DNA of 64,000 nucleotides from Eretmocerus hayati (taxonomy: Eukaryota; Arthropoda; Insecta; Hymenoptera; Aphelinidae). The stretch is from NCBI GenBank assembly GCA_029851415.1, contig CM056742.1:87410748-87474747 (forward strand). The letters are read 5' to 3'. Below are positions 1-64,000 of this stretch, in pieces (within the stretch, counting starts at the first letter, position 1; each line of letters starts with the position of its first letter). The notes below the pieces were generated by a model. It was not told where the DNA came from and ran no database searches. It saw only the letters and a list, made by a program, of their open reading frames with translations. The translations under genes and the position numbers were made by a program.

Positions 1-802
1 AGCACAAACCTGTCTCGCCCTCCAGCTGTTTGATTGCAAACAAGCCTGTGATGGGCCAGTCGAGCTTATTACTAACTCCACGCATATCTATACAACAACT
101 GACTTTGATTTATCCAAGCCTGAATCACAAAAGTTTGCGCGTGGCACGAAGCAAGTTTTCGGTCAACCTAAAAACCATCAGTAATTAAGCTGGTGATATT
201 GAGAATAGGATTTGATGTTGCTACAAATAGAATAATTTACATCCCTCAGAGAAGTGGTGGTGCTTCTCTGCCTGAGATCGATAATTTAGCCCCCATCAGA
301 AAATCCTCCTGCATCACTGCTCCCATCTGTCCATCTGTCAGAGTCACCAAGTACTCATGATTGAATTTTCTCTCGACCACCAGGAGTCAATGGTGGATAA
401 TTTCCAACAGTCCACTTCAAAACAACTCTCATCAAGCATAACACGCCCCGCGACGGTTAATTCACGCACCCCGTAGTCAGATACACGGCAGAACAGGGGG
501 CTGGAGATAAGGCCGGGGATAAGGCCGCCATCTTGGATTAGGGTGGGTGCCGATAATAAGGCCGCCATTCCAGGACAGGATGGGCACAACCTAAGCTTTC
601 AAAAGGCTCTTTGATCCCGGCAGAAGGGTTTTGTTAGTAATAAGATAGGATTATCAGACTATATATATATATAGTTAGTGCGTAGGAAACAACTGTACAT
701 TGTGGGAAGAAAAGAGAAACACGAAAGAAGAGTCAAGCAAAAGTCGCGGATAGCAGGCTGGCCTTGCCTTTCGAGACCTTACTTTTTGATACCTAATCGC
801 GC
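1..802. other. Left flank, no gene recognised
   Basis: No convincing coding region is seen here. The stretch holds a short TA repeat near 660-672 and a local duplication of ATAAGGCCGCCAT around 510-570. I looked for a copy of the sequences that follow the second env gene (14.68-16.1 kb), as expected for a 5' LTR, and found none. The 5' boundary of the retroelement that follows is therefore undefined; it could lie inside this stretch or beyond the left edge. Confidence 0.5.
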
Positions 803-1057
803 ATGCGCCCCATGTCCGGAACCGTTTGTTGCCGTATCAACCCTAAAGTTAGCGCGTATTATTTGAGTTACACTACTGGCCGATTGGTCTGTGATTATTG
901 TTTTTTGTCAAGCGGCAGTAGCCCCGGGGAAGATATTGGGCTTATTTTGAATTTTCACAATAAAGAATCGGGAAGAGCGCCACTATTGTGCGATTTTTGC
1001 TCGACTGAACTCTTAGTTATTAGAAAAATCCAAGACTGTAAACGGTGCCAGGCGTGA
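803..1057 (+). CDS. Small Cys-rich zinc-binding-like protein, accessory copy A
   Basis: An 84-residue ORF with an ATG start. It contains an N-terminal Cys, then VCDYC, 30 residues, CDFC, 12 residues, and CKRC close to the C terminus. The same CxxC-x30-CxxC-x12-CxxC frame, with a His near position 19 of the 30-residue spacer, occurs in two more ORFs of this cluster (2118, 4148) and in a variant at 1141. The segment around NPKVSAYY matches NPQIEAYY of the next ORF, so these are paralogues. Zinc binding is inferred from the paired Cys motifs. I do not recognise the family. It is the first gene of a compact cluster upstream of gag and pol, which suggests a retroelement accessory protein, perhaps regulatory. 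Confidence 0.62.
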   Translation: MRPMSGTVCCRINPKVSAYYLSYTTGRLVCDYCFLSSGSSPGEDIGLILNFHNKESGRAPLLCDFCSTELLVIRKIQDCKRCQA

Positions 1058-1140
1058 GCAACAAAAGCACGGCAATAGGAAACGATCGCCATAGCATTTT
1101 TCTCGCGTAAGAACCCAAAAATTACCGCGGCCCAGATCAC

Positions 1141-1401
1141 ATGAGCACCGAGGCAGCCCAGTGTATCCGAAAGAACCCACAGATCGAAGCATACTACTTT
1201 GGCGCGAGTGGGAAGACGCTTTGTAGCAGTTTTTATTATCCAGAATACTTTGGAATCTTCGAGTTGGTTAACGCGTACCTACAATTCCACGACTTTGGGA
1301 TCCTCGTGACCCCCTTCTTATGTAATCACTGCCAAACTGAGTGCGTGACGGCACGCCCGGTTAGTAAGTGTCGGCACTGTCGTATGAGGTTGCGATCGTG
1401 A
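1141..1401 (+). CDS. Small Cys-rich zinc-binding-like protein, accessory copy B
   Basis: An 86-residue ORF with an ATG start, 84 bases after copy A. It aligns with copy A through NP-hydrophobic-x-AYY, a central FHD, CNHC, a 12-residue spacer and CRHC. The first Cys pair is degenerate (CSSF in place of CxxC) and the following spacer is one residue shorter, so one metal site may be lost or changed. The C terminus is basic (RMRLRS). Paralogy with copy A is seen directly; function is unknown. The end overlaps the next open frame (from 1368), which lies in the -1 frame and lacks a nearby ATG. Confidence 0.6.
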   Translation: MSTEAAQCIRKNPQIEAYYFGASGKTLCSSFYYPEYFGIFELVNAYLQFHDFGILVTPFLCNHCQTECVTARPVSKCRHCRMRLRS

Positions 1402-1913
1402 AGCCTGTTTCGTCTTTCCCCTCGCGCCTCTGGTTAGTCCAGGGGTGGTGCATTTCAGACCTGGGTAAGCACAGAAGCCACGGCCAGAGGAAGCGCATCC
1501 AACGGCGTCGCGAACTCGAAAAATTCGCCCAAAATGCCGCGCAGGAAAACACCCTACAAAGTACATCTACTAGAGAATTAGCTCTTGGAGTGAGAGCCCA
1601 AACACCCCCGCGCTCCCTCGAAGAGCGTCTACGAGACGTCCCTAACATCACGAAGGCTTGGCGATGTACTGAGTGTTTGAGAGACGCGCCGAGAATCCCA
1701 CGCTTCGCAATCGAGGAAGGCGAACTGCCCGCGTCTGGAGTCCCGTGTCATCGACCCAAAACTCATTTTACGCGTCCGCCGCCTAAGCCCAGCAGGACCC
1801 TCGAAGAAATCAAGCGAGCTTTCATGTTATATTACAACCTGTTCAAAAGCACAAATAAAAATGTGCACATAAAGCCATGCGTACACGTGTTGGAAGCAGA
1901 AGCGGCCAACTAG
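1368..1913 (+). CDS. Open frame in accessory cluster, no AUG start (exon or fusion partner?)
   Basis: A 181-codon open frame overlapping the end of copy B in the -1 frame. The first in-frame codons at 1368 are GTG TCG; there is no ATG until deep inside the frame, so if translated it would need splicing, frameshifting or a non-AUG start. The middle is Arg/Gln-rich. The second half has WRCTEC, a later Cys-His pair (PCHRP), and a Pro-rich stretch (TRPPPKPSRT) followed by a predicted helix. I saw no slippery heptamer in the overlap. No family is recognised. Its length in this GC-balanced compact cluster favours coding, but it remains uncertain. Confidence 0.4.
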   Translation: MSALSYEVAIVKPVSSFPSRLWLVQGWCISDLGKHRSHGQRKRIQRRRELEKFAQNAAQENTLQSTSTRELALGVRAQTPPRSLEERLRDVPNITKAWRCTECLRDAPRIPRFAIEEGELPASGVPCHRPKTHFTRPPPKPSRTLEEIKRAFMLYYNLFKSTNKNVHIKPCVHVLEAEAAN

Positions 1914-2131
1914 ATGGTTTGGGTTGCACGCGTAGCTCTGTAGCCCTCAAATTACCACTTCCTATTGATAGCTCAGTCAGCCCGTCAAAACTCTACGTGA
2001 ATAGGGTCCTATTAGGTAGGATTTTTGTGCACTTATTGCGGCCCATGAACGCTCCAGGAGTATATGTAGACGACCTGATGTGGAACCAGGTTCGTAGGGA
2101 TTTTGCGCCAAGGCATAATGGAACACGATGA
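1877..2131 (+). CDS. Small overlapping ORF, uncertain
   Basis: An 84-residue ATG ORF that overlaps the preceding frame by 37 bases and the following Cys-rich ORF by 14 bases. No motif is recognised. Tight overlaps on both sides fit the compact packing of the cluster, but the ORF has no paralogue or domain to support it and could be fortuitous. Confidence 0.28.
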   Translation: MRTRVGSRSGQLDGLGCTRSSVALKLPLPIDSSVSPSKLYVNRVLLGRIFVHLLRPMNAPGVYVDDLMWNQVRRDFAPRHNGTR

Positions 2132-2465
2132 AGAGCCACCAAGACCGCATTCATCTAAAGAAGCCTACGAGTTAGCGACTAAAGGATATTGCATCCGCCG
2201 ATTAAAAGCAAATATAGCATTGTGCAAATTTTCCGCTCATAATGTCAAAGAAAAGGTACTGTGCTTTAAATGCTTCGTGATATTACCGGAGAAATGTATG
2301 CCAATTTCGCACCAACGCGTCACCTATAAACACGCATTCTCGAAGAAAGTATTACCCGAGCTTTGCATCTTGTGTCAGCGACCCGCCATTAAGTGCATGC
2401 TAGCGATACAGTGCCGCGAGTGTGTAACTCTCATTGAAGAGCAGGTCATAAGGCCTAAACAATAG
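2118..2465 (+). CDS. Small Cys-rich zinc-binding-like protein, accessory copy C
   Basis: A 115-residue protein when started at ATG 2118; the open frame extends 5 codons upstream but only to a TTG. It begins with an acidic, Pro-containing leader (MEHDEEPPRP) and then carries an N-terminal Cys, LCFKC, exactly 30 residues, CILC, 12 residues, and CREC. It thus shares the strict spacing of copies A and D, with extra Cys residues in the spacers (PEKC, IKC). The His in the long spacer is at position 20. It is the third member of the family in the cluster and ends 22 bases before the SR-rich ORF. Function is unknown; zinc binding is inferred. Confidence 0.62.
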   Translation: MEHDEEPPRPHSSKEAYELATKGYCIRRLKANIALCKFSAHNVKEKVLCFKCFVILPEKCMPISHQRVTYKHAFSKKVLPELCILCQRPAIKCMLAIQCRECVTLIEEQVIRPKQ

Positions 2466-2487
2466 TATTCGCACGGAGATCGCTACA

Positions 2488-4179
2488 ATGGGCCCTCGCT
2501 TTTACGGAGCTGTAAGGTTAGAGACCAGTCATTGGCGAACGTTAACGTCCGATGAGGACCTGTCGACCCGTGATAAACTATTGATCGACGTGTTGGACAC
2601 GCATTACGCGAGCACGGTCCGTTTGTGGCGCGCTCTAGAAGACGATGCTCCTGAAGTGCACCAAAAAGCATATTTCACTTTTCATGAAAGACCATGGTAC
2701 AGCGGGTTATGGGAATTTGGTGGCGCGGAATACTTGGTAGTCACTCACCGCGGATGCTTCGGACCTCATACATTCAGGGAGCGAGTACAAGTGAGACCCC
2801 ATCTGAGCGCAGCAGCTAATGACCTGCACAGAAACCCATTCTTGAGGTTCATGATAAAGGTAGATCGAGTGGGTTACTACATCGATAATGGGTGCTTTGA
2901 TAAGTACGCCCTTGAACGATTAGAAAATTGCCCATTCTTGCAGCCCTTCCCGCATCATCGTCCCTTCTACTCTTTGTACTTGTTAACACGCATCGGTGCC
3001 GCCAGCGTGATACTGAACCCTAGAAGAAACAGCGACCAGACCATACCTGGTTTAGTCTGTCCAATTACCAGACCGGAAGCGCTCGTCTGGTTGGAGCACG
3101 TTTGGTACAATAATAACAGGAGCGAGTTGCGGGTCCGATTTCTTAAAGTACTACACTCATGCTACCCGAATCTCTCCGCTGACAGCTCCACCTCCGGATA
3201 CGACAGCCTTGAGCAACAGGGAGACGAAGGAGAAGCACTTATGAGATGGTTGTACCATGAGAGAATTCCCCCGTCAAGAAGTTTCAGTCTTCCGGTATAC
3301 GAACTCCGCGGGATCCCCGAATCTCCGAGAGCCCAGTCTGTATCATGCATCGCACCCACACCCCAAAGAGTAGAGGGGCCCAGAAACAGAGCTCTATCAG
3401 ATCGCTTAGGTCCACCGAGACGTCCAGGATCGCGAACCCCACCTGATTCGAGATACTCTAGCCAGTCTCGTTTAGGATCTCGCTCTGAAAGCCGTTCTCG
3501 ATCCCGCTCTCGATCTAGATCTCATTCTCGGGACCTGTCACCAACTCGGTCTCAATCGCGCCGATTAAGTCAATCGGGGTGTCCAACGGAATCATCACGT
3601 GGTCTTCGAATACAAGCACGTCCAAGCTCCCGTCAAAGAACCCCTGAGAATCGGGTCCTGGAAAATCCGGTAGGACAGGCCTGGAACTCCACGGCTCGGA
3701 ACCCGAGTCCGCCACGTCGGTCTCCAGTATACTCCAGCTCTGACAGCGAGCCCCGATTGAAGAAGAGATATAGGCGTTTGTTTATGATCAACCCCATATC
3801 AATATCGTCACCCGAATCGCTCAGCGGTAGAAAACCTTCGGCTAGACCAAATAATGAGAGCCGCTCTGTAGACTCTCAAGCTACAACCGTGACGAGCACT
3901 AATGCAACCAAGAAATTTCAACAACAAAAATTGGATATCGGAAAGGCGCTACGGGCAACGATTGGATTGAAACTTCAAATCCGGAAACTCCAAACCAAGG
4001 AGGACAGCGCGTTAATCGACCCGGCAGCCCCTAGTTGTTCCACAAGCACCAGCACTAGATCTGAAAGGAAGAGCAAAAATACCGCCAGGAGCTCCCAACA
4101 TCCTTCTCGGTCTTCCTGCCGCAGGACTAAAGAAAACCCTCGTTACTATGAGTCCAGCGACTCGGATGAGAACAACTGA
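2488..4179 (+). CDS. 563-residue accessory protein with SR-rich hinge
   Basis: ATG ORF of 563 residues. Residues 1-240 look like a globular domain rich in aromatic residues (HERPWYSGLWEFGG, VGYYIDNGCFDKY, WLEHVWYNNN) that I do not recognise. Residues about 290-400 form a low-complexity Ser/Arg region with several SR dipeptides in a row (around 3478-3590). The C-terminal part is basic and Ser-rich and ends in an acidic tail (SSDSDENN). SR tracts are typical of proteins that bind RNA or splicing factors, and some viral regulators have similar hinges, so a role in control of expression or RNA handling is a reasonable inference, not shown. The end overlaps the next Cys-rich ORF by 32 bases, supporting a shared transcript. 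Confidence 0.6.
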   Translation: MGPRFYGAVRLETSHWRTLTSDEDLSTRDKLLIDVLDTHYASTVRLWRALEDDAPEVHQKAYFTFHERPWYSGLWEFGGAEYLVVTHRGCFGPHTFRERVQVRPHLSAAANDLHRNPFLRFMIKVDRVGYYIDNGCFDKYALERLENCPFLQPFPHHRPFYSLYLLTRIGAASVILNPRRNSDQTIPGLVCPITRPEALVWLEHVWYNNNRSELRVRFLKVLHSCYPNLSADSSTSGYDSLEQQGDEGEALMRWLYHERIPPSRSFSLPVYELRGIPESPRAQSVSCIAPTPQRVEGPRNRALSDRLGPPRRPGSRTPPDSRYSSQSRLGSRSESRSRSRSRSRSHSRDLSPTRSQSRRLSQSGCPTESSRGLRIQARPSSRQRTPENRVLENPVGQAWNSTARNPSPPRRSPVYSSSDSEPRLKKRYRRLFMINPISISSPESLSGRKPSARPNNESRSVDSQATTVTSTNATKKFQQQKLDIGKALRATIGLKLQIRKLQTKEDSALIDPAAPSCSTSTSTRSERKSKNTARSSQHPSRSSCRRTKENPRYYESSDSDENN

Positions 4180-4537
4180 AATGAGAGAAGTAGCAGAACA
4201 GAGGCGTGCTACGGAAGAGAGTCCAACACCAATCTCGACCCCCACCCCCTCCTGGATCCGCGACCTCGGAGTAGAAGCCTGCATATGTATGACTAAGAAG
4301 GAGGGACAAACAGCCATTTTTATTGGCGAAACGAGCCAAAAGGTTTCTTGTTTAGAATGCTTCACATGGAAAAACTTTGCTCCAGCGGAAGAAATCCACC
4401 AACTACGCGACTTCCACGACTGCGCTCCCGTGGTTATGGACAATCTAGCTTGCGATTTTTGCCAAGAAGAAATCACGGATTCCAGACCTGCCTCCCAATG
4501 CCTTGAGTGCATTGAAGTAATTATAAGTTCTAGATAA
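4148..4537 (+). CDS. Small Cys-rich zinc-binding-like protein, accessory copy D
   Basis: A 129-residue ATG ORF overlapping the end of the SR-rich gene. It has a longer N-terminal leader (about 45 residues, Thr/Pro-rich) and then the family module: CIC, SCLEC, 30 residues including DFHDC, CDFC, 12 residues, CLEC, and a short hydrophobic end. Spacings equal those of copies A and C. It is the fourth paralogue and the last gene before the A-rich tract and gag. Zinc binding is inferred from the motif; the biological role is unknown. Confidence 0.62.
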   Translation: MSPATRMRTTEMREVAEQRRATEESPTPISTPTPSWIRDLGVEACICMTKKEGQTAIFIGETSQKVSCLECFTWKNFAPAEEIHQLRDFHDCAPVVMDNLACDFCQEEITDSRPASQCLECIEVIISSR

Positions 4538-4604
4538 GCCATTAGGCAAGCAGTTTGTACATACTTATCACTTAACGGGTTAGTTATCGCCAACGCCCTT
4601 GGCT

Positions 4605-4627
4605 AGAAAAAAAAAAAGAAAAAAAAA
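4605..4627 (+). promoter_or_regulatory. All-purine A-rich tract before gag
   Basis: An uninterrupted 23-base purine run (A tracts broken by single Gs) in the short gap between the accessory module and gag. It could be a polypurine primer tract, a slippage site, or simple low complexity. The sequence does not decide between these. Confidence 0.35.
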
Positions 4628-4636
4628 TCATATACT

Positions 4637-4825
4637 ATGACTGACTGCACCGGAGTGGAGAGGGTTAGGAAGGGAGGCAACTGTGAAAATACGCCCGAAG
4701 CACGAGTAGAGCGCCCAGCTGACTTCAACCTCGTTTATTTACAGATCCTGAGGCAGCTCCTGATTGAGAACGGACTATATGCGGGATTTGGATACCTGGA
4801 TGAGATCCTCGCGGAGTCGACTTAA
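4637..4825 (+). CDS. Small ORF directly upstream of gag
   Basis: A 62-residue ATG ORF whose TAA lies 9 bases before the gag ATG. Its C-terminal half (LVYLQILRQLLIENG) looks like an amphipathic helix. No family is recognised. Its position suggests an upstream leader ORF on the gag mRNA, but it could be chance. Confidence 0.35.
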   Translation: MTDCTGVERVRKGGNCENTPEARVERPADFNLVYLQILRQLLIENGLYAGFGYLDEILAEST

Positions 4826-4834
4826 TGAAGCTCC

Positions 4835-6556
4835 ATGCCCAATGACAACAGACGAGTCACTCGCAGCCAAGTGCAACAACCCAAACCCGAAGCCCCGCGT
4901 AATCCTCAGATAGGTCCTGGGAACGTGCCGTCGGAAGACCTTGCTAGTGGAGGTCACCCCTCTCAGTGGTACGAAGACACTTTGAGTAATCGATCGAATC
5001 CCGATAACTCGGGATACTTCCACGATAACCTCGAAGTATTCGACCCTTTTGCATGCAAGAGCAAACTGGAGCATTCGCATGACGGGACACTAAGAATACC
5101 CGAAGACGGATTTAAGGACACCGACGAAATCACCAATTCGACTGTGATTCCTGGGATCGGAAAAAGAGGTTTGAACGAGACGAACCCCTTTCGCACTAAG
5201 ACCCCGCCCGCAAGCCCAGTAGCCAGCCGCAAAGAGACCCCCAGTCCGCCCCCTCTTCACGACCGACAGGCCACTTCGGAGGTAATCGCCATGGCGCCGC
5301 AACCAGTCACTTTGAAAGACGCGCTCAAGGTTGTACCAGATTTCACGGGATCTAATATACCATTGAGCCAATTCCTAGAAGGATGCAATGAAGCGAAAGA
5401 GATGATAGACGAAGGATCAGAAGGCAACTTTGCAAAACTCCTGAGATCCAAAATATCAGGAGAAGCCAGACAAGCAATCAGTGGCCAAGCTTTCACTACG
5501 ATAGAAGCCTTGAAAGATCACCTCAAGAGTATCTACGCCCCAGCGAAATCCGTGCATCAGCTCATGGGAGAATTGGGACACGAATTTCAGAAAGATAATG
5601 AAAGCGTAGTCTCATACACCAACAGAATGCGAGAACTAAGCAATCGCATCAAAGAAGCACGAAAAATTGAAGTCGGAGCAGACGACACGAACGTGCTCGA
5701 GTGCACTAAAAGAGGATTAAAACCCGAGATTGAGCAAAGGATCACTCAAGATACTTCCTTCAATAATCTTGTTAAGGACGCCATCCCTATTGAGAGACAG
5801 TTGGAAGCTCGTCGGATGCTGCGTGAAGGAGTGCCAGGGGAGAGCGGAGCCTCCCCCTCATCCAAACCACCACGGAAGAATGTGTTCACCTGCCGGATCT
5901 GTGATAGTAACAACCACTCTGATCCTGATTGCCCCAAGAAAGCGAGAAACAAGACTTGCGAATATTGCGGGAAATCCGGGCATTCAATCAATCTCTGCTT
6001 CGAGAAGGCAGAGTTCGAAGCTAAGAGCCAGATGCTGTGCCAACTCTGCGACGGTGGTGGACATACAGCTCAGAGATGTCCCGGTCGTGCAAGATGCCAA
6101 ATCTGCGAGAAGCCCGGGCACATTGCCAAGAACTGCCCCGCCGAAGTCCTAGAGGCAACTCCGAAGCCAGCGGCAACGGAAACTTGCCAATATTGTCACA
6201 AACCAGGACATACGGCTGACCACTGCTGGACCCTGAAACGATTAACTTCGCCCGGGGTCAGGCTACCCAGCATACCGCAGAGCGCGTGCCAAATTTGCAA
6301 CCAACCTGGACATACGGCCGTTAACTGCAAGAATTTCCGGAAGGAACCTGCATCCGACCAAGAGGTGTGTTTTTATTGCAAAAAGCCCGGTCACCGGAGT
6401 GCAGAGTGTGCCAGAAGACTCTTGAGCAATGCAAGAACGCAGGGAAACGGTCAGAATCTCCCGAATCCGAGCGGGTCGGGGGAGTCCAAGGAAACCCGCC
6501 CGCTCGACCCCAGCCGGATCAATACCCTACTCGGAGAATTACTACCTTCGGTATGA
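4835..6556 (+). CDS. gag: Gag polyprotein with seven CCHC zinc knuckles
   Basis: 573 residues from ATG 4835. The N-terminal about 140 residues are polar and Pro-rich. Residues about 150-330 (from VTLKDALKVVPDF) resemble the retrotransposon Gag capsid region of insect Gypsy/errantivirus elements. The C-terminal part carries seven C-x2-C-x4-H-x4-C knuckles between 5891 and 6409, for example CEYCGKSGHSINLC and CQICEKPGHIAKNC. Capsid assembly and RNA packaging are the known roles of the family; seven knuckles is far above the usual zero to two. Its 3' end overlaps pol, which lies in the -1 frame, and contains the GGGAAAC slip site. The frame is intact. Confidence 0.9.
   Translation: MPNDNRRVTRSQVQQPKPEAPRNPQIGPGNVPSEDLASGGHPSQWYEDTLSNRSNPDNSGYFHDNLEVFDPFACKSKLEHSHDGTLRIPEDGFKDTDEITNSTVIPGIGKRGLNETNPFRTKTPPASPVASRKETPSPPPLHDRQATSEVIAMAPQPVTLKDALKVVPDFTGSNIPLSQFLEGCNEAKEMIDEGSEGNFAKLLRSKISGEARQAISGQAFTTIEALKDHLKSIYAPAKSVHQLMGELGHEFQKDNESVVSYTNRMRELSNRIKEARKIEVGADDTNVLECTKRGLKPEIEQRITQDTSFNNLVKDAIPIERQLEARRMLREGVPGESGASPSSKPPRKNVFTCRICDSNNHSDPDCPKKARNKTCEYCGKSGHSINLCFEKAEFEAKSQMLCQLCDGGGHTAQRCPGRARCQICEKPGHIAKNCPAEVLEATPKPAATETCQYCHKPGHTADHCWTLKRLTSPGVRLPSIPQSACQICNQPGHTAVNCKNFRKEPASDQEVCFYCKKPGHRSAECARRLLSNARTQGNGQNLPNPSGSGESKETRPLDPSRINTLLGELLPSV
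6442..6505 (+). promoter_or_regulatory. Programmed -1 frameshift signal, gag to pol
   Basis: The heptamer GGGAAAC at 6442-6448 is in the exact X XXY YYZ register of the gag frame (zero-frame codons GGA AAC). It lies inside the gag-pol overlap, and a -1 slip enters the pol frame. After a 9-base spacer, CTCCCGA (6458-6464) can pair with TCGG-GGGAG (6476-6484, with two bulged Gs). The loop GAGCGGG (6469-6475) is perfectly complementary to CCCGCTC (6499-6505). Together these could form an H-type pseudoknot. Pairing was judged by eye. Retroviruses use the same heptamer and layout. Confidence 0.8.
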
Positions 6557-9500
6557 GGAATCTGAAAAGATTTTCACCCCATATAGAGTTGCAATTTGAT
6601 CAGAGGAAGGATCCTTATCGGTTCCTGCTTGACAGTGGAGCTGAGGCAAGCGTGATCAAAAGTAGCTTGATTCACGATTCCAGCTTCATTGATGACTCCC
6701 ACCTTCACGAACTCAAGGGCTTAGGGTCAAGATCAACAATATCAAGGGGAAATGTAACCATGAAAATTTTTCAGACTAATGCAAAACTGGTTGTCGTTCC
6801 AGATGAATTCCAAATACCATACGACGGAGCTTTCGGAACGGACTATTTTAGATCTAGCAAAGGGAAGCTGGATTTTGGAAACCAAACGCTTACGATCGGG
6901 AATAGAAAGATAGGGTTTCATTTTTCGCCACTGACTGACGAAAGAAAGTCTGCTCGAATAGCCAGTTTTGAGAATGCAAACCCTAAACGACAATTTCCAT
7001 TCATCAGACTAAGTGGATACACGCATTTTAGGGACTGCTATTTTTTGGTAGACTCCGGATCCGAGGTCAATATTATCCGAGAAGGGTTGATCACAGATCC
7101 ACGGAAAATCAATCCTGTCAAACGCATAGAGATTCAAGGCATCGGTAAAGACGTCTTCAATACTAAAGGAACCACTAATCTACCCATAGTCACTACCGAC
7201 TCCGAATTCCAAGTTGTACCCAACGATCTATGCTTTCCAGGCGGCGCCATTCTAGGCGCACAATACTTAGCCGAGTCTTCAAGCATCTTGGACTACGATA
7301 TCGAATGCCTGCATCTTTCGGGGTTCAGAGAGCCGCTCATTTTCGATACTCCCGATAGACTGTTGGGCGTCAGCAATCCAAACGAAGAAGGCGCGATCAG
7401 CGACATGGAAGAAGACTTCGTTCCGGAACTGACGGAAGAAGAGTACGAAGAACTCAAGAACACCTGCTGGGAGTGTCTCTACGATAAATGCGAAATTCAT
7501 GATTCGGTCAGCTTAGAGTGTCTGTATGATTTCGCGATATCTCCAAGTTCTGGACTAGAGCGCGAGCGCCTCGGCGATTTCGCACCTCCTGACGAGTCCA
7601 CTACGGTACCCATCTTCGACGTCAACAAGCCACGCGTCCGTGATTTACTGAGAATTGATCACTTAGACGATGAAGAGAGAGATTTTGTCATCCGAGTTAC
7701 TGAAGAAAACAAAGACGTTTTCTACCTTCCCGGAGATGACCTCCCAGGAACTAAACTAGTAACTCACAGCATACCAACCGTGGACGACGAACCTATCAAC
7801 GCACGCCAATACAAGTTTCCCCACGCTTACAAAGATGAAATCAACAGACAGGTGCAAGAACTGCTAGATAAAGGAATCGTAGTGAATTCGAGTTCACCAT
7901 ATAATATCCCCATCTGGTTGGTCAAGAAGAAGCCCGACTCGCAGGGTAGACCAAGATGGCGCTTGGTGTTAGATTTTCGACCCCTAAATGACAAAACCAT
8001 AAAAGATGCTTACCCCTTACCGAATATTACGGAAATATTCGATCAAGTGGGAGGGGCGAAGTACTACACGGTGCTGGACTTGGCTTCCGGATTCCATCAA
8101 ATATGGATGGACCCTAAGGATGCCCCCAAGACGGCCTTCTCAACGCCGTTCGGACATTACCATTTTGTACGTATGCCTTTTGGTCTTTGTAATGCTCCAG
8201 CTTCTTTCCAGCGATTAATAGATACTCTGCTCAAAGGCCTCCAAGGCGTTATTCTGTTTGTTTATTTAGATGATATCGTTATTTATTCAAATACTTTAGA
8301 AGAACACGAAGAGGAACTTCGAATTCTCTTCTCCCGACTCAGAGAAGCCGGACTCAAGTTACAGATAGATAAGTGCGAGTTTCTTAAAAGACAAGTAGTT
8401 TACTTAGGTCACGTTTTGAGTCAGGATGGATTGCGGCCTGATCCTGAGAAGATAGAGGCCGTTAAGCTATTCCCCGTACCAAAAAACGTGAAAAACGTTC
8501 GAGCGTTTCTAGGTTTAGCCGGATATTATAGAAGGTTCATAAAAGACTTTGCAAAAATAGCAAAGCCTCTTACCCAACTTCTACAGAAGAATGAAGACTT
8601 CACATGGGATGAAAAGGCGCAGGGGGCCTTCGAGACCCTGCGAAAAGCATTATGCGAAGCACCAGTGCTCGAATTTCCGGACCTAAATGCCCCGTACATC
8701 ATCACTACGGATGCCTCGGGATTCGGTGTGGGGGCTATACTTTCTCAAGGTGAGATAGGCAAAGATAAGCCGATAGCATATACTTCCCGAGTTCTCAAAG
8801 GACCAGAACTGAATTACGAAGTTTATGAGAAAGAGGCCCTTGCCATGCTCCATGCAGTGAAAACCTTCAAGTCCTACGTATACGGAAGGAAAATAACTTT
8901 TGTCACGGATCACTAACCGCTGACCTGGTTCAAAACCGCTGATCTCAATGCTCGAGTTCAGAAGTGGAGGTTTAAGCTCTCAGAGTATGAGTATCAGGTC
9001 GTATACCGCGCTGGAAAGCTGAACGTCAACGCTGACGCATTGTCTAGGAACCCTGTCGAAGGAGTATCCATGAACATAGTCACGCGGGCCCAAAAGAGGA
9101 GAGCCAAAGCCGAGCAACGCACCGAAGATCATGTTAACGTCCAGAGTACCGGTGAAACGGTGAGAACCGAGCCCATTAACGAGCCAATAACCCAAACAAC
9201 TCTTCCTCCTGAACATCAAGAATCTGTTATAGAGGAGAATGGGGTGGAGCAAGGAAACCCCGCACTTGCGCCCCCGAATGAGGAAGTGAAGGTCGCAGAA
9301 TCTACACGAACTTCACGAAACTCACAACGTTTTATCAAGATCAAAGATGCAATCCAAGCCCGAGACGACGACATTGTATACTTCGTCAGTAGCGACGGAA
9401 AACCTTGCGATGAAGGATCTCGCAAGCTTTTGGAAGTAGGTAGGCTGAAAACTGGAGAAGGAGCCGAAGTAGGAGAAATCCACCAGATTTCCATTAAGCC

Positions 9501-10842
9501 TAGTGGTAATTATTTCTCACTGTGTATTCGAGGACCCGAACGCGAATCTCTGAGCACGATTCGCGACAACCTCCTCCGTACGTTAACTTTACTTCATTGT
9601 TTATCAGATAGGTTAAAAATTTCCAAAATAAGTATAGCTAAGAGTGAAAATATAGAGAATCTAGCATGGTCAGAGGTCCTCAACCTCTTGGATATCGCCT
9701 TTGAAGGAACTGACGTGAAAATCCTTATCTGCTGTGGCACTCTGAAGCACGTCCCTCTTGGAACGAGAGACGAGATATTTCACGAGATGCACGTGTCTCC
9801 CGTAGGAGGACCCAGGGGGGTCTCTAAAACATTCAATCGGGTACGACAGAAATACTATTGGGAAAATCTCAAAACCGATATCCAAAGGCGAATTCAGCAG
9901 TGCCTAGATTGCCAATTAAAAAAACTGGTGCGTTTGAAAACCGAACAGCCTATGATTATCACGGATACTCCCGGAGCCGCGTTTGATAAGATTGCAATGG
10001 ATATCGTCGGGCCACTCCCTAAAACGAGAAACGGGAATGAGTACATTCTCACGATGCAAGATCAGCTGTCGAAGTTTTGTTTAGCAATTCCATTAGGGGA
10101 TACGCTGGCCTCCACTATCGCGGACGCATTCGTGAAAAGCTTCGTATGCATCTTCGGTGCACCGAAATGTATTCTAACCGACCAAGGCCGTAACTTCATC
10201 AGTCAGTTGATGGAAAGAGTAGCAAAACGCTTCAAAATTAAAAAGATTCGCTGTACCGCGTTCCACCCTCAGTCAAACGGATCTTTAGAACGTTCTCACC
10301 ACGCCTTGGGTGAATTTCTGAAACAATACGCAACCACAGACCAAGTGTGGGATGAGTGGGTAGACATAGCAATGTTGAACGTGAACAGCGCCGTGTCAGA
10401 GTCTACGAAACACACCCCTTTCGAAGTTGTTTTTGGAAGACTAGCGCGATTACCATCCAACGATCCCCTCCGCGAAGGAGATCTCGTCCCTACGTACAAA
10501 GGATACCTCGTAGATTCAGTTACGCGGCTCACCGGCATCCAAAAACTCGTGTACGACAACCTTCTGTCCTCTAAGATCCAATCGAAAGAGTACTACGACC
10601 GCCGAATCAACCCAAAGCGCTTTCGCGTAGGAGATTACGTTTACCTATTAGTAGGACCGAAACCCGGGAAGTTCGGAAACCATTATACCGGACCGCACAA
10701 AATACTCGAAGTATTAGAAAACCATAACGTCAAGATACAATACAAAAACTCCAACAAAGTTGTACACATGAACCGTATCAGGATCTCCCACATAACCCAA
10801 GAACCTCCAAAACTCCCGCGAAAACAAAGGAACCCCAACTAA
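6442..10842 (+). CDS. pol: Pol polyprotein: tandem PR, RT, RNase H, integrase (interrupted by one stop)
   Basis: One reading frame from the frameshift site to 10842, broken only by TAA at 8914-8916. In order: protease-like domain 1 (LLDSGAEAS, Asp codon 6631), protease-like domain 2 (LVDSGSEVN, Asp codon 7051), an acidic linker, RT with FVYLDD (8263-8274), and RNase H (TTDAS to TDH). After the stop come the rest of RNase H, a linker with a macro-like stretch (about 9480-9750), and integrase. Integrase has an HH-CC zinc site (9781-9912), catalytic D 10000, D 10180 and E 10288 (D,D35E), and a C-terminal GPY/F-like segment. It is a Ty3/Gypsy, errantivirus-related Pol. The stop lies where the RNase H TDHxxL motif continues, so this copy should not make integrase unless the stop is read through. 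Confidence 0.9.
6601..7320 (+). other. Tandem duplicated retropepsin-like domains
   Basis: Two copies of the aspartic-protease core lie 420 bases (140 residues) apart in one polypeptide. Matching segments are FLLDSGAEASVI / FLVDSGSEVNII, LKGLGSRST / IQGIGKDVF, VVVPDEF / QVVPNDL, and FGTDYF / LGAQYL. Retroviral and Ty3/Gypsy proteases normally carry one such core and act as homodimers. A covalent pair would resemble cellular pepsin-type enzymes. Both copies keep the catalytic DSG. Confidence 0.8.
8914..8916 (+). other. In-frame TAA inside pol RNase H
   Basis: The pol frame reads through RNase H up to TDH, meets TAA here, and continues open in the same frame for a further 642 codons with intact integrase motifs. 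A single recent C-to-T change is the simplest explanation. No clear readthrough context was recognised. It is a break in this copy and is described only. Confidence 0.8.
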
Positions 10843-10869
10843 GATAAATTTCCATCAAATTCTAGGTAA

Positions 10870-12477
10870 ATGCTGCCCTCCTGGATAACACTCCTCATCG
10901 GACTAGTCGCGGCTCGAGCGCAAAATCGAATCACTCCCTTATCATTGAACTACGGAATTTACTTCCATTACCAACAAGTCGTTAAGATTTCCTCGGAATT
11001 TTGGAAGGGAGAGATAAACGTACCTCTAGCTTCGATCCGGCACAATGCATACGAACTAGATTCAATAGCCGAGGCCGTAAGTCGAGCTTGCGAACGCCCG
11101 GACGAACTCTGTGATTTTCACAAAGAAAAATTGAAGGAGGTAAAAGTGTACCTTACGATCAATAATGGACTCCTTTACGACCTAAGCTCAGCGCTGAACG
11201 CGAGTACCGATTTAAACGATCCTAACGGAACCAAGCATGTTCTGATCGACAACCCTTTCACCCGACAAATTCATCAAATACTAGAATTGCAAGATGACAT
11301 CGCTGGTCAACGAGTTGCAATCTCCGAACCAAAGGGCGGAGAAAAGTTTCATAATGCTATCCAATCACTACTGTGGTTCGAAGAGCGGAAACTTAAGATA
11401 CATGCCAACATATACTACAAGCTGCTAAGTACAATCGACCCTTCCGGAAAGGTAGATTTATCCAAGTCCTTGTTCGATGAAACCGGATTGGAAAAGCTTC
11501 AAAAATCTATTAGAACCACATGCCCCCACGGCGAGGTGGTATTTGAACACCCGAGTGAGTTACAAATGACGGTCGATCATGGAGTCCTGGTTGTTCGAGT
11601 TCAAATTCCGATCTTTAAGGAAGATCACGCCCTCTATAGGATTTATAGTGTACCATTCCAATTCGACGATGCCTTCGTCCAAGTTCCATTAGAAAACGAC
11701 TATCTCGCGATAAATTGCGAGACGACCGCCCACTATAAACTAACGAGCCTAGATGGTTGCACAATTAGTTCTCAAACGGCTTATTGCACCGCGCACCACG
11801 TAGCCTTCAGCTCATCTTGTGAATACGGAATATTCACTTCAAACATTTCAGAAATGAACGAATGCCTGTTCCGGCCGTATCTCGGGAATCAGAGTATATT
11901 CGTACCAGTATACGGTACCCGCAGTTGGATCTACGTCGTTGAACGTTCAGAGTCAATTGAGATTTGGTGCCCAAACGTCCAACCGGCACGCGGTACACTT
12001 TCCGGGACCGGGATCATAGAACTTTCCGAAAACTGTTCCGTAGACACCACCGAGTCACGACTAGTCCCGCAAGGTAAAGTAATTGACGTTCTCACCAGTA
12101 CGTGCCTCCCGCGCTCACGAGAATCCGGGCTAAGCATTCCAAGAAAATTTGAACACAACAATTATAGCGTCTTGACATACGTTTTCTTTTTATCAACAAC
12201 TATTTTATCAATCATTCTCATGAGACGTCGAAAAAGGAGATCGCGGCCTAAACCCGAGATCCTCGTTCTGAAACCAGAATTGATCGCATTAATACAACAA
12301 CAACACGCTACAAATATCGCAACAATGGAAAACGTATATCAAGAAATTTCACCCGTCATCTACGATTCCCCCATAGAACCCCCTGTGCTCGCCCTCCAAA
12401 TCCAGACTATACCGATCACTTACGATTACCCCAAAACCATCGCTTCAATCGACTCATCGTGTGCTCTCCCATCTTAA
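10870..12477 (+). CDS. env: Envelope 1, errantivirus/baculovirus F-like glycoprotein
   Basis: 535 residues, ATG start 27 bases after pol. An N-terminal hydrophobic signal peptide (LPSWITLLIGLVAARA) is followed by a long ectodomain. It has several N-glycosylation sequons and the Cys-rich region typical of insect Gypsy Env and baculovirus F proteins, seen in VPLENDYLAI, LDGC, CEYG, ECLF, a WIYV segment and GTGIIELSENC. A transmembrane segment (about 12170-12225) precedes a basic RRRKRR anchor and a tail of about 80 residues with YxxI/YxxP-like motifs. The known role of the family is virion attachment and fusion at the membrane. I did not find an obvious furin site. The frame is intact. Confidence in the family is moderate to good, based on pattern only. 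Confidence 0.72.
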   Translation: MLPSWITLLIGLVAARAQNRITPLSLNYGIYFHYQQVVKISSEFWKGEINVPLASIRHNAYELDSIAEAVSRACERPDELCDFHKEKLKEVKVYLTINNGLLYDLSSALNASTDLNDPNGTKHVLIDNPFTRQIHQILELQDDIAGQRVAISEPKGGEKFHNAIQSLLWFEERKLKIHANIYYKLLSTIDPSGKVDLSKSLFDETGLEKLQKSIRTTCPHGEVVFEHPSELQMTVDHGVLVVRVQIPIFKEDHALYRIYSVPFQFDDAFVQVPLENDYLAINCETTAHYKLTSLDGCTISSQTAYCTAHHVAFSSSCEYGIFTSNISEMNECLFRPYLGNQSIFVPVYGTRSWIYVVERSESIEIWCPNVQPARGTLSGTGIIELSENCSVDTTESRLVPQGKVIDVLTSTCLPRSRESGLSIPRKFEHNNYSVLTYVFFLSTTILSIILMRRRKRRSRPKPEILVLKPELIALIQQQHATNIATMENVYQEISPVIYDSPIEPPVLALQIQTIPITYDYPKTIASIDSSCALPS

Positions 12478-12569
12478 TATCCTCGTTACGAATAAAAACT
12501 AAAGTCCCCACGATTATTTGTTACAGAAAAGAGAGTAGAACCAAAAACCCTCCCTGCCCCAGTACAACG

Positions 12570-14677
12570 ATGAAGAGGCCGACCATTGCCCTGCTTTTGT
12601 TGCTTCCCCTGCATGCTGCGGGTTTGATTGGGTACGATTGTGGGTCACGTTCATTAAACGTGACAACGTTGTCCCTCCTAGATGTGGACAAATGTGACAT
12701 AGCCACCGATGACGTCAAAACTAGCGACGTCAACATCCAGCTGCTTCAAATTAACGATTTCATAGAAACCGAAGCAATACAATGTAAGGTAGAAGTTTTC
12801 CGCACAGTTGAACGCTGCGGGATGTTTGACCATAATTCAGCCGTGTTACACGGCAGCAGTAGTGGATACGTGTTCGAATTAAATGCCCAAACATGTTACG
12901 ATATGCATCGCACTCGGACCTTGGCATTTTCTAGTGTTCAAGTCATTAGTGGTCTGAAGACCGATGGAAACCCGACCAAACATGCCATCCTAATCGCGGG
13001 ACACGTTGATCGCGAAGGGCGCTGTAGCGGAACCGGTTATGCCGACCCCTATGGATCCTGGAGCGACGTATTTGTACAAGGTACCGTCACCATCACCCTC
13101 ACGGTTCAGACCGCAAAAATTGAAATTGACAAGAACCAGATCATGCTCAGGTCCGGGACAATGTGTCCATTGACCGATGGAAGTTGCCTGGACATGGCGG
13201 GGGGGGGGGGGGGCACACGTTTTGGAAACCCCTCCCCCATGACTCGTGCGGCTTCAATCGGTATAGTGTATTATTCGAAGGTAAAGCTAAGAAAATGATA
13301 GATGTAGTAATGAGAAACGCCGAAACAGTGTACTCGGTGACTAGCCAGGACACTGTGTTTGCGCTTACGGCTAAGGCTACCGACACTGTGTGCGGGTATA
13401 CCGTGACGCGAACAGAGCATCCCCGCCTGGTCATCTACGAAAATGATAAAGGACACGAGTTCTCTTCCATGAGGACCAAACACCCCTATAACATGGATAT
13501 GTTTGCCTATGTGAACTCCAAATTCGTTTATGTAGAGAGATGGATGAGGTCGCAATTCAGGCTATTGTACCGCGACGTGCTGATTAAGCGGTGCAACCTT
13601 GAACGACAAATACTGAAGAACGCTCTATCGATTGCTACTCAATCTCCGGACGAGTTTGCCTATAATTTAATGAAAGGGCCGGGCTACATGGCGTTGGTTT
13701 CTGGAGAGGTGGTGCACGTTATCAAATGCATACCCGTGGAGGTCAAGGTCGTACATGGTGACACTTGTTACGCCGAACTCCAAGTGAGTGTCGATAATCA
13801 GACTCTATTTTTGCAACCCAAAACGCACATCCTCAAGAGTAAGGGATCGGAAATCTCTTGCAATACGTTACTACCAGCGTATTACTTCGTAGGAGACCAG
13901 TGGTACAAGATTACACCACGCCCTATAGAAGCCAAGTCCCCCGAAATGATGAAGCCCTTGACTCGCAATACTTGGAAGTACGTGAGCCCAGAAGGACTTG
14001 CAACCTCCGGGATTTACACCGATGAGGACTTAAACCACCTCAGGGAACGGATAATGTTCCCCTTAGAGAGTCAAGGGCACTTAAACGACTTGGCTAGAGA
14101 AATGCACGGTCAACCAATAACAAGCTCTCAAGGTGGAATCCTGAAACTGCTCAACGAAGACGCGGTGTCACGCATCGCTACCTCCACCTGGAACAAAATG
14201 TGGGATCGCTTCATGACCTTCGGTACTGCAAGTGCTGGGTTCATTGCCATCTTTATGATCCTACACATTTTCAAGACTGTGATGGACATTTTCATCAGAG
14301 GTTACACTCTTCATTCTGTTTTCGGCTGGTCACTGCACTTGATTGGAGCCGTTTGGAGCTCCTTGGCACATTGCCTACTAGTGGCCTGCCAGAAACCAGA
14401 GGAGACGACAGAAGAAGAATACCAGTCCGAGCTCCAACCTTTAGCTAATACAACAGCCCAAAATCAGATTTATCCTAACTTATCAACTCCACATGACCTT
14501 TGCCAGGCCAGCGGAATGTCCTCCTCCCGTCCCGACCACACCCATACCGTACCGAACTCCCCAAACCCTATTCATACCGACTTGACGGCCAACGCGTCTT
14601 TCAGTGCTCCTAACTCTCCCTTGATACCCCCTAGATCAATCATCTCTCCACCACTAACGAAGTCCGGAGATTGGTAA
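12570..14677 (+). pseudogene. Envelope 2, chuvirus-like glycoprotein, split at a G15 tract
   Basis: The first part starts at ATG 12570 (signal peptide KRPTIALLLLLPLHAAG, then GYDCGSRSLNVT and SLLDVDKCD). It runs open to 13298 in frame 3, but beyond the G tract this frame gives no family-like sequence. The homologous continuation runs in the -1 frame up to 14677, with LMKGPGYMALVSGEVVHV, LATSGIYTDEDL, HLRERIMFPLES, two hydrophobic segments (about 14215-14390) and a Pro/Ser-rich tail. GYDC near the N terminus and the GIYT-x-EDL / IMFP block are hallmarks of chuvirus-like arthropod glycoproteins, a class III fusion type known to be captured by some LTR elements. The switch occurs at 13199-13213 (15 Gs). 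It may be a mutation, an assembly error or a slippage site; it is described here only. Confidence 0.82.
13199..13213 (+). repeat. 15-base G homopolymer in envelope 2
   Basis: Fifteen consecutive Gs encoding Gly in either frame. The family-like reading moves to the -1 frame across it. Such tracts are hot spots for replication slippage and for sequencing error. Confidence 0.9.
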
Positions 14678-14678
14678 T

Positions 14679-14844
14679 CTCGACAAGAGTCGAGGTAGAC
14701 GTTTTCGCCTGGTTAATACTTTAACCAGACAAAACCGTTTTAAGTCGTGGGGTGTGACGTCCGTGACAGTCACGTACGTCTTTCAGGTTTGGTTGTCTGC
14801 TTGCCCTCGTGCGAATCCACAGAGGCGCGCGAGTGCAAGCAGAC
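14679..14844 (+). promoter_or_regulatory. Array of four strong hairpins after env 2
   Basis: Directly after the env-2 stop come four consecutive inverted repeats. CTCGAC/GTCGAG is at 14679-14694. CTGGTTAA/TTAACCAG with an outer GTTTT/AAAAC is at 14701-14733. GACGT-CGTGAC/GTCACG-ACGTC is at 14756-14780. A long one has 19-base arms and 2 mismatches at 14795-14813 and 14826-14844 (core GTCTGCTTGC/GCAAGCAGAC). They would form stable RNA stems in the 3' part of the retroelement transcript. Export, packaging or termination roles are possible; none is shown. Confidence 0.7.
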
Positions 14845-15457
14845 GACAAAGTTGCTATGATGCGCGGCATGCTCTATCTCTCTCCATCTCTTGTAGTCCC
14901 TTCAAAAACTCCTCCTCCATCTAGGAAGGGATATCACAGGTTTGGGTGGGATGCTCTGGTCGCGCCTTGGTATTCCCCTCGCTCGCTCCGAATATTTGAT
15001 GGTTTCGAAATCCCGAATGAAAAAAGATATGTTTGAAGCGCACTGCCTAAATTTCCCAATGAAACGTTGCGCAATATTGAAACAAGAACTGTTGTTAGGC
15101 GGAATCGTGAAGCGAGCGAGGAAAAACACCTTCTCAACTCATGAGGAAAAGCCGATGTTAATGGCCTAAATTTATGCGTCGAGAGGTCATCTTTTGAATT
15201 ATCCAATATTTTATATAAGTTATGAAGAAGAAATTATTATTAGAACAAAAAAAGGGAAAAAACAACAATTTATCCCAAGTCCGATTAATTGAAATCGAGA
15301 TCTTATGAGGCTCAGCTTCGACGGTTCCGGACTAATGTTAATTCCTTTTTATTTCCCTAGAGACTCCATTATCTATTAATATTCCTATATATATGCGACA
15401 TTCTTGCCCCTTCAATATTTATACATTTTTGCCAACATTATTTAAAAACATTGTAGA

Positions 15458-15512
<55 letters not shown>

Positions 15513-16120
15513 CGCTCAGAGAACCCCCACATGTGTAAGAGTTAAGTTAAATTAGCCCCGAGATGACCACTCGATGCTTTACCCTATGTTTCGCGTAGTC
15601 CAGAAATTACTTTTATTCTACATTATGCTATTTGAATGAGTAGAAAACTTCAAGAAAAGGGACTACTTGGTCAAAAAGGTACTCGACGCGCCATCTGTCA
15701 CCTTACCACCGAACCTGTAAAGTCAATTTATTGATCGACGAAACACCTAGATCATGTACTCAAGCGCCTGCGCAACTCGACCAACGAGTTAAGCGCGCGT
15801 GGACTTTGAATTATCAGGCCGCAAGAGGAAAGTCAACCACTCAGAAGGCCCAATTTCCCTCCGCGAACGGGTCTATTGTTAATTCTCTGCACCGGCAGAG
15901 GGGAAAGAAAAACTACTCCCTTTAAATTTGGCTGCAGGGAAGAGCTCGCTCTCTTCTCTCCCGGATCCCGAAATCGGCTACAGCTTCTTCTGAGTGGTTA
16001 CTATCCAGCGCGGCCGTGCCACGCTGTACCCCCAAGAACTTTGAATATAAAAAGTAAGTCTCAAAAATCATTATTCAGTTATTTCATTCCCCAAAAATAA
16101 TTACCTGAATCTACACTACA
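14753..16120 (+). repeat. Possible 3' LTR region (start TGTGACG; end uncertain)
   Basis: TGTGACGT at about 14753 follows a G-rich purine-biased stretch and would be a normal LTR start after a Gypsy polypurine tract. Downstream are promoter-like and AT-rich sequences, a GT microsatellite (15461-15511), and a stretch ending near ACTACA at about 16118. No second copy exists in the window to prove an LTR, so both the start and the end are guesses. No gene is seen in this stretch. Confidence 0.28.
15461..15511. repeat. (GT)n microsatellite
   Basis: About 25 uninterrupted GT units. Confidence 0.97.
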
Positions 16121-16677
16121 CATATATAACATTAGTGATAATCGAATACTTAGATAGGGAACCTTGCCTCAGGGGATTAGCCCCAGAAGGCTGGTGCCAA
16201 CCCGCTTGGACTCGAGCATAGTGCTCGATAAGTTCAGGTGGGCAATGAGAAGATAGAAAAATCATTTCTCGTAAGTGTCCAAAAGGATTCCACGCACAAC
16301 TCATCATCAAAGGTGGACATTTTTTCGCAATACGCGCCCCGAGCCAGTGGACGAAAGTCCAGGCTCAAAAACTAATTACATATATTTATAGTAGCATCAC
16401 CGCGTACTTCACAGCCGCAACTCGCGTATCCTATCTCTTCCTCTACGCATTATATTGCGAATCATTTGGAATAGAGTGTCATGAACCATCTGCACTCCCT
16501 GACAAGATTTCTGTGATATTTCAAGCATATTATCAAGCGTTCATCATAATCGAAGCGCGTAAAAGTCGTTTTTTGACTTTCTTTCAAAAAAAATCTTTGA
16601 AATTGATTTACTCGAAAATCTTAAAGTAGACGATTACAAAATGATTGGAAGATGTTATTTGAGCCCCAAACAATCAT

Positions 16678-16959
16678 CTGTCCCGGTTCAAGAAGTGGAC
16701 ATCCCCAGCATGCCAGTCATGCGGGAACAACTGGTATGACGCTGAACACGCCCTGTTCGAATGCAACGACACCCGAAGAGAGCGCGCTGAGCTAGATGAA
16801 AGGCTGGGAACTCAACCAACACCTGAGAACCTCGTCCCGTACTTGTTCCGCAACCAGGAGACATGGGATAGAGTCACCGGCTACTTCAAGCTAGTGATGA
16901 CCCGGAAGGAGGAGAAAAAGAGGAAAGCGTGGCACCTCGAAGCCGGCGGACCACAGTGA
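16678..16959 (+). pseudogene. 3' end of an R1-like LINE ORF2
   Basis: An open frame without a start, ending in TGA at 16957-16959. It reads SPACQSCGNNWYDAEHALFEC, a CCHC-type zinc finger, then TPENLVPYLFRN, a WDRV helix and a basic MTRKEEKKRKA segment. This arrangement is the characteristic C terminus of R1/Jockey-type LINE ORF2 after the reverse transcriptase. The upstream part (16.1-16.68 kb) does not continue the frame, so the element is 5'-truncated, as is usual for target-primed retrotransposition. The following purine-rich DNA (16960-17350) may be its 3' UTR, ending in an AG run near 17325-17346. Confidence 0.75.
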
Positions 16960-17585
16960 ACCATTCGGTACCAACAGAAAAGGCCCATGACTCCCGAAGG
17001 AGCATGATGGGCCAAAGAGGGGAGGAAGAAGAGAGAAAAAGGGGAGGGAAGGGGAAGAATGAAGATAGAAGATGCCGACAGAAGACCGAAAGGAGAAGAG
17101 AGAAAGGGGAACGTTCACAATTGATCGGGAGATACGCCGCTGATCCTGAAGTGATGCTCACGCGGTTCCCAGCTGAGATGGTAGATACAGGTGGATCCCC
17201 GACTTGAGTGCCCGCCTGTCAGCCTGTGTGGACTATGCGTTGCCCACATGAGCTGAACCAGTCCGGTGTCTGGTGATAGATCTGAAGGATCTTGATGCAG
17301 ATTTTGCCCTCTAATCATCTTGAAAAGAAAAGAGAGAGAGAGAGAAAGTGTAGATTGTTGATTGGTTTTATTCATGGTACTTTGGGATATCACCCTATCT
17401 GGTACAAATAGCAAGTCTCAAAGAATAATCAATCTTTACGTGAATGAGAGCAAGATTGCGTATGGTGTGAAGTAATGGAAGATAAGTACATATATTCATA
17501 TCCAAAATAAAATAATCAAACGAATGTAATTCAGTCCGAATTCATAAACACATCTCTAATTGAATAGCGTAGTAGAACTCCAAGA

Positions 17586-19679
17586 TCAGGATTCATATAG
17601 TTGAAGATACAGAGAATCCATTGTCGCAAAATGGTGATTTGGAGCCGATTTGACTAGAAGTATCAACAATGTACTTGAAAAGGCTGAAGCGATGGTGATG
17701 TTCTCATTAATGACTCTGTCATGCCAGTCCTTGTTATCTCTGTCAAGTAAAATTTTGAAAAGGTCAACTTTGAAATAACCAAGGGCCTCGGGCATACAAG
17801 AACGGTGTGGAAGTGTTTCGAGAAGAGGGGGTGGTTGAAGTTAAGAACAATTTTGATAGCACTTTCTCCGTGGAGTCGGCAGTGAGAGGTGTTGAGTTGC
17901 ATTCTTTGCGGATCTCCTCATGTTTGGATTGTCGGCGAGCAGGATAAAGTTGCGAGCTACATTGGACAATTTTTGATTGGCAATGATTTTGCAAGCCAAT
18001 GATGCAACGAAGTACTCCCTACGTCGTTTGAAAGTGAGCCAGCCTAATGATAAGTGGAATGGAGTGACATGCCCGCGAGGTGGGATGGAAACAAATCGGG
18101 GACAAGCAGTGAGTGATCTTTGGAATCAGGAGTCTTTAGTGGGATCAATGTCATGGTATAGTATACAAGCATAGTCTAGTATGGGGGAGATGAGTGATTC
18201 AACTAGTGTTCTTCGAAACTCGAAAGATGATGAATGTCGGTGGAATTTGAGGGAATGAGCTGATATGTGAATTTTTGAGGTGAGCATATCCAAATGAGAG
18301 CCCCAGTTGAGATTAAAGACGAGAATCTGTCCAAGTTCACAGGCTTCATTCACATATGGAATTTTGACATCATAAATCCGAATCCTAGGAAGCGTAGTGC
18401 AATCGATCCTCGAAATATACTCATCACTGCCGACTATCATTGCTTTGATTTTTCCAAGGTCAAGCTTGAGGGCATTTGCTGTTGCATATTGTTTCACAGG
18501 ATGAGCATCTTGTATAGCGGAAAGTATGCCGATCATTAGTTCATTCGGGAAGCAATGGAGATAGACTTGGGTATCAGCAGCATAGATAATGTGTTTGCTG
18601 AATTTAAGACACCAGCGTAGGTCGTCGAGGAACAGAATAAATAGGAGCGGGCCTAACACGCTGCCTCGAGGGACTCGAGCAAATGTGTCAAGCTACAGTG
18701 ATGTTAGTTTGTTCTCATATACAACGGCTCGTTTTCTATATTTCAAAAGGAAAATAAGAAGTTGAAAGGCGGCATCATCTAGATTGAACAGAATTTTCAG
18801 TTTCTCCAGGAGCAGATCATGGGGAACCATATCGAAGGCTCTGGGGGAATCAGGAAGAATCAATATAGTTAGTTTCCGTTCAACTATTGTTTTCCTGAAG
18901 TTCTCAGTCAAGCTTAAGAGAGCGGTAGTGGTGTTATTAAACCTACAAAAGCCAGATTGAATGGGATCCGAAATCATCAGATTCAATGTGAGAACTAAGC
19001 TGATGAAGACCAAGCACGAAAGCCTTCGAAGCTTCACACAATTTAGCTATGGGGCGAGTGTCAGAGGGAGATTGTGGATTGGGTTTCTTGAACAGAGCAT
19101 GAGTAGAATCATCTTCCAGGGATCAAAAAAGTGTAATGACTGGATTGCAAGGGATTGACATTTCAATTATGTTAACTGAGATGTCATCATGACCTACTGG
19201 TTTAGACTAGAGATTCTTTATGACTCTGATGACTGAGTCAACTGAGACTTTCTGAAAGTTGAAGGTGGCGCCAGAGGAGAGAGGTGTTTGGGTATGAGGA
19301 ATGATGTATGGAGGCTTCTGTATAGATTGAGGAAGGCTAGCATAGTGGAGGTTGAGTTGCTTAGGTGTACAAAACTATATCGGCGACTTAGGACGTGAAG
19401 AAGTCAATCCAAGTTTGCGGAATTCTGCCTACTTTCCCCTCAGATCTCGTGTATCGTTGATTTTATTCGAGACTGAGTTCCTGAAGTGGTGGTATTTTTC
19501 GTGATGGCACCGTGTTGATATCTAGTTGCAAGCTCGTGAGCTTTATCTCTCTCTTGCATCAAAAGTGAGGTTCCAGATGTGACCCGAAGTTTGCGGTCGG
19601 ATTTGAGTATAGTCTGTCGAATAGTTGCATTAGCATCGAACGTATCAAGCAGTGAGCGAGATGTACACTCCGCAGACAT
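17586..19679 (-). pseudogene. Decayed non-LTR retrotransposon (LINE), RT region
   Basis: Read on the minus strand from 19679 down. A segment with LLMQERDKA (pre-RT linker) comes first. Then QSGFCRFNNTTTALLSLT with SPRAFDMVPHDLLLEKL (RT motifs 2-3, 19037-18693) follows, then LGPLLFILFLDDL with YAADTQVYLH (18659-18550), and a C-terminal part with RREYFVASLACKII around 18.0 kb. The catalytic YADD box reads YAAD, losing an aspartate, and the frame is broken several times. It is therefore an inactive copy, of the Jockey/CR1-like group by motif wording. The exact clade was not determined. Confidence 0.8.
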
Positions 19680-20029
19680 TATACCTGCCCAAATCTGAAA
19701 AAGCTTTCCTTTTTCTCAGCTTTTATTTGGAATCTTGCTATCGACTTTCAATTTTGAAGGGATGTGAGTGCCATAACCCCAAAATTTCGGTTTTTATCTA
19801 TCATAACTCAAGATAGAATTGTCTATTAGTTTTCATCTAGTATTCAAATCTCCGCGCGCCTCCGAGTCGGTATAGTAGCGATCTTTAAGCCTTCTGACTG
19901 ACGCGCAATGTAAATACTCGCACATGGGCGTACTCATATATATGTACTAACACATAGGAATTTTGGAAAATTCCACGAGTTTGTACGAGGAATTTTCCAA
20001 AGAAAACTGTGTGAAATGAAAAAATTTTT
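19680..20029. other. AT-rich spacer, nothing recognised
   Basis: No ORF, repeat or RNA gene that I can support. Confidence 0.5.
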
Positions 20030-20510
20030 TTTGCAACTGTGTGCGCGAAGTTGTAAAAAAAAAATGAGACTTCTCTCCATTATTTACAGTGCGAGAAGTA
20101 ATGCGTGAATGACTTCTCGCACAGTTTTACATTTCGCACTGGTGAAGTATGCGTGAATGTAACTTCTCGCTCTAATGCATTTTCATTCACGCAAAGTTCC
20201 GAAATATGATGTCACGTCATCCCTCTGAATTCGGCCTTTCTTGAAAACTTCGTTCTCAAGATGATCTTGCTCGGACAGTGGTGCATTAATTACAACTTCG
20301 CGCACAGTTGCAAAAAATAGTATACGCAACACGTGCGAGAAGTTTCCGCACACGTTGCCAACTCGCGCGAGAAGTAACATTCACGCACACTTCTGGCTGT
20401 GCGAGAAGTTCCAAAGTGTGCGTGAATATTAACTTCTCGCACTCGTTTGGCAACTCGTGCGGAAACGGACCTTCTCGCACTTGTTGCGTAATATACTATT
20501 ACACCATCCT
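20030..20510. repeat. Fold-back repeat cluster built on TGCGAGAAGT
   Basis: Many direct and inverted copies of a short block combining GCGAGAAGT and CGTGAATG. A large imperfect palindrome spans 20316-20510, with arms of about 90 bases; the left arm begins AATAGTATACGCAACACGTG and the right arm ends in its near complement. A smaller hairpin with the same motif lies around 20090-20130. This is a fold-back or MITE-like structure with no coding capacity. Confidence 0.75.
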
Positions 20511-21214
20511 AAAGTTTATTTTCTGAGTTTTCCAGTACATATGAGCATTTTTGGAAAACAATTGCTTTTCTATTCGTATCTTATTTTACAATCTCATTTT
20601 TGCGATAAAACACGTACGACAACGTTTTCTCCCGACTTTTCCAACCGATTGCACTCTTCAGATTTATAAAAAATTAGATATACGTGAGATTTTCTTTGAT
20701 ATTTGAGAATAATGGCAAAATTAGGCACCTTGTTAATATTGTAAATAATATCCTTGTGAAATCGAGTTTTACAACTTTTGGCTCTTTATGTGAGAAGTCA
20801 TGTGATTACATTGGAGTAGTAAGCAAAAGTACAAAGAATTCTGATTAATTTTCTTTGATTTTCGAGCATAGATGAATAGCCACGTTTTTCTAGAACATTC
20901 CAGAGAATTATCTTTTTGTTCATTACGATAAAATAAAAACGATTCGGTTCGATTTGTGCATTGAATTTGATTGATTTTGGGATACAGAATCCAATGGTGT
21001 GAATGAATCATGTGAATGTTATTGATTAAAACCTGATTTTTCACGGGATATGTGTTTTTCAAACGTTCCATCATCTAGTTGAATATCTTCATACGATGAA
21101 GATATACTGTAAAGCCAGAGGACTGAATATGGATAGAGGCTCATTAGCCCATTGCGGGAACCTTGCGCTGAGTCGAAATTCCAAGAGCTCTATCGAGACG
21201 AAGTCCTCTGGCTA
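20511..21214. other. AT-rich spacer, nothing recognised
   Basis: Short open frames only, without domain support. Confidence 0.5.
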
Positions 21215-21320
21215 TTCAATATATATATATATATATATAAAATACATACCCCTTCCTTCTCCCAAACACACCAATACACCGATACACCGGTGTATCGGTG
21301 TGTTCAGAAGAAGAAGAAGA
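21215..21320. repeat. (TA)n microsatellite and 26-bp perfect palindrome
   Basis: A TA run at about 21217-21240 is followed by a 26-base perfect palindrome at 21276-21301, centred on ACACCGGTGT, then a GAA run (21306-21320). It may form a cruciform. No gene is present. Confidence 0.85.
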
Positions 21321-22416
21321 ATCAGTACACCACATGTGTAGAGACATTTCGATATTTCTCGAGTCGAAATACGGGGCTGGAGAATTCGAACTGAGATGTA
21401 AAACGAGGGCATGAATTTGCGGTGTTAAATAAAACGCGTCCAGTGCTCGAATTGAAAAAATAATTGTACAGAACCTTGAATGGCAGAGCTGTATGAGCAA
21501 CGTTAATGAAGTAAATAATCCAAGTGGGAAAAAAAGTGAGGTTAAGGTGGCTCGAGCGCATGGTGACGTATCAAGACGGGGGCCCCGTGGTAAAGGTCCA
21601 GGTTTCTCAACGCCTTGATACGCACTGACCGCAACACATGCATGTTCCGAGCTCACCGACATCCAAAGCGCGCCCTCGCGAACGCGCACCATGGTCGAGC
21701 GTCTGCTTCGCTGATGGTTTCTCGAAGATGCATTGTTCGTCACATGAATAATTATTTATTTTGGTCGGCTTGACATATATTTCCCAACGTCAATATGTTC
21801 TTCGAGGTTTTATACGAGTCTATGAATTTTTTGGGATTTCTTGACAACATCGTTTAAGAGTACTGAATTTTCTGAGGTGTACGTCCATAAGAGCACGTGT
21901 AGAAGGACGAAAATTTCAACATTTTTTTTCATTAGAAAATGGACGGCAACGCTACATTTTCTCAACGTCTATGTATTTGTTGACTCCTAGAGTATATTTG
22001 AGAATTTTTTCGGCTAACTTAACAACATCGTTGTATATCCGCTCGAGCCACATTAAAAAACCCAAATTCAAAGTATGGATAGGCACAGCGCCTCGCTTGA
22101 TTTTTCGTCTGCTCATACTCGCCAGCGAGGCGCTACCGCGCCTCTTGATATCATGGAAACTTGGCTGAGGGAATCAAGAGATACGATTTTGAATTCATAC
22201 CTAGCAAGGAACGACTCGTATCCATCTCGTATCACTAAGGCGCTCCCGGCCCCTTACTGGGTAATGTTCCAAAGGACATTCCCAGAAAAGGGCTCAGACG
22301 GCGATTTCAATTCCTGTGGGAACATGATGCCTCAATAGTGTAGGAATGAGTTCCAAGAGAATCTCAGAGATGTACTGACTCTCAGGAGAATAATGCATTC
22401 AGGTGCACTGTGCCTG
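21321..22416. other. Spacer with small inverted repeats, no gene recognised
   Basis: AGCGCCTCGCT and its complement AGCGAGGCGCT lie about 25 bases apart near 22086-22131. CGTATCAAG and CTTGATACG flank about 50 bases near 21566-21625. No coding sequence was supported. Confidence 0.5.
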
Positions 22417-22896
22417 CACTGAGAGAAGAATATAGCCCGGGGTACTATACGCGTGAAGTATATGCGACCACTATCGAAGTGTAGCGCCCGGTCGCGATAA
22501 AGTACTGGGTACTATATGGAAAGTTCGGAGCGCTCGCTGTTTACTTCCACATCGTGTTTACATATCCTGATGCGCGGCTCATAACCTCACATAACTTGTC
22601 CAAACCTGCATGCAAGACGCGTCTTCATCAAAATAAAAGATTGCAATGAGTCGGGTGGATAATTCCAGCATTCAAAACTATCAAAACATTACATAATTGT
22701 TAGTATATTTACATTGAGACGACATGTATGTCTCTAAACCCATATTTAGATACCACAAAGGTGCCTACTCTCCATAAAGTACTGGGTACTTTATCGACAG
22801 TACGGGTTGCACTGTGTAGAGTAGGCACGGAAGTTACTTTACGTATAGTACCAGGTACTATATTAAAGTACACACTACTATATTCTTCTCTCAGTG
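22417..22896. mobile_element. 480-bp TIR element (MITE-like)
   Basis: It begins CACTGAGAGAAGAATATAG (22417-22435) and ends with the exact complement (22878-22896). Inside are AGTACTGGGTACT-type palindromes and the pair GTGCCTACTCT / AGAGTAGGCAC (about 22760-22827). It is non-coding. TGCCTG on the left and TGGCTG on the right are a weak candidate for a target duplication. Confidence 0.75.
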
Positions 22897-23262
22897 TGGC
22901 TGCCGCTCGCTGCCTGGACGAGTTTGCTCTCCTTCTCTCTACTTTCTCTGGGCTAAGCACTCGAACTTATCCAACAAGATTCAAAGGAGTATTTAAATTA
23001 CTTGCTGATTCCCACGATAACCTTGCTTGTAAGCTCAAACTAGAAAATCGCATGATTAGAAATCGAGGCCTTCCTGGCTTAATGCAAGAACACGTGTCTC
23101 TTTTATTCGTTTCCAAAACAATATATGTCAGAGCCAAGAAGCCACAGTTCAATCAAAATTTACTGACCAAACACTTTGCCTCAATGAAAAAGGAGTGCAG
23201 GACATGGATTTACTCTTTTTCTATTGTGAAAAGAGTATGTAACGATATCATACAAAGAAAAT

Positions 23263-23396
23263 CACTTCCCAATGTACAAGCCATATGCTTGAGCAATGGG
23301 AAGTGTTTTTCTTCTAGAGAGGTATACATAAGCTCATCATTTGTCAAAGAGGCTATTCACATATATATGTGGATAGCCTTTTTGACAAATGATGAG
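23263..23396 (+). repeat. Two adjacent near-perfect hairpins
   Basis: Hairpin 1 (23263-23305) pairs CACTTCCCA with TGGGAAGTG and CAAGC with GCTTG around a CATAT loop. Hairpin 2 (23333-23396) is a 64-base near-perfect fold-back with arms of about 31 bases (CTCATCATTTGTCAAA / its complement). The spacing is 27 bases. These could be small MITEs or small-RNA precursors. Confidence 0.7.
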
Positions 23397-24411
23397 ACAT
23401 ATGGATATCCCACAGATGAAGGATGAAAAAAGCAAAAATAATTCATTCCCACAACAATACATATCAAAGTTGAGCCAATCTACCTTCTTCTGAGTTATGG
23501 CTGGGTAATTCACTTTGGGTCAATCACAAGAATTGAATAAGAAGTGAGTAATCCAAGATGAGAAATAATCAAGTACAACCATGGGTGTGAAATCAGAGAA
23601 GAATACATGCAAGGCTCTCACAAAATACTTTTACTCTACCATACTCAAGTCAATGCATAGAGCATAACTTGGTTGAGGTGAACACGCAGATTGTCCAAAT
23701 TTGATTGGATGCTTGCTGAATGAATAGGATCAGCTTTGGAGAGCAGGAGCAACAGTTATAACAAACATTCTTTATAGTCCCTTGTAACTAGGTATGAGTG
23801 ATTTTGACTGCATGCTCAAGAACATCATCATACAGAGTTGTTGCCCTAATTGTAGCTCAGAAGACCGCTTCAGAATGGGATGACCCTGTTACTGTGCTTT
23901 TATCAGGGAGATTACTTTCACAGCGTAACAATTTATGAGTCAATATGATTTATCTGACAAATCACAGCTTCTGTACTCTTCTTTGATTGCTCTAATCGAA
24001 TATTTATGATCACGCAGTTATAACGCAGATTCTGCAGGATTATCTTCACAAACTAGATATAATTTCATGTTCTCGTCATGCTTCTCATACCTATCAGTTC
24101 TGATGGATTGCTCTTGGGTTGAATTGATGGAATTGTCATCAGGTTTCTAAGGACTGATTCATTCAAAATCGAATCCACACAAATTGTTCTCACATAGTTT
24201 AAAATGACGATAAATCTCTGTCTCTAGTCTTCCTAACCATGAAAATCAGTGAATTCGGACAGAGGATCAACCACGATTATAAAAGAAAGGTCTGCTCACT
24301 CCGGTGCTCGGACTTGCCTCACGGTTGAGGAGTAAATTCCCCTTCTTTGCCCCTCCTTTGCTATGAATATGGCCGGTGTTATACTCCCGACAGATCTAGT
24401 GACTTTCTGTA
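23397..24411. other. AT-rich spacer, nothing recognised
   Basis: No ORF of substance or repeat was identified by eye. Confidence 0.5.
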
Positions 24412-24885
24412 TAGGCATCTTGCATTTTTTTTGACCCCCCAAAAAAAAGGTTTGGCAAATTCGAGCAAATCGAGACGAGTAAGGTGCAATTAGAAAGAAA
24501 TTCCCAAAAATTGTTTACAACTTGCGCAAATTGTTTGAAAGTCAGACGATTGTGTCACACGGCGCAAGTCATCCTACTGTCAAACAATTTGCGCAAGGCA
24601 AAGAAAATTTTTGGAATTTTTTCTTGAATTGCACAATACTTGTCTCGATTTGCTCGAATTTGCCAAACCTTTTCCTGGAGGGATCAAGGAAATTGCAAGA
24701 CGCCATACAATAGCGGCAGTCGACTACTTTGTCGGAGTGACGTCACAGAGCGCAAGTCATCAGACTTTCAAACAATTTGCGCGAGATGAAAAAAATTTTT
24801 GGGAATTTTTTTTTCAATTGCACCCTATCTATCTCGATTTGCTCGAATTTGCCAAACCTTTCTTCAAAAAAATGCAAGATGCCTA
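24412..24885. mobile_element. Fold-back element with long inverted repeats and an inner third arm
   Basis: Ends TAGGCATCTTGCAT (24412) and ATGCAAGATGCCTA (24885) are inverted copies. Arms of over 100 bases contain TTGGCAAATTCGAGCAAATC and its complement. An additional right-type arm (about 24560-24680) lies inside, so the structure is left arm, inner right arm, then outer right arm. It is non-coding. Confidence 0.75.
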
Positions 24886-26084
24886 ATGCCACCGAGACTA
24901 GACTGCCACGACGCCTGCAGGCCAGCCGCAGCACCTCGGTGCAGCCGGCTCATGGAGAAATCGCGCGGACTCGTCCGATTGTTTTAGCACATGGCAGTGT
25001 GTAAATGCTCATAATATTATCATGCTTGATCAATTGTGTCGTCAAAAGTTGTGCAAATCGGAACTAGAAGTGGTCCTGCATGCATTGTGTAGGCCGTTGC
25101 TTGTCGTCGGCAGAGTGATTATGTGTTTTAATAATAAATGTTGTGACACTCGCCGGTTCCGCACAGGTTAGCAGAAGTCGCGAGCAGTGACAGGACAGTC
25201 AGCGGCGAGCGCATTTTTGTGTATAGAAAACCTCATTGTATCTCAACTCTTAATCCTCAGATCGGCTTCATGATTGAGACGGTCATTGTCGAGGTGATGC
25301 TCTTGAAGATGCATCCCGCACAACCCCCCGGCATCGCTCTGATAAAATCAGAAAAATTGTTGAAAAATACGTCTTTACGCTCTCGCGCGCCGTGACTTTC
25401 TATCGAAAACAGTAAGCGACAAAGTATCAAGGAAAGATTTTTTCTGCTCATGACCCGATTCAGGAATATGTGAGCTTGCACCACCTCAAATATGAGAGCT
25501 TTCTGACAATCAGAGAGAGACCAAGAGGAACATTTCGTGATCTTCTTATCTTGGCTCATACAAGAGAGTACGCGTGATTTTGCGCAGGTAGTGCGCGCGG
25601 CGCTCACCATGCGAGCGTCGGTAGAGTCGGCTATCCCCTCCAACTCAAGTCTCGGTGGCAATAGGTCGCGAATTATACACGCGAATTTCGGTCGAAGATT
25701 GTTATGTCCCGAGGTGGGGTCTTGTTATGCACCAGCCGGCAGAAATGGATAGCAGCGCCACCAGTGGCGAGCTAGCGTGGCGCTTAACTTTGAATTTCGG
25801 CTGATAGAATTGAATATGAATTTGAGTGGCTGGATTCTTGGCAGGAAAAGACGTGAAAACGTCTGGAGTGTGGAAGTGAAAGAACAATACTGTACTTTCT
25901 GGTGTATAGATATATAGATATATTCTGTTCAATATACGATTTAGATACGGTCAAAGTTAAGATGTGTACAGTGTCTCGATCAGAGATCGAATGAATGTCC
26001 AGTGATCGGTCTCCTCCTTATATATAATTCAGAGTAGTGGGGATTGCATTATCCCACAGTCGATTTGTATTTCTGGTATCGGGC
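24886..26084. other. Spacer, no gene supported
   Basis: Short open frames on both strands without recognisable domains. A short TA-rich run lies near 25910-25925. Confidence 0.45.
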
Positions 26085-26410
26085 TCAAAATCTGGCCTGT
26101 CAATCAAACGTAGAAGCAAAATAGTTGTCCTGGTTCCAGAAATCGGCCTGTCAATCAAAGTGGATGCAAAAGAATTGTCTTGTTTTCCAAACGTCACTCA
26201 AGTGTCGAGTCTCCAAAAGTCGACCTGTCAATCAAACGTGGAAAGAAAGAATTGTCTTTTGTCGTATGTCAGTCGAGAGTCTAGTCCAAAAGTCGGCTTG
26301 TCAGAAGACGTCCAGCTTATGTCAATCAAACGTCAAAGTAGTAGGCCAAATCTCAATCCAGAGTCGAATCAAGAAATCGACCTGTCAATCAAACGTCCAA
26401 TTCGTCGGTT
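26085..26410. repeat. Degenerate tandem repeat with CCTGTCAATCAAACGT core
   Basis: The core CCTGTCAATCAAACGT or close variants recur about five times at 26095-26395 with spacings of roughly 50-110 bases, often after AAAAGTCG or AAATCG. The ORF spanning it is a by-product of the repeat. Confidence 0.7.
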
Positions 26411-26559
26411 GAAAATTAGGTCGGCGTTCTGTGAGTCTGAAAATAAGAAGGAAAAGGGGGAAAATACAGTTCTATATAGAAAGCATATGCAGCTTGTTTT
26501 TTAGGCGGCCCCATCATACATGTGCATTCAGCTTGGTAGCTATATACATATATATACAT

Positions 26560-29500
26560 ATATATATATATTTAATTATCGACATTTATGACGACCGAGA
26601 GCAGATAGGTTTTTTGTGAGGAATTTGGATTCATCATGCGTACCTAGCCATAACATAACATTCTGCTTCGGTAAATTCCCACTGGATTGCCCATGGCAGG
26701 TAATTTACTGATTTCTAAATTTATAGGGACTTATGCCAACCATCGATAAAAATACGCATTTATGACGACCAAAATTCAGGAATATGAGCACTTATGACGA
26801 CCGGAGCAGATAAGGATTTGATCGAGAATGTAAGCCTTATACCACCAAAATATGATATATTCTCTCATATTTTCGCGACATTCTCCTTGTATCGCGCGGT
26901 ATTGCTAAATACTTTTCCCTGGATATTTTAGATAATTATGACGACCGGTATATATGTGTCTCTACTGCACTTTTGACAATTATGACGACCGCGACAGATA
27001 TTCGCTCGACCCCATAGCATGCAGTTAGGCTGAAAGGCAGAAAAGTCAAGAGCGAATGGGGAGGGGAAATTCTTGTGAGGTTCGATTTCGAGTGTTTCTA
27101 AGAACATTTTCCAGGAAAAATCGGAAAAATTCGTCGGTGGATTTTGAGATAGTTAATCTCCCATCTTCTTCATGAAGGGTATGTAGGAGCTGATCTCTCT
27201 CACGCATTCATGGTGTTTCGTATGAAACTTGGAGGACGGGTTTCATCGAAAAATAGCTCGGATCGTTTTTTGTAGATTATTTTGGAGTCGAACAAGCTAA
27301 TGTACCTCATAACTACCAGTATATATGTGTCTGCAGTGTACTTCAGATGATTATGACGACCGCAGGAGATCCTTGCTCAACCACATAGCACGTGGCTAGT
27401 TGGGAAGGCTGGAGAGACGAAAGTAGATGGAAATGAAAAATCCATGTGGGATGTGATTCCGGGTGTCTCTACGATCATTTTCCAACACGAATCGAAAAAA
27501 TTCGGACGGATTCCAGAATAATTCACTTTCCAGGTTATTCTCACGATAAATGGTGAGTAAAAGCTTGTCTCTCTCGAACATTCGATGTTACTGGTATGAA
27601 CATCGAAGGACGGATTCCATCGATAAAAAACTAGAATACTTTCTTGTGGATCCTACTATATCATGCAACCACGATATTCCTAACAAAACATACATGCACA
27701 AACACAGGGCATGGGAATAGCCGGCAGATTTTGCCATCAATATTTATTCATCGGCATTGATGAAGACCCAGAGCCGAAAGGTTTTTCGTGAGAAACTTGG
27801 ATCTATCATGCGTACCTACTCATAACTCAACATTCTGCTTCGGTAAATTCTCACTGGAGTGGCCCACGGCAGGCGATCTACTGATTTCTGAACTGATAGG
27901 GGCTTATGTCTGCCATCGACGAAAATATGCATGGATGACCACGAGAATTCAGGAATATGAGCACTTCTGACGACCGGAGGAGATAAGGATTTGATCGAGA
28001 ATGTAAGCCTTATACCACCAAAATATGATATATTCTCTCGTATTTTCGCGACATTCTCCTTGTATCGCGCGGTATTGCTAAATACTTTTCCCTGAATATT
28101 TGAAATAATTATGACGACCGGTATATATGTGTCTCTATTGCACTTTAGATAATTATGACGACCGCGACAGATATTCGCTCGACCCCATAGCATGCGGTTA
28201 GGCTGAAAGGCAGAAAAGTCAAGAGCGAATGGGAAGGGGGAATTCTATCGAGGTTCGATTTCGGGTATTTCTAAGAACATTTTCTAGGAAAAATCGGAAC
28301 AATTCGTCGGTGGATATTGAGATAGTTAATCTCCCATCTTCTTCATGAAGGGTATGTAGGAGCTGATCTCTCTCACGCATTCACGGTGTTTCGTATGAAC
28401 CTGGGAGGACGGGTTCCGTCGAAAAATAGCTCGGATCGTTTTTTGTAGATTATTTTGGAGTCGAACAAGCTAATGTGCCTCATAACAACCAGTATATATG
28501 TGTCTGCAGTGTACTTTAGATGATTATGACGACCGCAGGCGATCCTTGCTCAACCACATAGCACGTGGCTAGTTGGAAAGGCTGAAGAGACGAAAGTTGA
28601 TGGAAATAAAAAATTCATGTGGGATGTGATTCCGGGTGTCTCTACGATCATTTTCCAACACGAATCGAAAGAATTCGGACGGATCCCAGAATAATTCACT
28701 TTCCCGGTTATTCTCATGATGAATGGTAAGGAAAGCTTGTCTCTCTCGAACATTCGATGTTACTGGTGTGTACCTCGAAGGACGGATTCCATCGATAAAT
28801 AACTAGAATACTTTCTTGTGGATCCTACTATATCATGCAACCACGATATTCTTAACAAAACATACATGCACAAGCACAGGGCATGGGAATAACCGGCAGA
28901 TTTTGCCATCAATATTTATTCATCGGCATTTTAATGAACGAGAGCCGATAGGTTTTTCGTGAGAAACTTGGATCTATCATGCGTACCTACTCATAACTCA
29001 ATATTCTGCTTCGGTAAATTCTCACTGGAGTGGCCCACGGCAGGCGATCTACTGATTTCTGAACTGATAGGGGCTTATGTCGACCATCAACGAAAATATG
29101 CATGAATGACCACGAAAATTCAGGAATATGAGCACTTATGACGACCGAAGCAGATAAGGATTTGATCGAGAATGTAAGCCTTATAACACCAAAATATGAT
29201 ATATTCTCTCGCATTTTCGCGACATTCTCCTTGTATCGCGCGATATTGCTAAATACTTTTCCCTGTTTATTTTAGATAATTATGACGACCGGTATATATG
29301 TGTCTCTACTGCACTTAACATATTTATGACGACCGCGGCAGATATTCGCTCAACCCCATAGCACGCGGTTAGTCGGAAAGGCAGAGAAGTTGAGAGAGAA
29401 TGGGAATGGAGAATTCTCTTGAGGTTAGATTTCAGTCGTCTCTAAGATTATTTTCAAAGAAGAATCGGGAAAATTCGTGGGTAGATTTTGAAATGGTCTT

Positions 29501-29945
29501 CTCCTTCATAAGTGGTATGTAGAAGCTGGTCTCTCACGCATTCGTGGTGTTTTGTATGAACTTGGGAGGACAGGTTTCGTCGAAAAATATCTAGAATCGT
29601 TTTTCGTATTTGGAGATGAACAAGCTAATGTGCCTCGTAACTACCAGTATATATGTGTCTGCAGTGCACTCTAGATCATTATGACGAACGCAGTAGATCT
29701 TCGCTCTACCTCATAGCACGTGGCTAGTCGGGAAGGCTGAGAAGTCGAAAGTGGATGGAAATGAAAAAGTCATGTGGGATGTGATTCCGGGTGTCTCTTC
29801 GATCACTTTCCAACATGAATCAAAAGAATTCGGATGGATTCCAGAATGTTCCACTTTTCCGGTGTTTTTAATGATAAATGGTGAGTAAAAACTTGTCCCT
29901 CTCATCCATTCGACGTGACTGGTATGAACCTAGAAGGACGGATTC
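26560..29945. repeat. Satellite array with a 1.17-kb period, carrying TTATGACGACC boxes
   Basis: Three units; the marker GCGTACC occurs at 26638, 27810 and 28981 (1172 and 1171 bases apart). Each unit contains about six copies of TTATGACGACC or near variants (for example at 26586, 26759, 26791, 26936, 26980 and 27351 in unit 1). The third unit is cut off where the next satellite begins. It is non-coding. Confidence 0.85.
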
Positions 29946-29959
29946 CAGCAAAGCGGTTC

Positions 29960-32900
29960 AAGCCAGCGAAGCGGTTCATCCCATCCCGCAATGAGCAGAG
30001 CTCCGAAAGCGTTACTACTCTATGGAATGTCGGAACTTGATAGAGGATCCAACTATCCGTAGGACGTCGGCGGTCCTACATGATGCTTATCTGTATCGTT
30101 TCCCCTCTGCAACGATCCTGTGGATAGCCCCGAGAGATGACGACAGGCCAGGGAGAGACGAAAGCGCTGAATTGGACCTGGTACAACAGGACAGAACGGT
30201 AGAAGATCAAAATGCCGTCAATAGCCGAATTGTCTCACGAGTTGATGACTCACAGAGGATGACATCCTCGAGAGCGACTCCAATGGTTGGCGAGGCGTCT
30301 GATCCGATCCCACAATGAGCAGAGCCCCTTGTGCACTACTGCTCTATGGAAAATCGAAATGCTGTAGAGGACCCAACAATTCAAAGGACCTCGGCGATCA
30401 TACGTGATGTTTTTTTGTATGGTTACTTCGATGCGATTCTTTCGCGAAACTAGCCTCAAGGGAGAAGAACAGGCCCTGGATGACTAAAATACTAGTTCAG
30501 ACCTGGCGTAACGCAACAGAACAGCAAAAGATCAAGATGCTGTCAATAGACGAGTTGCATCACTTGCTCTGATACGGGAGCCACCCTCATGCCTAGCGAG
30601 GTGGCTGATCCGAATCCATAGTGGGCAGAGCTCCGAGTGCACTCCACTCCATGAAATGTTAGGACGTTATAGAGGATGCAACAACTCAAACGATGTATGC
30701 GGTCATACATAATGCTCTCTGGTATCGTTCAATCTATGGGATTCTTCTGCAAGAATGGCCCCAAGCGATGACGACAACACAGTGAAAGACAAAAATGCGA
30801 GTTAAGACATTGCGTAATGCTTTAGAACAGGAGAAGATCTGAATGCCGTCGAGAGTCGAGTTGTATCGCCCGCTCACATTCGAGAGCCACTCCCATGGCT
30901 AGCGAGGCGGCTGATACGATCACAAAATGAGTAGAGCTCCGAGTGCACTCCTACTCTATTGTATGTCGGAACGTTATGGAGGATCCATCAATTCGAAAGA
31001 TGTAGGTGGTCATTCATCATGCTCTCTGGTATCGGCCATTATTAATTCTCCTGCAAGAACAGCCCCAAGCGACGACGAACGGCCAGTAAAAAACAGAAAT
31101 GCGAATTCAGACTTGGAACAACATAACAGAACAGTTCAAGATCAAAAAGCCGTCAGAACCTGAGTTGTATTGATCGTTGGTCACTCACGCAAGATAACAT
31201 GATCGAGAATCAGATTCATGTCCAGCGAGGCGGTCAATCCTATTCCACAATGAGCAGAGTTCCGAAAAAACTACTACTCTATGGAATGTCGAAATGTTGT
31301 AGAGAATCCAACCATCCGAAGAACTCCTACGGTCATACATGATGCTCATTCGTATCGCTACACGTCTTCAAATTCTTGCAGATCGCCTCGAGAGATGACG
31401 ATAGGCCAGGGAAAGACAAAAGCGCTGAATAACACCTGGTACATAAGAATAAAACGGTAGAAGATCAAAATGCCGTCAATAGCCGAATTGTATTGCAAGT
31501 TGATGACTTACAGAGGATGACATCCTCGAGAGCCACTCCCATGGCTAGCGAGGCGGCTCATACGATCACAAAATGAGTAGAGCTCCGAGTGCACTCCTAC
31601 TCTATGGTATATCGGAACGTTATGGAGGATCCATTGATTCGAAAGATGTAGGCGGTCATTCATCATGCTCTCTGGTATCGGCCATTATATGGAATTCTCC
31701 TGCAAGAACAGCCCCAGGCGATGACGAACGGCCAGTAAAAGACAGAAATGCGAGTCTAGATCTAGAACAACATAACAGAACAGTAAAAGATCAAAAAGCC
31801 GTCAGAATCTGAGTTGTATTGATCGTAAGTCACTCACGCAAGATAACATGATCGAGAATCAGATTCCTGTCCAGCGAGGCGGTCAGTCCTATTCCACAAT
31901 GAGCAGAGCTCCGAAAGCACTACTACTCTATGGAATGTCGAAACGTTGTGGAGAATCCAACAATCCGAAGAACTCCTGCGGTCATACATGATGCTCATTC
32001 GTATCGTTTCACGTCTTGAAATTCCTGCAGATCGCCTCGAGAGATGACGACAGGCGAGGGAAAGACAAAAGCGCCGAATAACACCTGGTACATGAGAATA
32101 GAACGGTAGAAGATCAAAATGCCGTCAATAGCCGAATTGTCTTGCAAGTTGATGACTCAAGGAGGATGACATCCTCGAGAGCGACTTTAATGGTTGGCGA
32201 GGCGTCTGATCCGATCCCACAATGAGCAGAGCCCCTTGTGCACTACTCCTCTATGGAAAGTCGAAATGCTATAGAGGACCCAACAATTCAAAGGACCTCG
32301 GCGGTCATACATGATGTTCTTTTGTATCGTTCCTTCGATGCAATTCTTTCGCGAAACTAGCCTCAAGGGAGAACAACAGGCCCTGGATAGCTAAAATACT
32401 AGTTCAGAACTAGCGTAACGCAACAGAACAGTAAGAGATCAAGATGCCGTCAATAGACGTTTGCATCACTTGCTCTTATACGAGAGCCACCCTCATGCCT
32501 AGCGAGGTGGCTGATCCGAATCCATAGTGAGCAGAGCTCCGAGTGCCCTCCACTCCATGAAATGTTAGGACGTTATAGAGGATGCAACAACTCGAACGAT
32601 GGAGGCGGCCATACATAATGCTCTCTGGTATCGGTCAATCTATGGGATTCTTCTGCAAGAACGGCCCCAAGCGATGACGACAACCCAGTGAAAGACAAAA
32701 TTGCGAGTTAAGACATTGCGTAATGCTTTAGAACAGTAGGAGATCAAAATACCGTCGAGAGTCGAGTTGTATCGCCCGCTCACATTCGAGAGCCACTCCC
32801 ATGGCTAGCGAGGCGGCTGATAAGATCACAAAATGAGTAGAGCTCCGAGTGCACTCCTACTCCATGGTATATCGGAACGTTATGGAGGATCCATTGATTC

Positions 32901-35900
32901 GAAAGATGTAGGCGGTCATTCATCATGCTCTCTGGTATCGGCCATTATATGGAATTCTCCTGCAAGAACAGCCCGAAGCGATGACGAACGGCCAGTAAAA
33001 TACAGAAATGCTAGTTCAGATCTGGAACAACATAACAGAACAGTAAAAGATCAAAAAGCCGTCAGAACCTGAGTTGTATTGATCGTAAGTCACTCACGCA
33101 AGATAACATGATCGAGAATCAGATTCATGTCCAGCGAGGCGGTCAGTCCTATTCCACAATGAGCAGAGCTCCGAAAGCACTACTACTCTATGGAATGTCG
33201 AAACGTTGTAGAGAATCCAACCATCCGAAGAACTCCGGCGGTCATACATGATGCTCATTCGTATCGTTACACGTCTTTAAATTCCTGCAGATCGCCTCGA
33301 GAGATGACGGCAGGCCAGGGAAAGACAAAAGCGCTGAATAACACCTGGTACATGAGAATAGAACGGTAGAAGATCAAAATGCCGTCAATCGCCGGATTGT
33401 CTTGCAAGTTAATGACTCACAGAGGATGACATCCTCGAGAGCGACTTTAATGGTTGGCGAGGCGTCTGATCCAATCCCACAATGAGCAGAGCCCCTTGTG
33501 CACTACTCCTCTATGGAAAGTCGAAATGCTATAGAGGACCCAACAATTCAAAGGACCTCGGCGGTCATACATGATGTTCTTTTGTATCGTTCCTTCGATG
33601 CAATTCTTTCGCGAAACTAGCCTCAAGGGAGAACAACAGGCCCTGGATAGCTAAAATACTAGTTCAGAACTAGCGTAACGCAACAGAACAGTAAGAGATC
33701 AAGATGCCGTCAATAGACGTTTGCATCACTTGCTCTTATACGAGAGCCACCCTCATGCCTAGCGAGGTGGCTGATCCGAATCCATAGTGAGCAGATCTCC
33801 GAGTGCCCTCCACTCCATGAAATGTTAGGACGTTATAGAGGATGCAACAACTCGAACGATGGAGGCGGCCATACATAATGCTCTCTGGTATCGGTCAATC
33901 TATGGGATTCTTCTGCAAGAACGGCCCCAAGCGATGACGACAACACAGTGAAAGACAAAGATGCGAGTTAAGACATTGCGTAATGCTTTAGAACAGTAGA
34001 AGATCAAAATGCCGTCGAGAGTCGAGTTGTATCGCCCGCTCACATTCGAGAGCCACTCCCATGGCTAGCGAGGCGGCTGATACGATCACAAAATGAGTAG
34101 AGCTCCGAGTGCACTCCTACTCTATGGTATGTCGGAAAGTTATGGAGGATCCATTGATTCGATCGATGTAGGCGGTCATTCATCATGCTCTCTGGTATCG
34201 ACCATTATATGGAATTCTCCTGCAAGAACAGCCCGAAGCGCTGACGAACGGCCAGTAAAATACAGAAATGCTAGTTCAGACCTGGAACAACATAACAGAA
34301 CAGTAAAAGATCACAAAGCCGTCAGAACCTGGGTTGTATTGCTCGTTGGTCACTCAAAGAAGATAACATCATCGAGAATCACTTTCAAAGCCAGCGAGGC
34401 GGTTCATCCCATCCCGCAATGAGGAGAGCTCCGAAAGCGTCACTACTCTATGTAATGTCGGAACTTCATAGAGGATCCAACTATCCGTAGGACGTAGGCG
34501 GTCCTACATGATGCTTATCTGTATCGTTTCTCCTCTGCAACGGTCCTGTGGATAGCCCCGAGAGATGACGACAGGCCAGGGAGAGACAAAAGCGCTGAAT
34601 TGGACCTGGTACAACAGGACAGAACGGTAGAAGATCAAAATGCCGTCAATCGCCGAATTGTCTTGCAAGTTGATGACTCACAGAGGATGACATCCTCGAT
34701 AGCGACTCCAATGGTTGGCGAGGCGTCTGATCCGATCCCACAATGAGCAGAGCCCCTTGTGCACTACTCCTCTATGGAAAGTCGAAACGCTATAGAGGAC
34801 CCCACTATTCAAAGGACCTCGGCGGTCATACATGATGTTCTTTCGTATCGTTCCTTCGATGCAATTCTCTCGCATGACCTAGCCCCAAGCGATAACAACA
34901 GGCCAGTGGAAGTCCCAAATGCCCGTTAAGACCTAGAGTATAGCAACAGAACAGTAAAAGATCAAAACGTCGTGAATATCGGAGATGTAACACTCGTTGA
35001 CCATTCACAAAGGACAACCTACTCGAGGACTATCCCATGTTTCGCGAGGTGGTTGATCCGAATTCACATGAACAGAGATTCAAGTACCATGCTACTGCAT
35101 CAAATGTCGAAATGCTATGGAGGAACCAACGATACGAACAATCTCGGCGGTTATCCATCATGCACCTCGATTATCGTTTATTCTACGGAATTCTTCTGCG
35201 AAAGTAGCTCCAAACGATGGCGACAGGCCAGTAGAAGACATAAATGCTAATTCAGAAACTAGAAAAACACGACAAAGCAGTGAAAGATCAAAATGCCATC
35301 CGCGACGGAGTTGTATTACTCGTTGACCACTCTCCGAGAATAACATCCTCGAGAGCCGGTTGATTGTCTGGTAGGGGGCTGATCTGGTTCCACAATGAGC
35401 ACAGCTCCGTGTACATTACTACTCTATGAAATGTCGAAATGCTATGGTAGTCCCAATAATTCGAATAACCTGGGCGGTGATACATGATGCTCTTTGATAT
35501 CGTTTTTTCACGCAATCCTTCTGCGGAACTAGCCCCAAGAGATGACAAGAGGCCAGTAAAATAGAAAAATGCTGATTAAGACCTAGAGTAACGCAACCGA
35601 ACAGTAGAAGATCAAAATGACACCAATAGCCGAGTTCTTTTGCTCGTTGATCACTCACAAAAGATAACATCCTGAGGGCCACTCTCGTGTCTAGCGAGGT
35701 GGTTGACCTATTCCACAATAAAAAGAGCTCCGAGTGCCCTACCACCCTACGGAATGTCGAAATATTACATAGGATCCCACAATTCGAAAAACCTCGGCAG
35801 TTATACATGATGCTCTTCGATATCATTCCTTTCATGCAATTCTTCTGCAGAACTAGCCCCAAGAGATAACAACAGGCCAGTGAAAGAGATGAATGCTAGT

Positions 35901-36240
35901 TTAGACCTAGAGTAACACAACAGAACAGTCGAAGATCAAAATGCCGTGAGTACAAGAGTTGTTATGGTTGTTGATCGCTTACACATGATATCCATCTGAA
36001 GAGTCGCTCTCAGGTGTAGCGAGACTGTTGATCCGATTTCACACGAAGCATCGATCCAAATGCACTATGACATGTAAAAATGCTATGAAAGCGAGAAAGT
36101 GCCTTCTCAGCCCCCGTCATGGATAATGATCGATGATCACGCAACTCGGAGTGCATGATTTGAAGAAATTCGAAACGCTACAGAGGAATCGACGTTTTGA
36201 AGCAGCTCCGCGATCGGTTGGGTTACGTTCTTTCTAATCC
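29960..36240. repeat. Satellite of about 315-bp monomers in a 1,260-bp four-monomer higher-order repeat
   Basis: About 20 monomers can be followed by the block ATGAGCAGAGCTCCGA (starts near 29991, 30314, 30625, 30927, 31250, 31573, 31899, 32220, 32527, 32833, and on to about 36040). Monomer types recur every fourth unit; the same type sits at 31573, 32833 and 34093, exactly 1,260 bases apart. Monomers from about 35.0 kb on are more diverged, as expected at an array edge. Open frames of 78-109 codons recur in one monomer type because the copies are recent. Confidence 0.85.
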
Positions 36241-36250
36241 GATTTCTTGA

Positions 36251-36505
36251 GAAGTATCCGAGCAGGCTGGTTTCTTTATTGATTCATGACAACGTTTAGC
36301 TTGTCAAATTTCCACAAGCATCATCAGGGCATTACATACTATTACATATTATACTGTGCTAACTAAAAGTGATTGTGTGTCTGACTATTGTTCATTCCAA
36401 GATCACCCTGCCGTAAACAACAAATGCCCTGATGATGCTTGTGGAAATTTGACAAGCGGAATGTTGGAATGAATCAATAAAGAAACCAACCTGCTTGAAT
36501 ACTTC
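36251..36505. mobile_element. 255-bp fold-back MITE
   Basis: Arms of about 83 bases (36251-36333 and 36423-36505) are nearly perfect inverted copies, with outer ends GAAGTATCCGAGCAGG and its complement variant and inner ends at GATGATGCTTGTGGAAATTT. The spacer is about 90 bases and AT-rich. It lies at the right edge of the satellite and has no coding capacity. Confidence 0.85.
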
Positions 36506-37360
36506 GCAAGGAAAAGTCTCTCCATCCCTAAGTATGAAATGCTACATATCAACAGGAAGAACCATGAAAAACAGATAGGGCATGAATTTAAGCACCTTAA
36601 TAACTAGAAAAAACTATTTAATTGACAACATCAAAGTGGAAATGTGAAGCAAGAGTTTTCCTAGTAAGAGCATGGACAACAATATTTGCAAAGACACTCA
36701 TCAAAGTATTTTAATTAGCTTCTACTCAAGTTTGAGGAGAGATTCTAAGAGAAATCGCATCTCAACACTAAAAAAGTGTAACATATGCAAACCAGTAGGT
36801 GATGCCACCAAGCTCAAGATCATGGAGTTGAAGTAAAGCTCGGTGTTGAAATACGCACCTTTTAAATCAGGCTTGATTACATCCCATTGATGTCGAAGGA
36901 AAGTTGTCAAGGCTTGGAGATTGCTTAATTTTGATTGACTTTTGTAATACATGTCTGATATACTTTGAGGTACTTCCATGACTTCATCTAACGATGGGCA
37001 ACTCGCACGGGTGATCTCAGATTCAAATTGTTTGTGAATACATTTTATAATCAGAGAATATCTGTCATCCTCATATTACATTCCTATCTTATTACTTTCA
37101 ATAGTGGGAACAGACTGACAACAGTCAGCCACATTGATTCGTTTTCTATTCAATATTGAAAGAAAGTGATCCATTGTCTGAATAGACGGAAATTGGTCCA
37201 CACTTTGCTTATATGGTCAAATAAAGTGTCAATCAACTCGATCGGGATGAAACTTGAAAATGTTGTGATATGATCAAATAAAGTGTCACTCAACTCGATC
37301 GGGATGAAACTTGAAAATGTTGTGGAGCATGATCACAGAAAAAAGGTCCGGGTAAGAAAG
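36506..37360. other. AT-rich spacer, uncertain minus-strand ORF
   Basis: An 85-residue minus-strand ORF (36722-36979) has protein-like composition, but no motif is recognised and it may be a fragment of an older element. A 50-base near-duplicate beginning ATAAAGTGTC occurs around 37220-37320. Confidence 0.35.
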
Positions 37361-37368
37361 GTCTGTTC

Positions 37369-37999
37369 CACGATCTTATATACAGGTCTGGGCACTCCAT
37401 ACAGCAGAGCCGTCGCGTTCTTGAGTCGCGGCTCGGCAATATGGCCGCCGAGCCAGGAAGCCAGGAAGCGCTTTGATTGGTCGGCCGTGATGACACGGCT
37501 TTAGTTATAAACACAACACGCCAGCAGTCGACGGCAACAGTTATGCCATAAATATTGGCTGATAAGTCGCGTAGATCGATTTGTGATTATGAGAGTCCTA
37601 TGATGCCGAGTATTGTATTTTGTTTTGATTTTCGATTTCATCATGCAGAGCACCTTATATTTTAATTACTCACGTGGCGAGAGTCAACCAAAGCCGTCGC
37701 GCGCGCGCAAGTTTGACATCCTGAGATACAAATTCTATCCTTCCGAGATCCATTGCACTACATCTCTGGATAGAGAATTGCATCCACGTGAGTACTATTT
37801 CCATTGCTGCTCATTTGTCTGCATCTTTTAATTTATCTACGCGACTTCTGCATTTGCATTAATCGCATAACTGTCGGCGTCGACTGCTGTGTGTTTACCA
37901 TCACGCAGTTCCTGGCCGGGTGGCCATATTGCCGAGCGGTGACTCAAAAACGCGACGGCTCTACTGTATGGAGTGCCCAGACCTGTATATAAGATCGTG
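37369..37999. mobile_element. 631-bp TIR element with 8-bp target duplication
   Basis: Starts CACGATCTTATATACAGG and ends with its complement. The TIRs extend about 100 bases with few mismatches. The element is flanked by GTCTGTTC on both sides (37361-37368 and 38000-38007), a perfect 8-base duplication. Eight-base duplications are typical of hAT and some other superfamilies. There is no transposase, so it is non-autonomous. Confidence 0.85.
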
Positions 38000-38007
38000 G
38001 TCTGTTC

Positions 38008-38947
38008 TAGAGACCCTCCAGGTCTGTTCACTCCGAGCTGCTCATGATTTCCCCTACACTTCCGCCTAGATTCAAATACGGCCGGCCCGGTATGAAAGCG
38101 CGCGCGCAGCCATCTACTTGGAGATGGTGACATAGAGGTATTGTAGAGCAAGGAAGAGCGGCCTTCAGAAGGATCGCTCTTAGAGTGAGACAGACGATAG
38201 CAGGTCCTGTTCTTCAGCACGGGGAGGCCGGGCGAGCGCCACACAGAAGATCACCGTGCAACACAGCGTTTACCTGCACGGAGAGAAAAAATAGGTAGGC
38301 CGTACCTCACCACCAAGGTGATTCCTAATATCCTAATTTGCTCGGTCAAGCAACTTGTACACTGAAACAAAATCTGTCGCCACTGGGACATGACTCAATT
38401 AATGGAATGATTTGAAATTCTGCACACACGTAGTTGAAAAACACTGCTTCCATACAGTGAAAGATCTGCATGCGGGGAGCGACAATCTTCTGCTCGCTAT
38501 CATATATAAACAGTTCATGAATGTAAACATAAGCAACGAAGCGCTTACCATGTATAATAGTTATAGCGACCGGCTCGCTACACTTTTATTGTGCTTCAGG
38601 TATAGCTATAGCCACCCACACTTGAAGTATACTTTTTAACGCTCGCTACCTAACCTTCTTTGCTGGCCCCAAGGTAAGGTGTCGGACTTCGAATTGGAAC
38701 CATACAAAGTTCGTGGGTTCCTACCCTACCCTTATCAATCGACTTTTTGTCCATACAACTGGCTTTTTCAGTTGCGATGTGGGCATAAATTTTGAGAAAA
38801 TTATACCTGGAGCCAAATCGGCTATCTGAAACTAGCTGAGCCGACTCGGTTCCTTCAGTCAGGGAAAGCGTGTAGAAAATTTGTAAATTCATGGCAAGAG
38901 ATCACGATAAGGTCCCATGACATGCCTCGAAGTATGTAAAAATTGTG
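38008..38947. other. Spacer, no gene recognised
   Basis: A stretch around 38660-38740 has a weak tRNA-like look (TTCGTGGGTTCCT) but no foldable tRNA. Short CATGACA-type motifs appear near 38910. Confidence 0.4.
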
Positions 38948-39539
38948 TACCCACCAAACAGTGAATGTTGCCACAACGTTCCTGGGAAGTTGTCCTGTCA
39001 ACCTGGAAACGTTCCGGCAAAGGTCGGGAAACACGTTGCCGACACGTTGGCGTAACGAAAAGATGTCTACCAGATGCGCGTTGCCTCGACGTTTCCAGAA
39101 CGTTTCTGGGACGTTTCAGCGGTTTTTCAAAGGTTGCACGATGGTTTCCGAGATGTTTCCTGTGCAACCAATACTTCGAATATTTTTTGTTAAATAAATA
39201 AACAAATTGTTTATAAAATTCCCGTTCTCGCGAACTACTAGCTCCATCCCCGTTCAATCCCATCGATTGCACTCAATCAGAAACATGTCCACTGGTACAA
39301 GAAAGGAGATTACGCTTGAAAGCAACAAGAGCCAATTAACAACAATTTTTTATCAATAATACATTTATTTATCCATATTCGAAACCGTCCCAGAAACGTT
39401 GAGGCAACGCGCATCTGGTAGACATTTTTTCGTTGCGCCAACGTGTCGGCAACGTGTTTCCCGAACTTAAGGGAACGTTTCAAGGTTGACAGGACAGCTT
39501 CCCAGAAACGTTGTGGCAACATTCACTGTTTGGTGGGTA
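38948..39539. mobile_element. TIR element, family 1, copy 1 (TA-flanked)
   Basis: Flanked by TA on both sides, with outer ends CCCACCAAACAGTGAATG and its complement. The TIRs are long (over 150 bases, with ACGTTTC-rich blocks) around an AT-rich core. A second copy lies at 41200-41994. It is inserted in a region rich in CATGACA motifs. It is non-coding. Confidence 0.85.
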
Positions 39540-39780
39540 AGTTCTTGACAACAGTTCATGACAAAGTCCCATGACAACTGCCCATGACATGACCCAGGCC
39601 GCGGAAAATCCGGAAAATCATGACGAAAATTCATGACAAAACTTCATGTCAAATAGTTATGACAAGGTTCCACGATGTCATGTTACTCGGAAGGCTTCAT
39701 GTCACGAATTGACAAGTTTATAACTCATGTTTTTTAAAAATCGTGACATCATGATTTTATGTTATATATATATCATGATT
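39540..39780. repeat. CATGACA-rich degenerate repeat
   Basis: About a dozen copies of CATGACAA/TCATGAC-like words in 240 bases, continuing the flank left of the previous element. Confidence 0.55.
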
Positions 39781-40618
39781 TGATGCTATAATAGGGATTT
39801 GACCACCGAGGTTGTTCAAATTGTTGGTTTCTCTCAATTGCATCCAAGCACGGTTTTGATCAGATTCGGGCACGATCTCTGGTACAAAGAGTGGGAAAGT
39901 CTCCCCAAAATAGCTCTATACTTACTTATGTTATGGCTTAAATCATCTCTGCACACTATAGCAGAGAGATACAGCCAATGTTTTAAAAAAGAAGAAGAAG
40001 GTCATAACTCCAGTTCTAAGCCGCACACCTGTACCTCGGCTGAGGAAACTAGGGGCAAAAACATCCAATATAGCTGGCTCAAGCGGTAGGCGCTGTCTGT
40101 TCCTTGGGTGATCGGATTACTCGCAATCGCGATGAGCTTAAGAAACGAAAACTAATGGAAATACGACTCCACTGCACAGTGAGTCATTTACGCTAAAAAG
40201 GTCGAGTTGCGTGCACGTGGGTTTTGCCTGTGGGGTATGTTTCGGGGTCATTAGTAGAACATCTTCCAAAAAGTATCAAAAAAATGGGTAGAGGGTTTTT
40301 GAAAGTCGATTTTTCGACTTTTTAGCCATTTTCTCGAAACAGTGGAATACCTCCATTGCTCACTCCCGCCTCTCGCTTCAAAATCGAATATCCAAAATGA
40401 TCGAAGTACCCATATTCGACGTAAAAAGGCCCAATCTTTCGAAATCCGAGGTCCAAATCAGGCCTAGATACGATCAGAGTAATTTAGAATGACTATAGTG
40501 CAGGAAACCCTCTTTTCGTGAATAAAATCTACGGAAAATGTAGGACTCCGTTGAGTTGATGGCTTCGGTTTGATATGACTTACATGACTTTATTATTCCG
40601 CCCGAGCTTCATTTACTG

Positions 40619-41047
40619 TTGGGGTTTATAAGTCATATTCATGACCGTATGGTACAAGAGTTGCAAGAAATTGCTCTAGATCGGGTTAAGTCGTGCAGTG
40701 TGAATCGACAAATCCGCCACGGTGGTGGAGGATTCAATGGTAATGATTGCAGAAAGTTACTCAATAACATAAACCTCATAAATAGCAGAGATAAACCTCC
40801 TGTGAAGAAATATGTGGATATTCTGGAAAGTTTCGGAAAAGTCGTCAAGGCAAATCTTGACCTTCAATATGCTAGTAAAATAGCAAATTCTTGCACTTGC
40901 TATTTGAAATCGGGTATTTCTGTTACACCGAAAGTACATGCAATTATGTATCACACTGAAGAATTTTGTAATAGAAATAGAACTGGTCTTGGAAAGTTCA
41001 GCAAACACGCATTTGAGTTAGTTCATCACGATCTCAGTGAAGTTTGA
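40619..41047 (+). pseudogene. Transposase-like fragment in the 4-kb element
   Basis: A 142-codon open frame; there is no ATG at the first codon, so it is the 3' part of a larger gene. Recognisable blocks are IRHGGGGFNGNDCRKLLNNI, VTPKVHAIMYHTEEFC, and GLGKFSKHAFELVHHDL. The pattern G-x-FNGN-C ... TPKVHAI..H...FC ... GLG..S..A.E..H.D occurs in uncharacterised transposon proteins of many invertebrates. I cannot assign a superfamily. Its place between long TIRs supports a transposase of the host element, now truncated. Confidence 0.6.
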
Positions 41048-41199
41048 AAGAAATATACAGTACATACTGCACATTCTGCTAACTCAGATCGTCTCTTCCG
41101 TACCGTATGCAAATTCAACGGATTTCATGTATGAGTTATTGTTCCCGCAATCGGTACAAGGATGTAAAATCCCTTTCCGCTCTGACAAAGATCACACGA

Positions 41200-41994
41200 T
41201 ACCCACCAAACAGTGAATGTTGCCACAACGTTCCTGGGAAGTTGTCCTGTCAACCAGGAAACGTTCCGCCAAAGGTCGGGAAACGCGTTGCCGACGTGTT
41301 GGCGCGACGAAAAAATGTCTACGAGATGTATGTTGTCTCGACGTTTCCAGAACGTTTCTGGGACGTTCCAGTGGTTTTTCAAAGGTTGCACAATGGTTTC
41401 CGAAATGTTTCCGGTGCAACCAATACTTCGAATATTTCTTGTTAAATAAATAAACAAATTGTTCATAAAATTCCCTTCCTCGCAAGCTACCAGCTCCATC
41501 CCCGTTCAATCCCATCGATTGCGCTCAATCAGAAACATGTCCACTTGGTACAAGAAAGACGGGGAGATTACGCTTGAATGCAACAAGAGCCAATTAACAA
41601 CAATTTTTTAGTAATAATTCATTTATTTATTCATATTCGAAACCGCCCTAGAAACGTTCTGAAAACGTTGAGGCAACGCGCATCTGGTAGACATTTTTTC
41701 GTTGCGCCAACGCTCAGTGGGGCCAAGAAGTTCTTGGATAATTCACCTTTACGTGAATTCGCAACCAATAGACATATGCGCAGACGCAGAAGGTTGTTCT
41801 CATTCATCCAAAACTCTTCTGTTTGCGCATATGTCGATTGGTTGCAAATTCACGTAATGGCGAATTATTCAAGAATTTCTTGGCCTCTTTGTGCAACGTG
41901 TCGGCAACGCGTTTCCCGAACCTAAGGGAACGTTTCAAGGTTGACAGGACAACTTCCCAGAAACGTTGTGGCAACATTCACTGTCTGGTGGGTA
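41200..41994. mobile_element. TIR element, family 1, copy 2 (nested, and itself interrupted)
   Basis: Same TA-flanked ends as the copy at 38948-39539. It lies inside the 4-kb element and carries a 181-base insertion at 41713-41893. Outside the insertion the two copies align closely. Confidence 0.85.
41713..41893. mobile_element. 181-bp MITE nested in the family-1 element
   Basis: Flanked by CAACG on both sides (41708-41712, 41894-41898), where the uninterrupted copy at 39.44 kb has the sequence once. TIR-like ends share GGCCAAGAA and inner arms share GCATATGTC / TTGGTTGC. This is a clean nested insertion. Confidence 0.8.
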
Positions 41995-42690
41995 AACATT
42001 TAAGGATATGAAATGAGAAGAAGTAACTCTTCAGCAAGGGCGCTCTGTGATACTTGTTACAGCTTTGCACGAGCAAGATTTATGTTGTTGAAAACTGATG
42101 GTATGAGGGTGTTCTGTGCTTGGACAGTATCATCTCCAAAGGGAATTTTATTTGTATTAAAACAACAATTCGAACAAAATCGGATGCTCGTTTTTTATTA
42201 AACCTCTCAGAATAACTCCTCGCTTATTTCCAGGATTCCAATCAAATGATGAGACGATCTTGGGCACAACAAATATCATTGGAATAGAGTGCTATAATAG
42301 TATATTATGATACAATGGCGCAAACGATGGTTTTCGCACTTCGAGCGACTTTTTAAGGCCCGAGCCGCAGCCGAGGGTCTAAATAGTCACGAGAAAGTGA
42401 AAACCGTTGCGCCCGAGTATCATACTACGTTTTTTGATCATCTGTGAGCAAATGAAAAGCGAAACAGTGTGCAAATGACTTATTTGCGCACAGACGATAA
42501 AAAATATAAACAATCCGTCAGTATTCAATCTAACAACATCCACCGTTGACGAAGGAAACTCTCGGATCCACCATGAATTTTATTTGTTAAAAGAGGGTTT
42601 CCTGCACTATAGTCGTTCCAAATTACTTAGATCGCATTTGGGCTCAATTTGGACCTCGGATTTTGAAAGATTGGGTCTTTTTACGTCGGA

Positions 42691-43924
42691 TATGAAGAAA
42701 TTTACAGAACCTTTGACTTTTAGTGTACCATACAGTATTCCAATGAGATCGGGACTTTCACGCCCTGGGAAAATGTTTTCCAGATAGTTTCTATAGTTTT
42801 CAGGATGGTACTCTATCGATTTTTTATGACACATGCGTAGTGCTCTTGATACAAATTGAAGAATCGTCAAATTTCGTACTTTTTCAGTGTAATTGGCGCG
42901 TCTTTCGAAACTCTTCGGCTTCTGGAGAAAATAACACTGTCCAAAATATCTGGAGAAATTCCATCTGACTCTTCAAACCTGATATAATCATAAAAGATTC
43001 GTTCTAATAGCGACACAGGTCCGTGGTCAGCACAGGGCTTCCATAAAAATTGTAACTCACTTTTTGGAGAATACTCACCTCCTCCACTCTTTCGTAAGTG
43101 AAAAAAATAACATTCGAGCTAGGATAAATCGGGTGGTGGAGAATTCAAGAGTAAGATTGGACGATCAAAATGCTTCTTCATTTGGCAGCGACGTATTATT
43201 CTGGCCTAAGATCTGTGACGTTAATTTTGCGAGATTTGTCGCGCCTACCGCTTCAAAAAAGGGCATAAACCTTTGTTACTCGAATAATAAGCAGATGTCG
43301 CTCCCAAACCCTATCGCCCATTTTACTTTGACGTATGATGAATTACCATGCACTTCAATGAGGTGGCTATAACGATTGTTATTTGAGGGAGGAGCTCGTG
43401 AAACTTGTTCAGCCCCTGAAAGCTGATTTATTCGGTCGGAAATGATGCACGTAACAGGTCTGATATATAGTTATTAACTTTGTTTGAAGTTCTCACATTA
43501 TTTTCACACTAACAGCTTATCATAATTTAAGTAGGAAAGCTTTGGAAAAACAAAAATTGCATATACCTCCGACAACTCTGTGGACATAGGAGAAGTGAAA
43601 CTTGATGGGTATAACGGAACAAGCTCAATTCTGGGAATGGAATTCTATTAAACGGGTAGGACAACATCGGTATCAACCATTATATTGCACTATCCACGAT
43701 CCATCCATGTGAAAAGCCTCTAAAAGTGACGAAAACGTAATAGACCAATTCCACCTCATTGATCCCAGAGGATTAACATCTTTCAAAAATGGTGGGCACA
43801 ACTTTTTTTCCACATTTTAGAGGCTCGAAAACAGTATGGAATTGGTTTCGAGAGCGACAAGCAGGAAAAAATTTTTTTTTCTCGGATGACCCAGAAGTTA
43901 AAGGTTTGGTAGATTTCCTCATAT
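42691..43924. mobile_element. 1.2-kb TIR element splitting the right TIR of its host
   Basis: Ends TATGAAGAAATTTACAGAAC and an imperfect complement around 43893-43924. It interrupts sequence that is continuous in the left TIR of the surrounding 4-kb element, which defines the insertion. Open frames inside are short and no transposase was recognised. Confidence 0.65.
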
Positions 43925-44775
43925 GCGTACTTCGATCATTTTGGATAGTCGATTTTAAAGCGAGAGACGGGAGTGAGCAATGGAGGTAATCCACTGTTCT
44001 GAGAAAATGGCTGAAAAATCGACTTCAATTCGAAAACCTTCTACCGATTTTTCTGATTCTTGTTGGAAAATGTTCCACCCATGACGCCGGAGCATGTCCC
44101 ATAGGCAAAACCCACGTGCACGCAACTCGACCTTTTTCGCCTGAATGACTCACCGTGACTGGCGCCTTTCAATTCTCTTTCAAAAATTTCAGGCGTTAAC
44201 AATTGGACAAAATTGCACGGGCAGCGAACTTTAAAACGTACTACTCCGAGCTGTCACAAAAATACGGTAAGATAAATTGAAATGAAATCAAGGATCATTC
44301 AGCCAAAGTCTGAATTATCCAAAATCTTCAATAATCTCGAGAAGGCTGGAGAACTTCTTATCTTGACTCAAATTCTGAGTCCCCCTCGGGGTTCCGTGGC
44401 TTATACATGACTTGTGGTTGATGTATTCACCTTTGTATGATTGAGAGTATCACATCTCTTTTTTATCTCGGTTATGTCCTGATGCAACCTCATTTGATCA
44501 AAAAATTCCAAGGGAGAGTGCATCACTTGAATTTTGAAATATTTAAACATATCCCTGTTAAAATGTTGAATATCATCTTCTGATTTCCTTTCCCCTGGAG
44601 GATTTGTCATGAAATCTTTCACAGGCTCCGTTCCGCACCAGAAAGAGTTTCCCTTGCAATTGTGGCGGATCTTTACCATTAGAGAATTCATTAGGTACAA
44701 ATCAGAATCGAATAAGTACAGTTTCTTAATAATTATCAGAACTTGGTTGTATGCGGAACTTGCTTTGATCTGCAA

Positions 44776-45060
44776 GGCCGCCGTGGCACAGTGGATCAGT
44801 CACCGGACTCCCTTGCGGGAGTCCTACGTTCAAATCTCGGTCAGGGCACCACTAAGATTTTTTTCTCATGTGCCTTTTTTCGGCGGTCTCGGTGATTCGG
44901 ATTCCACCTAAAACTGTTAGTCCTCCCCACCGAGGTACAATTCGGTAGTTAGCAGTATATGCTGACGCGCTGGTTGAGCGTACCTTGACTCCACGCACAA
45001 GGGTGCCGTCTGGGTGGGGCCTACCGGCGGAAATGGACGTAAAACTCAAACCATAGTTTT
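44776..45060 (+). mobile_element. tRNA-derived SINE
   Basis: The head at 44776-44851 looks like a tRNA, with an A-box-like TGGCACAGTGGATCAGT, a B-box-like GTTCAAATCTC and a final GGCACC. A body of about 200 bases ends in a T-rich tail (44/45.06 kb). The internal polymerase III promoter boxes are the family hallmark. The exact ends and target duplication were not resolved. Confidence 0.65.
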
Positions 45061-45232
45061 TTTTCGATAGCGGTCGCCATAGTTACTCAAACTCCAGATG
45101 GTGGTCATCATAATTACTCCAACTTTAGATGGCGGTCGTCATAAATTCGGATGTTTGTACCATTGGCCCCTTCAAGAATTTTCGGTTGACATAAATGCGT
45201 AAATTTCATACATCGGTGGTCACCAAACACTA

Positions 45233-46356
45233 CCTAGCGAAAATCCGAACTGCCGCGTTCACGTCGCGCTAGGGATCCCTGACTCCCACCTCGGTGGGAG
45301 TAAAGCTAAGAGCAGTTAAGGTGCGGTAGGACAACGACCATCGGGTCCTACTTTAATTATAGATGGGAGAGGCTCTCCGTTGAGGAACCTCGGCGGCGAC
45401 CAGTCGAACGCTCGCAGTGGAGGCTGCGTAACACTGGGACGAGCAAACCGTCTATCGGTCCTCAAGCCGATACCAATTAGGGCTGTACATTGGGAGAGGA
45501 AACCCGCAAGGGACCTCGACGAAATGATTCCAACGTGAGCGCCGTAGGGCGCTCAATTGGAATCGCCATAGGGACTTGTTCCGACAAGCGAGTATGTGAC
45601 GACTATCTCTGGCTTCCCGAGTTATTTCACGGGCTAGACCACGTGACCGTGATCTAATCTGATACGTGGGAGAGGATTTCCGACGAGGAGCCTCGGCGGG
45701 GACCAGTCAAACGCTCACAATGGAGATTGTGTAACACTGGGACGAGATGCCGATACCGGTTCTCGGGCTGATACCAAGCAAGGCTAACAATTGAATGGTA
45801 GAGGTAACCCGCAAGGGGCCTCGGCGGACTGAGTCCAACGCGAACGCCGAAGGGTGTTCATTTGGAATCGCCATAAGGACCTGCTGACCGCGACAGGTGA
45901 GTACGTGACGAATACTCTGGCTTCCCGAGTTATTCCACGGGTTAGACCACGAGACCGTGGTCTTACATGAAACGTGGGAGAGCAATTAAGCTCCTCTGGA
46001 GTAAGCTCGAGCAGTGACCTGTCCTGTGCGTAAGCAAAACAGGGAGAGTGTCCTCGCAAGAGGCCTCGGCCGTAACCTTTCAAGGTTGAAGTCGAAGGAC
46101 TTCTAACAAAGGTACCCAGGGTCGGGGCATGAGCCCTTGGTTTTCGTGCTTGCACGTCAACCAATGCCCCGTAATAGGGTTGGATTCTGGGGGGCACACG
46201 GTTTCGAATACTAGATGAAAACCACGTCACCGAAGTGGTAAAAATTCGGGAGTCCTCACGGACGCGATGACAGGGCGTATCCCTGTCCACAGGCTTGGAG
46301 TCAACCGGGGTTGAGCCGAAAGGCAGGTACTCGGTATATAAAACCCAATGGCAATG
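45233..46356 (+). mobile_element. 1.1-kb GC-rich structured retroposon with 13-bp target duplication
   Basis: The insert is flanked by TCACCAAACACTA at 45220-45232 and again at 46357-46369, and the satellite unit continues normally on the right. The insert is much more GC-rich than its surroundings. It contains an internal duplication of about 300-308 bases (CCTCGGCGG-GACCAGTC at 45388 and 45691; GGCTTCCCGAGTTATT at 45611 and 45919) and many short perfect hairpins, such as ACTCCCACC/GGTGGGAGT. The 168-codon minus-strand ORF within it shows no protein features. A 13-base duplication suggests LINE-mediated insertion. Confidence 0.75.
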
Positions 46357-47193
46357 TCACCAAACACTATAAATCTCCTGGTTGTCATGAGTGTCTATGA
46401 TTCTAACGTGGGTCCTCTTTTTCATCTCGGTTATGTCCTGATGGAATCTCATTTGAAGGAAAAGTTTCAGGGGAGAGTGCATCACTTGGATTTTGAAATA
46501 TTTAAACTTATCCCTGTTAAAAAGTTGAATATCATCTTCTGGTTTCCTTTACCTTGAAGGATTTCCCATGACATCTCTCACAGGCTCCGTTCCCGCACCA
46601 GAAAGAGTCTTTGCATACAATTGTGGCGGATCTTCACCATTAGAGAATTCGTTAGATACAAATCAGAATCGAATAAGTACAGTCGCCTCATAATCATCAG
46701 AACTTAGTTTTCTTTGACAGCGGTCGTCATAATTACTCAAACTCCACATGGTGGTCGTTATAACTACTTCAACTTTAGATGGTGGTCGTCATGAATCCGA
46801 ATGTTGGTACCATTGGCCCCTTTAAGAATTTTCGGTCGACATAAATGCGTATACTTCATACATCGGTGGTCATCGAACACGATAAATCTCCTGGTTGTTA
46901 TGAGTGTCTATGATTCTAACGTCGGTCCTCTTCTTCATCTCGGTCCCGATGCAACCTCATTTGAAGAAAAAATTCCAAGGGAGAATGCATCACTGGAATT
47001 TTGAAATATTCAGACATATCCCTGTTGAAAAGTCGAGTATCATCTCCTGATTTCCTTGTCACAAGGCATTGCCTTGTAACCGCGATTCTCATTGCCTTCC
47101 CCTGTCGATTGGCTACCGGAAATACGTGAGCGCGAGCGGGTTCCCATTCAAATCTGTAAGTGAGGACTAATTAGTGCACTGGACGATCAGCTC

Positions 47194-47264
47194 GGCTTCA
47201 GCTCAGTGGTTAGAGCGTCGGACTTCCACCCGAGAGGCTCGGGGTCGATTCCCACTCACGGCAC
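47194..47264 (+). tRNA. tRNA-like pseudogene (anticodon region CTTCCAC), copy 1
   Basis: GCTTCAGCTCAGTGGTTAGAG has a good D arm (GCTC/GAGC) and the T arm contains GGTCGATTCCC. The anticodon stem pairs only as TCGG/CCGA around an 8-base loop holding TCC, and the acceptor ends do not pair well. It is therefore a tRNA-derived repeat, not a functional tRNA. It is part of a truncated copy of the TIR element below. Confidence 0.5.
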
Positions 47265-47870
47265 GAGATACTTTGGTCGCTTCCTTTTTCGGAGTTAGAA
47301 TACCGAAAATGCATTAACGAGCCCACGTTACATGGCATCCCTTGTGGGGAGTCGCTCAATATCGCTTCCGTATAGTATGGATAATAGCCTTGACTTCAAT
47401 TCGGCAATTCAATTAAATGAAATCGAGAATTCATTCGAAAAAAAGGAGGCACTAAAATTTGTCACTTACCGTAGCGCAGTAGACAGCTCTATCGACCGCA
47501 GAAAAGAAGTCTGGACACTGTTTACCCAATAAACGGAATTACAGTCGTTACTCACTGATGACCGATAATCGCGTGAAGAAAAAGTCTCTTTTCCGAGCCC
47601 GCACTCTCGAGGTTGGGTGCCTGGCCGGTCGAGTGAGAGGTTAGACTTATGGTGAGTCGCCTCGGGTAAAAAGAAGAAGAAAACAATGATAGGACATGAA
47701 ACAGGGTCACAGAATGTTTGACCTGTTCCAAGACGAGATACGATAATCAAGTCAGAATAAGAATGTAAATATAGAAGCGTAAGCATACGAAACACACACG
47801 TTCGGTAAGCTGCAATAGAATGAGTACTTCAACTCGAGATAAGGGCATCTCATAACCCCTACCCGATCAG

Positions 47871-48249
47871 TGTCACAAGGCATTGCCTTGCGACGGCGAT
47901 TCCCATCGCCTTCTCCTCTCGATTGGCTACCAGAAACACGTGAGCGCGGGCGGGTTCCCATTCAAATCTGTAAGTGAGGAGTAATTAGTGTGCTGGACGA
48001 TCAGCGCGGCTTCAGCTCAGTGGTTAGAGCGACGGACTTCCACCCGAGAGGCTCGGGGTCAATTCCCGCTCAAGGCACAAGATCCTTCGGACGCTTTCTT
48101 TTTCGGAGTTAGAATACCGAAAATCAGTGCACTAATTAGTCCTCACTTGCAGATTTGAATGGGAACCCGTCCGCGCTCACGTATTTCTGGTAGCCAATCG
48201 CCAGAGGAAGGTGATGAAAATCGGCGTCGCAAGGCAATGCCTTCTGACA
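47871..48249. mobile_element. 379-bp TIR element with a tRNA-like core
   Basis: Left end TGTCACAAGGCATTGCCTTG and right end complement (one difference). The arms of about 130 bases share GGGTTCCCATTCAAATCTG and CTAATTAGT. Between the arms sits a tRNA-like sequence (48008-48078). A 5' part of the same unit (left arm, tRNA-like core, partial tail) occurs at about 47056-47320. The arrangement TIR, tRNA-like, TIR is unusual. Confidence 0.75.
48008..48078 (+). tRNA. tRNA-like pseudogene, copy 2 (inside the TIR element)
   Basis: Nearly identical to the copy at 47194 apart from a few changes, including loss of G in the T loop (GGTCAATTCCC). D arm GCTC/GAGC is intact; the anticodon stem is weak. It is probably a polymerase III promoter-bearing relic. 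Confidence 0.5.
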
Positions 48250-50010
48250 CCTATTTCTTCAAGAGATTTGGCATGACATCTTTTACACGTTTTGTTCCCG
48301 CACCAGAAAGGGTCCTTGCATATAATTGTGGTGGATCTTCACCATTAGAGGATTCATTAAACACAAATCAAAACCGAATAAGTACAGTTCCCGAACAATT
48401 ATCAGAATTTGGTTTTCTTTATGGCAGTCGTCATAATAACTCCAACCCCAGATGGTGGTCGTCATAATTACTTCAACTCCAGATGGTGCTCGTCATTAAT
48501 TGGGATGTTTGTACCATTGGCCCCTTCAAGAATTTTTGGTCGACATAAATGTGTATATTCTATACATCGGTGGTCATGGAACACTATAAATCTCTTGGTT
48601 GTCATGAGTGTCTATGATTCTAACGTCGGTCCTTTTTTTCATCTCGGTTATGCCCTGATGCAACCTCATTTGAAGGAAAAGTTTCAGGGGAGAGTGCATC
48701 ACTTGGATTTTGAAATATTTAAACTTATCCCTGTTAAAATGTTGAATATCATCTTCTGATTTCTTTTTCCCTAAAAGATTTGCCATGACATCTTTCACCG
48801 GCTCCGCTCCCGCTCCAGAAAGGGTCTTTGCATCCAATTGTGGCGGATCTTCAACATTAGAGAATCCATCAAATATAAATCGGAATCGAATTGGTACAGT
48901 TCCCTAGTGATTATCAGAACTTGGTTGTCTTTGATAGCGGTCATCGTAATTATTCAAACTCCAGATGGTGGTCGTCGTAAATCCGGATGTTTGTACCATT
49001 GGCCCCTTCAAAAATTTTCGGTCGACATAAATGCGCATATTCCATACACCGGTCGACATAAAACACTATGAATCTCTTGGCTGTCATAAGTGTCTATGAT
49101 CCTAACGTCGGTCGTCATGAATCCGGATGTTCGTACCATTGGCCCCTTCAAAAATTCTCGGTCGACATAAATGCGCATATCCCAAACACCGGTCGACATA
49201 AAACACTATGAATCTCTTGGTTGTCATAAGTGTCTATGATCCTAACGTCGGTCGTCATAAATCCGGATGTTTGTACCATTGGCCCCTTCAAAAATTCTCG
49301 GTCGACATAAATGTGTATATTCTATACACCGGTGGTCATGGAACACTATAAATCTCTTGGTTGTCGTGAGTGTCTATGATTCTAACGTCGGTCCTCTTTT
49401 TTATCTCGGTTATGCCCTGATGCAACTTCATTTGAAGGAAAAGTTTCAGGGGAGAGTGCATCACTTGTATTTTGAAATATTTAAACTCATCCCTGTTAAA
49501 ATGTTGAATATCATCTTCTAATTTCTTTTTCCCTAAAAGATTTGCCATGACATCTTTCACCGGCTCCGCTCCCGCTCCAGAAAGGGTCTTTGCATCCAAT
49601 TGTGGCGGATCTTCAAAAATTTTCGGTCGACATAAATGTGCATATTCCATACACCGGTCGTCATGAAACACTATAAATCTCTTGGTCGTCATATGTGTCT
49701 ATGATCCTAACGTCGGTCGTCATAAATGTCTATATTTGGAATCACTATGAGAACTGGGCGTCATAAATGCGGATGTTTGTACCATTGGCCCCTTCAAAAA
49801 TTTTCGGTCGACATAAATGCGTATATTCCATACACTGGTGGTCATAAAACACTATAAATCTCTTGGTCGTCATAAGTGTCTATGATTCTAACGTCGGTCG
49901 TCATAAATGTCCATATTTGGAATCACTATGACGCCCGGTCGTCATATCTCCTCTGGTCGTCATAAAACCGTATAATTGTAGAAAAGGTCGTCATAAATGT
50001 CTATAATGAT

Positions 50011-50014
50011 ATAT

Positions 50015-50045
<31 letters not shown>

Positions 50046-50420
50046 CATACACATACATTTCACGCGCGCCCCGACGTATGTATCCAATACTATTGCTTAC
50101 ATATAGGTATACCCGCCTGCTTGCATCGACATATACCTTCTCCCAGTTAGTCTATATCTATATTGGCCTATCCATCAGAGACCCGCCGAGTCTTCCGTAT
50201 CTCTTGTCCCTGCGGCGCTGGCGCGTATTCACACGCATGTACACATATGGATGACTCGAGGCACCCCGCACCCTGTTCATCTGCAGTGTTGGGAATCCGC
50301 GTGCCTGCATATTTGCTCATAGCGATACACACATACATACATGCACACATACATATACATATACACGACATACACATATATACGCATATACCTGCATACA
50401 TCCGTATCCTTACCAGAGCT
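50011..50420. repeat. TA/CA microsatellite tracts
   Basis: ATATAC/ACATAC-type runs at 50011-50060 and 50325-50400 surround a short unique stretch. A small hairpin of A9TGTG / CACAT8 lies at 50532-50567. Confidence 0.8.
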
Positions 50421-50569
50421 ATAAGGCTCGTCCGCCGGTCGCGAGATCGTGGGTCCCGCAAACGAGCGCGTGCGCAAATCTCGTAACAGTCTTGGCATCA
50501 GTAGCATATCATAACACCTCCGCCCATGTACGAAAAAAAAAATGTGTCTGGAAGGCACATTTTTTTTCC

Positions 50570-51427
50570 TCCCCCCCCCTTTTTTTTGTTTCACTTTTCC
50601 TTTGCTGAGAATAGAACGACACGGAAAGCTTGGGAACGTATCTGTGAGTTGATAGATTCATTCTACCCCAATACCCCAATATCTTCCGCGGTACTTAATT
50701 GGATTGTAGATTGTATGGATAGCTCTTTAACCTCTGTTTTGTTCATGAATTTACTGATAGAAATTCCTGATTCTACTTCAAAATAGGTTCTGACGAAGTA
50801 CCATTAAAATCACCGAGTCATTTATATTCATTTTATTCACACTCTTGTTATAATCATATATAGAGAGAGTTGGTTATGAAGGGATCTACATCGAGTCTGG
50901 TTACATATCCCTGTGTCTCTCAGTCATGGTTGTATTTGAGTGAAAAAGTCTCTATCGCCTCTTGAGCAGTTGCATAACGGAATAATGTAAAATTCTTTTT
51001 ATGGGTCAAAAAGGGAAGGAAAAGAACAAAAAAAAATGATGGATGGCTACTTGGTTCTGTTATATTCCAACTCAGCAATAAGTTGTGATTATCAACATAT
51101 CTTGAATATGCAAATGTTATGATTCTACGAAGTTACTTTCAAGAAATGTTATAGTTCCACGAGGTTAATTTTTTTGATTTTCAGAAAGGAAAAGAAAGCT
51201 GCTTTAAGATGATTCGACTGTGGAAAGATCGCAACGATTGTGTGCAGACCGTAAGTCATCTATGGAGAGAGAGAGAAGGAAGAAAAGTAAAAATTTGTTA
51301 CCAAGTTCTACTATCTCAAGAATCGTATGAATCTGTTCTTTTGGCCGGTTTCATCTCTGTATTTATCGCATTTGTGGCTGCTCAATGAGGGTCGTCAGAA
51401 AATTTTACCTGATTTGCCGATATTCAT
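50570..51427. other. Spacer, no gene recognised
   Basis: AT-rich. It lies downstream of the minus-strand ORF that follows and may include its 3' UTR. No clear AATAAA was identified. Confidence 0.4.
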
Positions 51428-52804
51428 TTATCTCTGCAGGTTCTTAGCCGGCATTCGATTACAGAGGCAGTCTTGTCTCGGAGGAAGGACCTCCATTATT
51501 ACTCCTTTCCCGACGTCCTCCCAGTGGCGGATGCACGTGATGATGGCTTCAATGCAATCGTCCAGGAGCTTCGGAGAGTTAGGATTCCGGTCACAGTCCG
51601 GGCAGATCATGATAAATCCGTTAGAGAATTCATCAAGAATGTCCACTTGGTGGACCCCATGGCCGGTCCAGCTATCCCACTGGTTGTATTTTCTAGGATG
51701 GTCTAGGAGGCACATTCCGCAACGCCACCCTAACTTGTCGGGTTGCAGTAACACAAATCCTCTCCTTCTCATGATCACTCTTCCATCTGTCGCTTTCAGC
51801 AGACCCACTTTCATTTTCCCAGATAGTATGGCTGCGAAAAGTTGCCTTTGTTCTTCGTTCTGAGGTGCACACCATGGGTTGGTGGGGATTTTTCCCACCG
51901 GCACTCCCAAGGCGGGTCCTATGCACCTCCGTTCTTGTTGTATATTTGACCTTAACAGCGATCTACTATCACCTGGATAGATTTGTTGCTGACGTAATAC
52001 CTCTCCATCTATGATTTGCCCAGCAAAACGAATCATGTTCTTGCTGGTGTGGCTGGGAATATTTTTCGGCGTGGAGTTACGAGGGCGCTTTATTCCAGTA
52101 CTCACGATCGGTTTATCATATACGATGGTCGTGTTGTCATTAAATCCATTACGAGCCGTGGAGGTGATTGTTTCTTGGGCGGCTAGATTTAGGCCTGTGC
52201 GGTCGAAATTGATTTCTGATGGCCAATAAGCTGCTCTTGGTTGACCAACAGAGGTTACTGTTGCTTGAGCACCAGCTGTATTTAAATCTATTGTAATGTA
52301 ATATTGGTCGTTGAATCCAGTTGTTGATGGTGAATCTTCTATTTTGCGAATTGTGTTCATTTGAATCCTTGGGGTGCGTTTGAAGGTCACAATGGGCACC
52401 CCTTTTGGCATAGGGGGTATCCTGGGAGTGCCTATAGGTTCCGGATGGTATTGGTTGATAACATTGGCTTTTCCTGAGCCTTTATCGTTGAATTCTTCTT
52501 GTTGCAATTTTTCTTTCAAGAGTCGTAAAAGCTGGCTGGCACAGCCTCGCTGCGCGGGCTCTTCGGGGGCCGTCAATTCCCTATCCCAATCCTTTGTGTT
52601 GAATTGTGTTGGGGCCGAGTTACAACGGGTTAATTCTTCTTCGTTGATTGCGACTGAGGATCCGCTGATATTTTCAGTTACGCTTGATTGGGCTGCTTCA
52701 TGAGTAGCTATCGGATTGTTGTTAGCCGTTATTGATAACGTTGGGTTCACCTGAACCTCCACGTTCCAAGCGTACGCTTGTTCTACGGCTTGTGATGTAA
52801 TCAT
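51428..52804 (-). CDS. Unrecognised 458-residue protein with Cys-rich C terminus
   Basis: An intact minus-strand ORF from ATG 52804 to TAA at 51428. Residues 1-150 are polar and disordered-looking. The middle contains YYITIDLN and ETITSTARNGF. The C-terminal 110 residues hold an ordered-looking module WRCGMCLLDHP, HGVHQVDILDEF, MICPDCD, IITCIRHWEDVGKG and QDCLCNR. The three C-x1/2-C pairs plus His suggest metal binding. I do not recognise the family. The ATG is separated by one base from the stop of the upstream 51-residue ORF, an arrangement seen in viral or transposon dicistronic mRNAs that use termination-reinitiation. It could be a mobile-element or virus-derived gene, or a host orphan gene. 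An intact frame of this length in repeat-rich DNA argues for recent or maintained function. Confidence 0.65.
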   Translation of the reverse strand: MITSQAVEQAYAWNVEVQVNPTLSITANNNPIATHEAAQSSVTENISGSSVAINEEELTRCNSAPTQFNTKDWDRELTAPEEPAQRGCASQLLRLLKEKLQQEEFNDKGSGKANVINQYHPEPIGTPRIPPMPKGVPIVTFKRTPRIQMNTIRKIEDSPSTTGFNDQYYITIDLNTAGAQATVTSVGQPRAAYWPSEINFDRTGLNLAAQETITSTARNGFNDNTTIVYDKPIVSTGIKRPRNSTPKNIPSHTSKNMIRFAGQIIDGEVLRQQQIYPGDSRSLLRSNIQQERRCIGPALGVPVGKIPTNPWCAPQNEEQRQLFAAILSGKMKVGLLKATDGRVIMRRRGFVLLQPDKLGWRCGMCLLDHPRKYNQWDSWTGHGVHQVDILDEFSNGFIMICPDCDRNPNSPKLLDDCIEAIITCIRHWEDVGKGVIMEVLPPRQDCLCNRMPAKNLQR

Positions 52805-52805
52805 T

Positions 52806-52961
52806 TCATGGGCTCATCGATGGTTGATCAATCGTGATCACATCGATTTCATCTTCTAGTGCCTCGACTTCGTTTTCGATGATGTTTTTGTCTTTCAGTA
52901 CATTCATCTTGCCTTTTGGTTGACCCGTTTTCTTGTTCTTTGCACCACGCTGGCGATTCAT
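52806..52961 (-). CDS. 51-residue ORF immediately upstream of the 458-residue ORF
   Basis: ATG at 52961, TGA at 52806-52808, then one A, then the ATG of the next ORF. The N terminus is basic (NRQRGAKNKKTGQPKGK) and the C terminus acidic (ENEVEALEDEIDVITID). This charge split and the one-base spacing argue against chance. A competing 96-codon frame (52849-53139) overlaps it in a different phase; I prefer the shorter one because of the junction and composition. Function is unknown. Confidence 0.45.
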   Translation of the reverse strand: MNRQRGAKNKKTGQPKGKMNVLKDKNIIENEVEALEDEIDVITIDQPSMSP

Positions 52962-53139
52962 TCTGGGAACAACGGACAATGACCGTAATGAATATTCTTT
53001 TTCCTTTTTGCAGCTCGGCTGTAGTTAGATTCAAATTCGTAAACGATAGTGAAGAGCTCGAATTTTCACCGGAGATTCCTTGATTAATCCGCAGTACGAC
53101 CGAGAAGTTAGTAGTAGCGCAATTCGCGATAGCTCGCAT

Positions 53140-54353
53140 TCCGAAAATGTATTTGTCTTCCAGGGTGCGCGATTGTTGTTGTTGTGTGTAAATTCATCAA
53201 AAATCAACAGACTTGAGTATCAACAAAAATATTGTAAGGTTATACATTTAAGATGCAATGTACTGACAATTATCAAGAGAAAATCAGCAAAATTGAGGAG
53301 AGCGCCTAAAGCAGTACCATTTTTAAATCAGAAATAAGGCAGGTATTTTGTTGCAATCAAAATTTTAGAATCAAGCGCCCTGTTGATTACCTGATTTATT
53401 GTTCATTTTGAAATCTCAATCTAGCATCAACCATCTCTTTTATTTCTATTCCGGATCCATCCAAAGATATTAATAGAAAATTCCATAGCTTTAGAGAGAA
53501 TCTCAAGGTGAACTGGCGCCTCAAAAAATACATTATACTACAAAACGAAACAAGTTGAAGTTGGTGTGAACAGTAGTCAAGTTGAAAATTGTAATTTAAA
53601 TTTTAACTAGCAGGTTGAAACGTGAACTTATTTCCCCAAAAATCTGTTCTAAGATGTCACACACCATGTGCGTTTTGGCTAAAAGTAACGTATTGACTTA
53701 GCGAACCCATTCCATTGCGAGTTTAATATTCTCCTATTATTCGATTGTGATTTCCAACCCATCAAAAATAAATAGTCAGCGCGCTTGCGTGCGTGTCGAA
53801 TTCTAGGAATACCATAACTTCTCGAAAGGTTCGTTTACTGCAATAAAATTCAATACTCTGTAGTCCGGAGTCCAAGCTTCTTATTGACTTCGAGAAGTTA
53901 TATATCACCGATCATTTTCTCCGAATTTATAGTTGAAATGTTTCTTTGATCAGTATCGAGAGCAAGCTTCTGCAATTCTGCAATTGCAACCCCTAACCTT
54001 AATTGGTGATGTAAATAACGTTTACGACGGACATTGAGGTGATGTTCCTCCCGGGTGCTTCTAGGAGCTGTCCTGATGGTTGTAAAAATGTATGAACAGT
54101 AATTCTTGAAAAGGTATCCTCATACGGCTCAATATTACATGGCTGCACGGCGGTTGCTATCGATGAACGAATCTCTTGAATAACCAACGGCGTGTTTCGT
54201 CAAGAATCACAACGACCTGTGGTATCGCGCTCAGAATGACGTCACTTACTCTTGACTGAATTGACCGGTGTAAACACTCTATGTTCTAAGGTAGTGATCT
54301 GGTTGCTTTACTTTTATAATGCAGCTAAACTTACTTGATCTGCCTAGTTGTAG
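53140..54353. other. AT-rich spacer, nothing recognised
   Basis: No supported ORF, RNA gene or repeat. Confidence 0.5.
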
Positions 54354-54645
54354 TTTGAAGATTGATTGAATGTATGTCGATGTCGATTCACTTCCCAGCA
54401 CCCGCACACTCCGTTGTCCTCGTTGTCTTGGACTGTATGCACTTGTCTTTACAGATTCACAGATTGTCAACTGATTGCTGTGTAGCCGATTTAAAGATTT
54501 GGAAATTGATTGAATGTATGTCGATGTCGATTCACTTCCCGGCACACGCACACTCCGTTGTCCTCTTTGTCTTGAACTGTATGCACTTGGCACTTGTCTT
54601 TACAGATTCACAGATTGTCAAACTGATTGCTGTGGTAGCCGAATG
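54354..54645. repeat. Tandem duplication, unit about 150 bp
   Basis: Two adjacent copies of a unit starting ATTGATTGAATGTATGTCGA and containing CACTCCGTTGTCCTC and ACAGATTCACAGATTGTCAA, with a few differences and a small insertion in the second copy. Confidence 0.85.
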
Positions 54646-57600
54646 AGTTCACTCTCGTCGAGACACCATACACTTGTTTTGATTCCCTTATCAAGTTTAG
54701 ATTCAGGACTCTGCAAAGGTTATGATTGTAAAAGTTGAAGAGTCGATCGAAGGCGATACCGACAACGTGATTGCGGCGATGATTGCTTTGTTGCAGTCAT
54801 GGACACACTAATCGTACTGTTGGTGGCGTTAGCCTAATAAGCCTCATCAACACCATCTCACCCTCAATTAGTGCTGCCCTCATGTCAAATTTGTCGAACT
54901 TAGATTTTTCTTGTATATCCCCCCTCCTCTCCGGCGTTTAACCTTGCCGGCGATTTAAGTTGCTGGCGAGATGCATCTGTTACTCCCCTCTTCAAGCTAT
55001 ATTTGTATCTATTATTTTGACACTATATCCGTTGAATCTTTCAATGCGTTCCCAAAGCTCCTTAATATGTGGTTCTCCAGCCACCTATGAGCCCGGAAGG
55101 GACCGAGGTCACCAGCTGCTTGATCTCTCCCTCTTGCATTTTCTCCGTGCAATTTCCTCTGCTTTTCTTTCCAAATGTTGCTCTCTCCCTATAGCCTATG
55201 CAGCCGGGTTTGTCATCCGATAGAATCTTAAAACTGATTAAACGAATAATCTCCTGAATGGCCAAGATCGTAACGATGTATTTCGGAGTGATGGCCGATT
55301 GAGGCTGGGTTATTTTGGTAAAAATAGATTATAAGTAATTGGTTTAAACAACAACCACTAATCAGCATATGACATTAGAATGGAAATATTGATAAAAGAA
55401 GCGAGCCTGGCGGTGGTAGCGTATGATATAAAATTTATCCAAATAATTGTTTTGCAATTCTGCCGTCGTCAGATAATTTTGAAATTACGTTGTGTCTAAG
55501 CAAATTAGATCGATGGTTTCAAATAGTAGTGGGCCTCTTTAAATTTGATCAGAACTATTTTATGAAATGGCATTCCATGCTTTGAACTCTCCTTCTCGGC
55601 GCATCGAGTCGAGTCATTTCTCCTGCAGCTTGCATCCCCTATCGTTTATTCAGTTCTAGAATATAATTCCAGTCGTTGGATAACCATTAAATTTTAGACA
55701 ATAACCAACCAAATATTTGTCATTTGTATGTATTTATTTCCGAATAAATCAAAAAACTTTTGATTTGAGTTTGATTTGGAGCTAGTATATCGAAGTGATT
55801 CTCGATTCGCGGCAGCGATTGAGTTTGACGCTCAGTGGTGCTCATTCCCTATGTCTTCTTATAAGGGCTCCTGCAGGGCATTGCGCTTGATATAAGCTTG
55901 ATATCAAATTGAAAGATTCACTCCGTATATAGCCTAATCCATAGCTTTTGCACATCACTGCGTGATGAGCTTATTATTAGAGGATGAACAGTATCTCGTA
56001 TGGGTTGCTGCGTAAATTCGTGAGTAATCCCATCCTGTGCCACAAAGCAGTCTCCATATTACGAGAAAAGAATCAAATCCGGGTCCGTCTAACTTCCTGT
56101 AATTCTGAGGACTTCATGGCATCCTTAGTTATGATCTTCTTCTGCTATATAAGACTAAATGCTCACCAGTAGCACAGCAAAATGTGAACTAAACAGTAGC
56201 AGAAGGCTATGGCTATACGCGTCTGATCCGATTTGCTCACTCGTGGATACTGTAATCAAATGACGGAACCAAAGACAAAATGCAGCTCGTATGATTTGAG
56301 ATTGCTAACTTTCAGGAGCGTTCCCCTTTACAGAAAATTATTGCGAGTTTCCATTTCGACGCCCGTCGGCCAGGCCTCTATCAATTCCGGCATCTGTTTA
56401 ACACAGCATAGTCCAGCTGGAAGAGCATTCCGAAAAGCAAAAGATCGGAAACTTCCAATGTGTTTTTGCGAAGGGAGATTTCGATTTTTCTCCGGATTAT
56501 TGACTGAGGGGTGACAAAACGTTCTTCACTACAGATTGCAGGTTGACTCCAGGGCGTATTTGAAATTCGATAAAATGTACCAGTGCGTTTGTGCATACGA
56601 GGATAGTATCTTCGTTCCTGAATAACCAAAATTCGCCCCGAACCGATGTTGACACGTGAAGAGTGTTGACTGTTTCTTGCTTATAAGGCATTGAATTACT
56701 AGACCGAACTCTTGGGGCTACCTAGTTGGGATGAGCAGAATCGAGTGGAGGAGACGCCAATGGGGTGTAACGAGTCGACAGCGAGTTGGGAGATGCGTAT
56801 TATGAGGGACATTGAAGGTTCATGTAACAGAAGATTCTGAGAGAGGCGTCGGATAACCACGAATGTCATCACGACCCTTTTTTTTTTTTTTTTTTTTGGA
56901 AGAGCTGAAAGATTGGCAAAAACCAATTCCACCATGGTCTACATTTAGACCCAGTGGTGCCCCCAATGGGACTGCAATTTGATGAGTGGCAGGAATATTC
57001 TGCCAGGTGGTGGGAGCAGAGGTAGAAGAGTTAGTTAAAGGGTTTCAGCAGTAAAAAAACATGGGGAAAACTCAAGAGTATAAACGCATGAGAATAAACG
57101 AAACATGTGATTCAGAGGTTAGGATAATAAGGAGTGTCTGAGAGAGTATTATTCAACCGGTATGAATCATCTACACGATCCACTCCGGGAACGAACCCAC
57201 ACTACTCGACAGAACGGACGAAAGGCTCAACCACTCACTGGCGCCCATGTATTTAGACCACCTCGGTGCCCATACACCAACGCAGGAACTGACTACAGCA
57301 GAGTTTTGACATACCATACGGAGGGGAGACCCTCAATCGACGCCTGATCTGACCTACTCCCGGAAATAAAATAGTACATGTTGGTTTTTGTTATTATTAT
57401 TAGCGCGCCATGGAAATGATTTGAATGTCTTGGGGATTCATGGAATTTCAATAATTGTTCCCTAGAGCACAATATTAGACGTGAAGGTCGATACCTTCGG
57501 GTGAACGAGTATTAGTTTAGATACAGATGGAATATTGAAACGAACGATCTGTCGAATTGCTTAACAATAATTAAGCTTGTCCCGGTGTCCCTGTTGGGAG

Positions 57601-58415
57601 GGAGGCTCAGGTGAACCATGGGCCGATCACCCACATATCAACCACCACCCAACTCCCCTGTAACCCGCTCGGCGAGTCCCAATGTCTCCACGATGGCAGA
57701 TTCAACAGGAAAGAAAGAGAGTAACCCGAGCCCGCCTTCATCATCCTAGATTGAGAGGTCTAATTCCAAAGGGACGCTCTCGTCTACATTTCGCAGTCCT
57801 TATCCAAAGCGTCGCGAATTCTGTAAGCTTCCGGCAAAACGCAGCAAGATAAGAGAGTTGAAAATTAATTATAAGAGTTCGGGTCGTAATATCCATGGGA
57901 GGCTGATTCTACTGGGTTGCTCGTTCTAGGGCTCGATAATTCAACCGGTAACCACCACACCACACCATGGCGTATAAACTGGACCAGCATAGCAGTAACC
58001 CGTAAATCGCAAATTTCCAGATTCGCTCCGATATCCAACCAAGTGGCTAGGACCAACAGTAAATAGACGATATTGAAAGACTCTAAAATAAGACGAAGGG
58101 TTGGTAATGAGAGAAATGAGGAGGGCAGAGCTCCCTCCTTCGCTCCTTGCCGTATGTGGACCTGCCAGGAATTGTCTCACTTTAGCTCGATATCGTGCTC
58201 CCACTTGGAAGCCCGAACTCGGCCAGAGAATGACTCATCGCCCACCCTACTGAATCCTCACCTCTCTCAGGTTTACCCTTTATTAAAATTCAACACAAAT
58301 CGATTACACGGTCCAATGAATACATTGATACATTTCGTGGTTACATATATCGGTTACATAGTGAAATGTTCAATTTTACTCATTATTCTACGAATATAAT
58401 GCAGAACAAGGGGCG
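54646..58415. other. Long AT-rich spacer, little to annotate
   Basis: A poly-T run lies near 56878-56899. Three loosely similar blocks containing CT-TGAATAACCAA-like sequence occur near 54175, 55255 and 56620, meaning unknown. The last about 800 bases may include the 3' non-coding part of the adjacent minus-strand Gypsy copy (AATAAA on the minus strand near 58285). No LTR pair was found. Confidence 0.4.
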
Positions 58416-61400
58416 TTAATCATTGTCAATTCTGGTGAACGCGTGCTTGAGCTTATCGATGTGAACAACTTTAGTCTTTCCCGGCTTCAATTCCAAAACT
58501 ACATTTCGAGGGCTCACGAATTTCAAAATTTTATATGTTCCGTTGTATTGTTCATCCAACTTATTTGCTCGCGGCTCTTTTAGCAAATACACTTCTTCCC
58601 CCTCGGAAAATTTCTGAACGTTAATTTTCCTGTCAAATAGCAGCTTGGAGCGATTCTTGGCTTGAATGAGGTGGTCTCGACTTCTAGACTGCGTGTAGTT
58701 GAGTTTAGTTATAAGTTCGTTTAAGTAATCCGAGTATGTTTTTTCCACAATTCTTGTTTCAAAGCTAGGAGGCAAGTGAGCCCTTTTTCCATGAATTAAT
58801 TCATGTGGGGTATATCCATGACCACTGTGGTCAGAGACATTATAGGAGAAACACGCGCATCTTATCCAACTGTCCCATTGAGTTTTATCTTTTACAAAAA
58901 TCGCTAAATATTCCGTGAATACGTGATGACTTTTCTCTAAACTTCCTAGAGTTGATGGTCTAAATGCGCAGCTACGAATGCGCTGAATTCCAAAAATTGA
59001 GGCAAGTCGAGCCATCAATCGACTTTGAAAATTACTTCCTTGATCAGTTTTGATGATTTGTGGACAACCAAAGCGGCAAATGAATTCTTGAGCGAATGCG
59101 ACTGCGACGGTTTTGGCCGTTGCATCTGAAATAGGTATAGCTTCCGAAAATTTTGTTAAATTACATTGCAAGGTCAATGAATATTTGTTACCGGATTCTG
59201 TTACTGGCAGTGGGCCAACGAGATCCATTTCGAGAACTTCAAAGGCTTCGGTGGGAGTTGAAGTAATTTGCATGGGCATTCGGGTTTTGACAAGTCTCAA
59301 TTTGTATCTCTGACAAATTTCACAAGATTTTATATACTCGATCAAGTCTCTTCTCATGTTAGGCCAAATGAATCGTTCTCTGAGTCTTCTATATGTTTTG
59401 TAGATACCTTGATGACCTCCAAAAGTTGAATCGTGTGCTTCTTGCAGAGCTCTTTTTCTGTCTTCCCGTGGCAGTTCCAGAATTTCACCCGAATGAATTG
59501 TTAATCGAAAATTCTCTATCTCGCTGAATGATTTTAAGGTGGTCTCTATAGGGGGCCAAAATAATTTATCCAAACCATCACCATTTTTTGCCAAGCTCAT
59601 TGATGTTATTCCCTCTTTCTTAAGGTGATCCCTCAATTTCACAAGACAGTTACAGAGACAAGCAACGGAAATATAATCCTTGTGGTGGTTTTTAATGAAT
59701 AAGGAAAATATCATCCTGTCTTCGATTTTAGTTTGAACGATCATTCCGATCTCTGGATTTTGGGCCTGTAAAATTCGGATATCTATCAATCCCAAATCGA
59801 CCAACTGCTGACCCACGGGTGTACTGATTTGGCAATCTAATGGCATGAAATGAACAAGATTATCTCTTCGTGTTAAAAGGGGCTCAGTGCTATACTCAAT
59901 TGTCTTTATATGATACACCGTCATAGATCGGACCAGCGGACTTTCCTCATCATTCATTTCTTCAATTATTACTCCCTTCTCACAATCATCATCGTCAATG
60001 GAAACTTTTCTGAGAAGGTACTCACACCATCCCATATTCAAGTCGATGAACTCCATCCGGTTCTCAACGGGCGATACATCGACTGAACGAATTGCCATAA
60101 CCATAGAAGTGTCATCGACTCGTTGCCTTTCCTCACGCCCTTGGATGCTCATGTCGTTATTATCGTTTGCGTCACACAGACTTATCTTTCGTTTGTTTGT
60201 ATCATTTGCGTCACACAGACTCATCTTTCGTTTCTTTCCTTCAGTTTCAGTAGTGTCACACAGACTCATTTTTCGTTTCTACCTTTTAGTTTCTTTGCGC
60301 TGAGGATAGGGAATGGAGGGAATGTCACGTCCGTCTGCGTGCGTTATTAGTGTTAATTTGTCATTTTCTGTCAAGGATGGAATGACGGGATTACGAAATA
60401 AACAATCAGCGCCTCTATTCTTACTTCCTTCAATATGCTGAATCTCGAAGTCAAATTCGTTCAGCCTTATTTTCCAGCGGGCTAATCGTGAGATAGGATC
60501 TTTCAAGGAGTGTAACCACACGAGGGGGCGATGGTCCGTTATGAGTGTAAAGCGTCGTCCATACAAGTATGGGCGCCAGTGTTGTATAGCTTTTACGGCG
60601 CTTAAAAGTTCACGGAATAATTTACTTGTGGGCCTGTCAATACTTTTGAGAAGTAGGCAATCGGTAAATCATGGTCTTTCGGGCCCTGGGATAGCACAGC
60701 TCCCATGCAAAATTCGGAACAGTCAACAGTGACTCTGAAGCCCTCGGGATCCGAAAAATCAGGATAAATAAGCAATGGTTCGGAGCAAAGCTTTTCTTTC
60801 AATGTATTAAAAGATGTTTCTTGAGCTGGCCCCCACTCGAAGGAAGCTTCTTGTTTCAAGAGTTGATTTAATGGCTTGGCGATTTTTTCAAAATCTGGTA
60901 TGAATCGTCTATAATATCCGGCGAGACCAAGAAACTGTTTTATGTTTTTGCATGTAGTGGGCCGTGGAAATTTGGATACAACCTCGGTCCTTTTTGGATC
61001 AGGTTTTACCCCCTCTTTCGTGATAATATGCCCAAGGTAACCGACCTCTTTTCGGAAGAAAAAACATTTGTCAGGTTGTAACGCGAGTTTAGCGGCTTGT
61101 AATCTCCCTAGAACCTTCTTCAATGTCTCAAAATGGGCGGCTAAGAAGGGGCTATAGATACAAAGGTCATCCATGAAACAGCACGCGGTTTCCCCCTGGA
61201 TTTTATAAAGAACTCGGTCCATCAAATTTTGCCACGTAGATGGGCTATTACAAAGACCCATAGCCATCCTGGAATACTCTAGATGATAATATGAATAAGA
61301 GAAGGCCGTTTTGTGAGAATCCCTAGGGTCTAGGGGAACTTGCAGGAATCCCTGGGCCAAATCCAGGGTGGAAAAGTACTTGGAGAGCCCTAGTTGATCA

Positions 61401-61648
61401 AGAATTTCAGTGGTATTAGGTAAGGGGTACGCGGATTTGATGGTTTTCTCATTCAATGCTCGAAAGTCAATCACAAGTCTGTAACGTTTATTCCCTTTTG
61501 AGTGGCCTTTCTTCGGCACTATCCAGAGGGGAGAATTATAGGGTGATTCGGAATGTTTTACGATCCCCTCTTCCAAAAATTTCTCTATCTGTTTTTGAAC
61601 TTCTTTTTGCAAATGATATGGGTGACGATATTGTTGTTTATGTAGCAC
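58416..61648 (-). pseudogene. pol: Broken Gypsy-like pol: RT, RNase H, integrase
   Basis: Read on the minus strand. RT (61648-60602) has YRLVIDFRALNEKT, LDLAQGFLQVPLD and FMDD at 61177-61166. A frameshift near 60.62 kb leads into RNase H (YGRRFTLITDHRPLVWL, HIEGSKNRGADCLFR), which ends in TAG at 60281-60279. The same frame then continues through a linker with three SLCD-type repeats, a macro-like stretch (DGLDKL) and integrase (CEICQRYK zinc pair, MDLVGPL, TDQGSNF, GSLEKSH), ending at 58416. Protease and gag are missing because the BEL/Pao LTR cuts the 5' side at 61660. It belongs to a different Gypsy lineage from the element at 0.8-14.7 kb. Confidence 0.85.
60150..60275 (-). repeat. Coding tandem repeat with SLCD core
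   Basis: Three tandem units of the form KRK-x-SLCD-x-ND/ET-x in the integrase reading frame just after the TAG that ends the RNase H part. Copies differ by a few bases. This low-complexity insertion is not part of normal integrase. Confidence 0.75.
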
Positions 61649-61659
61649 CGATCAAATAA

Positions 61660-61984
61660 TGTCCGCGACAGCGCACATACATTCACGCACACATTAGCGC
61701 AGCCGTCAAGTGGCATGAGATGCTCAACCGACAGTAGATACGCTCAACCGGCAGTAGAACCACCGTCTGCAGTATATCTATAGACATTCAGCCGCTTGGC
61801 TATAGGCCTCCTGCTCTGCTCCGGTTCGGGCAGTCTCCATGTGGATCGCGAACAAGCCGCACACTCTCCACCACCTCGAGCATGTATTCAGTTTGCTCAA
61901 TATAGTGTTCGCTAAAAATTATTCTTTTCGCATTCCTCTCGTCATGAGTAACCTGGATCCCACAAATCAAAATCGGCGAAAACA
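61660..61984 (+). repeat. Probable 5' LTR of a BEL/Pao element
   Basis: TGTCCGCGACAGCGCACA at the start, ACA at the end, 325 bases. It includes a TATA-like CAGTATATCTATAG. It is followed after two bases by TGGTCCTTCGAGCCGG, which resembles the primer-binding leader of insect BEL/Pao elements. The matching 3' LTR would lie outside the window, so the ends are inferred. It abuts the truncated Gypsy RT (61648), implying insertion into it. Confidence 0.6.
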
Positions 61985-61986
61985 TT

Positions 61987-62004
61987 TGGTCCTTCGAGCC
62001 GGAT
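61987..62004 (+). promoter_or_regulatory. Primer-binding-site-like sequence
   Basis: TGGTCCTTCGAGCCGGAT starts with TGG two bases after the proposed LTR end, as expected for pairing with a tRNA 3' CCA end. The tRNA species was not determined. Confidence 0.5.
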
Positions 62005-62790
62005 CCAGGTGCTTGTGCAGGGAGGTTGTATGGTTCGTAGTGATGTGCGAACGCGTGGTGCAAATTCCATAGTGCAGAGCTCATTCGCGGTTGTGAAGCA
62101 TTATATCACATACCGACTATGATACAGTGAGCTAAAGTGTGCAAGTTTATTGTGCAAGTTGAAAGTTTGCGATCCATGCATTTTGTGGGAAGTTAATGGC
62201 ATAATCAAGCCATCGCCCATACTACATGCCAGCCATTTTGTCTGCCTCGCTCCAAACGGCGGATGACGCCAAGCGAGCCGCAAAACGAGCGCGTGGCAGC
62301 CATTTTGAGAGCCAGCGTCTCGTTCAACGTCGAAGCAGCTAGCAGAGTAGAAAGCGGCGCCACATCATCGGTCATCACGTTCCTGTGCAGTATCAACGGT
62401 CGCGAAGCGTTCGCGACAGGGGCCAAGGTCATCTACCGGTGAGTGAGTTGTCTATCCTTCCTACATTCTTTGGAGGATTGTTTCACTGCCTACCCTTGCC
62501 CCTCCCCTCAATCGGTACACTCATATTTAGGTACTGCATCATGCTAAGTTTTTTGATGAATATTTTGAGCTTCTCTTCGTGGTCGGGAGGGTACAGCATA
62601 TATCTAATCAATATATTCTAACGATCGTAATGTCATTCACATGCTATAAAATGCTAATAACGCTTGCTGTGTAATGCTATTCATCGATCCTGTAGAGTGC
62701 TCATTTTGCGCCTAAAATGTTTGTTTCAAGACCAGTACTAGGGTTTCTTGGAGTACTCATTTCGCGCTGAGAGTATCTCAAACTATTTTC
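62005..62790 (+). other. BEL/Pao leader with consensus 5' splice site
   Basis: No ORF was supported. The moderately GC-rich stretch at 62200-62440 ends in CCG-GTGAGTGAG (donor GT at 62439), a strong 5' splice-site match, which suggests a spliced leader. Alternatively it is a host first exon read-in. Confidence 0.4.
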
Positions 62791-63000
62791 TTGATTGCCA
62801 TTCCAACATTTTCCGGAATGTCAAAACTATAATTTCTGTTGATTGCACACAGATTGCCATTCCAACATTTTTCTGAATCTCAAACTATGATTTCTGTTGA
62901 TTGCGTACAGACTGCCATTCCAACATTCTCCGGAATGTCAAAACCATAATTTCTGTTGATTGTACACAGATTTCCATTCCGACATTCACCGGAATGTCAG
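62791..63000. repeat. Tandem repeat, about 67 bp x 3-4
   Basis: Units contain GCCATTCCAACATT, CCGGAATGTCAAAAC and TAATTTCTGTTGATTG, and are adjacent and slightly diverged. It lies in the leader before the gag-like ORF. Confidence 0.85.
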
Positions 63001-63138
63001 TGCAATAGTGTCACCTGAGTATACACGTATAGACGCTCTGACATCGTTTGAATTTTCACTTCGTCTGAATTATTCTACCAGACCAGTAATTCGTTTTGAA
63101 CGAGTGATCAAACGATCATATCCATATCATCATATACG

Positions 63139-63771
63139 ATGGATCTTCTTGAAAAACAAGTTAGATTGGAAATCCGCATGTCTAGTACGCAGTCCAAAAC
63201 TGAGAGGCAGCGTAGACTGGAAACCCGCCTTTCTAATCTTTACATTAATTTCGAAAAATTAGACCAATCGATGAAAACCAAGGGTGCATGTATCTCCCGT
63301 ATGAAAGGGTTGAAAGATGATTGGCAAAAATTCCAAGATACTCATGACGAGTTGATGAATCGCGATGATGTTGATCGTGCCAATGGTTATTTCAGAGACG
63401 ATGTTTTCAATGCCGTAAAAGAAAGATATTTGAATGATCTACAGTTCTTCAATGAATTTCTTTTGTTTCTCGATCGGAATTCCACCATCGATTTGAGACT
63501 TCGGATAGAACTAGATCCGCCTGCTGTTTTCAAGTCTGAGTCACGATATACAAGTGCTGAGCATTCTATTTTCAAGTCTGAGTCTCCGCATATAAGAGCT
63601 CAGCAACCTGTATTCAAGTCTGAGTCACGACATACAAGTGCTCAGCAACCATTATTCAAGTCTGAGTCACGGCATACAAGTGCTCAGCAACCATTTTTCA
63701 AGTCTGAGTCACGACATACAAGTGCTCAGCAATCTATTTTCAAGTCTGAGTCTCCGCATATAAGAGCTTAG
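63139..63771 (+). CDS. gag: BEL/Pao Gag-like N terminus with 14-residue repeats, ends at TAG within the array
   Basis: ATG at 63139. Residues 1-125 are helical and charged (RLETRLSNLYINFEKLDQ, MKGLKDDWQKFQDTHDEL) and resemble the N-terminal domain of BEL/Pao Gag proteins (DUF1759-type). From residue 130 (63526) a 42-base, 14-residue repeat begins (FKSESRHTSAQQ alternating with FKSESPHIRAQQ). The frame stops at TAG 63769-63771, where sibling units have CAG, and the array then continues in the same frame past the right edge (about 11.5 units visible). The rest of gag and pol is outside the window. Repeat expansion inside Gag is unusual. Confidence 0.65.
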   Translation: MDLLEKQVRLEIRMSSTQSKTERQRRLETRLSNLYINFEKLDQSMKTKGACISRMKGLKDDWQKFQDTHDELMNRDDVDRANGYFRDDVFNAVKERYLNDLQFFNEFLLFLDRNSTIDLRLRIELDPPAVFKSESRYTSAEHSIFKSESPHIRAQQPVFKSESRHTSAQQPLFKSESRHTSAQQPFFKSESRHTSAQQSIFKSESPHIRA

Positions 63772-64000
63772 CAACCTGTTTTTAAGTCTGAGTCACGACA
63801 TACAAGTGCTCAGCAATCTATTTTCAAGTCTGAGTCTCCGCATATAAGAGCTCAGCAAACTGTTTTCAAGTCTGAGTCACGACATACAAGTGCTCAGCAA
63901 CCATTTTTCAAATCTGAGTCTCCGCATATAAGAGCTCAGGAAACTATTTTCAAATCTGAGTCACGACATACAAGTGCTCAGCAATCTATTTTCAAGTCTG
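63526..64000 (+). repeat. 42-bp coding tandem repeat, two alternating types
   Basis: At least 11 units and a partial one. Type 1 encodes SESRHTSAQQ, type 2 encodes SESPHIRAQQ. The order from the left is 1,2,1,1,1,2,1,2,1,2,1 and so on, with the TAG in a type-2 unit. Confidence 0.95.

Follow-up and report, generated by a model that had tools for sequence, protein, structure and literature searches.

Complex retroviruses, which possess regulatory genes, are known from vertebrates, with HIV and HTLV as examples. Complex Retroviridae of this kind (lentiviruses, HTLV) carry small genes beyond gag-pol-env, placed after pol or env, and employ a -1 frameshift. The errantiviruses of insects (gypsy, ZAM, idefix) also have a -1 frameshift between gag and pol, together with the Ty3/gypsy order of pol domains, an F-type env after pol, and a short target duplication. 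Among baculoviruses, GP64 displaced F, and group I alphabaculoviruses retain an F remnant without a furin-type site beside the class III GP64.

Elements of the MDG1 group (412, Stalker2) have two short ORFs, sORF1 and sORF2, between LTR and gag on the same strand, and no env in the part of the description available (PMC11952523). Anakin, of the BEL/Pao type, uses a chuvirus-type glycoprotein as its one env, and no gene module is described in the accessible portion of the source (PMC7642597). Burro and Ogre are very large Ty3/gypsy elements with extra coding capacity, and the env region of Burro, which lies in frame between gag and pol, has matches to mononegavirus fusion glycoproteins (available excerpt of PMC6431247). 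Gypsy elements with type III glycoproteins are mentioned in the accessible text of a further report (PMC13172572).

The window analyzed here, 64,000 nucleotides of the Eretmocerus hayati genome (GCA_029851415.1, contig CM056742.1, forward strand, positions 87,410,748 to 87,474,747), very probably contains, in damaged form, a large complex endogenous retrovirus of the Ty3/gypsy kind found in insects. Its order, LTR-leader-Cys1-Cys2-X-Cys3-SR-Cys4-gag-(frameshift site)-PR-PR-RT-RH-IN-env1 (F-type)-env2 (class III, chuvirus-type)-LTR, recurs in other copies as one inherited unit, of which we are highly confident; that confidence covers the architecture, while the functions of the accessory genes we infer. 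The window copy is damaged by an in-frame stop within RNase H and by disruption of the env2 reading frame, and its 5′ LTR lies beyond the window. The features, all on the plus strand, are:

251..802, +, part of the 5′ leader; 251-438 aligns to the copy A leader at 74%
803..1057, +, Cys-rich ORF 1 (Cys1, 84 aa); 61% amino acid identity in copy A
1141..1401, +, Cys-rich ORF 2 (Cys2, 86 aa); 70% identity in copy A
1368..1913, +, ORF X (181 codons open, start codon unclear); 67.5% identity in copy A
2103..2465, +, Cys-rich ORF 3 (Cys3, 120 aa from the listed TTG, true start unclear); identity 64% (A), 76% (H)
2488..4179, +, SR-rich protein (563 aa); two E. hayati proteins, 36 genome match rows
4148..4537, +, Cys-rich ORF 4 (Cys4, 129 aa), overlapping the SR ORF end; identity 58% (A), 73% (H)
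4637..4825, +, small ORF (62 aa) just 5′ of gag, candidate coding; identity 97% (A), 76% over 46 residues (H)
4835..6556, +, gag with 7 CCHC zinc knuckles (Pfam)
6442..6448, +, GGGAAAC heptamer in -1 frameshift phase within the gag/pol overlap (from sequence)
6367..10842, +, pol with two tandem retropepsin domains, RT, RNase H and integrase (Pfam)
10870..12477, +, env1, baculovirus-F-type; PF12259 E 7.8e-19, PDB 9w4c E 1.1e-5
12570..14677, +, env2, chuvirus-type (Monjiviricetes) fusion glycoprotein; PF24664
14753..16413, +, 3′ LTR, TGTGACGTCC...CTTCACA; 98.6% identical to the LTR at C2:87328832-87330501

In pol order, F-type env after pol and short target duplication this wasp element resembles errantiviruses, but it differs from them in its seven-knuckle gag, two protease domains, second (class III) env, pre-gag gene block, length of 14-23 kb, and the lack of any furin-type site found in env1. 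Its small genes precede gag on the same strand, as in the MDG1 group, from which it is set apart, going by the available part of the MDG1 description, by six supported Cys- and SR-rich ORFs in place of two short ones and by its envelopes (PMC11952523). With Anakin it shares a chuvirus-type env, but within Ty3/gypsy rather than BEL/Pao (PMC7642597, as far as available), and with Burro great size, although the other extra domains described in the accessible portion differ (PMC6431247). Extra small genes and a -1 frameshift recall complex Retroviridae, but the wasp block precedes gag, and sequence searches of Pfam and PDB showed no homology of the module to their accessory genes. Group I alphabaculoviruses have a similar pairing of F-type and class III proteins, but they are DNA viruses and env2 is chuvirus-type, not GP64. 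The element is a complex variant of insect Ty3/gypsy retroviruses, and a literature search, based on the accessible parts of the sources, found no insect element with such a pre-gag module or with both env types.

A recheck of the window confirmed the ORF positions given in a first-pass annotation, and its claim of a same-strand ORF block 5′ of gag stood up to shuffled controls. The four longest plus-strand stop-to-stop frames of the block (575, 181, 173 and 128 codons) were unmatched rank by rank in 300 dinucleotide shuffles, whereas the longest minus-strand frame, of 196 codons, fell inside the shuffle range (maximum 219). The base composition of the module is like that of gag-env2, and the GC and A/T skew of 803-4537 was equalled by none of 337 overlapping same-size background windows, a background that excluded a tandem array at 30.0-36.2 kb, itself of similar skew. 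This array (29963-36137) has a period of about 323 bp and a higher-order spacing of about 937 bp.

Four of the module ORFs have Cys motifs in common, and five of their six pairs are related (0/1000 shuffles each, z 5-18), the Cys1-Cys3 pair having no detectable relation (120/1000 shuffles). The SR-rich protein has conserved N- and C-terminal regions on either side of Arg/Ser repeats, with 23 of its 30 RS/SR dipeptides at residues 260-420. Among 5.8 billion proteins, in a search able to reach only relatives with shared short exact words, the SR protein had two relatives, both from E. hayati, and the Cys alignment had none; the tail of one relative, P0002, has a stop at the corresponding position and resembles the window frame that continues beyond the SR stop into Cys4. 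No convincing family match to the module proteins was found in Pfam, PDB, PHROG or Rfam, an IMG/VR scan gave no relative of SR or Cys4, and structure predictions for Cys4 and the SR N-terminus were unusable (pLDDT 52 and 31). Nor do the module ORFs contain a transmembrane-like stretch (best 19-residue hydropathy 1.22, below 1.3), the helix of an MDG1-type sORF2 (FAST-like) upstream of gag being absent. ORF Y (1877-2131), also considered as a gene, was rejected, with pN/pS of 0.45 against 0.56 in one shifted frame (0.98 in the other) and a stop in the copy A stretch.

Comparison of the window with copy A, in frame and with two shifted frames as control, shows protein-coding evolution in the Cys, X and SR ORFs. 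Across the six, pN/pS was 0.21-0.40 in frame versus 0.86-1.48 shifted: 0.40 for Cys1 (shifted 1.48, 1.22), 0.21 for Cys2 (1.27, 0.98), 0.23 for X (1.19, 1.38), 0.25 for Cys3 (0.86, 1.34), 0.36 for SR (1.20, 1.32) and 0.36 for Cys4 (1.07, 0.98), raw values that are pushed up by synonymous sites near saturation. The corresponding figures were 0.10 for gag (1.93, 2.15) and 0.39 for env1 (0.93, 1.31), with 0.13 for pol, 0.15 for its integrase part, and 0.12 and 0.07 for env2, so that the module and env1 evolve fastest and env2 is the most constrained. Module values against copies H and C, the former decayed and the latter distant, were higher, at 0.23-0.62 (SR 0.48 in H and 0.57 in C), and env1 reached 0.59 against C. 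Identity to copy A rises to 96-100% over about 4650-5400, compared with 58-88% in the other 200-base bins with data (some module bins gave no value), which points to probable exchange, by recombination, of a tract of about 750 bp that spans the small ORF and the first part of gag. Since the small ORF lies inside this tract, its lack of synonymous change is not evidence of constraint.

The PR-RT-RH-IN order of pol, with gypsy-type RNase H and H2C2 integrase, places the element in Ty3/gypsy (Metaviridae), and RNase H in the window copy has a single in-frame stop. Its two protease domains are mutually related (0/1000 shuffles), and two retropepsin motifs occur in four of five pols (window, A, F and G; the open frame of C ended early). 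A -1 gag/pol frameshift is predicted from the GGGAAAC heptamer, which lies in phase 112-115 bases before the gag stop in five of seven gags (window, A, B, C, E) and is not in phase in the gag of D or F. In IMG/VR, gag had two matches at 30% identity (L002, L003) and the RT part no relative, and no gag was found in bacterial or archaeal contigs. Elsewhere in the window, the minus strand at 58416-61651 carries a second Ty3/gypsy pol, from RT to integrase in several open frames and 35-49% identical to that of the complex element, and at 18126-18692 a reverse transcriptase fragment (RVT_1, below the Pfam cut-off), perhaps of a non-LTR element.

Two env genes 3′ of pol, as the first-pass annotation had proposed, are borne out by Baculo_F and PF24664 matches in the window and by env1 followed by env2 in the downstream pieces of all seven other copies checked (A-G). 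The PF24664 match is near-complete but split over two frames in the window (model positions 9-213 and 212-636 of 653), while env2 is a single open frame of 618-714 codons in six of the seven other copies and of 433 in G. A furin site and fusion peptide are named as conserved in F protein in the available text of one report (PMC12992720). With regard to the furin site, env1, although an F-type env after pol, departs from an errantivirus F protein: RxKR/RxRR is absent from the open env1 frames of A, B, E and G, occurs in the window only past the membrane span and in C, D and F only within the first 21 residues, so that the ectodomain has no furin-type motif in the scanned part of eight copies, four of them partial (C and E cut by the piece end at 309 and 509 codons; D and F with short frames of 461 and 382). 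For this reason env2 is proposed as the fusogen, in analogy to the displacement of F by GP64 in baculoviruses. In the IMG/VR scan env1 had no relative and env2 one short match (L001). Bemisia tabaci is a whitefly parasitized by Eretmocerus. A chuvirus-type glycoprotein lies within complete element boundaries in B. tabaci, according to the accessible part of a survey (PMC10084718).

The element extends beyond the limits of 803 and 14677 first assigned to it, since 251-438 already aligns to the copy A leader and the 3′ LTR continues over 14753-16413. The leader contains the only two GCCGCCAT sites in the 64 kb, at 524 and 561, which we take to be a YY1/PHO-like motif and which may have a promoter role, and a TATATATA run near 661. 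A search for direct repeats between 1-4900 and 14400-22000 gave only short chance words, because the 5′ LTR is outside the window. The closest LTR to the window 3′ LTR, at C2:87328832-87330501 (the window being C2:87410748-87474747), has related leader sequence behind it but lies 80 kb from the module, and no target duplication pairs the two (CAAG versus GCCG). The 6.7 kb preceding the window do not align to the copy A leader. This LTR may belong to a separate copy, or later insertions may have parted it, as the 5′ end, from the rest of the window copy. The LTR starts with TGTGACGTCC and, in copies A, B and C, has TG...CA ends. One base after the 5′ LTR of copies A and C is a primer-site-like sequence, TGGAGGCCC, compatible with a threonine tRNA primer; two candidate sites for tRNA ends inside 1-5000 were chance-like and rejected. 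A strong hairpin at 14678-14880 (fold z -5.8), in a region from 14651 that ranks third and fourth of 571 windows for RNA structure, was considered as a 3′ UTR element and rejected, its position being that of the LTR start. Another segment, 23201-23400, has an extremely stable predicted RNA fold (z -17).

The 36 SR match rows in the 692 Mb genome led to 11 other loci that were fetched, with 20 rows left unfetched. Three of these loci have this block before gag, five a diverged SR-like gene before gag (with Cys-like matches in four), and three are pol-less. Copies A and B have all module ORFs, gag and pol collinear, in the same order and with 43-97% protein identity. Copy H, which is interrupted, has Cys2, X, Cys3, SR, Cys4, the small ORF, gag and part of pol; its SR stretch contains stops and its Cys1 match overlaps its Cys2 match. 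There is one stop in the copy A stretch aligned to Cys1. Copies C, D, E and F have an SR-like ORF, Cys-like matches and gag in order, open Cys-rich frames flanking a 405-codon SR-like frame on both sides in C, while G has SR and gag with no Cys match. The gene order anticipated for other copies was thus recovered: A and B carry the block followed by gag, pol, env1 and env2, and C has a diverged form of this arrangement. LTRs and target duplications (4-5 bp) were likewise found around these three:

C1:117168811-117191501, copy A from LTR to LTR, about 23 kb; target duplication ATCAG
C3:64063570-64087112, copy B from LTR to LTR, about 23 kb; target duplication CCTG
C3:153489638-153503969, copy C from LTR to LTR, 14.3 kb; target duplication TGAG

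Among A-G, which the search covered, LTR pairs are identical at 99.1% in A, about 99% in B, 97.2% in C and about 96-97% in E; the pair is split in F, and in D and G the 3′ LTR alone was seen. Copies C and E (L019/L028, L022/L032; C3:153.49M, 153.35M) have the same 25 bases before the 5′ LTR and therefore look like a segmental duplication, not two insertions.

In the three pol-less loci (L016, L017, L018), which resemble one another at about 95%, gag and an SR-like frame are flanked by LTR starts, between which no pol or env match was found. Their gag frames are of 388-404 codons within the pieces, and the SR-like gene, here 3′ of gag, is open for 350 codons in L018 and 249 in L017; across 1189 bases the LTRs of L018 are 99.9% identical. 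The joint retention of gag and SR suggests that both act in the same step, for example RNA packaging or export. A related LTR family, whose pairs are spaced about 11.7 kb apart, shares the initial 242 LTR bases at about 75%; in the one 6.2 kb piece sampled (L043) a gag-like stretch lies 5.7 kb after the LTR start with no match to module genes at E 1e-3. This branch may lack the module or carry it in a form too diverged to detect, and a simpler relative may exist.

It is very improbable that the 5′ module represents a distinct mobile element, or a cluster of host genes, lying beside an ordinary errantivirus. No 5′ LTR lies within the window, a purine tract (4605-4627) follows the module, SR homologues are annotated as lone host proteins, and one related LTR family has no module in the piece sampled, all of which would fit such an arrangement; yet gag is preceded by the module or an SR-like gene in 8 of the 11 other loci retrieved (contigs C1, C2 and C3), LTRs enclose the module in A, B, C and E, with target duplications found, its composition is like that of gag-env2, and the flanks of the purine tract share with the 5′ side no word longer than 7 bases. 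A retroposed cDNA was likewise rejected as the source of the module, there being no target duplication beyond the 7-base word. Separate insertion, which the first-pass annotation had entertained, is thus rejected, no LTR lying between block and gag in the fetched loci and no SR occurring without gag (11 of 11 other loci); its main reading, a complex insect retrovirus, is supported, and the refuting conditions it named did not arise in these loci. Still more improbable is that env2 does not belong to the element but derives from a chuvirus sequence inserted by chance next to the provirus. Chuvirus-type glycoproteins of Hymenoptera often lie near Gypsy fragments, with no clear Gypsy capture in the accessible part of the survey (PMC10084718), but the position of env2, after env1 and before the 3′ LTR, is the same in seven of seven other copies, and its pN/pS against copy A is low.

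In the working model of a complex retrovirus, a single LTR promoter would drive a long transcript, from which splicing would yield several mRNAs. The SR-rich protein might control splicing, export or packaging of viral RNA, and a role as RNA regulator is a tentative assignment, which we rate somewhat below even. The Cys-rich proteins, probably zinc-binding, could be nuclear regulators or host-silencing antagonists, and env2 would serve in membrane fusion, leaving env1, without a furin-type site, as a possible attachment or accessory glycoprotein. These module functions are guesses, since there is no usable structural model and no known-family match. A slightly less favored possibility is that the accessory genes are mainly host-silencing antagonists or factors for cell-to-cell spread, not regulators of RNA processing: the module evolves faster than gag, like arms-race genes, and, in the available part of their description, one of the upstream small ORFs of MDG1 elements encodes a membrane fusogen candidate (PMC11952523), whereas the module ORFs have no transmembrane-like stretch and the keeping of an SR-like gene with gag in the pol-less element fits a role at the RNA level. 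We give an even chance to the broader proposal that an insect lineage independently evolved complexity like that of HTLV and HIV, with a pre-gag regulatory block (an SR-rich RNA regulator plus a zinc-type protein family), a class III fusogen taking over from the F protein in a two-glycoprotein envelope, and pol-less gag+SR satellites.

With its recent LTR-flanked copies, conserved but fast-evolving block and two envelope types, the wasp lineage allows one to ask whether retroviral complexity arose independently, and opens questions on RNA handling by insect retroviruses, host silencing and fusogen replacement. According to the accessible part of one study (PMC13116730), gypsy elements inserted in a burst in E. 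hayati less than a million years ago, so the system may be active enough for RNA study. Other features of the window include a 461-codon open frame on the minus strand (51428-52813), which has no Pfam match and contains Cys in its C-terminal part, and an open frame at 63100-63771 that runs into a 42-bp tandem repeat, read as a repeated peptide.
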